A stretch of DNA of 64,000 bases. It comes from Diaporthe sp. PMI_573 (taxonomy: Eukaryota; Ascomycota; Sordariomycetes; Diaporthales; Diaporthaceae). Both the position numbers and the translations under genes were made by a program. Where the stretch lies: contig JAJTUP010000010.1 in assembly GCA_021399435.1 (NCBI GenBank), positions 620,001 to 684,000 of the forward strand, written 5' to 3'. The notes under the pieces are model-generated. The model made no database searches. It saw nothing but the letters and a program-made list of their open reading frames with translations, and was not told the origin of the DNA. Every line of letters begins with the position of its first letter. Position 1 is the stretch's first letter. Positions 1-64,000 of this stretch are shown piece after piece.

Positions 1-596
1 ACCAACTCCAGCGGCTGGTTATCTCTCCAACGATCGCGAATGTTGTACCAAGCATAGTCGACAATGTGTGCTCGGAAGAAGTCTGGCTCGATTCCAAACT
101 TGGTGCCCAACAACTCAATTACGTCTCTAGAGAGGTCTTCCACAACGTATAGGCGAAAAGATGCTCCATCGGTGATTTTGGTTTGAAGTTGATCTTTCAA
201 ATCCTGAAATTCACAACCCGGTTTACACTTCGATGTATCAATAGAATGCTCCACTTCCCCTTGTCGGTCGCCTTGGAAGTACTCTAATACGCGGATCCTG
301 ACATTGTCTTTAGTAGGTCCCGACAGGTCGTCTTTCCAGTCTCTAGGCATTCTGCCAATTTGCATGAAGTCTGCCAGAAGTCTGAGGTGGATCCATTGCG
401 TTTTTGATGCCTGCTTTACGAATCTGAGGTAGTCTTGATCGCTCGTTGGTTCTACATTCCACGTCCTAGCAAGGTCGTTGTACTTGCTATCGTCGTAAGC
501 GTCTCCAAAATCGTCGTAATTTTTGTTTCTGAGTTTCGGATCAAACCATCGTGTCCTTTCTGGCATCTGCAGTCTTGTCGGCTTGCCCATCATCAT
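1..596 (-). CDS. CorA-like hypothetical protein, 5' part only
   Basis: An open frame runs on the minus strand from three consecutive ATG codons (588-596) out of the window at base 1, giving about 198 residues with no stop. The protein is charged and has the pattern VVEDLSRDVIELLG followed by a phenylalanine- and tyrosine-rich stretch (DFFRAHIVDYAWYN). I recognise this from fungal proteins annotated as CorA-like Mg2+ transporter-related, whose membrane helices lie near the C-terminus, here outside the window. No signal peptide or transmembrane segment is seen in the visible part. The coding call is solid. The family assignment comes from remembered motifs, and actual ion transport is not demonstrated. 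The first of the three ATGs was chosen arbitrarily. Confidence 0.7.
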   Translation of the reverse strand, partial: MMMGKPTRLQMPERTRWFDPKLRNKNYDDFGDAYDDSKYNDLARTWNVEPTSDQDYLRFVKQASKTQWIHLRLLADFMQIGRMPRDWKDDLSGPTKDNVRIRVLEYFQGDRQGEVEHSIDTSKCKPGCEFQDLKDQLQTKITDGASFRLYVVEDLSRDVIELLGTKFGIEPDFFRAHIVDYAWYNIRDRWRDNQPLEL

Positions 597-2028
597 TGAA
601 AGGAAGAATGAGTCAAAAGGCCGTTGAAGATGTGGGCGTGATCTAGATCTCAGAAAAGGGGGAGCAGTTGATTGAGAGCATGGGAATCGGAGCAGTACGA
701 CAGGAAGCAAAAGCAGCTCAAAAGCCTATTTAAGTTACTGGGGCACTTGTGTATTTGCATATTCAGCTTCAGGATTTGGCAGTCCATTGGTCGTAGCCCG
801 CAGGTGCGGGGTCCAAATGCTGAGAGTGAATGATGGGCAAACATAGGTCCGTAAGGCTGGCACAAATGCAATGTACGGTGGGCCAGTTCCAGCATTTCAC
901 CGCTGTGGTACAATGCACAACCCAGCCACATTCGAGTGCAGCGCTTACCTGCCCCAGTCATTGGCAATCAAGGTACACGTGTATTCCTGTATTTGAGTCT
1001 TACACGCGGAGAAAGTACCTGGGGAGTCTCGCATGTCTATTTTTGAAAAGGTGTGCAGTAGCTAAATGGAGTCTCATGGGGATAGTTATTTCATTACACT
1101 GTTTTTAAGACAAACGCAAGATCTGCCATTTCCCACTGGATTTCCGCGTTACATGTCTAACTAAAAGTCCTGTCTAGTCCTCAAGAGCATGTAATGGCAG
1201 AGGACAAAACGCCGTAGTCATATACTGCTTACACCCATCTTCCTCGATCCTGCGTCACTTTGGTTGTGGGGTCATTCAGATCTCAGCCCACAGCCAAGGC
1301 AGCAATGCTTTCAAGGATGCACAGCTATCCGCTGTCAGCCCTCGAGAATGGCTTGAGGTATGCCGCGGCGGGGAACTGCAGCGACCCGGCTGCTCCGCTG
1401 GCCTGGGCGCCTCTTCACGTCAAGTCATTGGCTAGGTGCACGAGACCTGTGTACGCACATTTCCAGCCCCGATTATGTGGGACAAGGTATGGCTTTACGA
1501 AGAGGGTCTAGACTACCTATGCAGCATGCAGTACTCTTACTAAGCATTGAGCACATGGCCAATAGGATACACACATACTGTGCAGGTAGCACTCTACCTT
1601 TGCAAGCCAGCTGTGTCGCAAACGCAGCTGCCGGTGCGTTGTATCGCTTGACTCTCGTTACAAGACTAAGAGTGGTAAAGCAGTTTTAGGTACATTATCT
1701 AATAGCTCAGCTACTAAAGAAAAAGACTTTAGAACTGGCTGCATTAATGGGCCTATAGCACCCCTAAATTACAGCTTTTACAACTGAAAGGTTTCAGATA
1801 CGCAAGCAAATACGGAGCTTTTGATCCCCGGGAAATGCGAGTGATGACACATTTTGCTGACACTATGGCACTTGGAACAGTTGGCAAGCTTGATAAGGAG
1901 GATGAGTTACTATCTACCGACAGCTCGCAAGGCAAAATGCACCGATATAACAACGCGCAAAATCGACAGTATAATCTACCTTATGTACATGTGGTCCCAA
2001 ACCTCCCAGGTCTCTCGCTGACGCAAGT
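597..2028. other. Intergenic spacer, no gene recognised
   Basis: About 1.4 kb between the divergent CorA-like gene and the 3' end of the sugar dehydrogenase. Only short frames without family resemblance occur on either strand. I see no RNA gene or repeat here. The part next to 597 presumably holds the promoter of the CorA-like gene. Confidence 0.5.
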
Positions 2029-3150
2029 TCAGTTCGGGGTAAGCTTCAAGAGCCGGCCGCTGGTACCATCCTCGATCACCCAGATGGCGCCGTCCTTGTC
2101 CTCCCGGATACCACGCATGCGCTTACCCATCGAGATGCGCTGAGCCTCCTTCGCCGTGTCACCAGTGATGGTCACGCGCACAATCGCTTGTGAGGTGAGA
2201 CCGGTGATGATGGCATTGCCCTTCCAGCTGGAAAACAGGTCGCCCTTGTAGATGATCATGCCGGCCGGGGAGATGACGGGGACCCAGAAGGCCTTGGGCG
2301 CGGCGAAGTCAGGGCGCGTGCTGTGCTTGGGGATCGTCCGGCCGTCGTAGTGGCTGCCCTCGGACACGAGCGGCCAGCCGTAATTGGCGCCCGACTGGAT
2401 CAGGTTGAGCTCGTCGCCGCCCATGGGACCCATCTCGACCTCCCAGAGGCGCCCCTGGGCGTCCCAGTCGATGCCCAGCGGGTTGCGGTGGCCCAGCGAC
2501 CAGATCTGAGCCTGGATGGCGCCCTGGCTGGCGAACGGGTTGCCCGCGAAGGCGGTGCCGTTGTCGTACAGCTTGATCATCTTGCCGAGGTTGCCGGTCA
2601 TGGCCTGGGCCGGGGTCATCTGGTTGATCTCGCCGGACGAGATCCACAGCGCGCCGTCGGGGCCGAAGAGCAGGCGGCAGGCGAACTGGAGCCCGCCCGT
2701 GGCCTTCTGCGAGTGGCGCCAGATGACCTCGAGGCCGGACAGCGCTCCGCCGCCGCTGGCGTCCAGCGTCAGCTTGGCCCGCGCGACTGCGCCGCCCGCC
2801 CCGCCAGTGCCGCTCTCGGCGTAGCTGATATACACAATACTGTTCTCAGTGTAGTTGGGGTGCAAGGCGACGTCGTGGAGACCGCCCTGGCCGCCGTAGG
2901 CGACAGCGGGCACACCGGTGATTGTGCCCTTGGCCTTGGTGGCCGGGTCGACGACACGCATGTTGCCTCGCCTTTCGTTGACCAGGATGCGGTTGTCGGG
3001 CAGGAAGGCGAATGCCCATGGCTCGGCATGGTCGGTGATGGCTGTCGACTTGAATGGCTGCTGTCGAGTGTCCAGCTGTTGCGATGGGACGGCCAGAGCA
3101 CCGGTCACCAATGCCAGAGCATAGGTGACAGAAAGTCCGAGATGCATCAT
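2029..3150 (-). CDS. Secreted PQQ-type glucose/sorbosone dehydrogenase-like protein
   Basis: A single exon of 373 aa. The start was set at 3150 because a clear signal peptide follows directly (MMHLGLSVTYALALVTGALA), whereas upstream in-frame codons encode nothing like a secreted N-terminus. The mature part has the landmarks of the GSDH six-bladed beta-propeller family (PF07995): GGLHDVALHPNY near residue 90, GHRNPLGIDW near 215 and EMGPMGGDELN with NYGWP near 235-255. Family members oxidise sugars with a PQQ cofactor, but many fungal paralogues have no tested activity. The length is normal for the family. It is probably extracellular. No partner gene nearby suggests a pathway, so the substrate is unknown. 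Confidence 0.85.
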   Translation of the reverse strand: MMHLGLSVTYALALVTGALAVPSQQLDTRQQPFKSTAITDHAEPWAFAFLPDNRILVNERRGNMRVVDPATKAKGTITGVPAVAYGGQGGLHDVALHPNYTENSIVYISYAESGTGGAGGAVARAKLTLDASGGGALSGLEVIWRHSQKATGGLQFACRLLFGPDGALWISSGEINQMTPAQAMTGNLGKMIKLYDNGTAFAGNPFASQGAIQAQIWSLGHRNPLGIDWDAQGRLWEVEMGPMGGDELNLIQSGANYGWPLVSEGSHYDGRTIPKHSTRPDFAAPKAFWVPVISPAGMIIYKGDLFSSWKGNAIITGLTSQAIVRVTITGDTAKEAQRISMGKRMRGIREDKDGAIWVIEDGTSGRLLKLTPN

Positions 3151-5939
3151 TTTGGCGGCGGCCTCTGCTTCTGAGTGTATTTTGTTCCTAGATGGTCGAG
3201 GGTTTGGTGGCTCACATAGTATAGAAACTCTTAGGCTGTCTGTTCCTCCAAGCCTGAGGTAGGCAGGTATATAAGAAATCGAGCACTCGAGCAACCTCTT
3301 GTCTAATTTCAGGCTATTCCCAGCCTTTAATTACTTGATATACATAGAAGGCCAATCAGAGTATTTGCACTTTATATCCACGGTACCGGTAGAAACGACT
3401 GTCGCTCTTATCCCTATCGCCTGTCCCCCGTAAGTCTCTATGGATCGGCAGACTTGGCAAAAGTCCGGCATGGCACCCCCACCCCAATCTAGCACGACCT
3501 TTTCTCTGTTACGATGACTACCGATGCCAAGACCGGGTCATATGCTCCAATTTTCTCGGCATCAATATATAAGTTACCAAACCCACCTTTGATCTTCCTT
3601 GCACTATGCGGGGGTTCTCGATCCGTCTCTGCTATCTTGGGATGTGTGACATGCTTGCTGGGCATAACAAAGTCAAGCACTTACTGCATCATGCTGTCCT
3701 CTCGATTTCGCCGATCGGAACATCCTTGATACGGCTTAATATTTCGGTCTCACTATTGCCGACCCTCCCAAGTGACAGGTGTCAGATCGGCACATCATCT
3801 TTTCGGTGCTCAAAGGGTTAGTTCATCAAAAGGGTCGGGTTTCGTTAATCCAGCGGCAATAGGCTGCTTCGTCAAATCTATAATATTTGATCCCGGTGTC
3901 CCGAGAGGGGCGTGATCTGCTCCTGAAACTAGGACAAAAATTATCCCTGGGACCTTTTGTTTTTATTTCGGTGAATGGAAGATTTAGCCGGGGTGGCCAG
4001 AAACGAGCGTTGGGGTTGTGTAGAACACGCGTACACTTGGGCAAGCACCAGCTCAGGGCAGCTCAGGACTTCGTCTAGCAACGCATGCATGAGAGCAGCA
4101 CGTTGAAGTTGGTATAGATGCCCCTTTGAGTTACCCTTTTTAAGTAAGAACGTGACGGCACGGGTCTTATATACTACTAGGAATGCCCAATCTGACGATT
4201 GGAAATTCTGGTCTTTTGGCCGAGCGGTCTAATTTGTTAGCAGTAATTGGGGCCGTGACATGAGGTTTAGGGATAGATAGTATAGTTATATAGTCGGGAT
4301 CGATATTCGTCGAACAGGGGTAGATTGAGGAGCCTTTCGATCCAGTCAAGCATTATCGGGACGGCCGGGACTACCTGCGGGACCCATAACTGGGACTAGA
4401 AGGGCTGGATGCAACACTGGACAAGTTTGTGTATCATTACCCAGACTTGCCGAATAAGTTCCTCTGGCGCCCTTTCTCTAAGTCGGCGTTGGAACAGCAC
4501 AAAAAGCATGCAGAGACTTACGAACTTCAGCAACGCCAATACATGTCATGTTGGATCCGGAGAAATTGGTTTCGTGCACAAATAATGACTCGTGAGACCT
4601 ACGTGGGTGGACCTAGCGAAGTCGGCCTAGCAATATTCAGGAGATTTCCCAGGATGCTCAAATCGTTCTCGAAAGATGATTCAGATCAAGCTTTTGGTTG
4701 GCTGCAGGTAGGTGCCTGGCGAGCCAAGCACAACCGAGTTTCAGAATAACTCTTTAATACTCGTCGAATTAGGCGACACAAATCTGGCTTCCGAGGATGC
4801 CGATTGCGCCAACAAAAAGAACTCTCTCGAGACCCAAGGTTGAACTGGTGGCGATTTGCTGTCGGGAAAAGAGCAGCGTTTCTAGGATGGATGAGAGGTA
4901 CCATCAACTCTATGGTGCTCTCTGGGTAAAGTTGATAGGCAAGGTGGCGTATCGACGAGGTTGTGGTTCCATCGAGAAAGAGATGTGGGATCAGTCTGAT
5001 GCAGAAGAGGTTGACTTGGTACTTGGCTGAGCCTCAAGCGTCAGCATTTGTGAGAGGAAGACGCCTTGGCGGACAGAAACAAGCTTTGGAGCCTGATGCC
5101 GTCCGTGAGGCTCAGATTAAAATGGCTTTCTCCACTAATTATCATGTTGCAGCCAGCTGCATTGTCCATGGTATAAACCCATCTGGTCCTGCTGGCTGAG
5201 GACTTATCTCTACTGTCACCCTCAAGAACCGGAAAGGCTTTGAACTTCTAGGCGTTCAGTGGCCTCTTTGACATCTTCCGTCAGTACCATGAATTCCTAC
5301 ATTATGTAAGTCATGTCGGTGCACCAAACACAATTTGGAACCCGCCTATGGGTAGTTTTTTTTTAGTTTTTTTTTTTGGCGTATCCGATTGTATCCAGGA
5401 AAGCTCTTTTCCGCCGACTTTAGCTGGCTACTGTATGACGCAGCCTCAGGGATATACGTCTGAGGTTGGGGTGACAATAAAGTTTATCGAAAAAACAGAC
5501 GCCCGTGTTTGTAATCCAGACGTGAAAGAATATTAAGCATACACCTGGAGAAGCCTGCTTCTTCTAACAGTTGACGTTGGGATGGGCGATTCGTGATTAC
5601 TCATCTGACAAGCACAGGGTTCTGTAGAAAGGCAGATCAGCACAGGGGTTCTCCGCATTGAGGACGCCGTTGAGCCGAGGCATCTCGTCTCATACTCCAC
5701 GCCTCTGGTCAGACAGACCACAACGTCCTATTAGCCCTGCTTCACGTTCATCCTATTTTCCTTGCTTATCGGCTGAATCTCAGAATTCCAAGTCGTGCCT
5801 TATCGTTACGCCGTGCAGCAGTAGAACCGCGTCATCCGTCACCATTGGCGCTGTCATCAACATTGAAAAGTCCCCAATCGTCCCCAATCAGTGACCGGCC
5901 TCGGCACTTAACCACATCGGTATCAACCTCACAGCAGCC
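3151..5939. other. Long spacer with possible decayed coding relic
   Basis: About 2.8 kb of mostly AT-rich sequence. Short frames at 4429-4749 and about 4750-5030 (+) read like pieces of one protein broken by frameshifts, but I recognise no family. At 4218-4228 there is a tRNA-like box A (tggccgagcgg), with a weak box B about 120 bp downstream (ttcgatcc, around 4337). A T-rich tract lies near 5356-5379. No intact gene is supported. Confidence 0.4.
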
Positions 5940-6821
5940 ATGGCGTCTCTTCCAAAAGGCCTAACCTCGCCTCCCCCATCCGTCCCAGACGTGATCACCT
6001 CCTTCCCCGCGCCGCACGTCCTCCTCGTGACCCTCAACCGGCCCGATGCCCTGAACGCCATCCCGTCCACCAACCACGTTCTCCACGACGCCCTCTGGCG
6101 CTGGTACGACTCCCAGCCCGCCCTCCGCTGCGCCATCCTGACCGGCACTGGGCGGGCGTTCTGCGCCGGCGCGGACCTGAAAGAGTGGAACGGGCGCAAC
6201 GCAGCAGCAGCCACGGCCGCCGCAGCTGGCGGCAATGAGCAGCCGCCCGAGACGTCCGGGCGGGCCAAGGACAGGTGGGCGTCATCCGGATTCGGCGGGC
6301 TGAGCAACCGCGCGGGCAAGAAGCCCGTCATCGCGGCCGTGAACGGGCTGTGTCTCGGCGGCGGTATGGAGATAGCCGTGAACTGCGACCTGATAGTCGC
6401 GAGCGAGGACGCCAAGTTCGGGCTCCCCGAGGTCAAGCGGGGCGTGGTCGCGCTGGCAGGGGCGCTGCCGCGTATCCAGAAGACGTTGGGGAAGCAGAGG
6501 GCTGCGGAGATGGCGCTTGTTGGCGGTATGTACACGGCTCAGAGGATGTATGAGTGGGGCATTGTGAACAAGGTCGTCAAGCAGGGCGACGTGGTCAAGG
6601 AGGCCGTCAAGTTTGCAGAGGAGATTGCTGACAACAGTCCTGACTCGGTGATTGTGAGTCGTGAGGGACTGAAACTGGGCTGGGAGGTTGGTCCGGAGAT
6701 GGGGACGGAGCTCGTGGAACGTGGCATGTTCGGCCGGATCGATGCTGGTGATAATATGCGGGAGGGCGTCATGAGCTTTGTGGAGAAGAGGAAGCCGGTG
6801 TGGAGGGATAGCAAGCTGTGA
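5940..6821 (+). CDS. Enoyl-CoA hydratase/isomerase (crotonase) family protein
   Basis: An intronless 293-aa crotonase fold protein. Visible family marks are an LNRP..LNA segment near residue 32, the first oxyanion-hole motif GRAFCAGADLKEW near 70-82, and the second, NGLCLGGGMEIAVNCDLIVA near 135-155. The acidic residues of FGLPEVKRGVVA follow near 160-170. An Ala-rich, low-complexity insert (residues about 85-110) separates the oxyanion motifs and is unusually long. The family hydrates or isomerises enoyl-CoA esters, usually in mitochondria or peroxisomes. No SKL-type tail is seen (it ends DSKL, with the tripeptide SKL as the last three residues). That final SKL is a canonical PTS1, so peroxisomal import is likely. 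The substrate is unknown. A decayed copy of the 3' end lies near 10.03 kb. Confidence 0.9.
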   Translation: MASLPKGLTSPPPSVPDVITSFPAPHVLLVTLNRPDALNAIPSTNHVLHDALWRWYDSQPALRCAILTGTGRAFCAGADLKEWNGRNAAAATAAAAGGNEQPPETSGRAKDRWASSGFGGLSNRAGKKPVIAAVNGLCLGGGMEIAVNCDLIVASEDAKFGLPEVKRGVVALAGALPRIQKTLGKQRAAEMALVGGMYTAQRMYEWGIVNKVVKQGDVVKEAVKFAEEIADNSPDSVIVSREGLKLGWEVGPEMGTELVERGMFGRIDAGDNMREGVMSFVEKRKPVWRDSKL

Positions 6822-7133
6822 TTGGGGACAGTAGACTTATGTATGTACACTACTGGGCTGCAGACTGGAAAAAGAAATGGGAACTCGTGGCCTACTCCAT
6901 GTGTAGGCGATTTATGGCAGCTAGAGTACGTATTTTAGCATTACCTGAAAAGATGCTGCAGAAGATGAGCTGACTCTCTCGGTGCACAGCGTACCCTGTG
7001 ATGCCAACTGTCCGGTAACATCTGGGACTGTTTAGTTCTCCTCAATCCAAGTATACACACTTTCATCAACCCGCTTTACTATTCATTAATCTCTTCTAAT
7101 AGTTGATACTCAAAGAACTAGCCCTCACACATT
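6822..7133. other. Short convergent intergenic spacer
   Basis: The 312 bp between the crotonase stop and the C-terminal end of the broken HET gene. It holds the two 3' untranslated regions; I see nothing else. Confidence 0.5.
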
Positions 7134-9361
7134 CTAGCCCAGCGCCAAAAGCAGACGTACCGGGTCCGAATCCTTCCACGCCGACTCCGGGATCTCGCCA
7201 ATGTTCATGCGATATGCTATGCCATGTTCTCTGCGGACGTGGATCGCAGTGATCACAGCCTCAAAGTCCAGCAGCTTTCGCCTACTGATGGCGATGAACT
7301 CCCATTCACCGGTATCACATCCATTCTCGTCGTAGTGTTCGGAAAGCATGAGTGAAGTTTTGCCAACAATCTCACGATTAGAATCGAGAATTTTGCAAGA
7401 ATACCCTGGGACGTGTAGCTTCCGTTCCAGGTTTCTTTCCACCATGAAAGTTGCACTCTCGGCCCAGAAGAAGAGAATGTGATTGCCTGGTATGTCAAGC
7501 AAAATAGCTTCCGTGAGGCTCGGGATCGAGCTCTGAATGTCGACAAGCTGGATGGCCTCTTCGTCGGACAGCGTGTGCTGATGATCTACTCGCTCGATGA
7601 TCACACGGTTGTCATATATTTCGTGACAAAAAAATGTCAATCAATGGCATCTCCCTGTACTGCCAATGAGTGGTTTATTTTCACGAACAGGTTGTGATGT
7701 GTCTTCAACATACCCTAACTCCAAACGATCGTCCGTCACCGAAAGATGCGTTTCTCCAACCCAGCCCATCCAGGACCAAGATGGGAAAGAGACACGTCGA
7801 TTGAGATCAGTCATACGCAATGTGCTGAGAGCCTTGCGTCTGACCTGCCCAGAGAAAGTATCCCAAGTCAGAGCCATACTCAGTCTCTTACAAGGGAGAC
7901 CCCAGAGCAACTTTAACCGTTCTCCATACATATAGAGTAGCGCTTTCTCTAGGCCTTTGAAAGCGTCATATACATCCCCTTGGAATCCAAGGTTTCGGCG
8001 TGTGTATCTTTCCACGACGGCACGATAGCGCCTCCAGAGCCTATCACTGGCGTCAGTTGGCTCTGTATACTGCTGATGCGCATTTAGCGACAGCTCGGAG
8101 CCACTATTCTCGAACGGCTGCAGGTAAGGCGGCCCGTGCTCTGAGTACGACTCTTCACAGAAAATGGCCTCGTTGCAGGAGAAATAGACTTGCTCTTCGG
8201 TAAAGACAAGGCACCGACTGGACAAGTATCTTTCCTGGAAAGTCCAGCCACGTGTGTTACATTTTGTCTCCTCCAGGTAATGCACCTTGACTGAACTTTT
8301 TGGGTTGCACGTCGTCATGAGGGACAATGCCGGTTTGGACTCCGTGGCTTGGGCAACAAGCACTTCCTTTTGCTGGAAACAGCGGGTCCCCGGGCGCAGG
8401 CCAGGTAATCCCGCCCCGGCGTCCTGATCCGAAGCCGCCACGATGGTGAATGATGCGCACCTGTAGATGTGACTCATAGCTTTGAGCTGGTCCGCCTTGT
8501 CATTCTCATCGTCCTGTATGATGCAAAGTGCATCCACCCATATGTATTGTATCCCGAGTCTCCGGCATAATTCCATTGCATCGATGATAGTCAGTGATGC
8601 CTGACCGTAGACGATGCTCTCATCCTCTGCGAGTTGAGCCTGAGTTTTCCGCGTCAGAGTGATTTTTTTGATTTGAACCCCAGACATAGCTCAACGCAAC
8701 ATATTCCAATGACTCGAGCGATGTGTCTTGGAGGGAGACGATCGCATTCTTTCCCGTGTCGACGAACCGGATCAACTTTGTTTTCGAGTTCGGCACGCCA
8801 CCCTGACCATTTTCCAGGCTGGGGTGACATCCGGCACCATGCTGCTCGGTACAGATACGTATCCAGCCCCATAACCAATCGCAATTAACAGTCATCAAGC
8901 GTCTGCGTCCACCAAAAATGGTCGGCTCTAATCCTTGTGGTGGGCCCAAAAGGTTCGAAGGCGGCTCCGCAAAGGCGGCGCCAGGGGTGCAAGCCTGGAA
9001 ACAATATTGTTCATGATGACCGTCCCAGTCCTGAACTGTGTGCTCCTTGACCGTAAAAATGCTGAGCCTGAGACTGATATGACAGTCATTCCTATCTCCG
9101 TTTGGCGGGTAGAGCACACCATAGTACGTGTTTGTCGCATTGTTCTCTCCTGGCTATTATTTCCCTCAACTTCCCAAGGTGAGTGGTGACTTGGCGATAG
9201 TCCCCAAGTCTCCCTCCTGGTCTGAACCACTTCTGAACGGCTTCAGCATCATGGCTTTGAAGTGCCACAAACTCTGAGTAGGTAGGACATCGGAGGTTGT
9301 CGAATGGGATTTTCCGACAGTTTTCGCAAAGACCTATGTCGTTAATTGAGTAAGAGGTCAT
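7134..9361 (-). pseudogene. HET-domain protein gene with a frameshift and in-frame stop
   Basis: The minus strand encodes a standard fungal HET (PF06985) protein. The N-terminus starts at 9361 with CENCRKIPF, then comes YVALSYVWG, then YIWVDALCIIQDD, an RGWTFQERYLSSR segment and FPSWSWMGW. The coding frame is broken twice. Directly after ALSYVWG a run of seven A (T on the plus strand, 8663-8669) shifts the frame by one. With six A it would read straight into ITLTRKTQAQL. Further on, a TGA at 7641-7643 interrupts a frame that stays open for another 168 codons to 7134. Near 9110 the frame also changes, but a 46-nt GT..AG intron can explain that. HET proteins trigger incompatibility cell death, and loss alleles are common. 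A homopolymer sequencing error could mimic the first lesion. An in-frame 75-nt intron spanning the TGA is possible. Confidence 0.65.
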
Positions 9362-10730
9362 TTCCTCGGCTGCGCTTTTGTACGGCGAGACTGAAGTAAG
9401 TATGATGGTGAGGAGCCTGAGATAATCGTAACTTCATTGTAAAGGTTGAAGTAGTCAGATTCTTTCAATCGGCACGATAAGAGTCAGCAGCCACGGCGTC
9501 TATGTAGGCATGTCATTCGTGGATGTGGATCCACTGCGGTAGGCAGCGTCACTATTTCCCGGTTGCACTGCCGTAAGCGCCAATGATTCGGCTGCCATGC
9601 AGAATCCTTCATAAACCAGTCGTCCTTTTGACGTGTTACACAATGGAGAACTCTGCCGCATGTTGTGCTGGCCTATATTTGGATAGTTCGTAGCCACCAT
9701 GTGATGACCCAACTGGTCAGTTTTTAGAATAATCAAAACTCATGTGCGTGTAAAGAAAATGAAGTTGACAACTGTTTTAACAGATTCTTGGTGATATTTC
9801 CTATTTGCTGCCTATTTTGCCTCCTGCAGACGACTTCAGACCGCCCACCGGGATATGTGATAATTGAGATCTGGGCGGGCTTCGCCCACCCTTCTTGCCA
9901 TGAAATAGGCCTGAATGCATATCACCTCGTTCTGACACAGACCTAGACTCGAAATCAATATTAGAATCAAACCCTGGGACGTCAAGTCCCAGCCATTTGA
10001 AAACCACAACTGCCGACAGTATAACGCCCGTGATAATATGCGAGAGGGCGTCATAAGCTTTTGTAGAGAAGATGAAGCCGGTCTGGAGCGATAGCAAGAT
10101 GTGGTTGGGGACAACATATTCATGATTGTATATTGGTGAACCCAAACTGAAGCACAAAAAAAGAAGATTATACACATGTAAAATCCAAAACTCTTGATAG
10201 TTCTCGTCTTGTTGTTCCGGCGTGGATGCTGGTACAGCGTGATGGCGTCGATAACTCAAAATATGGGTCGCCCTAATCACGCGTTCATTTAGTGAGCTAT
10301 TCAAGGTAGCATCGACATTCAGTACACAGGCGGAGACATCCCCTGCCCACTATCTATGGGCCCGCTAGATGTGATTGTGGGTCATTGATGTAGAAAGCAC
10401 GTCTCACACGCATGCACGATCATCCACATCCCAAATTTCTGTTGGCATGACTAGCTCCCCCCGCTTTGAGGCCCAGCACAGGAAACATGACATCCTAGTT
10501 GTTAGTATTAAGGAACTAACGGAAGGTATATGGTCTTGCTCACAAAAGTGGCGACTGCTTTCCTTCGACACCTGCACGGTTCTAGTTGCGGAGGTAGTCA
10601 AGTCGTTGGCCATAAACCAGCTGACGACCACGCAAAGCTTGGCTATCGACATCGAAACAAAATCTCTTCTGCTTGTTATTGTTTCATTGTTTCCTCACCA
10701 TTTTCTCAAGCTCGGTGCCGAGAGACAAGC
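9362..10730. other. Divergent spacer between two HET genes
   Basis: About 1.4 kb upstream of both HET genes, so it should hold their promoters. Its one recognisable element is a decayed copy of the crotonase 3' end, listed separately. Other frames here show no family resemblance. Confidence 0.5.
10031..10113 (+). repeat. Decayed duplicate of the crotonase 3' end
   Basis: The 83 bp align with 6749-6830, the last codons and stop of the crotonase gene, at roughly 88 percent by eye with one inserted T. Weaker similarity continues about 60 bp downstream. Several differences are G-to-A in TpG context (atgagc to ataagc, gtggag to gtagag), as expected from RIP. The inserted T breaks the frame. No other part of the crotonase gene is present here. 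Confidence 0.75.
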
Positions 10731-13204
10731 ATGAGCGACGACGGACTTGTACCCCTGGACGGCATATCAGATAAGATATCGCCGCTCTGCGACGTGTGCG
10801 GCCAAATTGGTACAAGTGATGCCCGCTGGTTTGTCAAAAGAGGGAAACGTTCGCAGCCCGGTCTGGGAATATACATCCACCAACCTGACCTGCATTCTCT
10901 TGACAGCAGCGCTCGCGGAGGTTGCAGACTGTGCTGGTTCCTCCTCTTGTCGATCCTGAACAGCGACGATGCCAGGCACGAGCCAACAACAGACGCAGCA
11001 ACAGATGAAAACATTGTGGCGAATATTCTGTTGAACTCCGGGACAGGAATCACGGTGGCCGACAAGAAGCTCCTCCTTCAAAAACACAGCCATGAGCTGT
11101 CACCCGCGATTGCATTTGTCTTGCAAAAGAATCTCAGGGATGCCGGAAACAATCAAGGCCTCGACCTTTTGCCAAAGCTATGTGGGAATGGGAGCATCGT
11201 TTTGATTGGCACCACTTATGCTAATCGACTTCCATTCAACTTGCGCGCTGTTGTTTTGCGACCTTTAGGTGCTTTGAGATTCTACAACATACCTTTAATT
11301 GCTGGGCTGCCGTTCGAACTCGCAGCTGGTCTCGGTAAGAGAAACCAGCTTCTATTCAGTCCTTACCTTGCTAATATTACGGAAAATTAGAGGATCCACT
11401 GGAGCCACTGGCGACCGCATGGACGGTCTCTCCGACGCTATTCACAGACAGCCTTCTGCATCGTATACGTGGCTGGCGTAAAATATGCTTTTCTCGCCAT
11501 TCCAAATGCCGTGAAATGAGAGGTCCACAGCCTCTTCCCAGCCGTGTCATAGAGGTCTCTGCCAAAGGATCCCCTCAAACAGTCAAGATTCGAGACTCAA
11601 GGGGACAATTCGGGACGTACGCCGCTCTGTCATACTGCTGGGGTATCTGTCCACAAATCAGAACCACCAAATCCACACTCGCGGAACACTTTAGGGGCGT
11701 CCGTGTTTCAATGCTGCCAGAGACGATCCAGGATGCTATCAAGCTGTGTCGGTCGCTAGAGATTCCATACCTTTGGGTCGACTCCCTTTGCATCGTCCAA
11801 GATGACTTGGAAGATTGGCATCATGAAGCGACCCAGATGGCTGCTATCTATGGTCGAGCGACGCTTACGATAACCACGCCCCAAAATAGCCAATGTGATG
11901 AAGGCTTCAGCACCCTTGGCAACGACCGAACAAGAGAATCGTCTCTACCTCAGCTATTATGGGAGCGCAACAAAGGGGAAGAGACTGTGACAGGGTTGGT
12001 TACTGCTCGACCGAAGGCCGTAGATTCAGGTGGCTGCTCTCCCTTCCCATATTCACATGGAAGGACACACTCACCCTGGATGACCAGGGGCTGGACATTG
12101 CAAGAATGGCTCTTGTCCCCAAGAGTGCTTCACTGTGGAAGTGAAAGAGTGTGGGATTGCTACCAGACATGGTACACGGAGACTCATCTGACAATTTCTA
12201 GTCCCTCAGGGGCTCTCAACGGCACTGACAGTGTCCGGGATGGTCTTGCCTCTCACATATTTGCGAGAATGGGCCGTCTGGACCCCACAATCCGCGAGGC
12301 CAGTCTTGACACTCATTGGAGTCGTCTGGTGGAGCACTTCACGTCTAGAACCCTCAGTCGCGCGATGGACAAGCTCCCCGCAATTGCAGGGCTTGCCACG
12401 AAATTCATGGAGCACAGTCACGCGAAGGCACCGGGGGCGATATATCTAGCGGGTCTCTGGTACTACAAGGGCATCAATCCTTTTGGCGGCCACACATATC
12501 CCACATCACAATTACCATTAGGTTTATTATGGAGGCGGGCTGGCGTTGAGTCCATGCAGTCGCCTGGAATGTATCGAGCCCCATCATGGAGCTGGTCCGC
12601 CTTAGATGGACCGGTGGGATTGTTCCGCCTCGATTGGCCCCTGGCTTACGTCTTTAAAAAGACTGATGATTTTAGGCTGATTCCGATGTTGGAAGTAAAA
12701 TCTGCTACATGCTTATTCGACCCACCTGGCTCATATTCTCTGGCCCAGTCAGCGTGGATCATCGCTAGAGGTCCACTCAGGCGTGCCCATATCAACCCGT
12801 CGGGCAAGGTTGCCCCCCTTCAATCGGCTTCCCATAGCGAATACAGCCGAACCTTTGTTAGGCTCGATACGCATCAAGGCCGCGAGGAGTCGTCCTGGTT
12901 TGGAATATTTGATGAATTTTCAGAACAAACAGGGGTAGACTACGTCAACGAAAGTTTGTACCTTCTGCACGTGGCAGCGGTTGTTCGCACTTCGGATGAC
13001 GGCAAAGTCACCGATTTCATCCATCATGCCCTTATACTAGAGAGATTGGGCAGCTTCAACAACTCTGATTGCTACCGCAGGCTTGGGGTTGGCTGGTACT
13101 CTTCGAGTGAAGCGAAGGAAGCGGCACATTTAGAATCAGCGTACGGTTGGAGCGATAGGAAGATGCTCAAGTATTGGGAATACTGTCAGGTGCGCTTGAT
13201 TTGA
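10731..13204 (+). CDS. HET-domain (heterokaryon incompatibility) protein
   Basis: Two exons, 10731-11334 and 11391-13204, joined over a 56-bp intron (GTAAGA..TTAG), give 805 aa. The N-terminal part has CDVCGQIG and a CRLCWFLL cysteine pair. The splice yields the linker with W..IC.SRHSKC that precedes HET domains in this class. The HET core follows: YAALSYCWG near residue 275, IPYLWVDSLCIVQDD near 325, TRGWTLQEWLLSPR near 440 and APSWSWSALDG near 600. All three HET blocks are intact. It starts head-to-head with the broken HET gene and ends tail-to-tail with the next one. The ATG at 10731 was chosen because it precedes the Cys motif. The recognition partner is unknown. Confidence 0.9.
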
Positions 13205-13640
13205 CAGGGTGTCAGTGTCGAGAGAATTACAAGATGCGCATCAATTGATAGATTTGTACAGACATTCCTTGTTCGACTGGAGCAACCAAGCGGCGAAAGG
13301 GCAGTACTAATCAGGTGCCGTTCGATTGCATTTGAATAGCTTGAGCGTGATATTGAAATGCGCTTTTTGTATGCATATGTGGGACTAAATGTGTGGACCA
13401 AGAGAGAAGGATGGCCTTGGGGTTTACATTGCATGTGACTGACAACGCTCGTCGCCACCGAACGTCGAGGTTTGTTTTTCGCTTAACTGGAGGAAGATGA
13501 CAGCGATGGGAACATTGAGCTGGATGATGCGACTGCTAGGACTGTCTGTTTGAGATCCGCTGAGACTCAAGAGTCAGTGAAGAAAGATATTGCTCTTTGG
13601 GAGCGGCCAACGTACCTGACGTGTTCGCTACAGCTCGCCT
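13205..13640. other. Tail-to-tail spacer of two HET genes
   Basis: The 436 bp between two convergent stop codons, which should hold both 3' untranslated regions. No repeat, RNA gene or further coding sequence is seen. Confidence 0.5.
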
Positions 13641-15959
13641 TCATATAAACACAAAGTCTTGAAGACCGCATTCTTCGAAGTCGACGCTTGACTTATAATT
13701 CCCATTCTCTTTCATGAGACCCAGGTATCTGTCGCATAACTCGTCACAAGGGAAATCGAACGAGACGGTTCCAATTCGGCGAAAAGTGTATGGTAGTTCC
13801 GCCGCTGGTACCTGTTGTAAGAGGAGGCCGAAAACCGTGAGTCCGGGATCGCGATCAGAGAATTCCTTTTTCCAAAGGGGCAGGATATGAGTATGACCTT
13901 CCCAACGCCACCCCTGCCCGGCAACCTCCTGTCCCGAGAAAACGGGGGCATCCTCAACGTCATATTCAGAGTACACCCTTGTCGCAAACTCCCTCCAATG
14001 TGGTAAATCCTCCAGCTCAACTGCGAGTCGTCTCAGCGGTCCTGTCATTTCCAAACCTCGCACGCTCGACTTCTCGAAAGTCGTAGTTTGTAGGTCAGAT
14101 TTGAAATTTGGAGTAGACGATAGTACTTTGAAACAAATCCCGTCGATCGGCGACCCGATATAAGCGAGGCTGTATGATGAGGATAAAGATGCCCACGACC
14201 ATGAAGGCGCGATCTGTACAGAAGGGATTCTCCTTGCCTTCTTATCAGTTGACCATGCCAGAGACCGGACGAGATCTCCTTCCCACATCCCCGCAATGAA
14301 ATTATCATCATGTAGGGCATCGGCGTAGATCCGCGCTATCCCAACGACTGCCGGGAAGCGGTCCGTTTCAAAAGTCAACTCAGTAGTAGCGTAATGTCGA
14401 ACAAAATCATGCCATGATTCGTAAATATCCTCCCGCGAGCTATTGGCATTGATCAAGCGTATTGCGCCCGCTCCAAAAGATTGCGCAGTCAGCCAAGGTA
14501 AGGTAATGGTTGGAAAGGCTTCGTTGACGACCTGTTGTGTGCACTCCCACCACATCTGTCTTGGGGTGAAGTGTAAGATGCCAGGTGACAGAGCGCGCTC
14601 CTGAGCTACCCAACCTCGAGAGGCCAAAGTGCCTCCGATGATATCGTCGTGGAAAAGACCGGAGTCTGCTCTAATGTAGATCCCATCGTAATGAGTTTCT
14701 ACTTCCTGTCCTTTAACTTCGCTCACTAGGGCAAAGTCCGTTCTTATCGGGTAATTGACGAATGACAGAGCCATTCTTTCACTGAATAGCTCCGTCGTGC
14801 TGCTTTCCACGTAGCCAGACGCCGACATATTACACTGTGCGCACCTGTAGTAATCTCCCATTTTTGCTGCCTCAAGCTTCCAATCTTGCTTAGATCCCTG
14901 GAGGATACAAAGACAGTCAATCCAGATATATTCAATATCAAGCTGACAGGTCATGTACATGGCGTCTTTTATGAGGGTGGGCAGCTGATCCATAGGGATT
15001 TCGTGTCGAAGTGTGTCGGCATTCGATTCCTCAAGCTTCAACATTGTACCATCACCCCAGCGATAGCTTAGTGTTGTGTAACGACATTCCACACCGGGTG
15101 ATAGAGTTTTCGTTTCACAAATACTGGCAGCAAGCCCGGACGAGGAACCGTGACCAAGCATCTGAACCCGAACCAAACGCGTGGGCGGAGCTGTGGATGT
15201 ATTTCTTCTCAAATTGCGGCAGCTTCTGTGGTCCAAGCAATCTTTGTACCAGGATCGCGCTAAATCGATGCTTCTCGCAGAATTCGCCGTTGTTTTGCGT
15301 AGTGTAAGATCTGCATATCTTAGTTCGAGTCACACTAAAATTGGGAAGGTAGGATATGTTGGCTTCTCACCTCGAAACTCTGGCCCGAGGCCGAGGACCT
15401 CGGGAGGAAAAAAGTCCAGAGCCACGGGGAACATGTGAGGGCCATCACTGAGCCGTTGGCCATCTTGTCCACAAAGAAAAAAGTATAACCTTAGTCCGCG
15501 GATCCCCTCCCACCAATCCCATTCCCATGTTTCGGGTTTGCACCAAATTGACGATGACTGATCCGTAGTTGTTCGGAGTTGGGGATCCTCCCTAAACCGC
15601 TCCTCCAAGCCCTTGGTTAAATCCAGGCAAAGAGGGCAGCCACTGTCAACGGATTGCTTCAGTGAAGACAAAGAAGCATGGTACACCTTGACGCCTGTTC
15701 CTTGAAGAGTCTCCTGTCTGAGGTATTGAGGATGAATCTTGAACTGTCCTTTGAAAAAGTTGCCACAGATGGAGCACAGTCGCAAAGCCATCTTGCTCAA
15801 CGTCTCAGAAAGATCTTTGTCCAATTTTTTGGTCGGGGCAGAGCCTCTGTCCTCGTCCCTGCTCAACTCCTTCAGATCTTCATCTCTAATACCTCTGCCG
15901 TACTCGTCATTGTCGCAGTCGTCATTGGTGCTGTTGTTATTATCGTGTTCCATGAGCAT
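13641..15959 (-). CDS. HET-domain (heterokaryon incompatibility) protein
   Basis: Two exons on the minus strand (15959-15371 and 15310-13641) joined over a 60-bp intron (GTGAGA..GCAG) give 752 aa. The N-terminus is acidic and Asn/Asp-rich, then CSICGNFF and CPLCLDL form the usual cysteine pairs. Across the splice the frame continues into the pre-HET linker LARSWYKDCLDHRSC. The HET blocks are YTTLSYRWGDG, IEYIWIDCLCILQG, SRGWVAQERALSPGILHF and APSWSWASL. Later starts, such as the Met about 57 residues in, just before the CSIC motif, are possible. It is predicted to act in self/non-self recognition. It differs clearly in sequence from the neighbouring HET protein, so the pair is not a recent duplication. 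Confidence 0.9.
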
Positions 15960-16920
15960 ATCTGCGGCTTTTTCAATGCCTTCACCCGTTATCAGGTCAA
16001 GGGTCTGGCTCTCAGCGATCTGGAGGACCGGTCATTCAAGTTGGATTGATGGACTAGGTGGTGCAGCTGGTGAGCATCCTCGGCTGTGGAACATATTGTA
16101 GAGTGCGGTGTGTGAGAGAAATTGTGTGTGAGGCTGCCTCCCTTCCTTGTGTCCGACAATCGCGCAACCAAGGACCCATGTCCCTGGTGCGTGGCACGTG
16201 TTGAAATGTGGACCCTTTAAGAGGACCCAGTCCGCTGCTGAAAGACTGGAGCTAATGGTGCTCAGTTCGCGATCTGACAACGGAGAGGATGCTGCGGCGC
16301 GGGATGTAGAGGTTCCCAGGACACAAATGGCGTTGAGCCTCTTCGTGAAGGAGGGCCTAAAACAGGGCGGATATAATTATAAGCGGTATCGATCAACCTT
16401 TAGAGCTGCTATGCGAACGATTTGAAGTGAACGCGGCTACAGTGGCCGGATTATCCATGGCCGAGTGACATGCCTCCTTGACCAGCTCAAGCTGGTCGCA
16501 TGATACCCACATCAGGGCCGACCAGGGCGCGGAATTTGACCTCTGTGTAGCCTCTGCTGTTATTGCCGTGGAGGTCAGGCAACATGAGGTTAGGAAATTT
16601 TTTAAAAAAATACAGGTTCCAAATATTTGGCCTGGAGTAGATCCACAAGGTCGCGCGCGTTCGTGTACAGTTAGGTTAGCGTACCTCCAAGTTCATGCGG
16701 GGGAGATCCCACGTCGTATGACAAGGCCTATCTGAGTATCCCGACGAAGCACTGGCGAGTAGAAGTGGGGAGGGGATAGGGTGACAGGTTAACGATGCGG
16801 GGAGAGCAACATTGAACGATTTGCTATAAAATGTGTCCTCGGCAATCCGTTGTTCACGACGTCAAGGCTGAGTACGCTATTATGCATTGACCGCAGCGAC
16901 GTCACGAGTGAACCTGCATC
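15960..16920. other. Divergent spacer HET/SDR
   Basis: About 960 bp upstream of both the HET gene and the short-chain dehydrogenase. Short frames on the plus strand show no family resemblance. A TATA-like element for the dehydrogenase is listed separately. Confidence 0.45.
16825..16831 (+). promoter_or_regulatory. TATA-like element of the SDR gene
   Basis: The sequence tataaaa lies about 90 bp upstream of the dehydrogenase ATG, a plausible distance for a fungal core promoter. The call rests on motif and position only. Confidence 0.4.
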
Positions 16921-17903
16921 ATGAACACCCTCACGAAGTCAGCGCCGATCGCAAGGGCTTTTAGGCCTCAACTCCTAAGCCTGACGTCCCGTCTTGGATT
17001 CGCCAGCAAAGCTGCACCGGCCGAGTTGCTGCGGAAGAAGGTGGACGGCAAGAGTGTCATCATCACAGGTTCGGCCAGGGGCATCGGCAAGTCGATCGCT
17101 CTCCGGCTCGCCGCTGATGGGTACAACGTGTGTATCAACGACATTCCCGCCCTCGAGAGTACCTGCGACGAAGTCGTCAAGGAGATCACCTCTATGGGCA
17201 GGAAGGCGTGCACGGCCGTCGGCGACGTGACGAAGAGAGGCGATGTCAAAGATGTGGTCCAAAAGAGTGTCAAAGAATTGGGTCCTCTGCATACAATGTT
17301 AGTAGCTCATGCCTAGGCCCTGCGAGGAATCTTCATTGACTTACACCCGAGCTCAGGATTGCCAACGCTGGCATTGCCCAAGTCAAGGCCCTGCTAGACC
17401 TCACCGAGGAGGACTTCTCGCGAATGTTCGCCGTCAACGTGTACGGGGTCCAAAACTGCTACGCCGAAGCCGCCAAGCAAATGATCAGCCAGGGGACATG
17501 CAAGCCGGACGCGCCCGGAAAGATCCTCGGGGCGTCTTCCATCGTCGGCTTCAAGCCGTTCGCCCTCCTATCGCACTACAGCGCGTCCAAGTGGGCCGTC
17601 AGGGGACTCACACAGGCCTACGCGATGGAGCTGGCCGAGCACAACATCACCGTCAACGCCTACGCGCCGGGCATCGTGGGGACGGGGATGTGGGAGCTCA
17701 TCGACGAGGGTCTTGCCAAGAAGACCGGGAGGAAGGTTAAGAAGGGGGCGATCATGGACAAGATGGTGGGGGAGCTGACAGCTCTGGGGAGAGTGAGCGT
17801 GCCTGAGGACGTTGCGAAGCTGGTGAGCTTCCTGTGCAGCAGCGACAGCGATTTCGTCACAGGGCAGACGCAGGTGGTTGATGGAGGTATCATCTTTACC
17901 TAG
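16921..17903 (+). CDS. Short-chain dehydrogenase/reductase (SDR)
   Basis: Two exons (16921-17297 and 17357-17903) with a 59-bp intron (GTTAGT..TCAG) give 307 aa. This is a classical SDR: cofactor motif TGSARGIG near residue 51, the structural NAG motif (IANAGIAQV), which follows directly after the splice, a catalytic Ser in GASSIVGF, and the YSASK catalytic Tyr/Lys pair. An N-terminal extension of about 40 residues, basic and hydroxylated before FASKAAPAELL, looks like a mitochondrial targeting sequence. The overall pattern resembles acetoin/diacetyl reductase-type SDRs, but the substrate cannot be read from sequence. It lies 0.6 kb from the repeat-peptide precursor, so a tailoring role there is possible but unproven. 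Confidence 0.9.
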
Positions 17904-18522
17904 GTCTAAGACTAGTATTAGACATTTTCCCTAGTTAATTGGTATTCATGAATGATGATGAAAAACTATGAAAGTTGGCGTCACTTTCCCACGGCCTCGA
18001 TCAACGGGCTCAATACTATGAAAGTTTAGGTAGACTACTCTGTTGAAGTTCAACATCCTTGTTCCTATATTGAGAAATAGCATAAAGACCTTGGTCTTGT
18101 ATGACATGACTCGCTGGGTTGCAATAGAGCTTCGACCGGGAGGGGCGACAACGATGGCAACGATGTAGGCAGACGGGGCTTAAGACAAGAAGACGCACAA
18201 GGTACAATCGAATCCAGCAGAAGTCTGAGATAAAGGGCAAACTGAATCCACTTGATATTTAAAAAGAGTGTGTTTAGAAGACAATCAATTCTTGTCTCCT
18301 ATCCTGCCATCATGCCCGTGTTCCAACTGTTAGGCCTTTCAAGGGTTGTCAAGACTAGACATATCTCATCCATCCCTGCAGCCGCGCTGGCGAGTTACTC
18401 TGATTTGAACGAAAGCGTGAGATTGGACGATTAGACTTTGAATGAATTAGCATGAGACTTTACTGTTCAAGAAAGGGGTAATATTACTTTGCGTTGCCGT
18501 GTCAAGACCTTGCCTATTGGCG
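17904..18522. other. Tail-to-tail spacer SDR/repeat precursor
   Basis: About 620 bp between the stop codons of the SDR and the convergent repeat-peptide gene. No coding potential or repeat is evident beyond probable 3' untranslated regions. Confidence 0.45.
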
Positions 18523-18870
18523 CTAGATTCCAGCAAAGGGCTCGACATCCTCGCGTTTAATTCCCGCGAAGGGCTCAACCTCTTCGTCGCGCTTGATGCC
18601 TGAGAACGGCTCAACTTCCTCCTCACGCTTTATTCCAGCAAAGGGCTCGACCTCTTCCTCTCGCTTGATCCCGGCGAAAGGCTCGACTTCATCATCACGC
18701 TTGATGCCAGCGAATGGCTCAACATTGTCGTCTCGCTTGATACCCGCAAAGGGTTCAACGTCGTCATCGCGCTTGATTCCGGCGAAGGGCTCGACTTCGT
18801 CGTCACGCTTAATCCCAGCGAAAGGCTCGACTTCCTCACGCCTGATGCCCGCGAAGGGCTCTACCTCATC
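18523..18870 (-). repeat. 36-bp coding tandem repeat, ten units
   Basis: Ten copies of a roughly 36-bp unit, each encoding one core plus its acidic spacer and dibasic site. Synonymous third positions differ between copies while the core residues hold, suggesting the peptide is kept by selection rather than by recent expansion. Confidence 0.85.
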
Positions 18871-18942
18871 TTTAGCAACCGGCACCGCTACCGCAGTCGC
18901 GATCAGAAGCGTGGCCACAAAGGCAGTGAGGGAGGCGTGCAT
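18523..18942 (-). CDS. Kex2-processed repeat protein; candidate RiPP precursor
   Basis: An intronless gene for a 139-aa protein. The start at 18942 was chosen because a hydrophobic signal peptide (residues 1 to about 21, ending AVAVP) follows at once. The whole mature region is ten near-identical repeats, with core VEPFAGI preceded by two or three acidic residues and followed by KR (RR after the first copy, nothing after the last). One copy reads VEPFSGI. Signal peptide plus tandem cores with dibasic Kex2 sites is the architecture of fungal KEP proteins, including precursors of dikaritin RiPPs (ustiloxin, phomopsin, asperipin, epichloecyclin families) and of alpha-type pheromones. A UstYa-like gene starts 1.3 kb away, divergently, which favours a RiPP. 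The peptide itself is not one I know. Confidence 0.85.
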   Translation of the reverse strand: MHASLTAFVATLLIATAVAVPVAKDEVEPFAGIRREEVEPFAGIKRDDEVEPFAGIKRDDDVEPFAGIKRDDNVEPFAGIKRDDEVEPFAGIKREEEVEPFAGIKREEEVEPFSGIKRDEEVEPFAGIKREDVEPFAGI

Positions 18943-20204
18943 GATCGGGATAATAGGCCGGGGTCTTTGGTCAAGTGAATAGTAGTATACGATTCCTGTC
19001 CTGAATTTCATCAAAGTTAAAATTTATGACACACTGAGAAGCAAAGCGTCTTCTATAAAGTCTACAAGACTTAGTTCACCCACCGCGATCACGTTATGGA
19101 AATTGTCATACCTCGCACAATTCCTCTCGGAAACCGACCCCACGGCTGCCACCCCGTGCCGGCTGACAGCATATCCAGCATTCGTCACTGCCATTCTGTA
19201 TCCCTTTGCCATCGAAACACACTAACTACTAGGTCGACGCCATGTATTCCCACGAATCCACCGGCAGTTGTCTGAGCCGGGCTACCCGCGCGGTTCCTCG
19301 TCCACGATGGCCTCCACGGCTGCACCCATGGGGCGTAGTGCTTATACCTGTGGTCGCAGAGGATTAGGGTGTTCACTCTTGCATGGATCAGATGATGAGG
19401 GATCCACGAATGACTGCTTGCGAGGCTGTGACCCCCTCATGAAACGACATATGCGGGAGCTACTGCTCACTAGATATGTTAACCTCCGAAAGGATTTAAT
19501 GCTCTATGCGCCGAAGCCATCAGCTGACGGAATATGCACAACGCATCACCCTCCGTGCCCACTCTCAACTTTTGGTGTGACAATTCAACGTGAGACAGGT
19601 GAATTGTCCGGCTCACCGCTCAATTTGGACCTCACGGAGTGGCACAAAGTGGTGTGTGTGTGATGGGATCTTTCGCTTGAGGATCGTTACACAACGGTCA
19701 CTAGATATCTGCTACTGCTTATATTTCTTGGCCATGAGCTTGTGGACTCCAAGCTTCGGACCTGTCAGCGTCAAGAGGTGTCACTTCTTGTTCGCAACCG
19801 AGACATCCGGCCTATCGAGGCCGTAGTTGCGAATCCATTTCCCCGCGCTTCCTACAACTCACCAGAACTAAAGGGCCAATTGGGATTTGGTTTCTGTCCG
19901 TTGGCATGCTTCCCCGAGAAATCACTAATGCAGATGCGGAGTCCTTTGAATCCTTTCGAAACCCCGTGGGGGAAGGAAGATACCCATGTCCGGATCTGAC
20001 CTATAAATCCGGGGTAAATCCTCCGCTAGTTGTTAATATAATACCATTGGGTATCTATGAATGCGAGTTCTCCTGGAGTGGCCTAGATACGGTATCTCCC
20101 CAGCATCCCACCGGCATTTTCCCTTGTGGTTTCCTCGTCTCTCGTCTTTGTTTCTCCGTGACATTACTGAGACTTCCACCCACCTCTTACACAAATTTCA
20201 CGAG
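18943..20204. other. Divergent spacer precursor/UstYa-like gene
   Basis: About 1.26 kb between the two start codons, which should carry both promoters. It contains several frames without family resemblance. A TATA-like element on the UstYa side is listed separately. I could not identify a shared regulator site. Confidence 0.45.
20002..20008 (+). promoter_or_regulatory. TATA-like element of the UstYa-like gene
   Basis: The sequence tataaat lies about 200 bp upstream of the predicted ATG. Motif and location only; transcript starts are unknown. Confidence 0.35.
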
Positions 20205-21112
20205 ATGGCTAGCAGAGACGACTATACCCCAGTTGACCGGAGGTCCTTCAGTGCTGATGATGGGTCTCGGTCATTATTGTCCCATGATGAAAAGATGCAC
20301 GAATTTGATAGGCGACGGCCCGCAAAGAGGCGCATGAATTTTATCCTGAAGTCGTTTGTCTCCTTGTTGGTCTTGATAGCGCACGCAGGATTGGTCGCAT
20401 TCCTTATGAACTGGTTCGGAATTGTTCTGTGGGGCGGATCTCGCGGCACCGTGACAGGCGATGGCATGACCGCACAACACGGTCATGGAGGGCACGGTGA
20501 CAGCTCCTGCCAGACGGACAGTACTCACGTCCGGTATGGTTTCGAGGGAGTCATTCCCGCTGTTTACAAGGATCCCAATGCCGAGTTCTCGCAGATAAAC
20601 CCCTGTGGTCACAGCGCAGAGGAGGCGAGGGCTCGTGGCTGTCGATATGGCATGTTGTACGGCGCGTGGCTACCCGAGGACTGTTATGACGAAGAGACAG
20701 AGGAGAATTTCAAGAAGTATACGAACTGGAGGTTCTGGCTGCAGCAGAACCGAACCGAGGAGGTTAGCTGGGATGAGTTAGCCAAGGGAGAGCACGAGTA
20801 TGTACTCGTGGAGTGGGAATGTGAGTTCTATCATCATGATCATTTGAGATCCGCAAGTCGGAATGATGGTTCACCTGCTCACAATTCGCAGACCACCAAC
20901 GCCACTGCGCCGAGATGAACCGGAGGCTATTCACTGCCGTGTCCAGGAGAGGCCTGCATACACTCGACTCGTACCTGTCACAGTGGGATCACATCGATCA
21001 CTGCGCTCACTCTGCGATGGAGCAGCGTCCGTTGCACGAAATCAACGCGATTCTTTGGCGAAAGTTCCCCGATTGCGGGCTAGTACGCTGGAAGGACGGA
21101 CCAAAATACTGA
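20205..21112 (+). CDS. UstYa-like membrane protein with two HxxHC motifs
   Basis: Two exons (20205-20820 and 20892-21112) with a 71-bp intron (GTGAGT..GCAG) give 278 aa. A basic cytosolic N-terminus is followed by one transmembrane segment (about residues 46-72). A lumenal domain has CRYGMLYGAWLPEDCYD (146-161), an N-glycosylation sequon NRT, and the two motifs HQRHC (207-211) and HIDHC (239-243). The splice completes the Tyr codon just before the first motif. Paired HxxHC motifs define the UstYa/DUF3328 group, oxidases that crosslink or cyclise core peptides in dikaritin RiPPs. The CRYGM..W.PE.CYD block marks a related subfamily found widely in ascomycetes, not always with a RiPP. The divergent repeat precursor next door is the main reason to infer peptide modification in the secretory pathway. 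Confidence 0.8.
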
Positions 21113-21865
21113 TCCAGCTGAGTTTCTGATCCACAGCTTGGATATGATAGCGTAGTATCATTCTGGAATTACGTTTGTCTTGGGATTTGTGAACATCAAT
21201 GCTTCTGTTCCCGCAACCTCGCGCACACGAGACTGATACAACAATGCTTTCAACCCGATATTAAAAGGCAACGTAGCGTCGAGATACATTCAGTGTTCGT
21301 GGTGTACGCCACTACACATTTTCACAAATTATCGATTATATCATGATTTGAAGTAGTCAGTCTCGTCAAATGGTAGAATTGATGAGTAGACTGTACTGTC
21401 GCATCGTAGTGAAGTGGTCCGGATCGCATTCGTAGGTTTTGCTCGTGCTTAGAGTCATAGGTGCCTGTCTCAATTCCTTCGCTCTTCGCTCTAACGCAAT
21501 AACCCGTCAATTGGTGCAGATATTCAGGCGGATGATGCTGGCAGGCATCAAGGGGACCCAGCTACGGTGGTAATCGGCCTGCTGACTGCATGCTGCAGGA
21601 CACCCGAACGTGACCTCCCAGGCCTACCGGTCAGGTCGGCTACAGCGGGAAGCATCGAGCGGAGGATGAATCACAGCGGCGTTCCAAACCACTGCCGCGT
21701 ACCTTGCCAGCTGACCCCCGTGAACTCCAACTTCACATTCCCCTGACTTGAACAATCTGCCAAGCTGCGAGTGTTGTGTAATTGGCAATAGGGTCTTGTT
21801 CTCAATATTCTCATCTGCTTCCCTCATAATACAGTAATTACCGAGCCGGTGCCCCGAATCCCAAA
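21113..21865. other. Spacer, nothing recognised
   Basis: About 750 bp between the UstYa-like stop and the GNAT-like start. No supported coding, RNA or repeat feature. Confidence 0.45.
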
Positions 21866-22657
21866 ATGACAGCCGAACGCGAGCTCCCACCTCGCTACGA
21901 GATCCGCACCCTCGGCCCAGAACACGCAGACTGGGCCACCGCGATAGTGATGCACAGCACCGCATTCGCCTCCCCAGTCTGGTCAAAGATCTACCCCGAG
22001 GACAAGACAGGGCTGTGCTACAACCTCTTCAAGCACGGCGCCTACCCGATGAACCACCAGGTCAACTCGGGCCTCTCCCTGGGGATATTCGACAAGGAGT
22101 ACACCTTCAAGCGGCCAGAGTCAGCAGCAACGGGCGGCGCGCTCTACTGGGACACCGACGACGGCGCCGCGGGCGAGACGGCCCTCCTCGAGCAGATGGA
22201 CTTCCCGCTGGTGTCGGTGGCACTCGCCTACGACAGCTTCTACCCCATCGACGCCACAAAGCTCACCCCGCTGCGCGAAACGATGCCGCTGCTGGCCGAG
22301 CGCAACCGGATCCTGGCGGCGCGCGACACGAGGGACCCGGAAACCTGGCAGGCCACGGGCCCGGGGCAGGTGCTGTTCCGGAACTCGACCGCGACCAGGG
22401 CCGGGGAGGAAGGTAAAGGGTTTATGGGCGTGCTGGCGCGGCACATGATGCGCAAGGCCGCGGCGGAGGGGTTCCGGGGTATCCAGATCCACTGCCTTCA
22501 TGATTCTGTCAATCGGGTTTGGAGCCGGCCGCCTGAGCCGTTCCGGGGGGAGGTCGTGGCTAGGCTGCATTGTAGTGAGGATGAGGATGAGGAGGTTAGG
22601 CGTAAATTCCGGGGCTCTGTGCAGGAGATGACGCAGGTGTATGTCACGCTAAAGTGA
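21866..22657 (+). CDS. GNAT-like acetyltransferase family hypothetical protein
   Basis: A single exon of 263 aa starting at the ATG after an A-rich leader. The C-terminal half has a GNAT-like block in which GKGFMGVLARHMMRKAAAEGF (residues about 188-208, the position of the acetyl-CoA pyrophosphate loop and helix) is followed by IQIHCLHDSVNRVW, resembling fungal hypothetical proteins with a GNAT fold. The canonical R/Q-x-x-G-x-G/A loop is not well formed, so catalytic activity is uncertain. It contains no signal peptide or membrane segment. It sits between the UstYa-like and FAD oxidase genes, same strand as both, which would fit a tailoring or resistance role, but this is only context. Confidence 0.65.
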   Translation: MTAERELPPRYEIRTLGPEHADWATAIVMHSTAFASPVWSKIYPEDKTGLCYNLFKHGAYPMNHQVNSGLSLGIFDKEYTFKRPESAATGGALYWDTDDGAAGETALLEQMDFPLVSVALAYDSFYPIDATKLTPLRETMPLLAERNRILAARDTRDPETWQATGPGQVLFRNSTATRAGEEGKGFMGVLARHMMRKAAAEGFRGIQIHCLHDSVNRVWSRPPEPFRGEVVARLHCSEDEDEEVRRKFRGSVQEMTQVYVTLK

Positions 22658-23310
22658 TGATACGGCATACCATAAAGCAAAATATAAATATATATTGGCC
22701 AGAGAGCTTGTTGGCAAGTCATCGAATCGCTTCGACGATGCAAGTCCCTTCATTTAGACGTAGCGAGCTCCGCTTCCGCAAATCTTTTTGTGTGATTCTT
22801 CCAATTGCCATTGTTATGGACTATTTGTATTCTTCAAGTTCCTCTACTAAGCCGGAACGATGATGAGTGTCCTACCAGGACAAGGAACAATGTGTCTTAT
22901 CGATGATAACAGTGAGGTTCGCTATGCAAGGCTTTAGACGTAACTTTCCAATCTTCTGCAAACCAGTGTTTCCTCAGAAGCCACTATTACCATTGGTATG
23001 TGCCCACAAAAGCGAGGGTTCCAAATCTGAGGGCGGACGAACAGCAGCTTGGGGATGAATGTGTAAGCCCTAGAAGGGATGCTTGATTGTCGATCTAAAG
23101 TAAGCATTTCCAAGGTTTTACCCAATGAGGTTTGGACCCTGGGACGTTGGGCCTTGTTAGTGTGGGTTTGTCTTTGTCACCCCGCTCTTGCGAGCTTGAG
23201 GATGGGGGGGCTGACATTTGATCTTCGTAGCGGCCGGTATCCTGATAGCCGGGCGACTGACTGAACATACTGGTTATTTTCATGAGATAGTAGAGGAAAA
23301 ACAACAAATC
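22658..23310. other. Spacer upstream of the FAD oxidase
   Basis: About 650 bp without supported genes. Presumed 3' untranslated region of the GNAT-like gene and promoter of the FAD oxidase. Confidence 0.45.
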
Positions 23311-24775
23311 ATGGCATCGATCTTCGACTCCTTAAAGCAGGCCCTCAAGACCGGCAAGGTCGTCGTGCCGGGGGATGCCGACTACGTCGACAGTCTGAAG
23401 CGCTGGAGCGCGAGCTGCATCCAGCCGGCTGTGAGTTGTTCACATGAGAAGCCAGACCCTGCTGCAAATACTGACCGTAGAAAACCAGGCGGCAGTGATC
23501 AAGCCCACCTCGGCAGCAGAGGTCAGCACGGCAATCCAGTGGGCAAACAAGAACTCGCTACCCTTCACCGTCTGCGGCGGGGGTCACTCGACATCAGGGC
23601 AATCATCCAAGGGCCCAGAAGGCGTGGTCATCGACCTATCCCTAATCCGCGAGGTGACAGTCGACGCAGCCAAGCAGACCATAACCTACGGCGGCGGGTG
23701 CCTCTGGTCCGAAGTAGACGAAGCCGCAGCCCAGCACGGGCTCGCGACCCCCGGCGGCACAGTCAACCACACGGGCGTGGGCGGGCTGGTCCTAGGCGGG
23801 GGGTTCGGCTTCCTCAGCCCCAAGCACGGGCTGACCATCGACGTGCTCCTCGAGGTGGAGGCCGTGCTGGCGGACGGGAGCGTGGTGACGGCCTCGGAGA
23901 CCCAAAACCCGGACCTCTTCTGGGCGCTGCGCGGCGCGGGGACCAGCTTCGCGGCCGTGACGCGGTTCACGTCGCGGGCGTTCCCGCAGGGGGACGTCTG
24001 GGCGGGCGTGCTGATCTTCACGCCCGACCAGCTCTCCGAGGTCGTCGTGGGGTGTAACGCCGTGCTGGCGGGGCAGGACGGGGACCAGGCCATGTTGTTG
24101 GCGTTTGGGTACTCGCCCCCTCCTGACAGGTCGCGTGTCATCGTCGCGCAGGTATTTCACAACGGCAGCGCCGAGGAGGGCAAGGAGAAGTACGCGCCGC
24201 TGCTCAAGGTCGGTCCTCACCTCAACGCGGCGCAGACGGTGCCGTACACGGCTGTCAACGGCCTCGCCAACGCCGGGGTCCCGCACGGGGGCCGGTACCA
24301 GTTCGGCGCGGCGAATATCACGTACCCCGTCGACGTGCGGGTGGTGCAGTCCGCCGCAAAAGTGTGGTGGGAGGGCATCGAGCGGTTCAGCGTCGACCCG
24401 GGCAGGGAGGACCTCCGCGGGAGCATTATCGGGTACGAGCTGTTCCCCAACGACAAGACGAGGGAGGTGAGCCCGGGGGCGACGGCGTTTGCCAACCGGG
24501 GAAGGTACTTCAACGTCGCCGTGCTGATGAGCTGGAAGAATCCGGAGACGGACGGGCAGGTGCGGTCGTTCAAGCAGGAGGTTGCGGCGCTGATCAGGGA
24601 CAAGGGGTTCAAGGGCGATGAGGTAGGGGGCGAGGGCGTCGGGCACTACAATAATTACCTTGACAGCAGCATCAGTGCTGAGGGGGCGTTTGGGTCCAAC
24701 GCGAAGAGGCTGAAGGAGCTGAAGAAGAAGTATGACCCGGAGAATCGGTTTGACAAGCTGTGGAAGCTTGCCTGA
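23311..24775 (+). CDS. FAD-linked oxidoreductase, BBE/6-HDNO type
   Basis: Two exons (23311-23430 and 23489-24775) with a 58-bp intron (GTGAGT..CCAG) give 468 aa. An FAD-binding PCMH domain carries the flavin-attachment His in GGGHSTSGQSS near residue 72 and the glycine-rich GVGGLVLGGGFGFLSPKHG near 132. No Cys is present at the usual second attachment site, so a single His-FAD bond is expected. The C-terminus has the BBE substrate-binding signature (HYNNYLDSS, then YDPENRFDKLW). There is no signal peptide, so it is likely intracellular, like 6-hydroxynicotine oxidase relatives. Such oxidases are frequent tailoring enzymes in fungal metabolite clusters. Here it is the outermost plausible member of the repeat-peptide locus. 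The substrate is unknown. Confidence 0.9.
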
Positions 24776-26223
24776 TGAGCGGGTTGGGTTTGTTCTGCCT
24801 GTGTCGATTAAGTGGTTCAAGTTACTGATGGGTCTGGATGTCGTCGTCGTCGAGATCTGGCTTGGATGCTGCTTCTGTTCCGGAGTCGAGCAATTACCCA
24901 CGTATTGCGGGTCACTGTCCCAACATCAATGCAGAACTTGAGACCAGATGAGAGTTGCACGACTCTGCCCTGACATGCTTGACTCTGCCAACTCGTCATT
25001 GCAGTGGCCGTATGCGCAATTTCGTCGTTCGTGTGACCACCGAGTCGTACTCATGAGGACCGACGGTCACTGTAATACTCGATCGCAGTGCGATCGCAGT
25101 GGGGACATAAAGTTAAGGCAGATCGACAAACGGGCCCACACGGCTTTTTTTCCCATTGCGAGTAAGTAGTATGACAGTTACAGTGGGGAGGTATCACAGA
25201 GTATGCTTTCAGGCCTGTTTGGGGACGATCACAATGTTTGCGTCGTACGTAGTCGCAGAGAAGATATCAAGCTGCAGGCTGCTGAAACATTGTGTTGTTG
25301 GTGTCACGCCCGTAACTTGAGTGGTGGTGAACCCCGGTTTGATCCAACCCACTCTGCATCGTCTCGGCCAGGTTACAAATGATTTGCGAGTCAGTCACCG
25401 TTCGATTGTTATCGTCATATGGCTGGTGGGCGGGTATAATTTTGATAAGTTGAATCCTACACAGTAACAAATCTTTGACCACCTCGGGAATAAGAGAACC
25501 TTGAGGGTTACATTTCAGGGCGTTCGATGCCCTGTTTGCATGTGCCCATTTTGCGGGAGCAGACACTAACATCTAACACCATCTACATCCCTGGACCTTG
25601 TAAGAACACAGCGGTACAAGGTTTCCCAAGGGTCGCCGTAGGCTGAAACCGGTCAAGCTCGGAGGCGGGGACCAACCGCCGGGCGCAATTGGGTGGGCAG
25701 CCGTTGGTCCCCTTGAGCTGGTGCTGCGGGCAAACAAAGATTCAGGGTCCAGTTGGCTTTTTGGGAATTTGGGGGGGGGGGCCAGTGGCGTCATACGTAG
25801 GTGACCGAATTGCTGGATGGTTGCAGGCGATAGGGTCCAGCGAGCGAGGACCAGCAGGGGAGTTGACAGTGATCCAAATCTATCAAATCCCGACTTTCCC
25901 CTCTTTTCCATTCACACTCACTCTGCCACTCTGCCACTCTGCCGCACCCACCTCGGGCTTTTGTCTTGTCCATCATGACCTCTGCCCCTTGGAGTCTCCC
26001 TCCAAACGACTTTTCATTCTTCCAATAATTCCACCTGGTCACATGAGACCGCGCAAAGCTCCCAAACCCACATCCACTCAATCTACCCATCCTTCTGCTG
26101 TCACTTAATCCTTGACGCACGCCCTAGCTGGTTGGTGCTGGCTGTGGTCTGCAGCTCATGTCCTTTGTCCATCTCGTCACCAACACTACGCAACCGTAGA
26201 AACACCCTAGTTCCCTATCAGGC
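24776..26223. other. Spacer with a poly-G tract
   Basis: About 1.4 kb. It contains an 11-base G run (25771-25781) and a short ctctgccact microrepeat near 25920. Several short frames occur but none resembles a family. The 3' part is pyrimidine-rich, typical of a fungal promoter leading to the next gene. Confidence 0.45.
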
Positions 26224-27415
26224 ATGGCCAGACTCCGGTCCGCCATGGCCGCAACGGCGGACCCCCAGACATCATCGCCCTTCTTCGACAAGCTCCCCTT
26301 CGAGATCCGAGAGAAGATCTTTGACGAGCTGTGGGCACTCCACGACACGAGGTGGCATGTGCACTCGGCCGGTGACCACGCCGTCCCCGCCTTCCCCTGC
26401 ATCACCGCCGCCCACGAGGAGGACATCAGATACGCCCGCTTCCAGACATCACGCGGCGTCGAGGCCCTCACCTGGGAGTCCAGGCTGCGGTCACCGTGGA
26501 ACACCCACTGGAGGTGCGCCGAGGCTGCTGCCGTCAGGGCCACGAATCCCAGGACCGGACGCACAGCTTCACCGAGGGACATTGTTAGACGACGGCCTGA
26601 TTTCGCATCGCCCCACTCGCCTCTTTTGGTTTGCAAGCGATGGTAAGTCGGTTGTCCATGTTGTGCATGCCATGTTATGCCGCCACTTCCTTATCTCCAG
26701 GGATTCGGTACGACGACTGACACAACGCCAGGTTCGTCGAGAGCGTCGAACCCCTCGAGAACGTCCTTACCTTCTGCTTTACCGATATCATCGTCGCCAG
26801 AGACTTCCTCGCCGCAAAGGCGCCCACCCGGAACATCCGCAACATCGAGATCAGCCTCCGCGTGAAACCCCTGATATCCGAGCTCTACTTCCCCGGCCCG
26901 GACGGCGAGCCCCAGCCGCACATCGCAGGCGTCCCTGTCACCGCAAAGGACAACCCGTGGGAGGACCTCAGCCGCCGCCTCTCCTCCCTCCCCAGGCTCC
27001 GCGAGCTCCACGTCTACCTCGACTCCGAGGACCTTCGGCCCTGGCACAAGCGGGTCAGCGAGCGGAGCTTCCTAAAGCAGCTCCTCCAGGCCCGCGCCCG
27101 GAACTTTGCCCTTTACCTGCCCAACATCCCGGGCGAGGCACCGCTGCAGGGCCTGCCCGGCACCTATCTCGAGGACGACCTGCTTGACGGGGCGAGCTGC
27201 ACGGTCGTGAGGGGCCCACGGCCGAACAACTGGCAGCTGCATCTCTCCAGGGTCAGTCAAGTCCACCTCCTCCGTCGCCATTGATGCGCACCTTTCCGAT
27301 TCGAATGCTGACGTCTGCGTCTGCTTTGTCCCAGATATCGCATGTCTTGCCTGAGAACTGGACCCATACCTTGTGGAATCAGGCACACGACAGGGTGATG
27401 CCGCAGTACGTATGA
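26224..27415 (+). CDS. F-box/2EXR-like hypothetical protein
   Basis: Three exons (26224-26642, 26732-27251, 27335-27415) keep one frame and give about 339 aa. The N-terminus has FFDKLPFEIREKIFDELW (residues about 20-37), the LP.EIR..IF pattern of F-box and 2EXR proteins. Later parts have repeated leucines (LSSLPRLRELHVYL) as in their C-terminal regions. Intron 1 (GTAAGT..CCAG) falls inside a VCKRW motif common in this class. The last exon is the least certain, because a strong GTACGT donor lies at its end and a further exon could exist. F-box proteins recruit substrates to SCF ubiquitin ligases, but no target is suggested. No functional link to the neighbours is visible. Confidence 0.7.
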
Positions 27416-28312
27416 TCAAACGACTGTTGAGGGCATATCACCATTTCTCATGTGTGATGGTGGGGAGGATATCGCCTCACGTCTCGACTATTTTTACCTC
27501 TACTACGCCACGCCACGGCACACGTACTCACTCCGGTAGGCCGCGTTTCTGCTGGGTATTTTGGAACGGGGAACGGGGGCTCTTGCAAGACGGATGTATT
27601 TGACTGAGGAGGAGGCGTAAACTGGGCCCAAGTGAGGCTTTCATCATGACGGATATAAACTTTTTAATACAGCTCTAGGAGCTACGAAATATGAACTTTT
27701 CACGTGTCCTTACACGATCCGAGCGAGATCCTACATCTCGCACGAGAGCAGCTCGAGCTCCCATGACGTGGGTTTTGCACAAGCACTCATCCATGTTGGT
27801 GCCTACTGCCCAGCCTTGCCCATGTGATCTCAAAGTCACCACACATTGGCAAGTCCGTCTTGCAGATGTAGGTCTCATTTTTGCATCTCGCGCGCCTTGG
27901 AATGATCAATTACCATCGCCCATATGGTGTACAAATGCACACTCCAGGCATCAAGGGGCTCAACCCCCTCATTCTCTCACCTTTGCTTATGCAGAATCCC
28001 CCTTCCCTCTCTCAAAACATCGACCCCTGCACATGCAGCTCAAAATGCATGTTGGCGCGTTGCAGGGCGGCTCGAGGATTTAGGTAGTTTCGTTTTTAAT
28101 CCGTGTACGTACGCTTCTTAAGCAGTATGTAGGCGGTCCCTTCATACATACAGTGGTAAACGCTTAAACACCCAGCGTTTAAAAAAAAAACAAAAAAAAA
28201 CAATGCCGATAACAGTAGGTTCAGAATACGATCGTGTTCATGCGTGTTACACCCATGCGTACGGACCTACTCATATTTCCATTGAGGCAGGGCGGTTGAA
28301 TCCACAGGGCTG
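27416..28312. other. Spacer with A-rich tract and dispersed motif
   Basis: About 900 bp without a supported gene. A nearly pure A tract lies at about 28178-28202. The stretch cgtttttaatccgtgt near 28090 recurs near 61815 and may mark a decayed dispersed element. Confidence 0.4.
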
Positions 28313-28943
28313 TTGAGTCTTTTAGATATTCAGTCTATCACGGATGCCGACCGCAGGAACCTCGTGGAAAATGGATACGACATCGACAATGCTGGCGGCC
28401 GGTTATCACATAATGTCACCTTCGACCCATCCACCGCCCCCGTCAACGCCCCATCACCCTTTCCTGAGTCCCTGCTGGCCAACAACTGCCTTGATAACAT
28501 TGACATGGATTTCATCGTTTACCTCATCCTCATCGGTTCTGTTACCCGAAGCCCTGACACCGTGGGTGTAGGCCCCGAAAGCCCCGAATACAACCTTCAT
28601 AGGCAAGAAGCAAGTCCTCCAATTCTACAACTTGTGCAACGTTACGATGACGTCGGTTTATGAGAAATTCGACAACCTCGCGCAGGCCCTGACACTCTAG
28701 ATTGACCCCAACGGGGACGCGACGTATAGCCGGCGCGCTGAGGGCGACGTGCTCCACTACGCCGTGTGTGCGAGGTTGCCCTGGGCGTGGATCTCGCTGC
28801 CAGCCGCGCTGACGGGTCTCGCGCTCGTGATGTTGGCACTGAAGGTGGCCACCACCTCGAGGAGGGTGATGCCGATGTGGAAGCTGTTTCCCCTGGTGGT
28901 GGTCCTGCGTGGACCGGCCGGGGATGACTGGTTGGATCCATAG
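28313..28943 (+). pseudogene. Remnant of a DUF3176-like membrane protein gene
   Basis: The segment 28572-28943 reads in one frame as the C-terminus of a fungal DUF3176-type protein. It runs FYNLCNVTM, then VYEKFDNLAQALT, then the terminal block with VCARLPWAWISLPAALTGL (a transmembrane segment preceded by a W-P-W-like motif), ending shortly after a WKLFPLVVVL tail. A TAG at 28698-28700 interrupts this frame. Upstream coding similarity (about 28313-28560) is in a different frame, so at least one frameshift or unremoved intron also exists. Most of the 5' gene is missing. TAG from CAG or TGG would fit RIP. The family assignment is from remembered C-terminal patterns. Function is unknown even in intact members. 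Confidence 0.55.
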
Positions 28944-29739
28944 CTACTGGCTGCCACCACCGGCAAGAAGGGCAAGTTGTCTCCTGAGGAAGATGGGTCG
29001 ATAGCTGGAACGTAGGGGCTTGCGAGTAGTGTTTCTGTACAGCTGTTCGAGCAGGATGGCAAATATCACCTGCTCCAAGTTTGGGTACGGTCAAAGAAAT
29101 GTTTAGAGGTGAAGCAATACTTAGAGTATCCTGGCTTTTCTTACAAGGGCAGTGCTTCTTAGATAGTCTCCGCGGACGGACTAGAGATTTTGATAATTCT
29201 GGCGTTCACCCCGTCAACCATGCCTTATCCAGCTTCCAGTTCCAAATGATGATTACAGTCGCACTGACTCAGAGGTCGGCGTCATACCCGCACCATACTG
29301 GCTAGACTGTAGAACTTATGGTTTCAATAATCGTCATGGTCGACACTGAACATGTGGTCGGAGTGTATTATGTTGGAATCGCGACTCTCAAAATCGCCCA
29401 CGACATCCTCAACAAGAAGGAAAGACCTACGGAGACCACACGGAGAGCACTTAAGGCTAGTGTGTAACTAGGTATGCATTTGTGAAGAAGACAACAAACC
29501 TGGCTTGGAGGACATTGGAAGACAGGTTAAAAAGTTTGTACTGGAATGTTTTCTACACCCAACAATTTGCTAAACTCATGCCCAGGCGCGCTCAAGACCC
29601 AAGCCTGGAGAAGATCAGCAAGCTCACAAAGTTGACTGATTGGCTAAGCGCATGGTGCCGTCGTAAGTTGGCCAGCCACAGGACGCTACATTGTCACTCA
29701 AATGACGACATAGGGGGTCAGAATTATTGAGTCTCCTCA
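28944..29739. other. Spacer with possible coding relics
   Basis: About 800 bp. Two stretches on the plus strand (around 29340-29460 and 29470-29730) have a coding-like composition (for example VGVYYVGIATLKIAHDIL) but are separated by stops and match nothing I know. Confidence 0.35.
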
Positions 29740-30825
29740 CTACTCTTCTCTGTCGTCAGGCTCTGTGCTGGCAAGAAAATCCCCGACCTCCTGCATATAC
29801 CTCTCCCTATCCTCCCACTGGGACATGTGGCTTCCTCCAAGGGTAATCCATCTCACTTTCGGAATCCTCTTAAACCAAGGGTACATGGTGAGATTGGTAA
29901 CTTCATCCGTTTTACCGTTGATGAGGAGGGTCTCTACCTCAATATTGTGGGCCCGCTTCCAGCCCTCCCAGCCTTTGATCGAACCAACTATGACGAACTC
30001 GGCCGGCCCTTGACTTGATATTTCTTTAGGTTAGATAGAAAGTGGTATATGTTTGAGGACCAATCACTGGACTCACATGGTAAGATAGACGGTTGCATCG
30101 TCACTCATGTTCTTGAATGCTGCCATGATCTCTTCAGGCATTGGGTCCAAGGTACAGACGTAGTGACTGTTGAACACTGCTGCGGCTTTCTTGAACTCCT
30201 CACTTTCGTGATCACCCTGCTTATCGCAGTCCTCGAGTGTCTTGCGAACATCGGCCGGCAATTTGGCAAGCAAACCCTTGATAGCCCTTTCTGTAAACGT
30301 ATTTTGTTAAATGGCACAGGGTCACAGATTGCGGAGGACGTTCTTACCGTACAGCGGAATACTGGAGGGCCCGCTAGCTATGACCAGCTTTCTCAGCCCC
30401 GCGGGCGACTTTCCCTGGGGTCGGCTCATAGCATAGGAAGCGGCCAGAACACCGCCCCAACTTTGGCCCAACAGGTAAAAGCCACGATCTCTCAGCTGAA
30501 GGTGGTCAACCAAGGTGTCGATCTCTTTGATGAACAGCTCAAAGGACCAGAATTCGGCGTCTCCCATCTTGTCGCGGAGATGCGTCGAGCGGCCGCACCC
30601 AATCTGATCGTAGAAAACAACTGGGATGCCATAGGGCTTGTAGAGGTCCGCCAAGGGCAGCAGATACTCATGCCCGGCACCAGGACCGCCATGGAGCGCT
30701 ATGAGGACAGGGCCTTGTTTTGGCCCATCGAGGTCACCCATGACTTTGTACCATGTCTTGCAAGGCTTTCCGGCGTTGGGTACCTCCCAGGCGACCTCTC
30801 CCTCACGCACCGGAAACATGGTCAT
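29740..30825 (-). CDS. Proline iminopeptidase-like alpha/beta hydrolase (S33)
   Basis: Three exons on the minus strand (30825-30348, 30290-30077, 30013-29740), introns of 57 and 63 bp, give 321 aa in frame. The start at 30825 is the first true ATG in the frame. Motifs are LIALHGGPGAGHEYL (oxyanion HGGPG) near residue 45, YDQIGCGRS near 73, the nucleophile elbow GQSWGG near 120, a lid with many acidic residues, and the C-terminal catalytic His in LGGSHMSQWEDRE. Members of family S33 release N-terminal proline or hydrolyse amino acid amides. Several relatives in fungi are secondary-metabolism hydrolases. No signal peptide is present, so it is cytosolic. No clear connection to either metabolite locus. 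Confidence 0.88.
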
Positions 30826-31530
30826 TGTGAGAATGACGGCAGGTGTTGTTGAAGGGGAGGGTCTTCGCTCGCGTGCTGGAGTGGGTTTGAATGACTTGCT
30901 ATATGCGGCTTGAGAAGTGAAAAGCTTCGCAGGCAACTCCTGTGAGCAGTATAATGAAGAATTGGCAACCCGTGACTGTGTTGCGGGCCACCGAGGAAAA
31001 GGAACTAGCAGGCAGTGTGTACCAAATACCTAAACAACATTACAGAAACACAATGACTGTCGCCTCTGAATAGCCTCAATGACTGACTGCAATAATCCAG
31101 GCAACGTACGACTCGAAGTGGTTTTCTGCGCGGATATGGCAAGTGGGGATCCACGAGTATTGCGAGACGGGTGAGGAGACTCGGGAAATAGAGTATCGCA
31201 CTAAGGACCCAACAGTTCACCGCTGAAGCAACGTTTTGGGAGGTCAGCAAACTAGCTTGCAGTCAGCCCTTTCAAAAGGCGCGGGGTTGCCCAACGATGT
31301 GACGTGCCTAGGTAAGTTACGGTACGGGAAGCGCCAATAGCATAGTACGACATGATATGTTTGATGACAATTTGTGAACGTTTTCTAGCACATGTCTCAG
31401 AACATATGCTATACATTGGCATGCAAACCATTGTGCTAATGTTGATTTCCGCTGTTCCACGTCAAATTGGATGGCATGTACTCGGATTGCACCGTCCTCG
31501 TGGACGCAGCCGTTCCTACCTCGTACGACT
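30826..31530. other. Spacer, nothing recognised
   Basis: About 700 bp containing the promoter side of the hydrolase gene and the 3' side of the next HET gene. No other feature supported. Confidence 0.45.
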
Positions 31531-32781
31531 TCAACTCGTGCCCAGAAAATTAAGTCGCGGAATATGACGGGGCAATGCCCCCAGCAGGATGTCCTCCATC
31601 CCACACCTTAAAGCACTCGCCTTTGGAAACCTGCCAAGAAGGCGGCGTACTCGGATGAATCTCTTGACACCATTCACGTCTTCAAGTCTCTTAACAAACA
31701 TTCCTACCACCATGTCCCTTGCCCCATGCAATTCGCACTCCAGAAACGCAATATGGTCATCGTCCATGAATCCCATAACCCCTTGGTCGTCATTAGGGCA
31801 GACCCTCATCTTAATTCGCAAGTACCCGTCGTTGGGCGTCTCGAAAGGCGGCGCCCAGTGATCGAGGATGCTGACCAGCCGGCTGTAGGACGCGCGGATG
31901 TCCCCCAGCCCTGCGAAGCAGCTCGGGTGCGGGGCGTAGAGCGAGTAGCAGAGGACCGAACTGGCGCTCCCCGCCTGGTCATACCACGCACCCCAGGCGA
32001 ACAGGCTCTGGTCGTTGGTCTGTTTCGCGATCTCGGCTTGCAGACGGGCGAACGCTTTTGTTTCCCCCTCGCCGTAGAGCAAGGGCATATGCACGTCGAA
32101 CAGTCCCATCAGGCAGTAGGCGAGATCCTCGGCCCGGGTCGTCTGGCGCGACGACGCCCACGATAGCTTCTGTGCCACCGATAGGAGGTGTAGGGATTGG
32201 CGCGCCATGCCGCCAGCGCAGAGGTTGTACCATGCTGGGGAGAAGAGGCCGGCGGGGATGGAGGTGATGTCCTCAAGGTACGAGGAGAGTGATGTCTTGC
32301 TGCCAATCACGGCCCAATTCTTGTTGTAGAACTCCACACTGGACGGCGCAATTAATTCCTGTAGCGTCCAGCCCCTTGTGAACCAGCGGGACTCGGCCAG
32401 CGCGTCCGCCAGCTCTTGCTTTGGCGAGGAGGCATCGACCTCTACATCGACAAGATATGCGAAGCAGACTGCGGATTTCTCGTAGTAGCCATACATGCTA
32501 TTGATGGCCTCGGAGAGCTCAGTCGACGATGACTTGTCGATACAACAAGTATCGATCCATATCCAATCGTAGCCCTGGGACCTGGCGAGCCGGCATGATC
32601 CAACCACCTTCGGATACCTGCGCTTCCTCAGCCAAGCGGCGGCACGCTGCCACCTGGGCTTAGGGAGGAAGACTTCCAGGGGCGCCTCTTGATAGCCCCA
32701 GGTGTGTGACAGGATTGCGTACTCGGGGCATCGCCTTGTGAATGTCTTCAACTCAAGGGTAGTGGTGTCCAGGAGCCTCAT
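31531..32781 (-). CDS. HET-domain protein of the HET-E/NLR N-terminal type
   Basis: A single exon of 416 aa. The start at 32781 was chosen because MRLLDTTTLELKTF is the stereotyped N-terminus of this HET class. Blocks are YAILSHTWG near residue 25, YDWIWIDTCCIDKSSSTELSEAINSMYGYY near 75-105, then RWFTRGWTLQELIAPSSVEFY near 135 and AEDLAYCLMGLFDVHMPLLYGEG near 235. In this class (as in HET-E) the domain can be the N-terminal effector of an NLR, but here the protein ends without NACHT or WD repeats. It is therefore a stand-alone HET protein, a common form. It is the fourth HET locus in the window and of a different subclass from the other three. Inferred role: triggering cell death on non-self recognition. 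Confidence 0.9.
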   Translation of the reverse strand: MRLLDTTTLELKTFTRRCPEYAILSHTWGYQEAPLEVFLPKPRWQRAAAWLRKRRYPKVVGSCRLARSQGYDWIWIDTCCIDKSSSTELSEAINSMYGYYEKSAVCFAYLVDVEVDASSPKQELADALAESRWFTRGWTLQELIAPSSVEFYNKNWAVIGSKTSLSSYLEDITSIPAGLFSPAWYNLCAGGMARQSLHLLSVAQKLSWASSRQTTRAEDLAYCLMGLFDVHMPLLYGEGETKAFARLQAEIAKQTNDQSLFAWGAWYDQAGSASSVLCYSLYAPHPSCFAGLGDIRASYSRLVSILDHWAPPFETPNDGYLRIKMRVCPNDDQGVMGFMDDDHIAFLECELHGARDMVVGMFVKRLEDVNGVKRFIRVRRLLGRFPKASALRCGMEDILLGALPRHIPRLNFLGTS

Positions 32782-34416
32782 TATGAGGCCACATGGTCCG
32801 AAATGCTCCAGAGGCTCTGTTGATATGAGTATAGGTGTTGGAAGATTCCGGCTGCAAAAACAGCCCTCTGGGAGGCTGCCTATCAAAGAGGGGCAATCGC
32901 CGCTGTGCGATCGCTAGCTCGGATAAACCGGTTGTGTGGGTGTCTCGAGCGGTTCTGGTGGTGTTATGATCAAGACTGCGTAACAGAGGCGCAGCACGCG
33001 GGATAGCAAGGAGGTCGTTACATTGAAGGATTCTGAACCTTGCCCAACATCTCCGATTGGTCACGTTTCAATTGTGCCCCCAGCGCCCCCAATCTTACGT
33101 CCTAACTTGGCCATTCAAATCATCCTATCAACGACATGCCAAAGCTTGATGCGAAGCGATCTTCATCCCCGCTGATGCACTACCTCGAAGTATGGTGAGA
33201 CAAGTTCAGCCTTAGACGCTAGATGACGCATAAGTTTACAACAATAAAACAGGTCTATTTTATCAGCACGATACTTTTATTGGCTTCAAAATGCAAAAAG
33301 CTGCAGCCACGGAGATTTCGGAGTTAAGGACGCCCCCCCCCCCGGCTCTATATCTGTCGTTGAGGAGCAATTGAATTCTGATATCCCTGCTTGTGTGGTC
33401 TACCATTCGGGTGGGAACAGTAAGGTCCATCGCGCTATAACCGCCAATCATGCAGTATATTACAAGGCAGACCTCTTCAAGGACGGTCTACCATTAGAAG
33501 CTAGGGTATCTTTCGGTGCGACTGTTGTAATATATTGCGTACTTTCTGTTATCACATACTGCTGCATGTCTGCAATGAAAGCACCTGATAAACTCCAATC
33601 TAAATTTTCCATCACAAGGCATTGAATGTTGATTAAGATATGCCACGAGCACGTGTGGCCTCTATCTCCTCCTAATTCGTCTTTGGTAACGTGCTCATGA
33701 AGTCGCTGGAGGGCTATGTAAGATTTTCGGTGGAAATCAAAGTGTCGTATAGGACTAACGAGAAGTCTTTCTGCCTGTGAACACGAGAAACTTTGAAATG
33801 ACTCCTTGTGGCAAGTCAGACTAGTCCTCGAAGCGCTGATTCCCAAGGCCCCGTGTCTTAAGTTCGATCTCGTCCAGGAAAAGTGAAGACACGAGACCCA
33901 GCCCACTCAGCCCGGTCATAGTGTAGAAAATGGCTTCGAACGATTCGAGGTACACCTGCAAAACCGCAAAACCGCAAACCCGCATCCAAGCTTTCTGCAG
34001 GGACTTTGAGTGCCCCCAGCTTGGAATAGGGATATGTGGAGCCTATTAGTAAAGTGTTAACCCCGGGTGGAATTATTGAGAGCTTTTGAGAAAGGTCAGT
34101 ATTCTACTCCGGCGTATAGAGATTAGTAGAATGCCAGCCTTTTTATGGTGAACTTAGGTTATTCTTTAGTAGTTAATAAGCCGCTATGGACTGTATATGC
34201 CGGGATTATGTCCACTTCATTTTCCCCACTTCAACATTATGATTGTTGTATGGAGTTAATACAGAACAATGGGCCTCAGATGGCCGTGGTGAGTTTTGGA
34301 TAGTCGTTGGGGAACATGATTATTTCGGGTCAATTCATAATCACCTGCTGTGAAATACACTCTACATCTGCAGACATTTGAGTGGATGAGTGGAAGCCAC
34401 ATTGGCGACTGACACA
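32782..34416. other. Long spacer, nothing recognised
   Basis: About 1.6 kb of AT-rich sequence between the HET gene promoter side and the 3' end of the ABC transporter. It contains a 12-base C tract near 33330 and a short tandem (aaaccgc) near 33960. No coding feature is supported. Confidence 0.45.
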
Positions 34417-37400
34417 CTAAGTCTGAACTTTTATTCGACTTGCGTCACATAAAGCTTTGAAAGCCGATTCCTTGTCGGACAGGAGGTTTCGCGGTGGTCC
34501 TTCCTCAATCAGACGTCCCGAGTCGAGCATAAATACTCGGTCAAAGTCCATCACACTTTGCAGACGATGGGAGATCATGATGACTGTGCGCGACTGGAGG
34601 TCCTCTCTGATCACGCGCTGTATCGTGGCGTCGGTGTCGGAATCAATCCTGTTTCTCACGTTAGGGACAGCACACACTGGCCTGTGAGGAACAAGGCTCA
34701 CACTATGTGTAGGGTGGTGTATGCTACTCACTGGCTTGTTGGCTCGTCCAGTATGACAATCTTGCTCTCTCTCAATAAGGCCCTAGCTAGGCAGAATAGC
34801 TGTCGCTGGCCGTGCGAGAGCGAGTGCTCCTCCAGGGGCCCGTCGAGGCCGCCAAGAGACTCGATCTTGTCCCACAACTTCAGTCGACCCAGGACCTCGA
34901 TGATTGACTCGTCCGATACTTGATCTTCCCACGGGGAGGCGTTCTCTCGTACTGTGCCTTGGAAGAGGAATGGCTCCTGCGTGATGAGGTTGAGCCTGGA
35001 GCGCACGAGCTCTGGACCTAAAGTCGACAGGTCCACTCCGCTGATCATTATCCTCCCACCCTGGCATTCCAGGCGACGGAGTAAAGCGGCAACAAGGCTG
35101 CTCTTCCCGCTGGAGGCGAAGGGAACGAGTCAGCTTCGAATGGGAATATGGAGTTCTCCAATCGTGTAATACATACCTGCCCGTCCGTCCGCAGACGGCC
35201 ACATGTTCGCCAGGCCTGATAGAGAATGAGATCTCTTTCAGAGCAAGGTCACCCTGAGGCCTGTTTACCTTCAATAAGCTTTTTGAAATCCTCCATATAA
35301 GTTTTGGCGACCTATACGTACTCGTAACTAGCCGAGACATTCTCCATGACAACGGCGCCTTCAGCAGGCCATTCCTCAACTGAAGGCGCAGCCTCGGCAG
35401 GGAGACCTTCCCTTGGCGTGTCCTTGGTGAAATGTGAGATTCTGGTGACAGCACCGAGGCATGATTCCATTTCCGTCCACTGCACGACCAATGTGTTCAT
35501 CATGTCTGTCAGGGTCGTGACTTGGACAAGTGCCAGCCCCACAAACCCCGAGCTGACAGTGTCACGGAGTGGGATAGCCACGCCCATGAGGAGAACCACC
35601 AGCGCGACGGCCATCAGTGAGAGGACGAGGAGTAGCCAGCGCTGGACGCAGAAGAGAAGATACATCGGCTTCTGCGACTTGTCCAGCAGGAATGCGGTTT
35701 TTTGCATGAAATTCTGGCTCCAACCAAATGCACGGATCGATGTGATCCCTTGTATGGTTTCGATGAAGGACGAGACCAAGGGCGCTTTCGCTTCGATTCT
35801 GCATCGTGGCCGGCCTTGTTAGGAGCAGAGGATGATTTTAAGGTACCATCAGGGAAATGCTCACTCGAGAAGCCGCAGCTGCCTAGAAGTGCGGAGGTAG
35901 AAGCGTTGGAGGAAGAACAGGACAGCGCCCATGACTGGTATCCCTATAGCGATCCATGCGATGGCACTGACAGCGATTCCAATGCTTGCGACGACCCCGA
36001 GAAACTCTACATATACACAAGCATGAGACAAGCCACGAACTTTTGAGGGTAGTTTTCCGTCACCGGGATGTCCACTTACCGAAAAGTGCCACTATCAGGG
36101 CGATCGGTAGTTGCCAGTCACACAATCGAATGTCTTGACTGAATCTGCAGGAGTTGGTTGGGTTAGATAAAACCTTGCTAGAGCTGTTTGCCGTGAAAGA
36201 CTATGGTATAGACTGCATACCTGTTAACTAAAACTCCAGTGTCAATCTTCGAGATGAATGATATGGGTGCCCTGCGAACCATTACGTTAGTGTGTTGGTA
36301 TGATATTTGACCCAGAAATGTGACCCTACCTCATCGCAGCTGCTAGAAGATTTTGATGGAGTGTCACCGATGACTTTGGGACCATGTAGTAAATATAGCC
36401 CCTGGCCAGTGTCAGTATGATCAACCATTCCACACAGATACAAACCGTACTCCTTACATTGGCGTAATCAAAAGGGCAAGCATTATCAGTACGCCCCATA
36501 CAACGTAGATACCTAGCCAGTATCCAAGGGTATGGCGACCGGTTTCATCGCTAGACCACCATGTAACCCAGATCTGGAAGAAGGCAACGGAGAGCGCATA
36601 TGTGACTGCCCCAAATATGAAGACGAAGCTATTCAGCCACCCCAGAGACTGGATATACAGGATGTATGACCTCCAGTCGCCAGTCTGCCTCTGCAGATCG
36701 GTCATTCGCTCCTCAAGTTGGACCTGATACTCTCCAAGGTTGGCTTTACTGTCGGCTCCAACATCCATCTCAGAGGAAACTTCCGCAGGCGCGTCGCTCA
36801 TGTCCATCAGCTGTTTGTATACCTCCTCGTATGTTCCGGTGTCAAGCATGTCGCCTTTGCTGCCCATTAGCAAGACTTGGTCAGCAGCCTTTAGAAGCTG
36901 GACTGTATTGAGATTGGCAGAGTTAGCAGGGCCCCCAAAATAAAGCTTCGCTAAAGCAGAAAGTCTTACCAGAGTGTGTGGTGAGTATGACAGTGCTTCC
37001 TCTAGAACGAAGCAGTCCGTTTCTCCCAAATACCTTCTCTGTCACCGCATGCAGGGTGCGAGCATCCAGTGCATTCGTGACGTCGTCAAATAAGACGAGG
37101 TCCTTTTTGGCGTACAGCGCTCGGGCGATTGACTATTAGAAGATGAAATACACGTCAGTTGCACGCTCAGATCTCGCCCCGAGGCCGATGGGCAGAGTAG
37201 GTTCGAGGGTAGCGCATACAATCCGCTGTTTCTGGCCACCACTAACGCCGGAGCCCATGCTCCCAACCATCGTGGCGTCCCCGGCGGGCATATAGTCCAG
37301 ATCTGAATCGAGCTCGCAACTGGAGAGCACAATCTTGTACCATACTGAGTCGAATTCGGACTCTCCCACGATATTATCCCGGATCGTTCCGTCGTAGATC

Positions 37401-39860
37401 CACGGAGTCTGTGGGCAATAGGCAATCTTTGCTGCGGAGACCTGTACACTTCCTTTTGTGCAGGTCGTCTCGGACAACAACCCCTGGAGAAGCGTGGACT
37501 TTCCACAGCCAATGGGGCCTGTAATGGCAGTAAAGGAGCCCTTGGCCAAGTTCATGTCCCTAAGACAGACAATTGAAGGTCCATCCACATCCCAGCCAAA
37601 TTCGGCGCCTTTGGTGCTAATAGCAGCGTTGGTTGGGACCGGGTCCAATTTATGTTCCGCAGCTATCTTTTCTGCTTCTTCCGGGTTGAGAGGGTCAGTT
37701 TTCGCGGACTCAAGGTGTTCGTCAAGGAGAAGGAATTTCTGTATCCTTCTGAAGCTCCCCAAAGCTTGCAGCCCGTAAGGGATGGAGAAAAGGAGGCGCC
37801 TGGCTGGGGTATTCATGAGGTTCAAGATCGACAGGGAGGTGACTGCCTTTGAAACTGAGAATGCGCTTCCTTGTGCAGTCGTTCCCAGGGCCGCGAATGT
37901 GGCAAAAGTCAAAAGCGGCGACAGAACCAATGGGAGAAGAGCTAAACCTGTCAGCATTCATGTCTTGCCACTATTTACGGCCTTGGAGTGCGGGTGTTAT
38001 ACAAAATGTGAGCGCAAGACAGTTGTTGAGCCTGAAGTTCTGGGACAGCTTCATTTCTTCCCTTCTCTTGTCCTGTATGCGTGTTTCCATCTTTTCAGCT
38101 AGCCCTAACAGCTTCACCGAGTTGAAGTGAGTCAAAGTGTGGGACGTCAAATTCACACGTGCCTCGACAGCTTCGAACCACGTGTTTTGATACCGAGGGA
38201 CTTTGCTGCCGGTGAACGAAACCACCGCAAAGCAGACTAAATGATTCAGCCAGTCATTAATGCTCACTTTTGTGTTAAGTGAATCATTGCACTAGATTCG
38301 AAATGGGTGTATCTTACAAAGCATGGTAAGGATAGGCACACAGCACACAGCACCCACCTGCTTATAAAGGAGGTAGATCAGGATGCCAAGTTGCATGATG
38401 CACGACCAAGAATCTAGAACGAGCCTCCAAAACGCCTCGACGATTTTCTCGGAATCTGTTGTCATTAAAGTAAGTGCGGTTGATTGCTCGAGAGCATTCG
38501 ATCGAGTGCGTAGCAGCTTTGAGTAGACCATGGCGACAAGGGCACCGCGGGTTATCGTCATGAAGCGGAACACAATGTGGAAGCACCAGGGAGCCACCAG
38601 CTTTATGTTGGGTCTATCAATAGGTGATCAGGAAACAAGAGATAGGCATGTGCTGACTCACCGCAATGCCCATTGAAACGAAAAAGAAGGCTCCTACGAG
38701 GCCGTAGCCGATATTGACTGAGGCCTGTGGTGTCTCCAAAAACGAGATTGCTTGCTGAACCAGGAACGGGTAAGCTATCACAAGAGCGACTTCTAGCGAC
38801 CTGGCCACAAATATGAGGAGAAGCTCCTTGGGAAATGCCAGAAGGACCTGCAATGCGAGAGCGTGTTTTCGTTTCTGGTCACCTGGCGCGCAATTATGGT
38901 TAATAGCTTTTTCAGTGGAGGCAAATTGATCCCATGGTGATCTCACATTTATCCCATCCGGACTGGACGCGAGCCGCGAGATCGTCCGAAGCGAGCTTCT
39001 GATGGATGTTTGGGAGATCTTGAGCCGACATGACATTGCGAAAGCCCAGGTGGAGCAACGGGTTCAGCCAGAGGAAAAAAGCCCGGGAGACCAGATTAGC
39101 GTGGGACTCGGAGGAAAATCCCGCCGCGTACTCGGGCAACAGGATGGATATCTTCTCCTGCATCTCGACAGCGAGTGCGACCAGCTTCACAGCGGCCGCG
39201 GCGCCGAGCAGGCCTGCCACTTTGCTCTGTCCCGGCACCAGCGCCTGGGTCCTGATTCTTGCGGCATCCAGAATGCAGGTGAGAGCGAGGTAGATAGAGA
39301 TGGTTGCAGATGGACGGACTGTGTTTCTGTGTTCCAGGTGTGACAGGACGCCGAGTACCACGACACTGCATAGTTGCAGAGCCGTAGAGGCCACAAGCAC
39401 GGCCCAAAAGTCGACACTGTGTCTCGTAGAGACGACGGCAATGAGGCTGACCTTGATAATTCCGAGGACAGCAAGTATACTCTGGAACAGGACATGAGGT
39501 GATTCAGTCAGCCTTGGAAACATCCAGAGAGGCAGTATTGGCATTGACCGCGTACCAGTTTCAGTCCGTATCGCCAAGACCGGGCGGTCTTGAGGGTCCT
39601 GCCACGCAAATCAGCTAGCCTCCAAGGGGAGAACAGCAACAGCAGACAGGCGGGCAGGATAGAGAAGGTAGCCTCTTCGAAAGTGACTAGGACAACATGT
39701 CAGTTTCAGGGTCTGTTTAGGGTGTGAGATTGGGCCTCTGCAAGGGTCGCATAGGTGTCCTACCCGTGAAATCGAACCCTCCACGACATTGTGGCAGTTG
39801 CGGCACAGCAGGACCGAACCCCCCGTCGTTACAGATGGTTGAGTAGTTTGAGAGCGACAT
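34417..39860 (-). CDS. ABCC-type (MRP-like) ABC transporter
   Basis: Seventeen exons on the minus strand join in one continuous frame to 1451 aa. Exons from the start: 39860-39764, 39686-39556, 39481-38947, 38882-38662, 38600-38318, 38236-38003, 37947-37220, 37132-36970, 36902-36458, 36401-36330, 36271-36221, 36144-36080, 36006-35865, 35798-35322, 35278-35177, 35109-34732, 34648-34417. Order: TMD0 with FEEATFSILP, TMD1, NBD1 (Walker A GPIGCGKST, signature SGGQKQR, Walker B DLVLFDDV, H-loop TTHS), TMD2 (RAPISFISKIDTGVLVNRFS), NBD2 (Walker A GRTGSGKSS, completed by splicing; signature LSHGQRQ; Walker B VILDEPTS). This is a full ABCC exporter of the kind linked to drug or metabolite efflux. It shares an 892-bp divergent spacer with the polyketide synthase, so product export is a reasonable inference. 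Confidence 0.92.
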
Positions 39861-40752
39861 GATTTTCACGCCTCAAAGATGCTCGAAATAGCGAGTAGTG
39901 CAAGATATGGCCTATCAAATCGGGTCAAATGAATCGCACTGAGCAGATTGGAAGCACGCTTCCATATTGGTGGTTTGCAGCAGCTCAAGGGTTGAAATGG
40001 AACGGACCACGTGTAGAATAATCTGCCCATGGCGGACGCGGCAGGGCGGCACTGAAAGCCCTGGAGGAGTTTGTTGCTTTTCCGCCCCCCCTCCCCCCCC
40101 AATACACATTACACCCCCGATGCGGTCAGCGCGCGAGAAGTCACACCGAATCTCGGTAACGGATCCTTCCATTCCTCTGTATGCTGGGCGTTAGATTCCA
40201 TGCCAAGGTTTAGATAACGTATGTTATGAAAACTTGAACGACAGGGCCCCCGTGCTTGACCCTCGCGTCAGCATGCGTGGGGTTTCCCGCCAACTTAGCC
40301 AATCGCTTATGAGGTGGCTCATGAACAAAATGTACAATAATCGCCTGATGGCCTCGGAGCGATGGAGGCTTTTGGGCTAATAAGCTGCATTTGCAATCCA
40401 AAGCGAGCACAACATTCACAACATCTTACATTTCAACGTTGAATAGGTCTAGATTGCATGCAGTAAGCCATGATGGCCACCATCTCGACTGCACGTCAGA
40501 TCATGATTCTCGGATCCTCATTCTCGGGCTTTTGATGTGACAGCCTGATAGAGACCATATAAACACGTGTCTCGATTTGAACTCACCGGATATGTGTACA
40601 CTTGGTGTTAAGACCTCGGAAAAGTGAGGGAAATGGTGGGCTTTAAAAGCAGCGCGTGGCTGATCGAAATGGAAATTCGCTGAGAGTCAGCTCCATGTTC
40701 CCCTTTCCTTCTTTGAATATTATCAAGCAAAATCCAGTTCGTAGCCTTCAGG
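39861..40752. promoter_or_regulatory. Shared divergent promoter region, ABCC transporter/PKS
   Basis: The 892 bp between the two start codons must carry both promoters. A TATA-like element (tataaa, 40558-40563) lies about 190 bp before the PKS ATG. A pyrimidine-rich block (40079-40099) and several short motifs are present, but I could not assign a pathway-specific regulator site. Confidence 0.6.
40558..40563 (+). promoter_or_regulatory. TATA-like element of the PKS gene
   Basis: tataaa directly followed by a cacgtg E-box-like hexamer (40564-40569), about 190 bp upstream of the PKS ATG. Assigned by motif and distance only. Confidence 0.4.
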
Positions 40753-43700
40753 ATGAGCACCGAAACCCGCATCGCAGTTGTCGGCATGGCCTGCCGCCTG
40801 CCTGGTGGTTCTGATTCGCCCGAGGCCCTTTGGTCCATGTTGGCCGAAGGTCGGGACGGCTGGACTGAAGTTCCCAAGGATCGCTGGGACTGGCGTTCGT
40901 TCTATCATGAGGATGCTGAGACCAAGGAAGCCCTGCACTTCAGCCATGGATACTTCCTCAACAAGGACCTCTCCGGCTTTGACGCGCGCTTCTTTGCAAT
41001 CCCTCCCTCCGAGGCAAACGCTGTCGACCCTCAACAAAGGCTCCTGCTTGAGGTGACCTATGAGGCCCTTGAAGACGCTGGCATTCCCATAGAAAGCTTA
41101 CGTGGCTCGAATACGTCGGTGCATATGGCCATGGTGAGTATTATATCTCACATAGACTTGATGGATGAAGAAGAATCCCATTTGTTTGTTTCTGGAGTCA
41201 ATTTGGGCATGGCTGTCTTGAAAGTCTCTTCGATGTGGTAACAAGCAATATTGATAAATTCTGTTAGTTTCCTCGAGACTATGACAGGATGGGATACGCA
41301 GACGGCAACAAAACACACAAAATCCACTTGTTGGGCTCGGGTGATGCCATCATGTCCAACAGGATCTCCTATGTACTGGACCTCAAGGGATCCTCAAATA
41401 CTTTAGACACGGGATGTGTAAGTTTTATTCACTTCGCCAAAGGTGTATCAGCCCCTTTCAGCACTTCTATCCTGCTGACAAAGAGCCATACAGTCTGGAA
41501 GTCTAGTGGCATTGCACCAGGCTTGCAATACGCTGAGGGCTGGTGAAGCACCTCTCGCCCTGGCCGGGGCCAGTCAACTTATATTGACCCCTGACCAATC
41601 CATCGCAATGTCATCGATCGGGTAAGCAAAGGCTCCGATAGGTTATCGTTTAAATTGTTTGCTCTTTTGCTTATCCGGGATCCGAGCAGATCGCTCTTGA
41701 ACAAAGACGGGAAATGCTACACCTTCGACGACCGTGGTTCAGGCTACGGACGAGGCGAAGGCGTTGGTGTTCTTGTCCTCAAACGCCTCGACCGGGCTCT
41801 GGCCGATGGTGATCCGGTGAGTCACCTTCCGAATTCTTAATCTTCGCGACCCGCTGTCAAGCCCATAAAGGGGAATATTTACTCAGCTACGTCCTGTCCT
41901 AAGGAAAATGATTTCACCTTCAGATTCATAGGATTGTGCTCCAAGTCTCCGTATGGTTAGGCAACTACTAACTAGTATCTACCCGCCATCTCCAGGTCCA
42001 TGCAGTCATTCTGAACTCGGGAGTCGGCCATGATGGTAAGACCGCTGGCATCAGCCTGCCCAACGCAGACGCACAGGCTGCGTTGGCTACTTCGGTGTAT
42101 GCCACGGCCGGCCTCGACCCTACAGAAACACTATACGTCGAAGCACACGGAACGGGCACTATTGCCGGCGATGCAGCGGAAATCAAATCCATCGGCCAGG
42201 TCTTTGGCCGCGATGCCGGGAGAAAGTCGAGCTTGCACGTCGTAAGTCTCTACCTTGCGCAGCTGATGAAGCTCGTGACTTGGCCCGTGACGCTGTGATG
42301 ATATTGACTCCGTGTCTGTGTGAAAATAGGGGAGCATCAAAACCAACATTGGGCATCTTGAGTCATCAAGTGGTGTAGCAGCCGTCATAAAGGGCATCAT
42401 GATGTTGAAGAAGAATCAGATCCCACCACACCTCAACTACATCAACCCGAAGCCGGGTCTCAACCTTGAAGAGAGGGGAGTCACAGTAAGTCGCCCACCA
42501 GCCATGTACACATGGATCGCATGTTCAGGCTGTTATTGATATTCTGTCCCCAGATACCACTAAGCCTCCTGCCATTAGCACCAGCCGACTATACAGGTCC
42601 CAGGCGGGTGTCGATCAACGGTTTCGGATACGGCGGAACAAACGCCCACGTAGTTATCGAGGCCTATGAGGAAGAGAACTACTTGTCGACTCCTGATTCT
42701 GGGGTTTCCAGTGGACACAGTAGCACCCACCTTGACGCACCCAAGTCAGTCCCAGTCGTCATCTCAGCACACTCGGAGAAATCCCTCGGCAAGTTGTTGT
42801 CCAACCTGAAGGACTGGCTCACCTCGGACCAAGGTCGCCAAACCCCGTTCAATTCCTTGGCGTATACGTTGAACGTGCGGCGATCCAAGCTCCCCTGGCG
42901 GTGCAGTATTGTCGCAAGCAGCACCGAAGAGGTGACAAATGCGCTGCAGGACTCTCGCCTCCGAAAGGTGAGGGCAGCCAGGGCGGCCAACCTAGGTTTC
43001 GTCTTCACCGGCCAGGGAGCTCAGTGGTTCGCCATGGGCCGCGAGCTCTTGGTGAGCTCGCGCGTGTTCGCGGGCGCCATCGCGGCTTGCAACGAGGCGC
43101 TCGAGGGCTTCGGATGCGAGTGGAACCTTGCAGAGGAGCTCTCTCTGCCCAAAGAGGCCTCCCGGCTCGGAGAGAGCAGGTGGGCCCAGCCGGCCACGAC
43201 GGCCATCCAGATCGCACTTGTCGACCTCCTCAGCGAGTTTGGTATCACGCCTGAGACCGTCCACGGTCACAGCTCAGGCGAGATTGCCGCCGCGTATGCG
43301 GCTGGTGCACTGAGCAGGGACGGTGCGATGCTGGTCGCTTACCACAGGGGCGTGTGCTCGTCCATGGCCAAGGGCTTGAACGCGACACAGGGGGCTATGA
43401 TGGCCGTTGGCGAGGGGGAGGATGCAGTTTTCCAGCGCATTCAAGATCTGAAGAGCGGTCGCGTAGTTGTAGCCTGTGTCAACAGCCCGGAAAGTACCAC
43501 CGTTTCTGGCGACCTCGCGGCCATTGAGGAGCTTGAGACGGCTTTGAACGCCGCGGGGGTCTTCAACAGGCGGCTGAAAGTGGACTCGGCATACCATTCC
43601 CACCATATGCAAGTTGTGGCAGACGCATACCTGGCGTCTCTGAGCGAGCTGGATCATACGGCGCCGCAGGAGAACATCGCCTTTTACTCATCTGTCACAG

Positions 43701-46700
43701 GCGAGCGCAAGCTGTCCGACTTTGGTCCTTCCTACTGGGTCTCCAACCTTGTCTCACAGGTCAAGTTCAGCACCGCGTCAGAGCTTGTCGCAAAACACTT
43801 GGAAGCCCTGCCCGGCACCAATGTCCTGACAGAAATAGGACCTCATTCAGCGCTGGCGGGCCCGCTTCGGCAGTCACTATCCAGTCTGTCAGGAGATGGC
43901 ACCTTCGAGTACACGTACATCTCGACACTTGTCCGGAACGAGAATGCCTTGGCAACCACATCAGCCCTGCTGGGTAGGGCATTTGAGCTGGGCGTCCAAG
44001 TCCGATTCGACGTCGCTATGGGAGACTGGACAAGGACGAGTGCTGGACCGCATCGGATACTCAACCACCTCCCAGCGTACCCGTGGGACCACGACACGAA
44101 GTACTGGCACGAATCGAGGCTCAGCAAGGCACATCGCCACCGACCCTTCCCCAAGCACGACCTAGTCGGCCTCCTGGATGTCTCCAGCAGCAACACACAC
44201 GAGCCGCGGTGGGTATACCACATCGGCGTCAAGGCTCTGCCATGGCTCCGAGACCACGTCGTCGAGGGCTTCGTTATCTTCCCCGGCGCTGGATACGTGA
44301 CCATGGCCATCGAGGCCATGAAACAGTTGTTGTGGCTGCGGAAGACACCGGGCCGGGTCACCCATTTCAACATGCGCGACGTCGCATTCAAGGAATCCCT
44401 CGTCATCAATGGCCCGGAAGACAGTGCCGCCTACCAGGGCAGCGACGCCAACGAGGTCGAGGTGCAACTGACTCTAAGCCCCGCGCGCCAGCACAACGGC
44501 AGTCCCTGGGAATACTTCCGTGTCCTGTCACACGACCCCAAGAAGGATGCCTGGACCGAGCACTGCACTGGCTTCGTCGCAGTGGAGACCGAGGCCGCAG
44601 CGGACGAGGTCGAGGGGGCAAGAGAGCAGCGCCTGTCGGCCGAGGCGGCTGATGAATTGTTGCAACGCATCACAGACCACTCCTCAACTGAGGTCGACCC
44701 AGGAGACATCTACAGCGACCTGGCGGTATCCGGAAACGCCTTCGGCCCCAGCTTCCGAGGTCTCAAGGAGATCCAGGTCGGCAAGAGCTGCGGTCTCGGC
44801 AAGGTCATCGTCCAAGACATTGCGCAGGGGATGCCTGGGCAATACATGCAGCCGCACCTCATCCACCCTACCACCTTCGATGCTGTCAACCAGCTGCAGC
44901 TCGTCGTCTTCCGGCGAGAGTGCTCCGCTGCCGCTGTTATGCCTGTCGTGCTCGGCCAGCTTTCGATATCCGTGGATATCGACGCCAAACCCGGCGCCGA
45001 GTTGCTCGTGGCCCTGGACATGTTCCCAGAAGGGCCTCGGGGAGCACTGGGCAACTTGGTTGCGTATGCGAAACAAGCCGACGGGTCATTTAGACCTGTG
45101 CTCACAGTCGGTGCGGGCAGGCTCCAAGTCATTGGGGAGGCAGACCTGGGCAGCAAGGGCGACAGGCAGAAGGACACTTACGGCATGGAATGGCAGCCCG
45201 ACGTGAGCTACCTGACACAGGGGCAGTTCATGGACCGGGCCTCTGAGTGCAATTTCTTCGACGTTGGCTATGGGACGCTGAGTAAATTAGTCGCCGAGGA
45301 CCAGCTGCGTCTAAACGACCAAGTCGCAACCATACTGATCCGGCGGTCGCTTAAACAGCTGGGTGAAGCCGGCGTGTCCGAGGCATGCAATCAGCACCTC
45401 TCCAAGCTCCTGGCATGGATGCAGGAATGGAGCAAGTCGAGTTCTGCAGACAAGCTCTTGCGGGGCGTCGACGGGTCCAGTGCCGAAGAGGATCGCTTGA
45501 TCAACCAGGCCCAAGGCGACAACATCTTCGGGTTCGCCCTCAACCGCCTGGGGCCACGCTTCGTGGACATTTTCACCGGCAAGGCGGACCCGCTCGAGCT
45601 GCTCGTGGAGGACGACCTCCTCGGGCGCCTGTATTCGGAATATACCCTCTTCAGCGCCCACTATGCCCAGCTGGCTGAGTATATACGCACCGTCGTTCAC
45701 AAGTACCCATATCTCAAGGTCCTCGAGGTCGGCGCCGGCACCGGCAGCGCGACAATGCCCATCCTGGAGCGCATCGACCGCGGCGGCCGGCTGCCCCTCA
45801 CTGCGTACACGTACACCGACATCTCGTCGGGGTTCTTTGAGCGGGCGCGCGCCAAGTTCGGCCGGTGGGCCGGCCAGATGGACTTCAGGACGCTGGACAT
45901 CTCACGCGACCCGGCAGAGCAGGCTTTCGCGCCCGGCGAGTACGACCTCATCTTGGCTTCCATTGTCCTGCACGCCACCCCGGCCATGGACGAGACGATG
46001 GCGAATGTGCGGAAACTGCTGAAGCCCGGCGGAAGGCTCGTCCTCATGGAGCTCACCGGGCTTGCGGCTGCCAACAATGCCATATTTGGGACCTTGGAGG
46101 GCTGGTGGATGTCTGAAGACGGACGCAAGGATGGACCGCTGCTTACGGTTCCGGAGTGGGATGGGCTGCTCAAGCGCAATGGCTTTAGCGGCACTGACCT
46201 GGCCGTCCCTGCGCACCTGGGCCAATCGTCTCACTTGAGCAGCATGATCGTTACCACAGCTAGACGCCCCGAGTCAACCATAGCCGACGGCTTCGAGGTT
46301 GTGCAAGGCCTTACTCCCGACGCTGCGCCAGAAGCGGTTGTTCGCCTTGGGTACTCTCAGTCATCAAAACAGACGGCCGTAGGCGATGCGATATGCCAGT
46401 CACTGCACGACCTGAGAGTTTCCTGCCGTCAGAAGGAGTGGAGCAGTAGCCCAGCTACCGATTCCGTCACGGTTGAGGTGGTCATCGACTCGGCGGAGCA
46501 CCCTCTGCTGTTGGAGCCCGAACACGAGACCTTTGAGCAGACCAAGGAGCTCCTCCTGCAGGGCAGGAATGTGCTCTGGGTCAGCTTGCAGGAGTCTTCG
46601 AACCCGGACGGCGCAGCCCTCAAACACATGATCAACGGAGTGGCCAGAGTGGTCCGTCGCGAGAATCCCGGGCTGCGTCTAATCACGATCGATGTGCAAG

Positions 46701-49700
46701 ATGTTGTGCAAGATGGGCTGGGGGAGCAGCCTTCTCAGGCACTCGTGCAAAGCATCGCCGAGACAGTTGCATCGATAGCCATGTCTTCTTTCTGGCCAGT
46801 CTCGGAGGACGAGAGAGCCGAAGAGTGGGAGTATGCACTGCGCGGTGGCAAAGTGACCATCCCACGAGTGGTTCCCGACCAACAATTCGCTGCATTTGCC
46901 GACAGCCGGAACAACCGGGGCAATACTCTGGTCGAACAACGCTACCTCGACAAAGACCGTCCATTGAGGCTTGACGTCAAGGTGCCAGGCCTCCTCAACA
47001 CCCTCCGCTTCGTGGACAACCCGCGCGTGGCGCAACAGCCCCTCGGCGCGGACGAGATTGAGGTGCAGGCGCGCGCCTACGGCCTCAACTTCAAGGATGT
47101 GTTTATCGCGCTGGGCCAGATGAGGCCCGGGGTCCAGATGACGGGCGAGATGGCAGGCGTGGTCTCTGCCGTTGGGTCGGACGTGAAGTCGCTGTGGAAG
47201 ACGGGCGACCGCGTCATCGGGCTCATGGTCGACCCATTCGCGAGCCTGGTGCGCGTCAAGGCCAATAGGGCGACCGCGATCCCCGAGTCAATCTCCTTTG
47301 CTGATGCAGCCTCCATCCCCTTTATCTACTACACGGCTTGGTATTGTCTGACGTATACCGCGCGGCTCGAACGCGGCCAGACCATCCTCATCCATGCAGC
47401 ATCGGGCGGCGTCGGCCAAGCTGCCATCCAGATTGCGCACATGGTCGGGGCCGAGGTATTCGCCACCGTGGGAAGCGTGTCCAAGAGAAAACTCGTGCAG
47501 GAAAGATACGGTGTGGACCTTGACCATATCTTCTCCTCGCGCACCCGGACCTTCAAGAAGGGCATCATGCGCCTCACGGGCGGCAAGGGTGTCGACGTCG
47601 TGCTCAACTCGCTGTCGGGCGAATACCTGATGGACAGCTGGGACTGCTTGGCAGACTTTGGGACCTTCGTCGAGATCGGGAAGACGGATATCTACGACAG
47701 CAGCCAGCTCAACATGTCCAATTTCGACAAGCAGGTCACCTTTGCCGCCGTGGATACTGCCCACATGTACAATCTGCGCCCCGAGCTGGTATTAAAGGGA
47801 CTCGGCGAGGTACTTGAAACCATTGGCAGGGGCGACCTGAAACCTGTATATCCTGTAACGAGCTATCCCATGTCCAAGGTCGAAGACGCGTTCCGTCTCA
47901 TTGCTGCGAGGAAGCACGTGGGAAAGCTGGTGCTGGTCGCGGACGAGAACACGATGGTAAAGGCCCCGAGAGCAAAGCCCGAGCCACTGAAGCTCCGAGC
48001 CGACGGGACCTACGTTATAGGTGGCGGCTTGGGCGACCTAGGCATGAGGATGGCCCACCTCCTTGCTGAGAGAGGAGCAGGCCACATAGTGACCCTGTCT
48101 CGCCGGAATGTCGCCTCTGCCGAGCAGGAGTTGTTGAAGCAGGGTATCAGCAACCTCGGGGCCCAACTGCACATCGTCAGGTGCGATATTGGCGACGAGG
48201 GGAGCGTCCGTGATGGCGCCAAAGTCATGGCGGACCTTAAACTCCCCCCTGTGCGAGGCATCATCCAGAGCGCCCTGGTGCTCCGTGACCATCCCCTGGA
48301 ATACATGCCGCTCGACGACTGGAACGCTGCCATGAAGCCCAAAGTCCAGGGCACGCTGAACATGCACAGGGTCTTTTGCGACCCGGAAGAGACCGACTTC
48401 TTCATCATGCTGTCATCCATTGCTAGCGTCGCCGGGTCGCCATCGCAGAGTAATTACAGCGCTGGCAACGCTTTCCAGGACGCCTTTGCCCACGCGTGGC
48501 AGAGTAATGGCGGCAAGACAAGGTACACAACCATCAACGTGGGTGCCGTCGAGGGCTCGGAGCAGATCAAGCGGGCGCTCGAGATCAACAGCGAGCTGGC
48601 GCGTATGGTTGGTTCCGTGTCGTTTGACGAGGTGTTCGCCACGCTGGAGTACGCCATGGAGCCGAAACAAGGCGATGGTCCACCCAGGTCTGCCCAGTGT
48701 ATCATGAGCTTCGACCGTGACTCCATGGAGACGACAATGGGCGACTCTGCACTAATCGACCACCTGTTCGACCACGTCCCCAGCCGAAGAAAGTTGGACA
48801 TCTCCCTCGGAGGCGGCAGCGGTGACCCAGCCGATGCCAATCAGCGTACGAGCCCAGCACAGGCAGTCGAGCGGGCTGCGACTATCGATGAAGCTGAGGA
48901 GATCGTCAGTCACGCCGTGACGGCCAAGTTCGCGGCGTTCATAGGAGATGAGGTGCCGGACGACCAGCCCGTGGCATCCCTGGGGCTAGACTCGCTCGTG
49001 TCGATTGAGATCAAGAACTGGGTCAAGCACACTTTCAAAGCCCCACTCCAGACATCAGAGCTGAGCAACGCGTCAAGCATCAAATCCCTCGCCAAGCTCA
49101 TAGTGTCACGGATGGACCTAAAGGGAGGCAAGATTGACGGCCGACCGGACCAAAAGGAGCCTGCGGCCCTGGAGAACAAACCCGAGACGCACTCGGAACC
49201 CTCGCTCAGATCAGACACCAAGCATAATGAGCACAACAATGTTGCTGGTGGCGCTGCAGGTCTTTCTTGCTGCAAGCACTCAACTGAGATTCTTGCCCAG
49301 CAGCTGCCCGACCTGGACGACGCACTGGACCACCTCCTCGAGACCAGCGGCCACCTTTACACCGAGGACCAGCGCGCCATGATCCAGCAAGGCATATCTG
49401 TCCTCCGGCCCGCCAACAGCCCGATCCGCCGTGCCCTCCGCGAGTGGACCGCGGCGAACCCGTCCCCGGACGGCATGATAAACGGGTGGTACAACGACAC
49501 CATGACCGACGCCCGATGGCTGAGCAACCGGTTCCCGGTGTCGCCGTTCCAGGTGAACATGGCCACGCACCGCGACAGCAAGGACCCACAGTCGCAGGCC
49601 GAGCGGGCCGCCCTCATCGCGTCGGCGGCCTTTGCCTTCAAGCTGGACATGGACGGCGAGGGCGAGGGCGAGGCCCAAATCGAGCCGTTCTGGATCGCCG

Positions 49701-51193
49701 GCCGGCCCGCCTGCACCTCACGCCAGGGCTACCTCTTTAACACGGTGCGCGAGCCGGGCGTCGCGAAGGACAGGCTGGTCACGTACCCTGGCAACGACCA
49801 CATCGCCGTCCTGCGGAGGGGCCACATGTTCAAGGTCGATCTGCGAGGCCAGGACGGCGCGCCGGCACCGGTCGAGAGGCTCAAGGCCACGTTTGAGGCG
49901 ATTCTGGCGCGGGTCGGGCGCGATGACGAGGGCGTCTGGGACGGGATCTTGACGTCGGACGACAGGGATGCGTGGGCCCTGACGCGGGCGAGGCTGGCCG
50001 AGTCGAGCGCCGCCAATGCCGAGTACCTGCGCATGATCGAGTCTGCGCTGTTCGTGGTCTGCCTCGACGACGGGTGCCCCGAGACGTTTGAGGAGCGGGC
50101 GCGGGACGGCCTTGTCGGCGACGGCGCCAACCGGTGGTTTGACAAGACCCTCCAGTTCTTCATTAGCAGTAATGGCCGCTCCGGATTGATCACGGAGCAT
50201 GGAGCCGTCGACGGCATCAACCCAGCGCGAATGTCTGAGAGGATTGCCCAGGCTATTGATGGCTACTCGGGCGGTCATGAAACTAATGACAATGTTGACC
50301 TCCAGCAGTTCGTGCTCGAGACCACCGGCGAGGACAAGACTCACATTGTGCTGCTTAGGGGTCGCTTCCTGGAGCACACCTCAAAGGGAGCATACGCTGT
50401 CGAGACCTTGACCGAGTTCGGCATCGACTTCCTACTGCAAGCAAACATGCCCGTCAAGCAAATTATCGATATCACCTTCCAGCTCGGCGTGCACCTCCTA
50501 GTCGGGCGGAACCTGCCCACATGGGAGTCCGTCAGCGTCGCACACTTCCACAAGGGAAGAACCGAAGTCATACAGCGAGCTCCGCCGCCCGTCGCCGCCT
50601 TCTGCGCCGCAGCGGCGGCTGCTTCGGCGGAAGCAGCAGGTGGCACCAGCACCAGCACCGGCATCGATGACCTGAGGGCCCTCCTGCAGACAGCCACCAA
50701 GCAGATGCACCTCGACGTCCAGGGGGCGGCGTCAGGGCGGCGGAGCCACGTGCGCTACCTGGAGCTGCTCAACTGGCTTTGGCCGTCCGACGACGCCGGC
50801 GTCCCCAAGCCCCAGCTCCTGAGCGCCGAGCTGTTCAACGGCGAGCCCTACATACACGCGCAGAGCAACGCGCTCGAGACCGACATGGTCGTCGACGGGT
50901 TCGTCAGGCTCTTCCACGGTAACCCCGACGGGTTCTGGTCCATCATGACGCCGACAAAGGACTCGTGAGTTTTTTTTTCTTCCAAAAGCCCCCAAGATCT
51001 ATTCTCGACTGCCTGTTTTGGGAAACGCCCTTACTGACGTGCGTCTTATTTACTCCTCAGCGTTCGCATCTCGCTTACCGGCGGCTCAAAGGAGCGCGTA
51101 TATGGTCTCGTTGAGCAGTTGCACCGTGCTGCGGGTATTCTGCGGTGGATCATTCAGGGATCACCGGGGCCTCAGAAGCCATCGTCACGATGA
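40753..51193 (+). CDS. Highly reducing polyketide synthase with C-terminal carnitine acyltransferase domain
   Basis: Eight exons (40753-41133, 41268-41417, 41494-41621, 41690-41816, 41996-42241, 42330-42485, 42554-50964, 51061-51193) give 3243 aa in one frame. Domains: KS (catalytic Cys 177 in DTGCSGSL, then EAHGTGT and NIGHLE); AT (GHSSGE near 635); DH ([17 protein letters not shown] near 964, [10 protein letters not shown]); C-methyltransferase ([12 protein letters not shown] near 1455); ER ([13 protein letters not shown] near 2011); KR (GGGLGDLG near 2218, Tyr in NYSAGNAF); ACP (GLDSLVS, Ser near 2543). It ends in a choline/carnitine acyltransferase-like domain with catalytic His near 2945 in EHGAVDG and a [15 protein letters not shown] motif. 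PKSs of this layout (cAT-PKS, such as Tv6-931 of Trichoderma virens) release products by esterifying an alcohol acceptor. Product unknown. All reductive domains look intact. Confidence 0.93.
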
Positions 51194-51562
51194 GAGGTGA
51201 TATTGGATTATGTGGGCAGAAAACAGAAACCCCCCATTTCCGGACTACCGCAGACGCGATGTGGTTGGAGCTTGTGCGCGACGAACAGACGAACTACCAT
51301 AAAGCGATTGATTGAGCAGTAGGTTTCAGGCAAGCGGAATACTGATAGTATAACTATATGCAAGTCATCCAGCAGGTTTTATATAAATAGACGACACCCT
51401 TCGGGTAAAACATTTGACACGAGATCGTTAGACTTGTCTCGGATAGCACCCTGCCGTGTATGTAAATGGATATTAACCAAATGACAGCTGTATATTTATA
51501 GCTGACGTTACCGCCAATATCATTTACGTAGACCTGAGATCTAAGCCCAATAATACCCGCCG
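51194..51562. other. Tail-to-tail spacer PKS/collagen-like gene
   Basis: About 370 bp, AT-rich, between two convergent stops. Probable 3' untranslated regions; nothing else seen. Confidence 0.45.
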
Positions 51563-52315
51563 TCAAGTCTGGTTGATGATCATGCTGATGCCACCAGCTG
51601 GTCTCCGCTCACTGTGTAAACAACGTAAGCCTTGCAACCCCTGTTCTCCTCTCTCACCCGGGCATCCTCTTTCGCCGGGACACCCTCTCTCACCTGGCGG
51701 TCCTGGCTCTCCTCTCTCGCCCGGGCATCCTCTTTCGCCGGGACACCCTCTCTCACCTGGCGGTCCTGGCTCTCCTCTCTCGCCCGGGCATCCTCTTTCG
51801 CCGGGACACCCTCTCTCACCTGGCGGTCCTAGCTCTCCTCTCTCGCCCGGGCATCCTCTTTCGCCGGGACACCCTCTCTCACCTAGCGGTCCTGGCTCTC
51901 CTGGTAAACCATCCCTTCCGTCACGTCCCGGCAAACCTTGATGGCCGGGCATGCCTTGAGGGCCCGGCATGCCTTGATGGCCGGGCATGCCTTGAGGGCC
52001 CGGCATGCCTTGATGGCCGGGCATGCCTTGAAGACCCTGCCCCCCCTGTGGGCCTGGAGGGCCCGGGGGACCCGGTGGACCCGGTGGACCTGGCCAGACT
52101 GGCTGTGGCCTAGGAAGTTTTGGCGATCGAGAACCTCGACGGGAGGGCGGGTCTCTACGCCTTAGGTAGACGCAACAAAACCAAAGAAGAAAGGCAAGGC
52201 CGACGGCTAGGAAAACACCGAAAACGATCAAGCCTGTGCGAGCGGAGTCATCAGTGCCGGATGCGTCCCTCTTTGGCGTTGTTCTTTTGGAATATTCGGG
52301 TGCTGCACATCGCAA
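51563..52315 (-). CDS. Collagen-like repeat membrane protein
   Basis: A minus-strand frame of about 250 residues: a hydrophobic segment ([20 protein letters not shown]), a basic stop-transfer patch ([14 protein letters not shown]), then about 50 uninterrupted Gly-X-Y triplets ([25 protein letters not shown] units) and a short non-collagen tail. This is the layout of a single-span membrane protein with a collagen-like stalk outside the cell. Collagen-like proteins are known in some fungi, such as Metarhizium MCL1, which is an immune-evasion coat protein. Any such role here is only conjecture. The frame has no ATG before the membrane segment, so an upstream exon (between about 52320 and 52405) must supply the start; I could not resolve the splice. 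Cys residues in the GERGCPG units could crosslink chains. Confidence 0.7.
51649..51911 (-). repeat. 63-bp coding tandem repeat, about four units
   Basis: Units start at 51660, 51723, 51786 and 51849 with exact 63-bp spacing and almost no divergence. Each encodes seven Gly-X-Y triplets. The near identity implies recent expansion or homogenisation. Confidence 0.9.
51941..52040 (-). repeat. 36-bp coding tandem repeat, about three units
   Basis: atggccgggcatgccttgag recurs at 51941, 51977 and 52013, a 36-bp period encoding four Gly-X-Y triplets ([12 protein letters not shown]). It is adjacent to, but distinct from, the 63-bp array. Confidence 0.9.
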
Positions 52316-54200
52316 GTCGTCAGCTGTTGACCAATTCGAATAACACCTCAGTACTGTCTGTGGCTAGGAATGGCTTCATGATACCTGCGTCTTGGCCCCC
52401 ATGAAATCCCCAGATCGCTGCTGTATGTAGAGGATAACGCTCCGGCCGCTTTGGTGTAATCATCGTCTTCCGGCAAAGCATGCATTGCAAGCATGCATGA
52501 AGACGAGCACGCCGGGTTACTCAAACGTCAAAAAGCCCCACCAGAGGATCCTCAATTGATTCTTGTCTTTCCCAACATGCTGAGGCGCCATGTGGCTCGC
52601 ATTTTATCTCCTCCTTCGCGAAGTGGCTTGAGCCGCACTCGGGTTACTCAAGCCCACCTCGATGATGTGCTCCATTTCTGGATCGTGGGGTGTGGTCTCA
52701 CCGGTCGCATCGTAAGCCCTGAATACAAGGTCTCGGGAGGGGCAAGAGAACTGCCTCGATATCGATCGTATGCGCGCGATTGGATGTGAAAGTGACTGGA
52801 GGGTTACAGCACAGGACACGCGAGCCGTTGAGAGGCCCGGAGAGGCCCAACCCAGCTGCGCCGCAGGCATTGGAATTTGGCACCTGCAGCAGCATGACGA
52901 TATGCGCTGGCCACTCACATGCGGCGTCGATGCCCGAACTGAACACGTTTATGCCAGAAAGTCAAGACATGCGCGCCTAAAAACCGGCTGCAGCAAGGCT
53001 CTCCAGGACTTGCCACTCCTGGCTTGGTCCGGACGACGGCCCGCCGTATGAAATCGTTCGTACATTTGCGTTCCGGTAGCAAACTCATCTGATTGGTCCC
53101 TCGATCATGTCGTTGGTATCAGATGCTCTGCGCCATTGGAGTACCACCATCACTTGACCCGACATTGAGGCTCCGTCACCCAATCAACCGCCCTGAAGTA
53201 TACGAGATTTTGATTTTCCAAACTGGGTTGCGTGCATCTTGCAGACGGTAGGCCTCAAACATGTACGTTGCAGATGATAGGCCTCACGCATATGCTCCCC
53301 TTGTTCCTTTGCCGTTGTTGAATACACAACTCGACGCTAAGTGTAAGAGCTTCCATTCTCGTTCAAACACAACTATCTGACTGAGATACTGTAGTAAGCA
53401 GTAATGCAGAGTTACTTCTACCTTTCGCTGTGAGAAGCATGGGACATCAACGCCCTTGCTGTTTACGCGTACGCCACCAATACCCACCATGGTCTGCGGT
53501 GCACAAGTTCATGCAAAGTAGGTCATTCCATGTATACCTGAGATCAGGCGTAGCTTCGAAGTGTTCCCGATACATGACAATGATTTTCCCGGTGATGCCT
53601 CACGGTTTATTGGAGCGATAAGTAGGCATCGGATAACACTCAGTTCAAGTTCCCTACTAATCTTATCCAAGACCGCGAGCATGAACCGTCTTACATAGGA
53701 TGACCTCCTTGAGGACAGCTCTCTATATGATATTCTCCTAAAGCACAAACTAGTCACACTTTCCTGGAAGCTGAAAGCCTCATTCCCATACTGGTATCGA
53801 GGAAGGACTGTGTGAACACACTAAGCTAGCTGTATCCCAACAGGCCCAAACTGATTTTGCGAGGGAGATGAAATAGCTTTCTCTAGCATTAGTCATTTCT
53901 CAAACAGTTCCTTACTTGCTCAAGTTTACTTTTCTTGACCAGCACTCCTGTCGGCGTATTTATCGGCTACTCTCCTCTTGCAACTCACTCGACTTTGCAC
54001 GCCTTTATTCATCTTGGAAGAGTCGCCTGCAATCTTTCAGCAAAGTCGTTGTCTCTATTCTTCAATCCTGTTGCGATGCCCATCAATTTCGCCTGGAATC
54101 CATTACAAAATCGCCCCTACCATGGTCTAAGCTACTGTAGAATATCCTGCTCTTGGATAACATTGTGAGTTGGCAGTTCCAGCATCCAATCAAGTGGGGC
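52316..54200. other. Long spacer, no intact gene recognised
   Basis: About 1.9 kb. A direct repeat of aagcatgcat with a 3-bp gap lies near 52476-52498. Several frames of up to about 100 codons occur on both strands between 52490 and 53050, but none resembles a family or carries clear splice structure. Confidence 0.4.
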
Positions 54201-55696
54201 TCAGTATGTCTTCCGCAGCTTGAACCCTGCGGCCTTGATCAGTGTGTTGAACTCCTCCTCCGCCCGCTGCTTCGGAGCACCGCAGATGTAGTATAAACGA
54301 TCCGATGACGTGGTTGCCCAGCTCGTGCCCTGCGCAGAAAGAACAATGTCATCGATCATAACCATCGAGTACCCGGGCGCCAAGGCTTGTTTCAATTGCT
54401 CTAGAAACCTCAGCGCCTGATGGTCATCGAGCCATCCCAGTACTGCAAGTAAGTAGTATGCCCTGGCGCCGTTGACAGGTTGTTGCCCATATATCATACT
54501 CCTTGACCGCGAAGAATTCTTTGTGGCCGGCCGGATACTCCTCCCGATCATGATAGCGTTCCCTGAAATTCTCTCGAATATCCTCCAAAGCGAGTCTGGT
54601 GGCGTGAAGGGGAAAATTGGTCTTGAGGCGCCGAAGAACGTGGGCCCACCTCTCCAATGCCGCAAGAAAGACTTTACAGTTTGATGAATCGAATTGTGAG
54701 ATAAAACTCTGACAGAGCTGTGGATAGAACCTTTCGTCAGGGAAGACAGTGTTTTCTGCTCGCACTTGAGCTGAGTAGCTTTTCTAGATTCTCAGAAAAG
54801 GCGGATTGATTTTGCACCAATCAAGGAGAGACAACTTGGTTTGGGTAGTGCGATGGAGTGGCTTATCTCCTCAGGCGATAGGATAGTGGTGGTTCTCCAG
54901 AAGGAGATGTCTAGGTAGACGATCGAACGCCCGGTTGATGACATAGAAGCTGAAGATAGTAGTCAGCAGATGCACGGGAGAGAGGTAATCAAACCAGCCG
55001 CGCGACCAGCAGCGCGACCAGCCGCTTATTTGAAAATATTGAGAAAATAGCCGCTATACTAGCTGCAAAAGCAACGCGCTGCACTTACAAGCTAGTAAGA
55101 ACAACTTATATTTTCAGGACACTGTTTAACAGAAAACAAGGTCTTCACGATACTCCTGCTTGGTCAATTCGCGGCTAAAAGGCAGCAAGAAGAAGGCGTC
55201 ACGGCCCGATTCGCCGACGACATTCATGGCTGCGATATGCTTTATCATCCGAGCTTGTCATCGTCAGCATTATCGAAGGACCGGACCCATGCCTACTATA
55301 TTTACAGGCCAGGTGTGGGTGGACAACGGGGTGCGTATTTTCTGCAAGTTCTTTGGCGGTAATCACTCGCATGCTATCCTCAGCCTCCTTCATGCGATCG
55401 AATAGCGAGAGATGAACCGCGGTCCGGCAATTGGCGTTCCTGGCGGGCTTGAAGAGGTGTTAGCAAGGAGGTCGACCAGAGTTGTGATGGATATTAGCTG
55501 GGAATTCACTGACCTCGGCCCACCACATCCGTGTGAGCGATTCGAGGGGAGTCTCCAGTAAAGCAATCAAGCTACGGCAGAGACGCAACAGCTCCTCCCG
55601 TGCGCCATACTTGCCTCTGTCAAGCGCTTCACCGGCGACTTCTATTTCCGCGCAAATGACCTGGTGATGATCAAGAGTATAATCAAGAGTCTCCAT
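54201..55696 (-). pseudogene. Degenerate O-methyltransferase gene
   Basis: The pieces are in the correct order on the minus strand but in different frames. The N-terminal dimerisation part (METLDYTLDHHQ at 55696, ELLRLCRSLIALLETP), an intact intron and PARNANCRTAVHLSLFDRM come first. Then, in another frame, LLPFSRELTKQEYRED is visible (55205-55140). A roughly 390-bp AT-rich stretch follows with no similarity. The C-terminal part has FDSSNCKVF, a Rossmann region, and NGARAYYL..VLGW.DD, with the MVMIDDIVL and EEEFNTLIKAAGFKL motifs. The glycine-rich SAM motif is unreadable in any single frame near 54640, and a frameshift lies near 54500. This is a class I-like fungal family 2 O-methyltransferase remnant, perhaps once a tailoring enzyme of the nearby polyketide synthase. 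Confidence 0.75.
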
Positions 55697-57597
55697 GGCT
55701 GAAATGAGAATGCAGAGACTCTTTGAAATATCGATATCTTGTGAAGTGTTGCCAGTGAAAGGGCTGCCAGTGACACTCCGTGGGGCGATGATCTGCAAGA
55801 AGGTACATGTATGGGCACGTCGCAAATCAACGAGGTAATCACTGCGGCAGAATTTTAATCAGCACATCTGTCAAACGCCTTGTTGATGGAAGGCGCGGTG
55901 GATGGCCTCTCAGAACCGTGCTCCTTGGCATGGAGTTTCTGTTGACATTTGTCGGTGCTCAAGTGCGCATGCGCAAGTCCGAGGAAGGACCCAGCCCATT
56001 TGCTTAGGTAGGTGCGAGACCTGGACTCTGCAACATGTGAGCCTTTGCCGCCAAAAGCGTGCGAAACACAACCCGAGATGTGGGCAGCCACGCAAGGTAC
56101 TGTCGTCAAGTTCTTTAACTCTCGTGGCTTCCAAATCTCGGCTCCATGGCAACAGGCTTGCTCAACTTGAATGGATGCCCGGTGGGCGTCGCCCCGTAGC
56201 CCTTCCGGTAGTACTTGGCCGGGATTAGGTGCATCTGCAGTGCTCACTGCCCTCCAATGACGACCTCCTATAGGAAACTCTCTCATAGGATATCCTCCTA
56301 CCCTTCAATAGGATACTCTCCTATAAGATGCTACCCTATCCTCTCCCAGGATCATCTTCCCTGGAATAGCCTCCCGTAAGAAAACCTTCTATGGAAAAAG
56401 CTTCTGCGGACAATTTCCTACGGCATATAGGCACGTGTAAAGCAAGCCACAGTGGCTCTACAGGGCGTTTTCGCGTTTTCTGAATGTGGCTGTGCTACTG
56501 TAATAATGTTTGTTACTTTGACTGGGCGACCGCAATCTGAAAGCTCGACCTTTAGAGCCCATGTGCTAGGCGGCCGGGCGTCCACGGCATCTACGTACCT
56601 GGGTAGTGGACAACCGATGGGTTGACCACTCCCTGATCTTCCACAATATGATACTTTGCAAGATAAGCTCTTACAGGACACCCTGCAATATCTTCCTGCA
56701 AAATAAGCTCCTATGCCTCATATGAAACAGCCTCATACAGGAAAACCTCCCGCAAGAAAGCATTCTGAGGTAAGCTCCTGTGGAAAGATCCCCGGTGAGG
56801 CAGCTGGATAGAAGGTAAGCAAAGCCAAAGGTGATCCGCAATAATGTCCCGACAATTTTGAGCGTGTGGCTGTGTTGTGATAATCGTGTAGTAGAGGTGC
56901 ATGCAAGTCACGGCGCTGAGGCCAGCCATGGATCCCGAGCTGCGGTCGACCAGAGCCGAGGGTCGCCTCGGCACGGGACACCAGTCCCAACATGATGGAG
57001 CCGAGCCCCGGGGAGTCGAACCCCTGGCTAGGCTGAACGTAGGCCGAATGTAACGGTCGTACTCTGCTGCACAATACACTAACAGCTTGTCGCACGTCAT
57101 GGACTCATTCAGGATAGCGTGGTGCGGCTCTCTACATCATGCCCTGCCCCTGAACCCGATACCGGCTCTGCTCTGGGCGGGAACATAGGGTGTCTGTCTC
57201 CCATGTTACGCGTAGTTTTCCATTGCTGCGTGACCTGCCATCGCGGTGGAAGTCGCATGGGCATGAGCTGTAGTAAAACCCCCGCCCAGCAAGTGATCAA
57301 ATGCTAGTCGTATTTCACATGGCATTTTATCAATCAGACCCGCTTACTCTCGCGTGAATAGCAGCACGGGGTACCCCAGCCGGGCGCCATCGTGATTCAT
57401 GTGGATCTTACGGACACACATTCGGCCGTGTCATCGATCCGCCATCGCTCACTCCTTTAACCTCGGCATCTTTTGGGACATACTTCGACGGCAAGCCACT
57501 TGTCATGTCCTCAACTCCGTCCCTTAACTCGGCCCTTTTCCACATGTGTTGTTGATCGCATTCCCATCGCAACCTCTGCACCACCACTGAAATCAAC
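55697..57597. other. Long spacer with degenerate repeats
   Basis: About 1.9 kb. It contains the two degenerate repeat blocks listed separately and a tRNA-like box B (ggttcgactcc on the minus strand, near 57010-57020). No intact gene is supported. Confidence 0.4.
56262..56790. repeat. Degenerate ctcctatagga-type tandem blocks
   Basis: Two blocks, 56262-56412 and 56640-56790, are made of imperfect units of about 20 bp around the core ctcctataggaa. Each block is followed by a stretch sharing gtggctgtg and taat motifs (about 56480 and 56865), suggesting an old segmental duplication. Unit boundaries are approximate. Confidence 0.45.
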
Positions 57598-59745
57598 ATG
57601 CCTCCGAATCCAGACTGGGTCAAGCAGCTGAAGCCCGCGTCTCCCCAAGGGGCTGACATCCTCGTAGAGGAGCGGGCTAAGAGCAGCGTTGACGTCGATC
57701 AACTCGCCGAATTCCTCTTCACCAAGGAAACCCTCGAGCAAAAGGCAGCGATTGTGAAGGCACTCTCGTCAGAGCCCGTTTTCGACAAGTCAAAGAACTA
57801 TTTCCAAAGCCGCGAGGACCGCTTCGTGGCAGCCCTGGCCCGCGGCAAGCGCATCGAGCAGCTCTCCCGGAAGAACAAGTGGACTCAGGATGAGTTCGAC
57901 TACGCCTACCAGCTCACCGGCGAGGCCACGCCACTAGCCATGCACTACAAGATGTTCATCCCCACGATCCGCGAGCAGGGCACGCCAGAGCAGCACAAGC
58001 TCTTCCTGGAGAAAGCGCAGAAGTTTGAGATCATCGGGTGCTATGCACAGACCGAACTAGGCCACGGCTCCAACGTCAGGGGCCTCGAGACCACGGCAAC
58101 ATGGAACCCCGAGGACAAGACATTTACGATGCACAGCCCCCATCTGACGGCGTCGAAATGGTGGATCGGATCGCTCGGCAAGGTCGCCAACCACGCCGTC
58201 GTGATGGCCCAGCTGGTGATCAAGGGGAAGGCTTACGGGCCTCACCCTTTCATCGTGCCCATCAGGGACCTGAAGACCCACGAGCCGCTGGAGAATGTAC
58301 ACATTGGAGATATTGGACCCAAGTTCGGCTTCAACACGGTGAGTAAAAGCTCGTGGTAACTGTCATCGGGACTTTAACTGACACTACCGCAGATGGACAA
58401 TGGCTTCTTGCTTCTGAACAACGTCAAGGTCCCGCATGTAAACATGCTCTCCCGCTTCTCAAAGGTTGACCCGGAGACCAGCAAATACATCCGCCCGCCA
58501 ACGCCGGCTCTCGTCTACGGCACCCTGACCTACGTCCGAAGCACCATCGTGCTCGAGTCCGGCGCTGTCCTGGCTCGCGGCGTGACGATTGCCACTAGAT
58601 ACTGCGCGGTTCGCCGTCAGTTCCAGGATCTCGACGCCAAGGGCAGCGACGTGGGCGAGAACCAGGTGCTCAACTACAGCATGGTGCAGTTCCGCCTCCT
58701 GCCCCTGCTCGCCGCGACGTTTGCCCTGCACTTCACCGGTCGCAACATGATCAGCCTGTACCAGGAGAACCAGAAGCGCCTGGCAGCCGGCAACCCGCCA
58801 CCGAGCAACGACTCCAAGCGGCGGCCTGGCCCCGAGGAGCTGACCCCCGGCGCGGACCTCCTGGCTGACCTGCACAGCACATCCTGCGCGCTCAAGGCGT
58901 TCTCGTCTACCGTGGCGGCGGAGGGCCTCGAGGTCTGCCGACGTGCATGTGGCGGACACGGATACAGCTCGTTCAGCGGAATCGGCTCATACTACGCCGA
59001 CTATCTCCCCACGGTCACCTGGGAGGGAGACAACTACATGCTCACGCAGCAGGTGGCGCGGTACCTGCTCAAGTCCGCGCGCGCAGTCCTGAGCGGTAAG
59101 GCTGCCGACAACGACACGACCCGCTTCCTCGACGTTTTCCTCAGGCGGCAGGACATCGGCGCCGCCTTCGACGTGCTGGGCTCAGACCAGGAGCTGGTGG
59201 ACGCCTTCGCGTGGCGGGTGGCGTACCTGACGTTCGACGCGCTCAAGAAGCGCGACGAGGAGAAGCAGGCCTGGAACTCGCTGCTGGTGGATTTCTACCG
59301 GCTCAGCACAGCACATGCACAGTATATGGTGGTAAAATCCTTCAAGGATGCGCTTCACAGCGACAGCATGGGCGGCGCGCTGGGCGGCGAGACAAGGGCG
59401 GTCCTGCACACGCTGTTCAAGCTGTTCGCGCTACACACGCTCGAGAAGGAGAGCAGCGAGTTCTTCAGCAGCGCGGCGACGACGATACGCCAGATCTCGC
59501 TCGCACGTAAGCAGGTCATGAAGCTGCTCGAGGAGGTGCGACCCCATGCCGTGCGCCTCGTCGACTCGTGGAAGTTCCCCGACTGGCAGCTGGACTCGAG
59601 CCTGGGGCGGTACGACGGCCGCGTGTACGAGGACATGTTCTTCCGCGCGAGCACACTGAACCCCCTCAACGATGTTGTTTATGATTCCAACCCGGACAGC
59701 CCCGACTTGATCAGGCGGGACAACCGGGCGAAGAGCAAGTTGTAG
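57598..59745 (+). CDS. Peroxisomal acyl-CoA oxidase
   Basis: Two exons (57598-58338 and 58393-59745) with a 54-bp intron give 697 aa, the normal length for fungal acyl-CoA oxidases. Order: N-terminal helical domain, FAD-binding region with CYAQTELGHGSNVRGLETTA near residue 145, KWWIGSLGKVANHAVVMA near 190, the middle beta domain, and the C-terminal oxidase domain with the catalytic Glu in TVTWEGDNYMLTQQ near 480. The protein ends in SKL, a canonical PTS1 peroxisomal signal. It performs the first step of peroxisomal beta-oxidation, making trans-2-enoyl-CoA and H2O2. It could trim polyketide-linked or fatty acyl chains, but housekeeping lipid turnover is the simpler reading. Confidence 0.95.
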
Positions 59746-60359
59746 AACTAATGGTTCAGTAAGGCTGTTGCTCATGCGAGGCGTTCATGTTTTGGTCCTA
59801 GATTACGACAATATGCTTTTTAGAGATTAAAGATACATATATAGATCTATTTACCGGATGAAATCATGTTAAAGCTGGTTTATGGTATATTTTGGTGAAG
59901 GGGTTGCCTGCAGGATGCGAAAAGTGCCTTGCTATGTGTGACGCAAAGTCTTTGCAGCGGCCCCAACGCTCTGCCTCAGATAAGGAGGATGAATATGAAA
60001 TGTTCAAGGCTTGTTACTGCCCTACAGAAAGGCCCGGTTTGTCAAGTCGGAACCCTCGAATACCATACCGAACCTGCTCGACGACTTGAGGAGCCTGTCA
60101 GCTGCAGGATTGGAGCGGCCCGATCATTGCTCCATTTACAGAGTCTCCTTTTGCATCACGATACAACAAAGTTGACAACAGTAGTTTCAGCCGGCTCGGA
60201 GTGAGGGCGTCGCCGTTCGTGCACTTTTTAATCGCTGTAAGAAATTCTCGCTCATCTTCTACGCTATCGACGGAAATGCCACAGCCACCTTTCATCCCAA
60301 GGTTATAAGTGGTTTCGTTCTGCTCCGTATACATTGTTGTCAGGAGACTGCCCTTCGAC
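59746..60359. other. Tail-to-tail spacer
   Basis: About 610 bp between two convergent genes. No further coding or repeat feature is supported. Confidence 0.45.
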
Positions 60360-61205
60360 TCACTTCTGGCCACCGTCAAGCCCCGCCAGTCTCCTAAACC
60401 CAGCATTGCCAAGTATAGGAAACTCCCCAATCTTCTCGACTCCCGGTCCTGGGGCCTGCATCTGCGCATCCCACCCGCCCATCGCAACCTCCGTCATGAA
60501 CCGTCCCAGAGGCATCGTAGGGCTCCACCCGGCCTTGTAGAAGCCCCTAATGGGCGGTCCCAGCACCGCCAGCATTGCCGTCCTCGCCGGGCCCAAGGCT
60601 GGTATATAAGGTGAGATGGCATCGTGCTGGGCGGCATCGACAAAGGCAGGCCGCACCGAGGACGCGTGGAATTTGGTTGGGTTGGCGCCGCGCATCTCGG
60701 CCAGCGCCTTTTCCGTCTCCCCCTTTACGCGCCCGAAGATGGGCGTGAAGCGGCCTGGCGTCAGGGTTGATCCCTCGCCGGAGACGTAGACGAAGTTGAA
60801 GGGGCGGTCTTCTGTACCTAGAGTATTGAAGGCCTCTGCTGCGCGGAGGGTGTAGTCTTTTGTGATTTTGATGTATTCGCTGGAAACGAACGGTCAGCAA
60901 TTGTCCTTCCCCGTTGCTTGCTACCTGCGAGTGTGGTGTACTCACTCCGTGCTGACCTGTGTCTGGCTTATCCCTAGTGCCCAGACGCACCCGTTCGCGC
61001 CGTCCAGCTTGCGGAGCAGGTCCGTGTCGTACTTTTCAAAGTCCTTGTGGACGATGACGTTGACCCGCGGGTCCTTTGCGTCCTCTGCCATCTTGACCGG
61101 TCTCCGGCTGAGGACTGATATCTTTGTGACGTCTTTCATCTTGATCATTGTGTCGAGGACGGCTGAGCCGACCAGGCCTGTTGCGCCTGTGAGAACGAGA
61201 TGCAT
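60360..61205 (-). CDS. NAD(P)-binding protein, HTATIP2/NmrA-like
   Basis: Two exons (61205-60946 and 60879-60360) with a 66-bp intron (GTGAGT..CCAG) give 259 aa. The N-terminal TGATGLVGSAVLDTM (residues about 6-20) is the Rossmann nucleotide-binding motif, followed by VLSRRPVK, as in NmrA-like and HTATIP2-like atypical short-chain dehydrogenases. Later FVYVSGEGSTLTPG and RVKGETEKALAEM (with a K in the catalytic helix position) match this group. Such proteins may act as redox sensors or as reductases, so catalysis cannot be assumed. The gene ends tail-to-tail with the acyl-CoA oxidase. No signal peptide is present. The ATG at 61205 begins directly with the hydrophobic first strand, a normal start for the family. 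Confidence 0.85.
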
Positions 61206-62358
61206 GTTGGCTTGTTCGTCAACGATTTATATGGTGAATGGCCTCTGGTGTGTATGCGCTGCAGAATGAGCGATATGTGACAAGGGTTATAAACTGATGA
61301 AAGACGTCAAGAAGAAGAGATCTTGAGATGTTTACTTGGGTGGGAGGATAGAATTTATTAAATCTTTTGATGATGTGGTCGCAGGTTGCCTGGGCTGACT
61401 GGCTGGCGTCAGCCAAAGCTGAGTAGGGCGCAAGCGGAATCCTGTCCGACGGTAACGCACTATCAGATGATAAGTGTGCGGCCGCGTTTTCCGCATTGGA
61501 TTCCGCGTTCTCTGCTGCCTATGGCAACAAGACGGGGTTAGTGCGATATCCCCGGACGGGGCCTCATTCCTCTTCACGGTAAACGCCGAACCCATTCATA
61601 CCAGACTTGACATAGCAACCGTCGTGCAAGAACTTCTATATACGTTGCTTTTATCCATACAAAACATATGTCACCAATCTAGGGCCAAACAAGAACTCCT
61701 CGTGTGAGTAACAGGTTTGTCTCCTGGGCAAAGAGCTCAGAGATAGAGAAATACGTAGTATTATGTTAAGTGGCTCTTCGAAATACCATTGTTCTCAAGA
61801 ACTCAGGTGGTTTCCGTTTTTAATCCGTGTGCAAGGTCCCATGGAGCTGAAGGCGGTCCTTTCACACACCACATCAAAAGCCCATACTTGAAAGCATCAT
61901 CAACAATTGTCAAGAACGTCCCCACCGATCCTTCACTTCTATACGAGGACGGATCAGTGCAATTTGGACTCCTGGCACCACCTGCCTACGGCGGGAACTG
62001 GACAGATTTTATATTGGTGTGGCGTGCCGCCGCATTTAGTTAATACACTATAGTTGTTATTTAGCAATTCGCGCACGGTATCAAATCAAGTAGTGTCCAC
62101 AGTAGTCAACCTATTACTATGTTAGCGAAGCGCCAGAAGGCCCAAGCACCTACAAATTCGCCAGATGACTCACCTGGGCACGCTGTAGACCTACCGACAT
62201 TGCGCCGAAACCCAACATAAAACCCAGTCCCCACACTCGGACATTTCGGCTCCTCACCCATGCTTTTCTTCTTGAGCCACACCTGTTTCGCCGCCACAAT
62301 CCACCACTCACACCCGTTCGTTCACTGTGACCACGTCCCAACCTTCGCACCTTCCGCC
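61206..62358. other. Spacer with dispersed motif
   Basis: About 1.15 kb. Near 61815 it carries the tccgtttttaatccgtgt motif also found near 28090, followed at a similar distance by ggcggtcc. No intact gene is supported. Confidence 0.4.
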
Positions 62359-64000
62359 ATGGCGAACTCAAACGATGACTGCATGCTGCTGGCCATCCCT
62401 AGAGAGCTGCGGGACATCATCTGTAAGGAAACAAATTTGCTTGCCCCTTCCCGGTCAAAGTCTTCGGCAACCTTGGAAGGGTTGAGATACCCTCCCGAGG
62501 CGTTGAGAAGGGACACATCATTGGTTTAGATGCAATTACTGTTTCTCAAATGACTGGAAGCTAATACAACACCTTCTAGACGAACACTATCTTCAAGTCG
62601 ACGGTGGCTATGTGTACGACTTTGAGGTAAATAACTCTTCTCAACTTATCTATCCCATGATACCTGACGCGAGCTGAAAATCTTTACAGTCGGGCAAGCT
62701 TAGTTGTGCCACTCCGGCCGGAGCTCGAATGCCTATCCAATTGACACTTATGCTCTCGTGTCGGCAGATCGCTGCAGAGATGCAGGGCCTCGGTCTGAAA
62801 ACCAATACCATCACCTTCAGCTCTGTTGCTCCCGACGCGAAGCAAGGCAACCTAGACTATCATTGTGCCCAATTGGGGTATTGGTGGGGCCGAGTATTCA
62901 CATGCCTCCAGGAGGAGGATTACAACAACCCATTGCGCCAGTCTGAGATGGAATGGTGGCCTGTACCCAACTTTGACAAATCAGTCTACCGCATCGTGGC
63001 CGAGGTATTTCCAAAGTTTGAGCCGCATCTGAGAACCATCCAGTTGTTGTGAGTTGCCATTTGCTATGTTTGCCGTTTCCCTGCTGGCATGCTGCCCTTT
63101 GCGCTCGGGCGAGCAGAGCCCGGCCCAGTGCGCAAGTCCCTCCAATACGATGTGATCCGCATGTTTCAGCATGGCAAAGTTTAGCTGCGGCGAGCCCCAT
63201 ACAACTTCCCCCGGGGTGCATAGACGCAGGCCTAAAGACTAATTTGGACTTATAGAGCGTCCGACCCTCATCGTCCTGGCGATAGATATGATGATACGGC
63301 GGATCGGTTGGACACCTTCGCAGGCGAGCAAGTGCAGGAGCTAACCTCATCGGCGACGTACTGGGGCGAGGTACCATCTCTTCAGCGGCAGGCAGCGCTA
63401 GAAACCTTGAAGCTGATATCGTCCCGAGGCTGCTGGTCTCAAAATGCGTGGTCAGACGCTGATGAGGCTACTAGGGCGCTGCCTAGGGATTATACCGTTC
63501 CCACAATAGATCGCGCTGGTGACCTTCTCAGATATCACTCGCGGTTCAAACCCTGGACCATTCTCGAAGATGATGCCAGCTGTGACATCAGCGCTGATAC
63601 AGGTCATCCAGCACATTTTCGCCCTGATCACAGCACCCGGGAAGAATACACACGCAAACATCATGGAGTTTCTCGCAAGCGCCCTGTGACGAAAAGTTTT
63701 CTATCAGCTGCCTCAATCGCCATTCACTTCCTCGAGCGCATCCCAGCCCAGCGAAGGAATATCAGAAACATCATTCTGGAAGAAAATCACCCTTGTATGA
63801 TATATTCGGAATGTCATGGTTTAGGCCTCATCGAGTTCTGCAAGGAAAACCCGGATCTTCGTGTTGAACGACGAGCCAGCCTGTGGAGAAATATTTGGCA
63901 GACTGGCTCCGGTCGCTACTTAACCTTTGGTGGTGGAAGTCGTGATGGAATTAAGGAGAGGACCATCACCGAGCGTGTAGCTTGCTGGATCGTTGAGGCG
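62359..64000 (+). CDS. 2EXR/F-box-like hypothetical protein, 5' part
   Basis: Four exons (62359-62422, 62580-62626, 62690-63048, 63256 to beyond 64000) keep one frame, giving 37, about 120 and 248 or more codons, with no stop before the window ends. The N-terminus has LLAIPRELRDIIY, whose last codon is completed by splicing. This LP.ELRD.IY pattern is the 2EXR/F-box-like start typical of many fungal hypothetical proteins. The rest has PAQRRNIRNIILEENH, SECHGLGLIEFCKENP and RASLWRNIW, blocks I have seen in uncharacterised Sordariomycete proteins of this kind. There is no signal peptide or membrane segment. Function is unknown. The C-terminus is outside the window. Confidence 0.75.

Follow-up and report, generated by a model that had tools for sequence, protein, structure and literature searches.

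In Diaporthe sp. PMI_573, two small genes placed head to head, one for a repeat precursor with the core VEPFAGI and one for a membrane protein with two HxxHC motifs, may together make an undescribed modified peptide. The pair lies in the stretch of 64,000 nucleotides analyzed here, hereafter the window, and its features are collected in Table 1 along with those of comparable loci elsewhere in the genome. The reading that we lean toward, with modest confidence, is that of a Kex2-processed precursor of the RiPP type whose product would be oxidatively modified by the facing HxxHC protein, a UstYa-like protein that Pfam models do not detect. This proposal builds on the anatomy of the precursor, the selection acting on its core, the divergent arrangement of both genes, the HxxHC architecture of the second one, and the linkage of its family to UstYa genes and to one other precursor.

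Table 1 Features of the VEPFAGI locus and of other repeat loci in the genome. Positions without a prefix are those of the window.
Feature	Position	Strand	Description and basis
VEPFAGI repeat-precursor gene	18523..18942	-	139 aa, single exon; translation, sole own-genome match, relatives P0002, P0003, P0035 and P0036
Putative signal peptide (residues 1-19, cut after A-V-A)	18886..18942	-	Sequence, hydrophobicity, -3,-1 rule
Ten-core array (9 VEPFAGI, 1 VEPFSGI), nine KR/RR sites, acidic spacers	18526..18864	-	Codon table, pS/pN, 36-bp tandem repeat
Divergent intergenic region between precursor and HxxHC gene, 1,262 bp	18943..20204	.	Measured ATG to ATG
UstYa-like HxxHC membrane protein, 278 aa	20205..21112	+	Two exons (20205-20820, 20892-21112); splice model, relatives, profile similarity
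Intron of 71 bp, just upstream of the first HxxHC	20821..20891	+	GT...CAG borders
First HxxHC (HQRHC, residue 207)	20894..20908	+	Sequence
Second HxxHC (HIDHC, residue 239)	20990..21004	+	Sequence
Six-copy precursor, core AGTTNGIGVI, with signal peptide	L052:9530-9910, contig C144	+	Repeat scan
Repeat ORF YEGDTEDDIKKR, Tyr-containing, without signal peptide in the same ORF	L053 ~2565-2921, contig C142	-	
UstYa-type ORF preceded in frame by four Tyr-containing repeats (like AEDIREETYTRAGAMNYPKT)	L062:2358-3236, C66 ~53857-54735	-	

That the precursor is a real gene can be held with near certainty. Its reading frame is intact, with the start ATG at 18942 and the stop TAG at 18525-18523, on the minus strand, which the earlier note had not stated although its coordinates were exact. 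The protein begins with MHASLTAFVATLLIATAVA, continues with a short stretch and ends with the ten cores. The Kyte-Doolittle mean over residues 5-20 is 2.39, and the cleavage site of the putative signal peptide was placed by the -3,-1 rule. An array of ten VEPFAGI cores, all separated by KR or RR, had been described. Ten cores are present, but only nine read VEPFAGI, the eighth being VEPFSGI; nine dibasic sites are found (eight KR and one RR), but the first core, preceded by PVAKDE, has none. Its N-terminus must therefore come from signal peptidase and trimming. After each KR or RR, the spacer has two or three residues, which are D or E as claimed apart from a single N, and nothing is left over at the end, the last residue of the protein being the Ile of the last core.

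The precursor thus has a predicted N-terminal signal peptide and at least three near-identical repeats parted by KR or RR, the layout of the fungal KEPs (Le Marquer 2019, PMC6339444; Umemura 2020, PMC7329392), where near-identical peptides, three or more, lie between KR/RR sites behind a signal peptide. By its anatomy it is, as proposed earlier, a Kex2-processed repeat precursor, which would be cleaved and secreted as such. A proprotein-convertase P-domain, as expected in Kex2, is encoded at two genome loci, both outside the window region. When the assembly (83.7 Mb, 217 contigs) was searched with the precursor protein, the single match was its own gene, and a search for a paralogous precursor in the genome with the relative P0036 returned the same gene alone. 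A Pfam match of the precursor to HTH_49, a Cry35 domain (whole-protein E 2.7e-7), was discarded as a repeat artefact because it amounts to a ten-residue match in one repeat and no stretch passes alone.

The codons of the cores show that the array is maintained for what it encodes. Among the copies, variation is seen in all seven third-position columns of the core but in only 1 of the 14 first- and second-position columns (Fisher P 7e-5), and the NG86 estimates over all copy pairs are 0.75 for pS and 0.013 for pN. Silent sites are free while the protein is nearly constant, and therefore the VEPFAGI peptide is under selection; the repeats are old and are held constant as peptide. A 36-bp tandem array does exist at the locus, and the frame could in principle be a chance or non-coding tandem repeat. 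The codon pattern already contradicts this, the frame is intact and the relatives keep both core and signal peptide, so that the probability of such an origin is practically nil.

Relatives of the precursor were sought in a database of 5.8 billion proteins, in searches that each scored only about 8,000 candidates, those sharing most words. Four were found, P0002 with eight cores, P0003 with four, P0035 with two (one VEPFAGI and one VEPLAGI) and the degenerate P0036, and none of the matches among these scored candidates is a named protein. P0003, P0035 and P0036 have a CGSCE motif, either following the signal peptide or at the end, which is absent from the precursor of the window. No relatives were found in viral contigs, and the back-translated core pattern has one match in each of three bacterial contigs. 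EPFAGI was not found in the literature searched, although it may be listed in the supplementary tables of the KEP surveys; the conserved-motif section of one of them names other cores and not VEPFAGI (PMC6339444). The core thus deserves the description of unfamiliar that it had received. High sequence diversity between genera is a feature that KEPs share with this precursor, while the absence of VEPFAGI from the literature searched sets it apart.

Two further readings concern the class of the peptide. Alpha-type mating pheromone precursors have the same overall build of signal peptide, repeats and Kex2 sites, and the earlier note had kept them among its options. Their cores follow the pattern WCxxxGxxCW, and Ste13 removes their X-A or X-P dipeptide spacers. 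Neither VEPFAGI nor VEPFSGI contains this pattern, and the spacers consist of D, E and N, without X-A or X-P dipeptides, which makes a pheromone very improbable. An exact scan of the genome for WCxxxGxxCW gave six scattered single hits against three in the control, so that no alpha-pheromone gene was identified for comparison. Also, multi-copy secreted short peptides can be structural or surface-active, and can coat hyphae as the fungal repellent proteins do. For the present precursor such a function appears improbable, though somewhat less so than a pheromone: the core is short, its flanks are acidic, the copies hardly vary, and such a function would leave the paired oxidase-like gene unexplained.

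This paired gene, which the earlier note had not included, faces the precursor head to head at 1,262 bp. Its HxxHC motifs are invisible to a frame-by-frame reading because an intron of 71 bp separates the first of them from the upstream exon. Splicing yields VEWEYHQRHC, as in the relatives that extend past the intron. A search of the window for HxxHC pairs 60-330 nt apart on one strand returned a single pair, the one in this gene. The spliced protein has one hydrophobic helix within residues 44-76 and the HxxHC(x)nHxxHC architecture of UstYa/DUF3328; against Pfam, it matches no family at E<=1 and does not pass the PF11807 model. Its 31 database relatives comprise 9 that reach past the intron, all in agreement with the splice model and all with both motifs (from Thozetella, Pseudomassariella, Pestalotiopsis, Podospora and others), and 22 that stop before the motifs, in most cases recognizably at the intron. 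Among the latter is the closest named match, the Diaporthe batatas protein KVR01_012283, with 86% identity over 74% of the query; identity in named fungi outside Diaporthe is 52-66%. No description of this protein family was found in the literature searched.

The AlphaFold model of the orthologue P0005 is poor (mean pLDDT 61.5, pTM 0.38), and no structural claim is therefore made; the model matched no PDB structure at E<=10. Sequence matches in the PDB, to ribosomal proteins (weak) and to the chain sc-CC-6-95 (E 0.006), were not usable and were disregarded. The region between both genes is a possible shared promoter. It contains palindromic CGG-Nx-CCG sequences.

Other genes of the window include one at about 20 kb from the precursor (40717-50968, plus strand) that probably encodes a highly reducing polyketide synthase ending in a carnitine acyltransferase domain (Carn_acyltransf E 7.6e-88), and a collagen-like ORF (51563-52363, minus strand; PF01391, E 4.8e-28) with near-identical 63-bp repeats and a hydrophobic segment. 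Also, several large HET-domain-like ORFs lie at 7134-16031 and 31531-32913, of which Pfam confirms only that at 13641-15329.

The DUF3328 proteins are described as membrane-anchored, dimeric enzymes with a binuclear copper site that use O2 and carry HxxHC(x)nHxxHC, and hydroxylases, halogenases and cyclases are given among their members (PMC12435403). The same source describes copper- and O2-dependent activity for CctR. Like CctR, ApnU and AprY as presented there, the facing protein has a membrane helix near its N-terminus and a pair of HxxHC motifs spaced by about 30 residues. Moreover, two HxxHC motifs have been suggested as a reliable mark of the DUF3328 proteins related to RiPPs (PMC12048977). 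The facing protein differs from UstYa/DUF3328 in that its family has a CGxxxxEAxxxGC region of its own and extra Cys and Trp residues, and gives no score with the Pfam model.

Further members of the HxxHC family are encoded in the genome. The spliced protein as query returned 20 rows, made up of its own two exons and 18 other hits. Both HxxHC motifs are present in 16 of these 18, within one ORF in 14 cases, across two ORFs at C184:207812, and in an ORF without the upstream region on C57; at C124:114236 and C90:154007, no HxxHC was seen on their strand within the 3.4 kb examined. The PF11807 (UstYa) model had 81 hits in the genome, and 12 of the 18 family hits lie within 5 kb of one of them, in intervals that make up 0.65% of the genome (binomial P 3e-22 over 19 rows, counting the own gene as a miss, a value to be read with clustered rows not being independent). 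After merging of the rows to loci, the linkage is 10 of 15, with the own locus again a miss. The 12 linked hits are genes separate from the UstYa hits, at gaps of 148 bp to 4.7 kb. No PF11807 hit falls in the window, and 191 kb separate the HxxHC gene from the nearest one on its contig, in an exon-by-exon search that intron-split genes could escape.

When 23 members were aligned (14 genome ORFs together with 9 database relatives), they shared the CGxxxxEAxxxGC region and further Cys and Trp positions ahead of the motifs. The 14 ORFs were picked by script for the motif pair, and the invariance of the motifs in the alignment is therefore by construction; the 15 UstYa ORFs of the genome used for the other profile were picked in the same way. 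Aligned with hhalign, the two profiles matched with a probability of 95.7 (E 9.8e-9) across 69 columns that include both motifs; the reversed profile reached 0.5, and none of ten column shuffles exceeded this value. The nine database relatives alone, which were not picked for motifs, reached 86.8 against the UstYa profile, and masking of the invariant His and Cys lowered the full-profile value to 9.4. Given this drop and the way the ORFs were picked, the case for a common origin with UstYa depends on the motifs. On sequence grounds, the family is UstYa-like in architecture, and beyond the motifs its profile match is weak, at the masked value.

A finder for runs of at least three similar Kex2-delimited repeats was applied to 12 stretches, the window and 11 regions that cover 14 of the 18 other family hits. 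Five ORFs were returned at a similarity of 0.45 and four at 0.5, compared with 0.15 per shuffled set at 0.45 and 0.0-0.05 at 0.5. Of the 11 regions, 2 contain repeat ORFs, one of which includes a signal peptide, and a third has a fusion-like ORF; the other eight gave no clear single-exon precursor. Around the remaining four family hits, 3-4 kb were scanned at a stricter setting and no repeat precursor was found. Two further ORFs from the scan were discarded as false: one is a three-run in L062, and the other lies antisense to the collagen-like repeats of the window. A short ORF on contig C163 (L030 ~812-1035, plus strand) has four repeats that end in DGFKR or DGFKA and lies beside UstYa hits.

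The closest parallel to the pair of the window is on contig C144. Here, the six-copy precursor (ATG at L052:9530, plus strand) is head to head with a gene of the HxxHC family (ATG at L052:8423, minus strand) at a distance of 1.1 kb, and UstYa hits lie 6-9 kb from the pair. Its core AGTTNGIGVI has no aromatic residue, and its copies show a pS of 0.55 and a pN of 0. On contig C142, several UstYa hits and a family member are near the repeat ORF. On C66, the repeats have QR between them and KR and RR at their bounds, as if precursor and enzyme had been fused. On the other hand, no precursor was found beside the family members that, like that of the window, are more than 20 kb from any UstYa hit (C185:1126292/1128309, C160 and C13), and these three regions count against a general partnership with precursors where UstYa is missing.

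These observations also bear on the main alternative, in which the products are linear, unmodified peptides of the VEPFAGI type that serve as signal, hormone or effector, while the HxxHC gene is coincidental or acts on another substrate. We regard this as a serious but less probable reading. According to one survey (PMC7329392), 22% of the fungal repeat precursors are near DUF3328 genes and most are not, 6,120 of 7,878 having none among the 15 closest genes. Moreover, PF11807 is absent within about 190 kb of the precursor, relatives of the HxxHC protein occur in fungi where no relative of the precursor was found, and the scanned regions with UstYa-free family members were without precursors. 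Against linear peptides stand the strong link of the family to UstYa hits, the second head-to-head pairing of a family member with a repeat precursor on C144, and the fact that, within the window, no gene other than the direct neighbor of the precursor has an HxxHC pair.

Conservation of the two partners differs, the HxxHC protein being more widely conserved than the core with its four relatives. No contig was recognized as shared between the listed relatives of the HxxHC protein and those of the precursor, two of the latter being on contigs of 37 and 171 kb. Since the HxxHC protein is the more widely conserved, and synteny is known from this genome alone, the pairing may be lineage-specific or accidental.

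For the preferred reading, that of a product modified by the facing protein, we infer a sequence of events at the VEPFAGI locus that extends through cleavage, trimming, topology, copper chemistry and modification to a biological role. The precursor would enter the ER through its signal peptide; Kex2 would cut after KR and RR, and a Kex1-type carboxypeptidase would strip the basic pair. An aminopeptidase would probably trim the two or three acidic residues, a step implied by the variable length of the spacers if one product is made. Each precursor would yield as many as ten copies of a peptide based on VEPFAGI. The HxxHC protein, presumably a single-pass membrane protein with its double-HxxHC domain in the lumen, would act within the secretory pathway as a copper/O2 oxidase that hydroxylates, desaturates or cross-links the core, the candidate sites being the side chains of Phe, Ile, Val, Pro and Glu. 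The calculated [M+H]+ of VEPFAGI is 732.3926; loss of 2H would shift it to 730.3770 and gain of O to 748.3876, the latter coinciding with unmodified VEPFSGI. The two genes may share one divergent promoter; the lumenal oxidase would encounter the precursor in the ER or Golgi before Kex2 frees the cores.

By analogy, the locus would work like a dikaritin locus. As in the loci of ustiloxin, phomopsin and asperipin-2a, a repeat precursor lies beside a membrane-anchored double-HxxHC protein; victorin-type peptides are grouped with the dikaritin RiPPs as well. It differs from them in having no PF11807 hit within about 190 kb, a core without Tyr, and a facing gene from a UstYa-like family without a Pfam model. 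As PF11807 was searched for and not found, the locus is not filed as a dikaritin. The earlier note had argued that a UstY cross-link would have to use Phe or another residue. The search for PF11807 gave no hit within about 190 kb, but the facing protein has the double HxxHC; the lack of Tyr was correctly seen, but weighs less as an obstacle, since the C144 core, near UstYa hits and free of aromatic residues, argues against a strict need for Tyr.

Finally, these data raise the possibility, which we put forward tentatively and consider less probable than its contrary, that a second family of double-HxxHC copper oxidases, undetected by Pfam, exists beside UstYa and modifies Kex2-processed repeat peptides, including those with Tyr-free or aromatic-free cores. 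If this is true, a share of the precursors counted as unaccompanied and presumed linear would be modified RiPPs, and the VEPFAGI locus, where a single precursor faces a single enzyme and no classical UstYa was found nearby, would represent the simplest form of such a pairing. An enzyme family without a Pfam model escapes surveys based on Pfam, and a genome-mining tool with profiles for biosynthetic proteins that have no Pfam model exists (PMC11109268). Should the family indeed modify such peptides, its profile would re-sort the unaccompanied precursors and find chemistry away from Tyr cross-links, for which the VEPFAGI pair, consisting of only two genes of small size, offers a compact test case.
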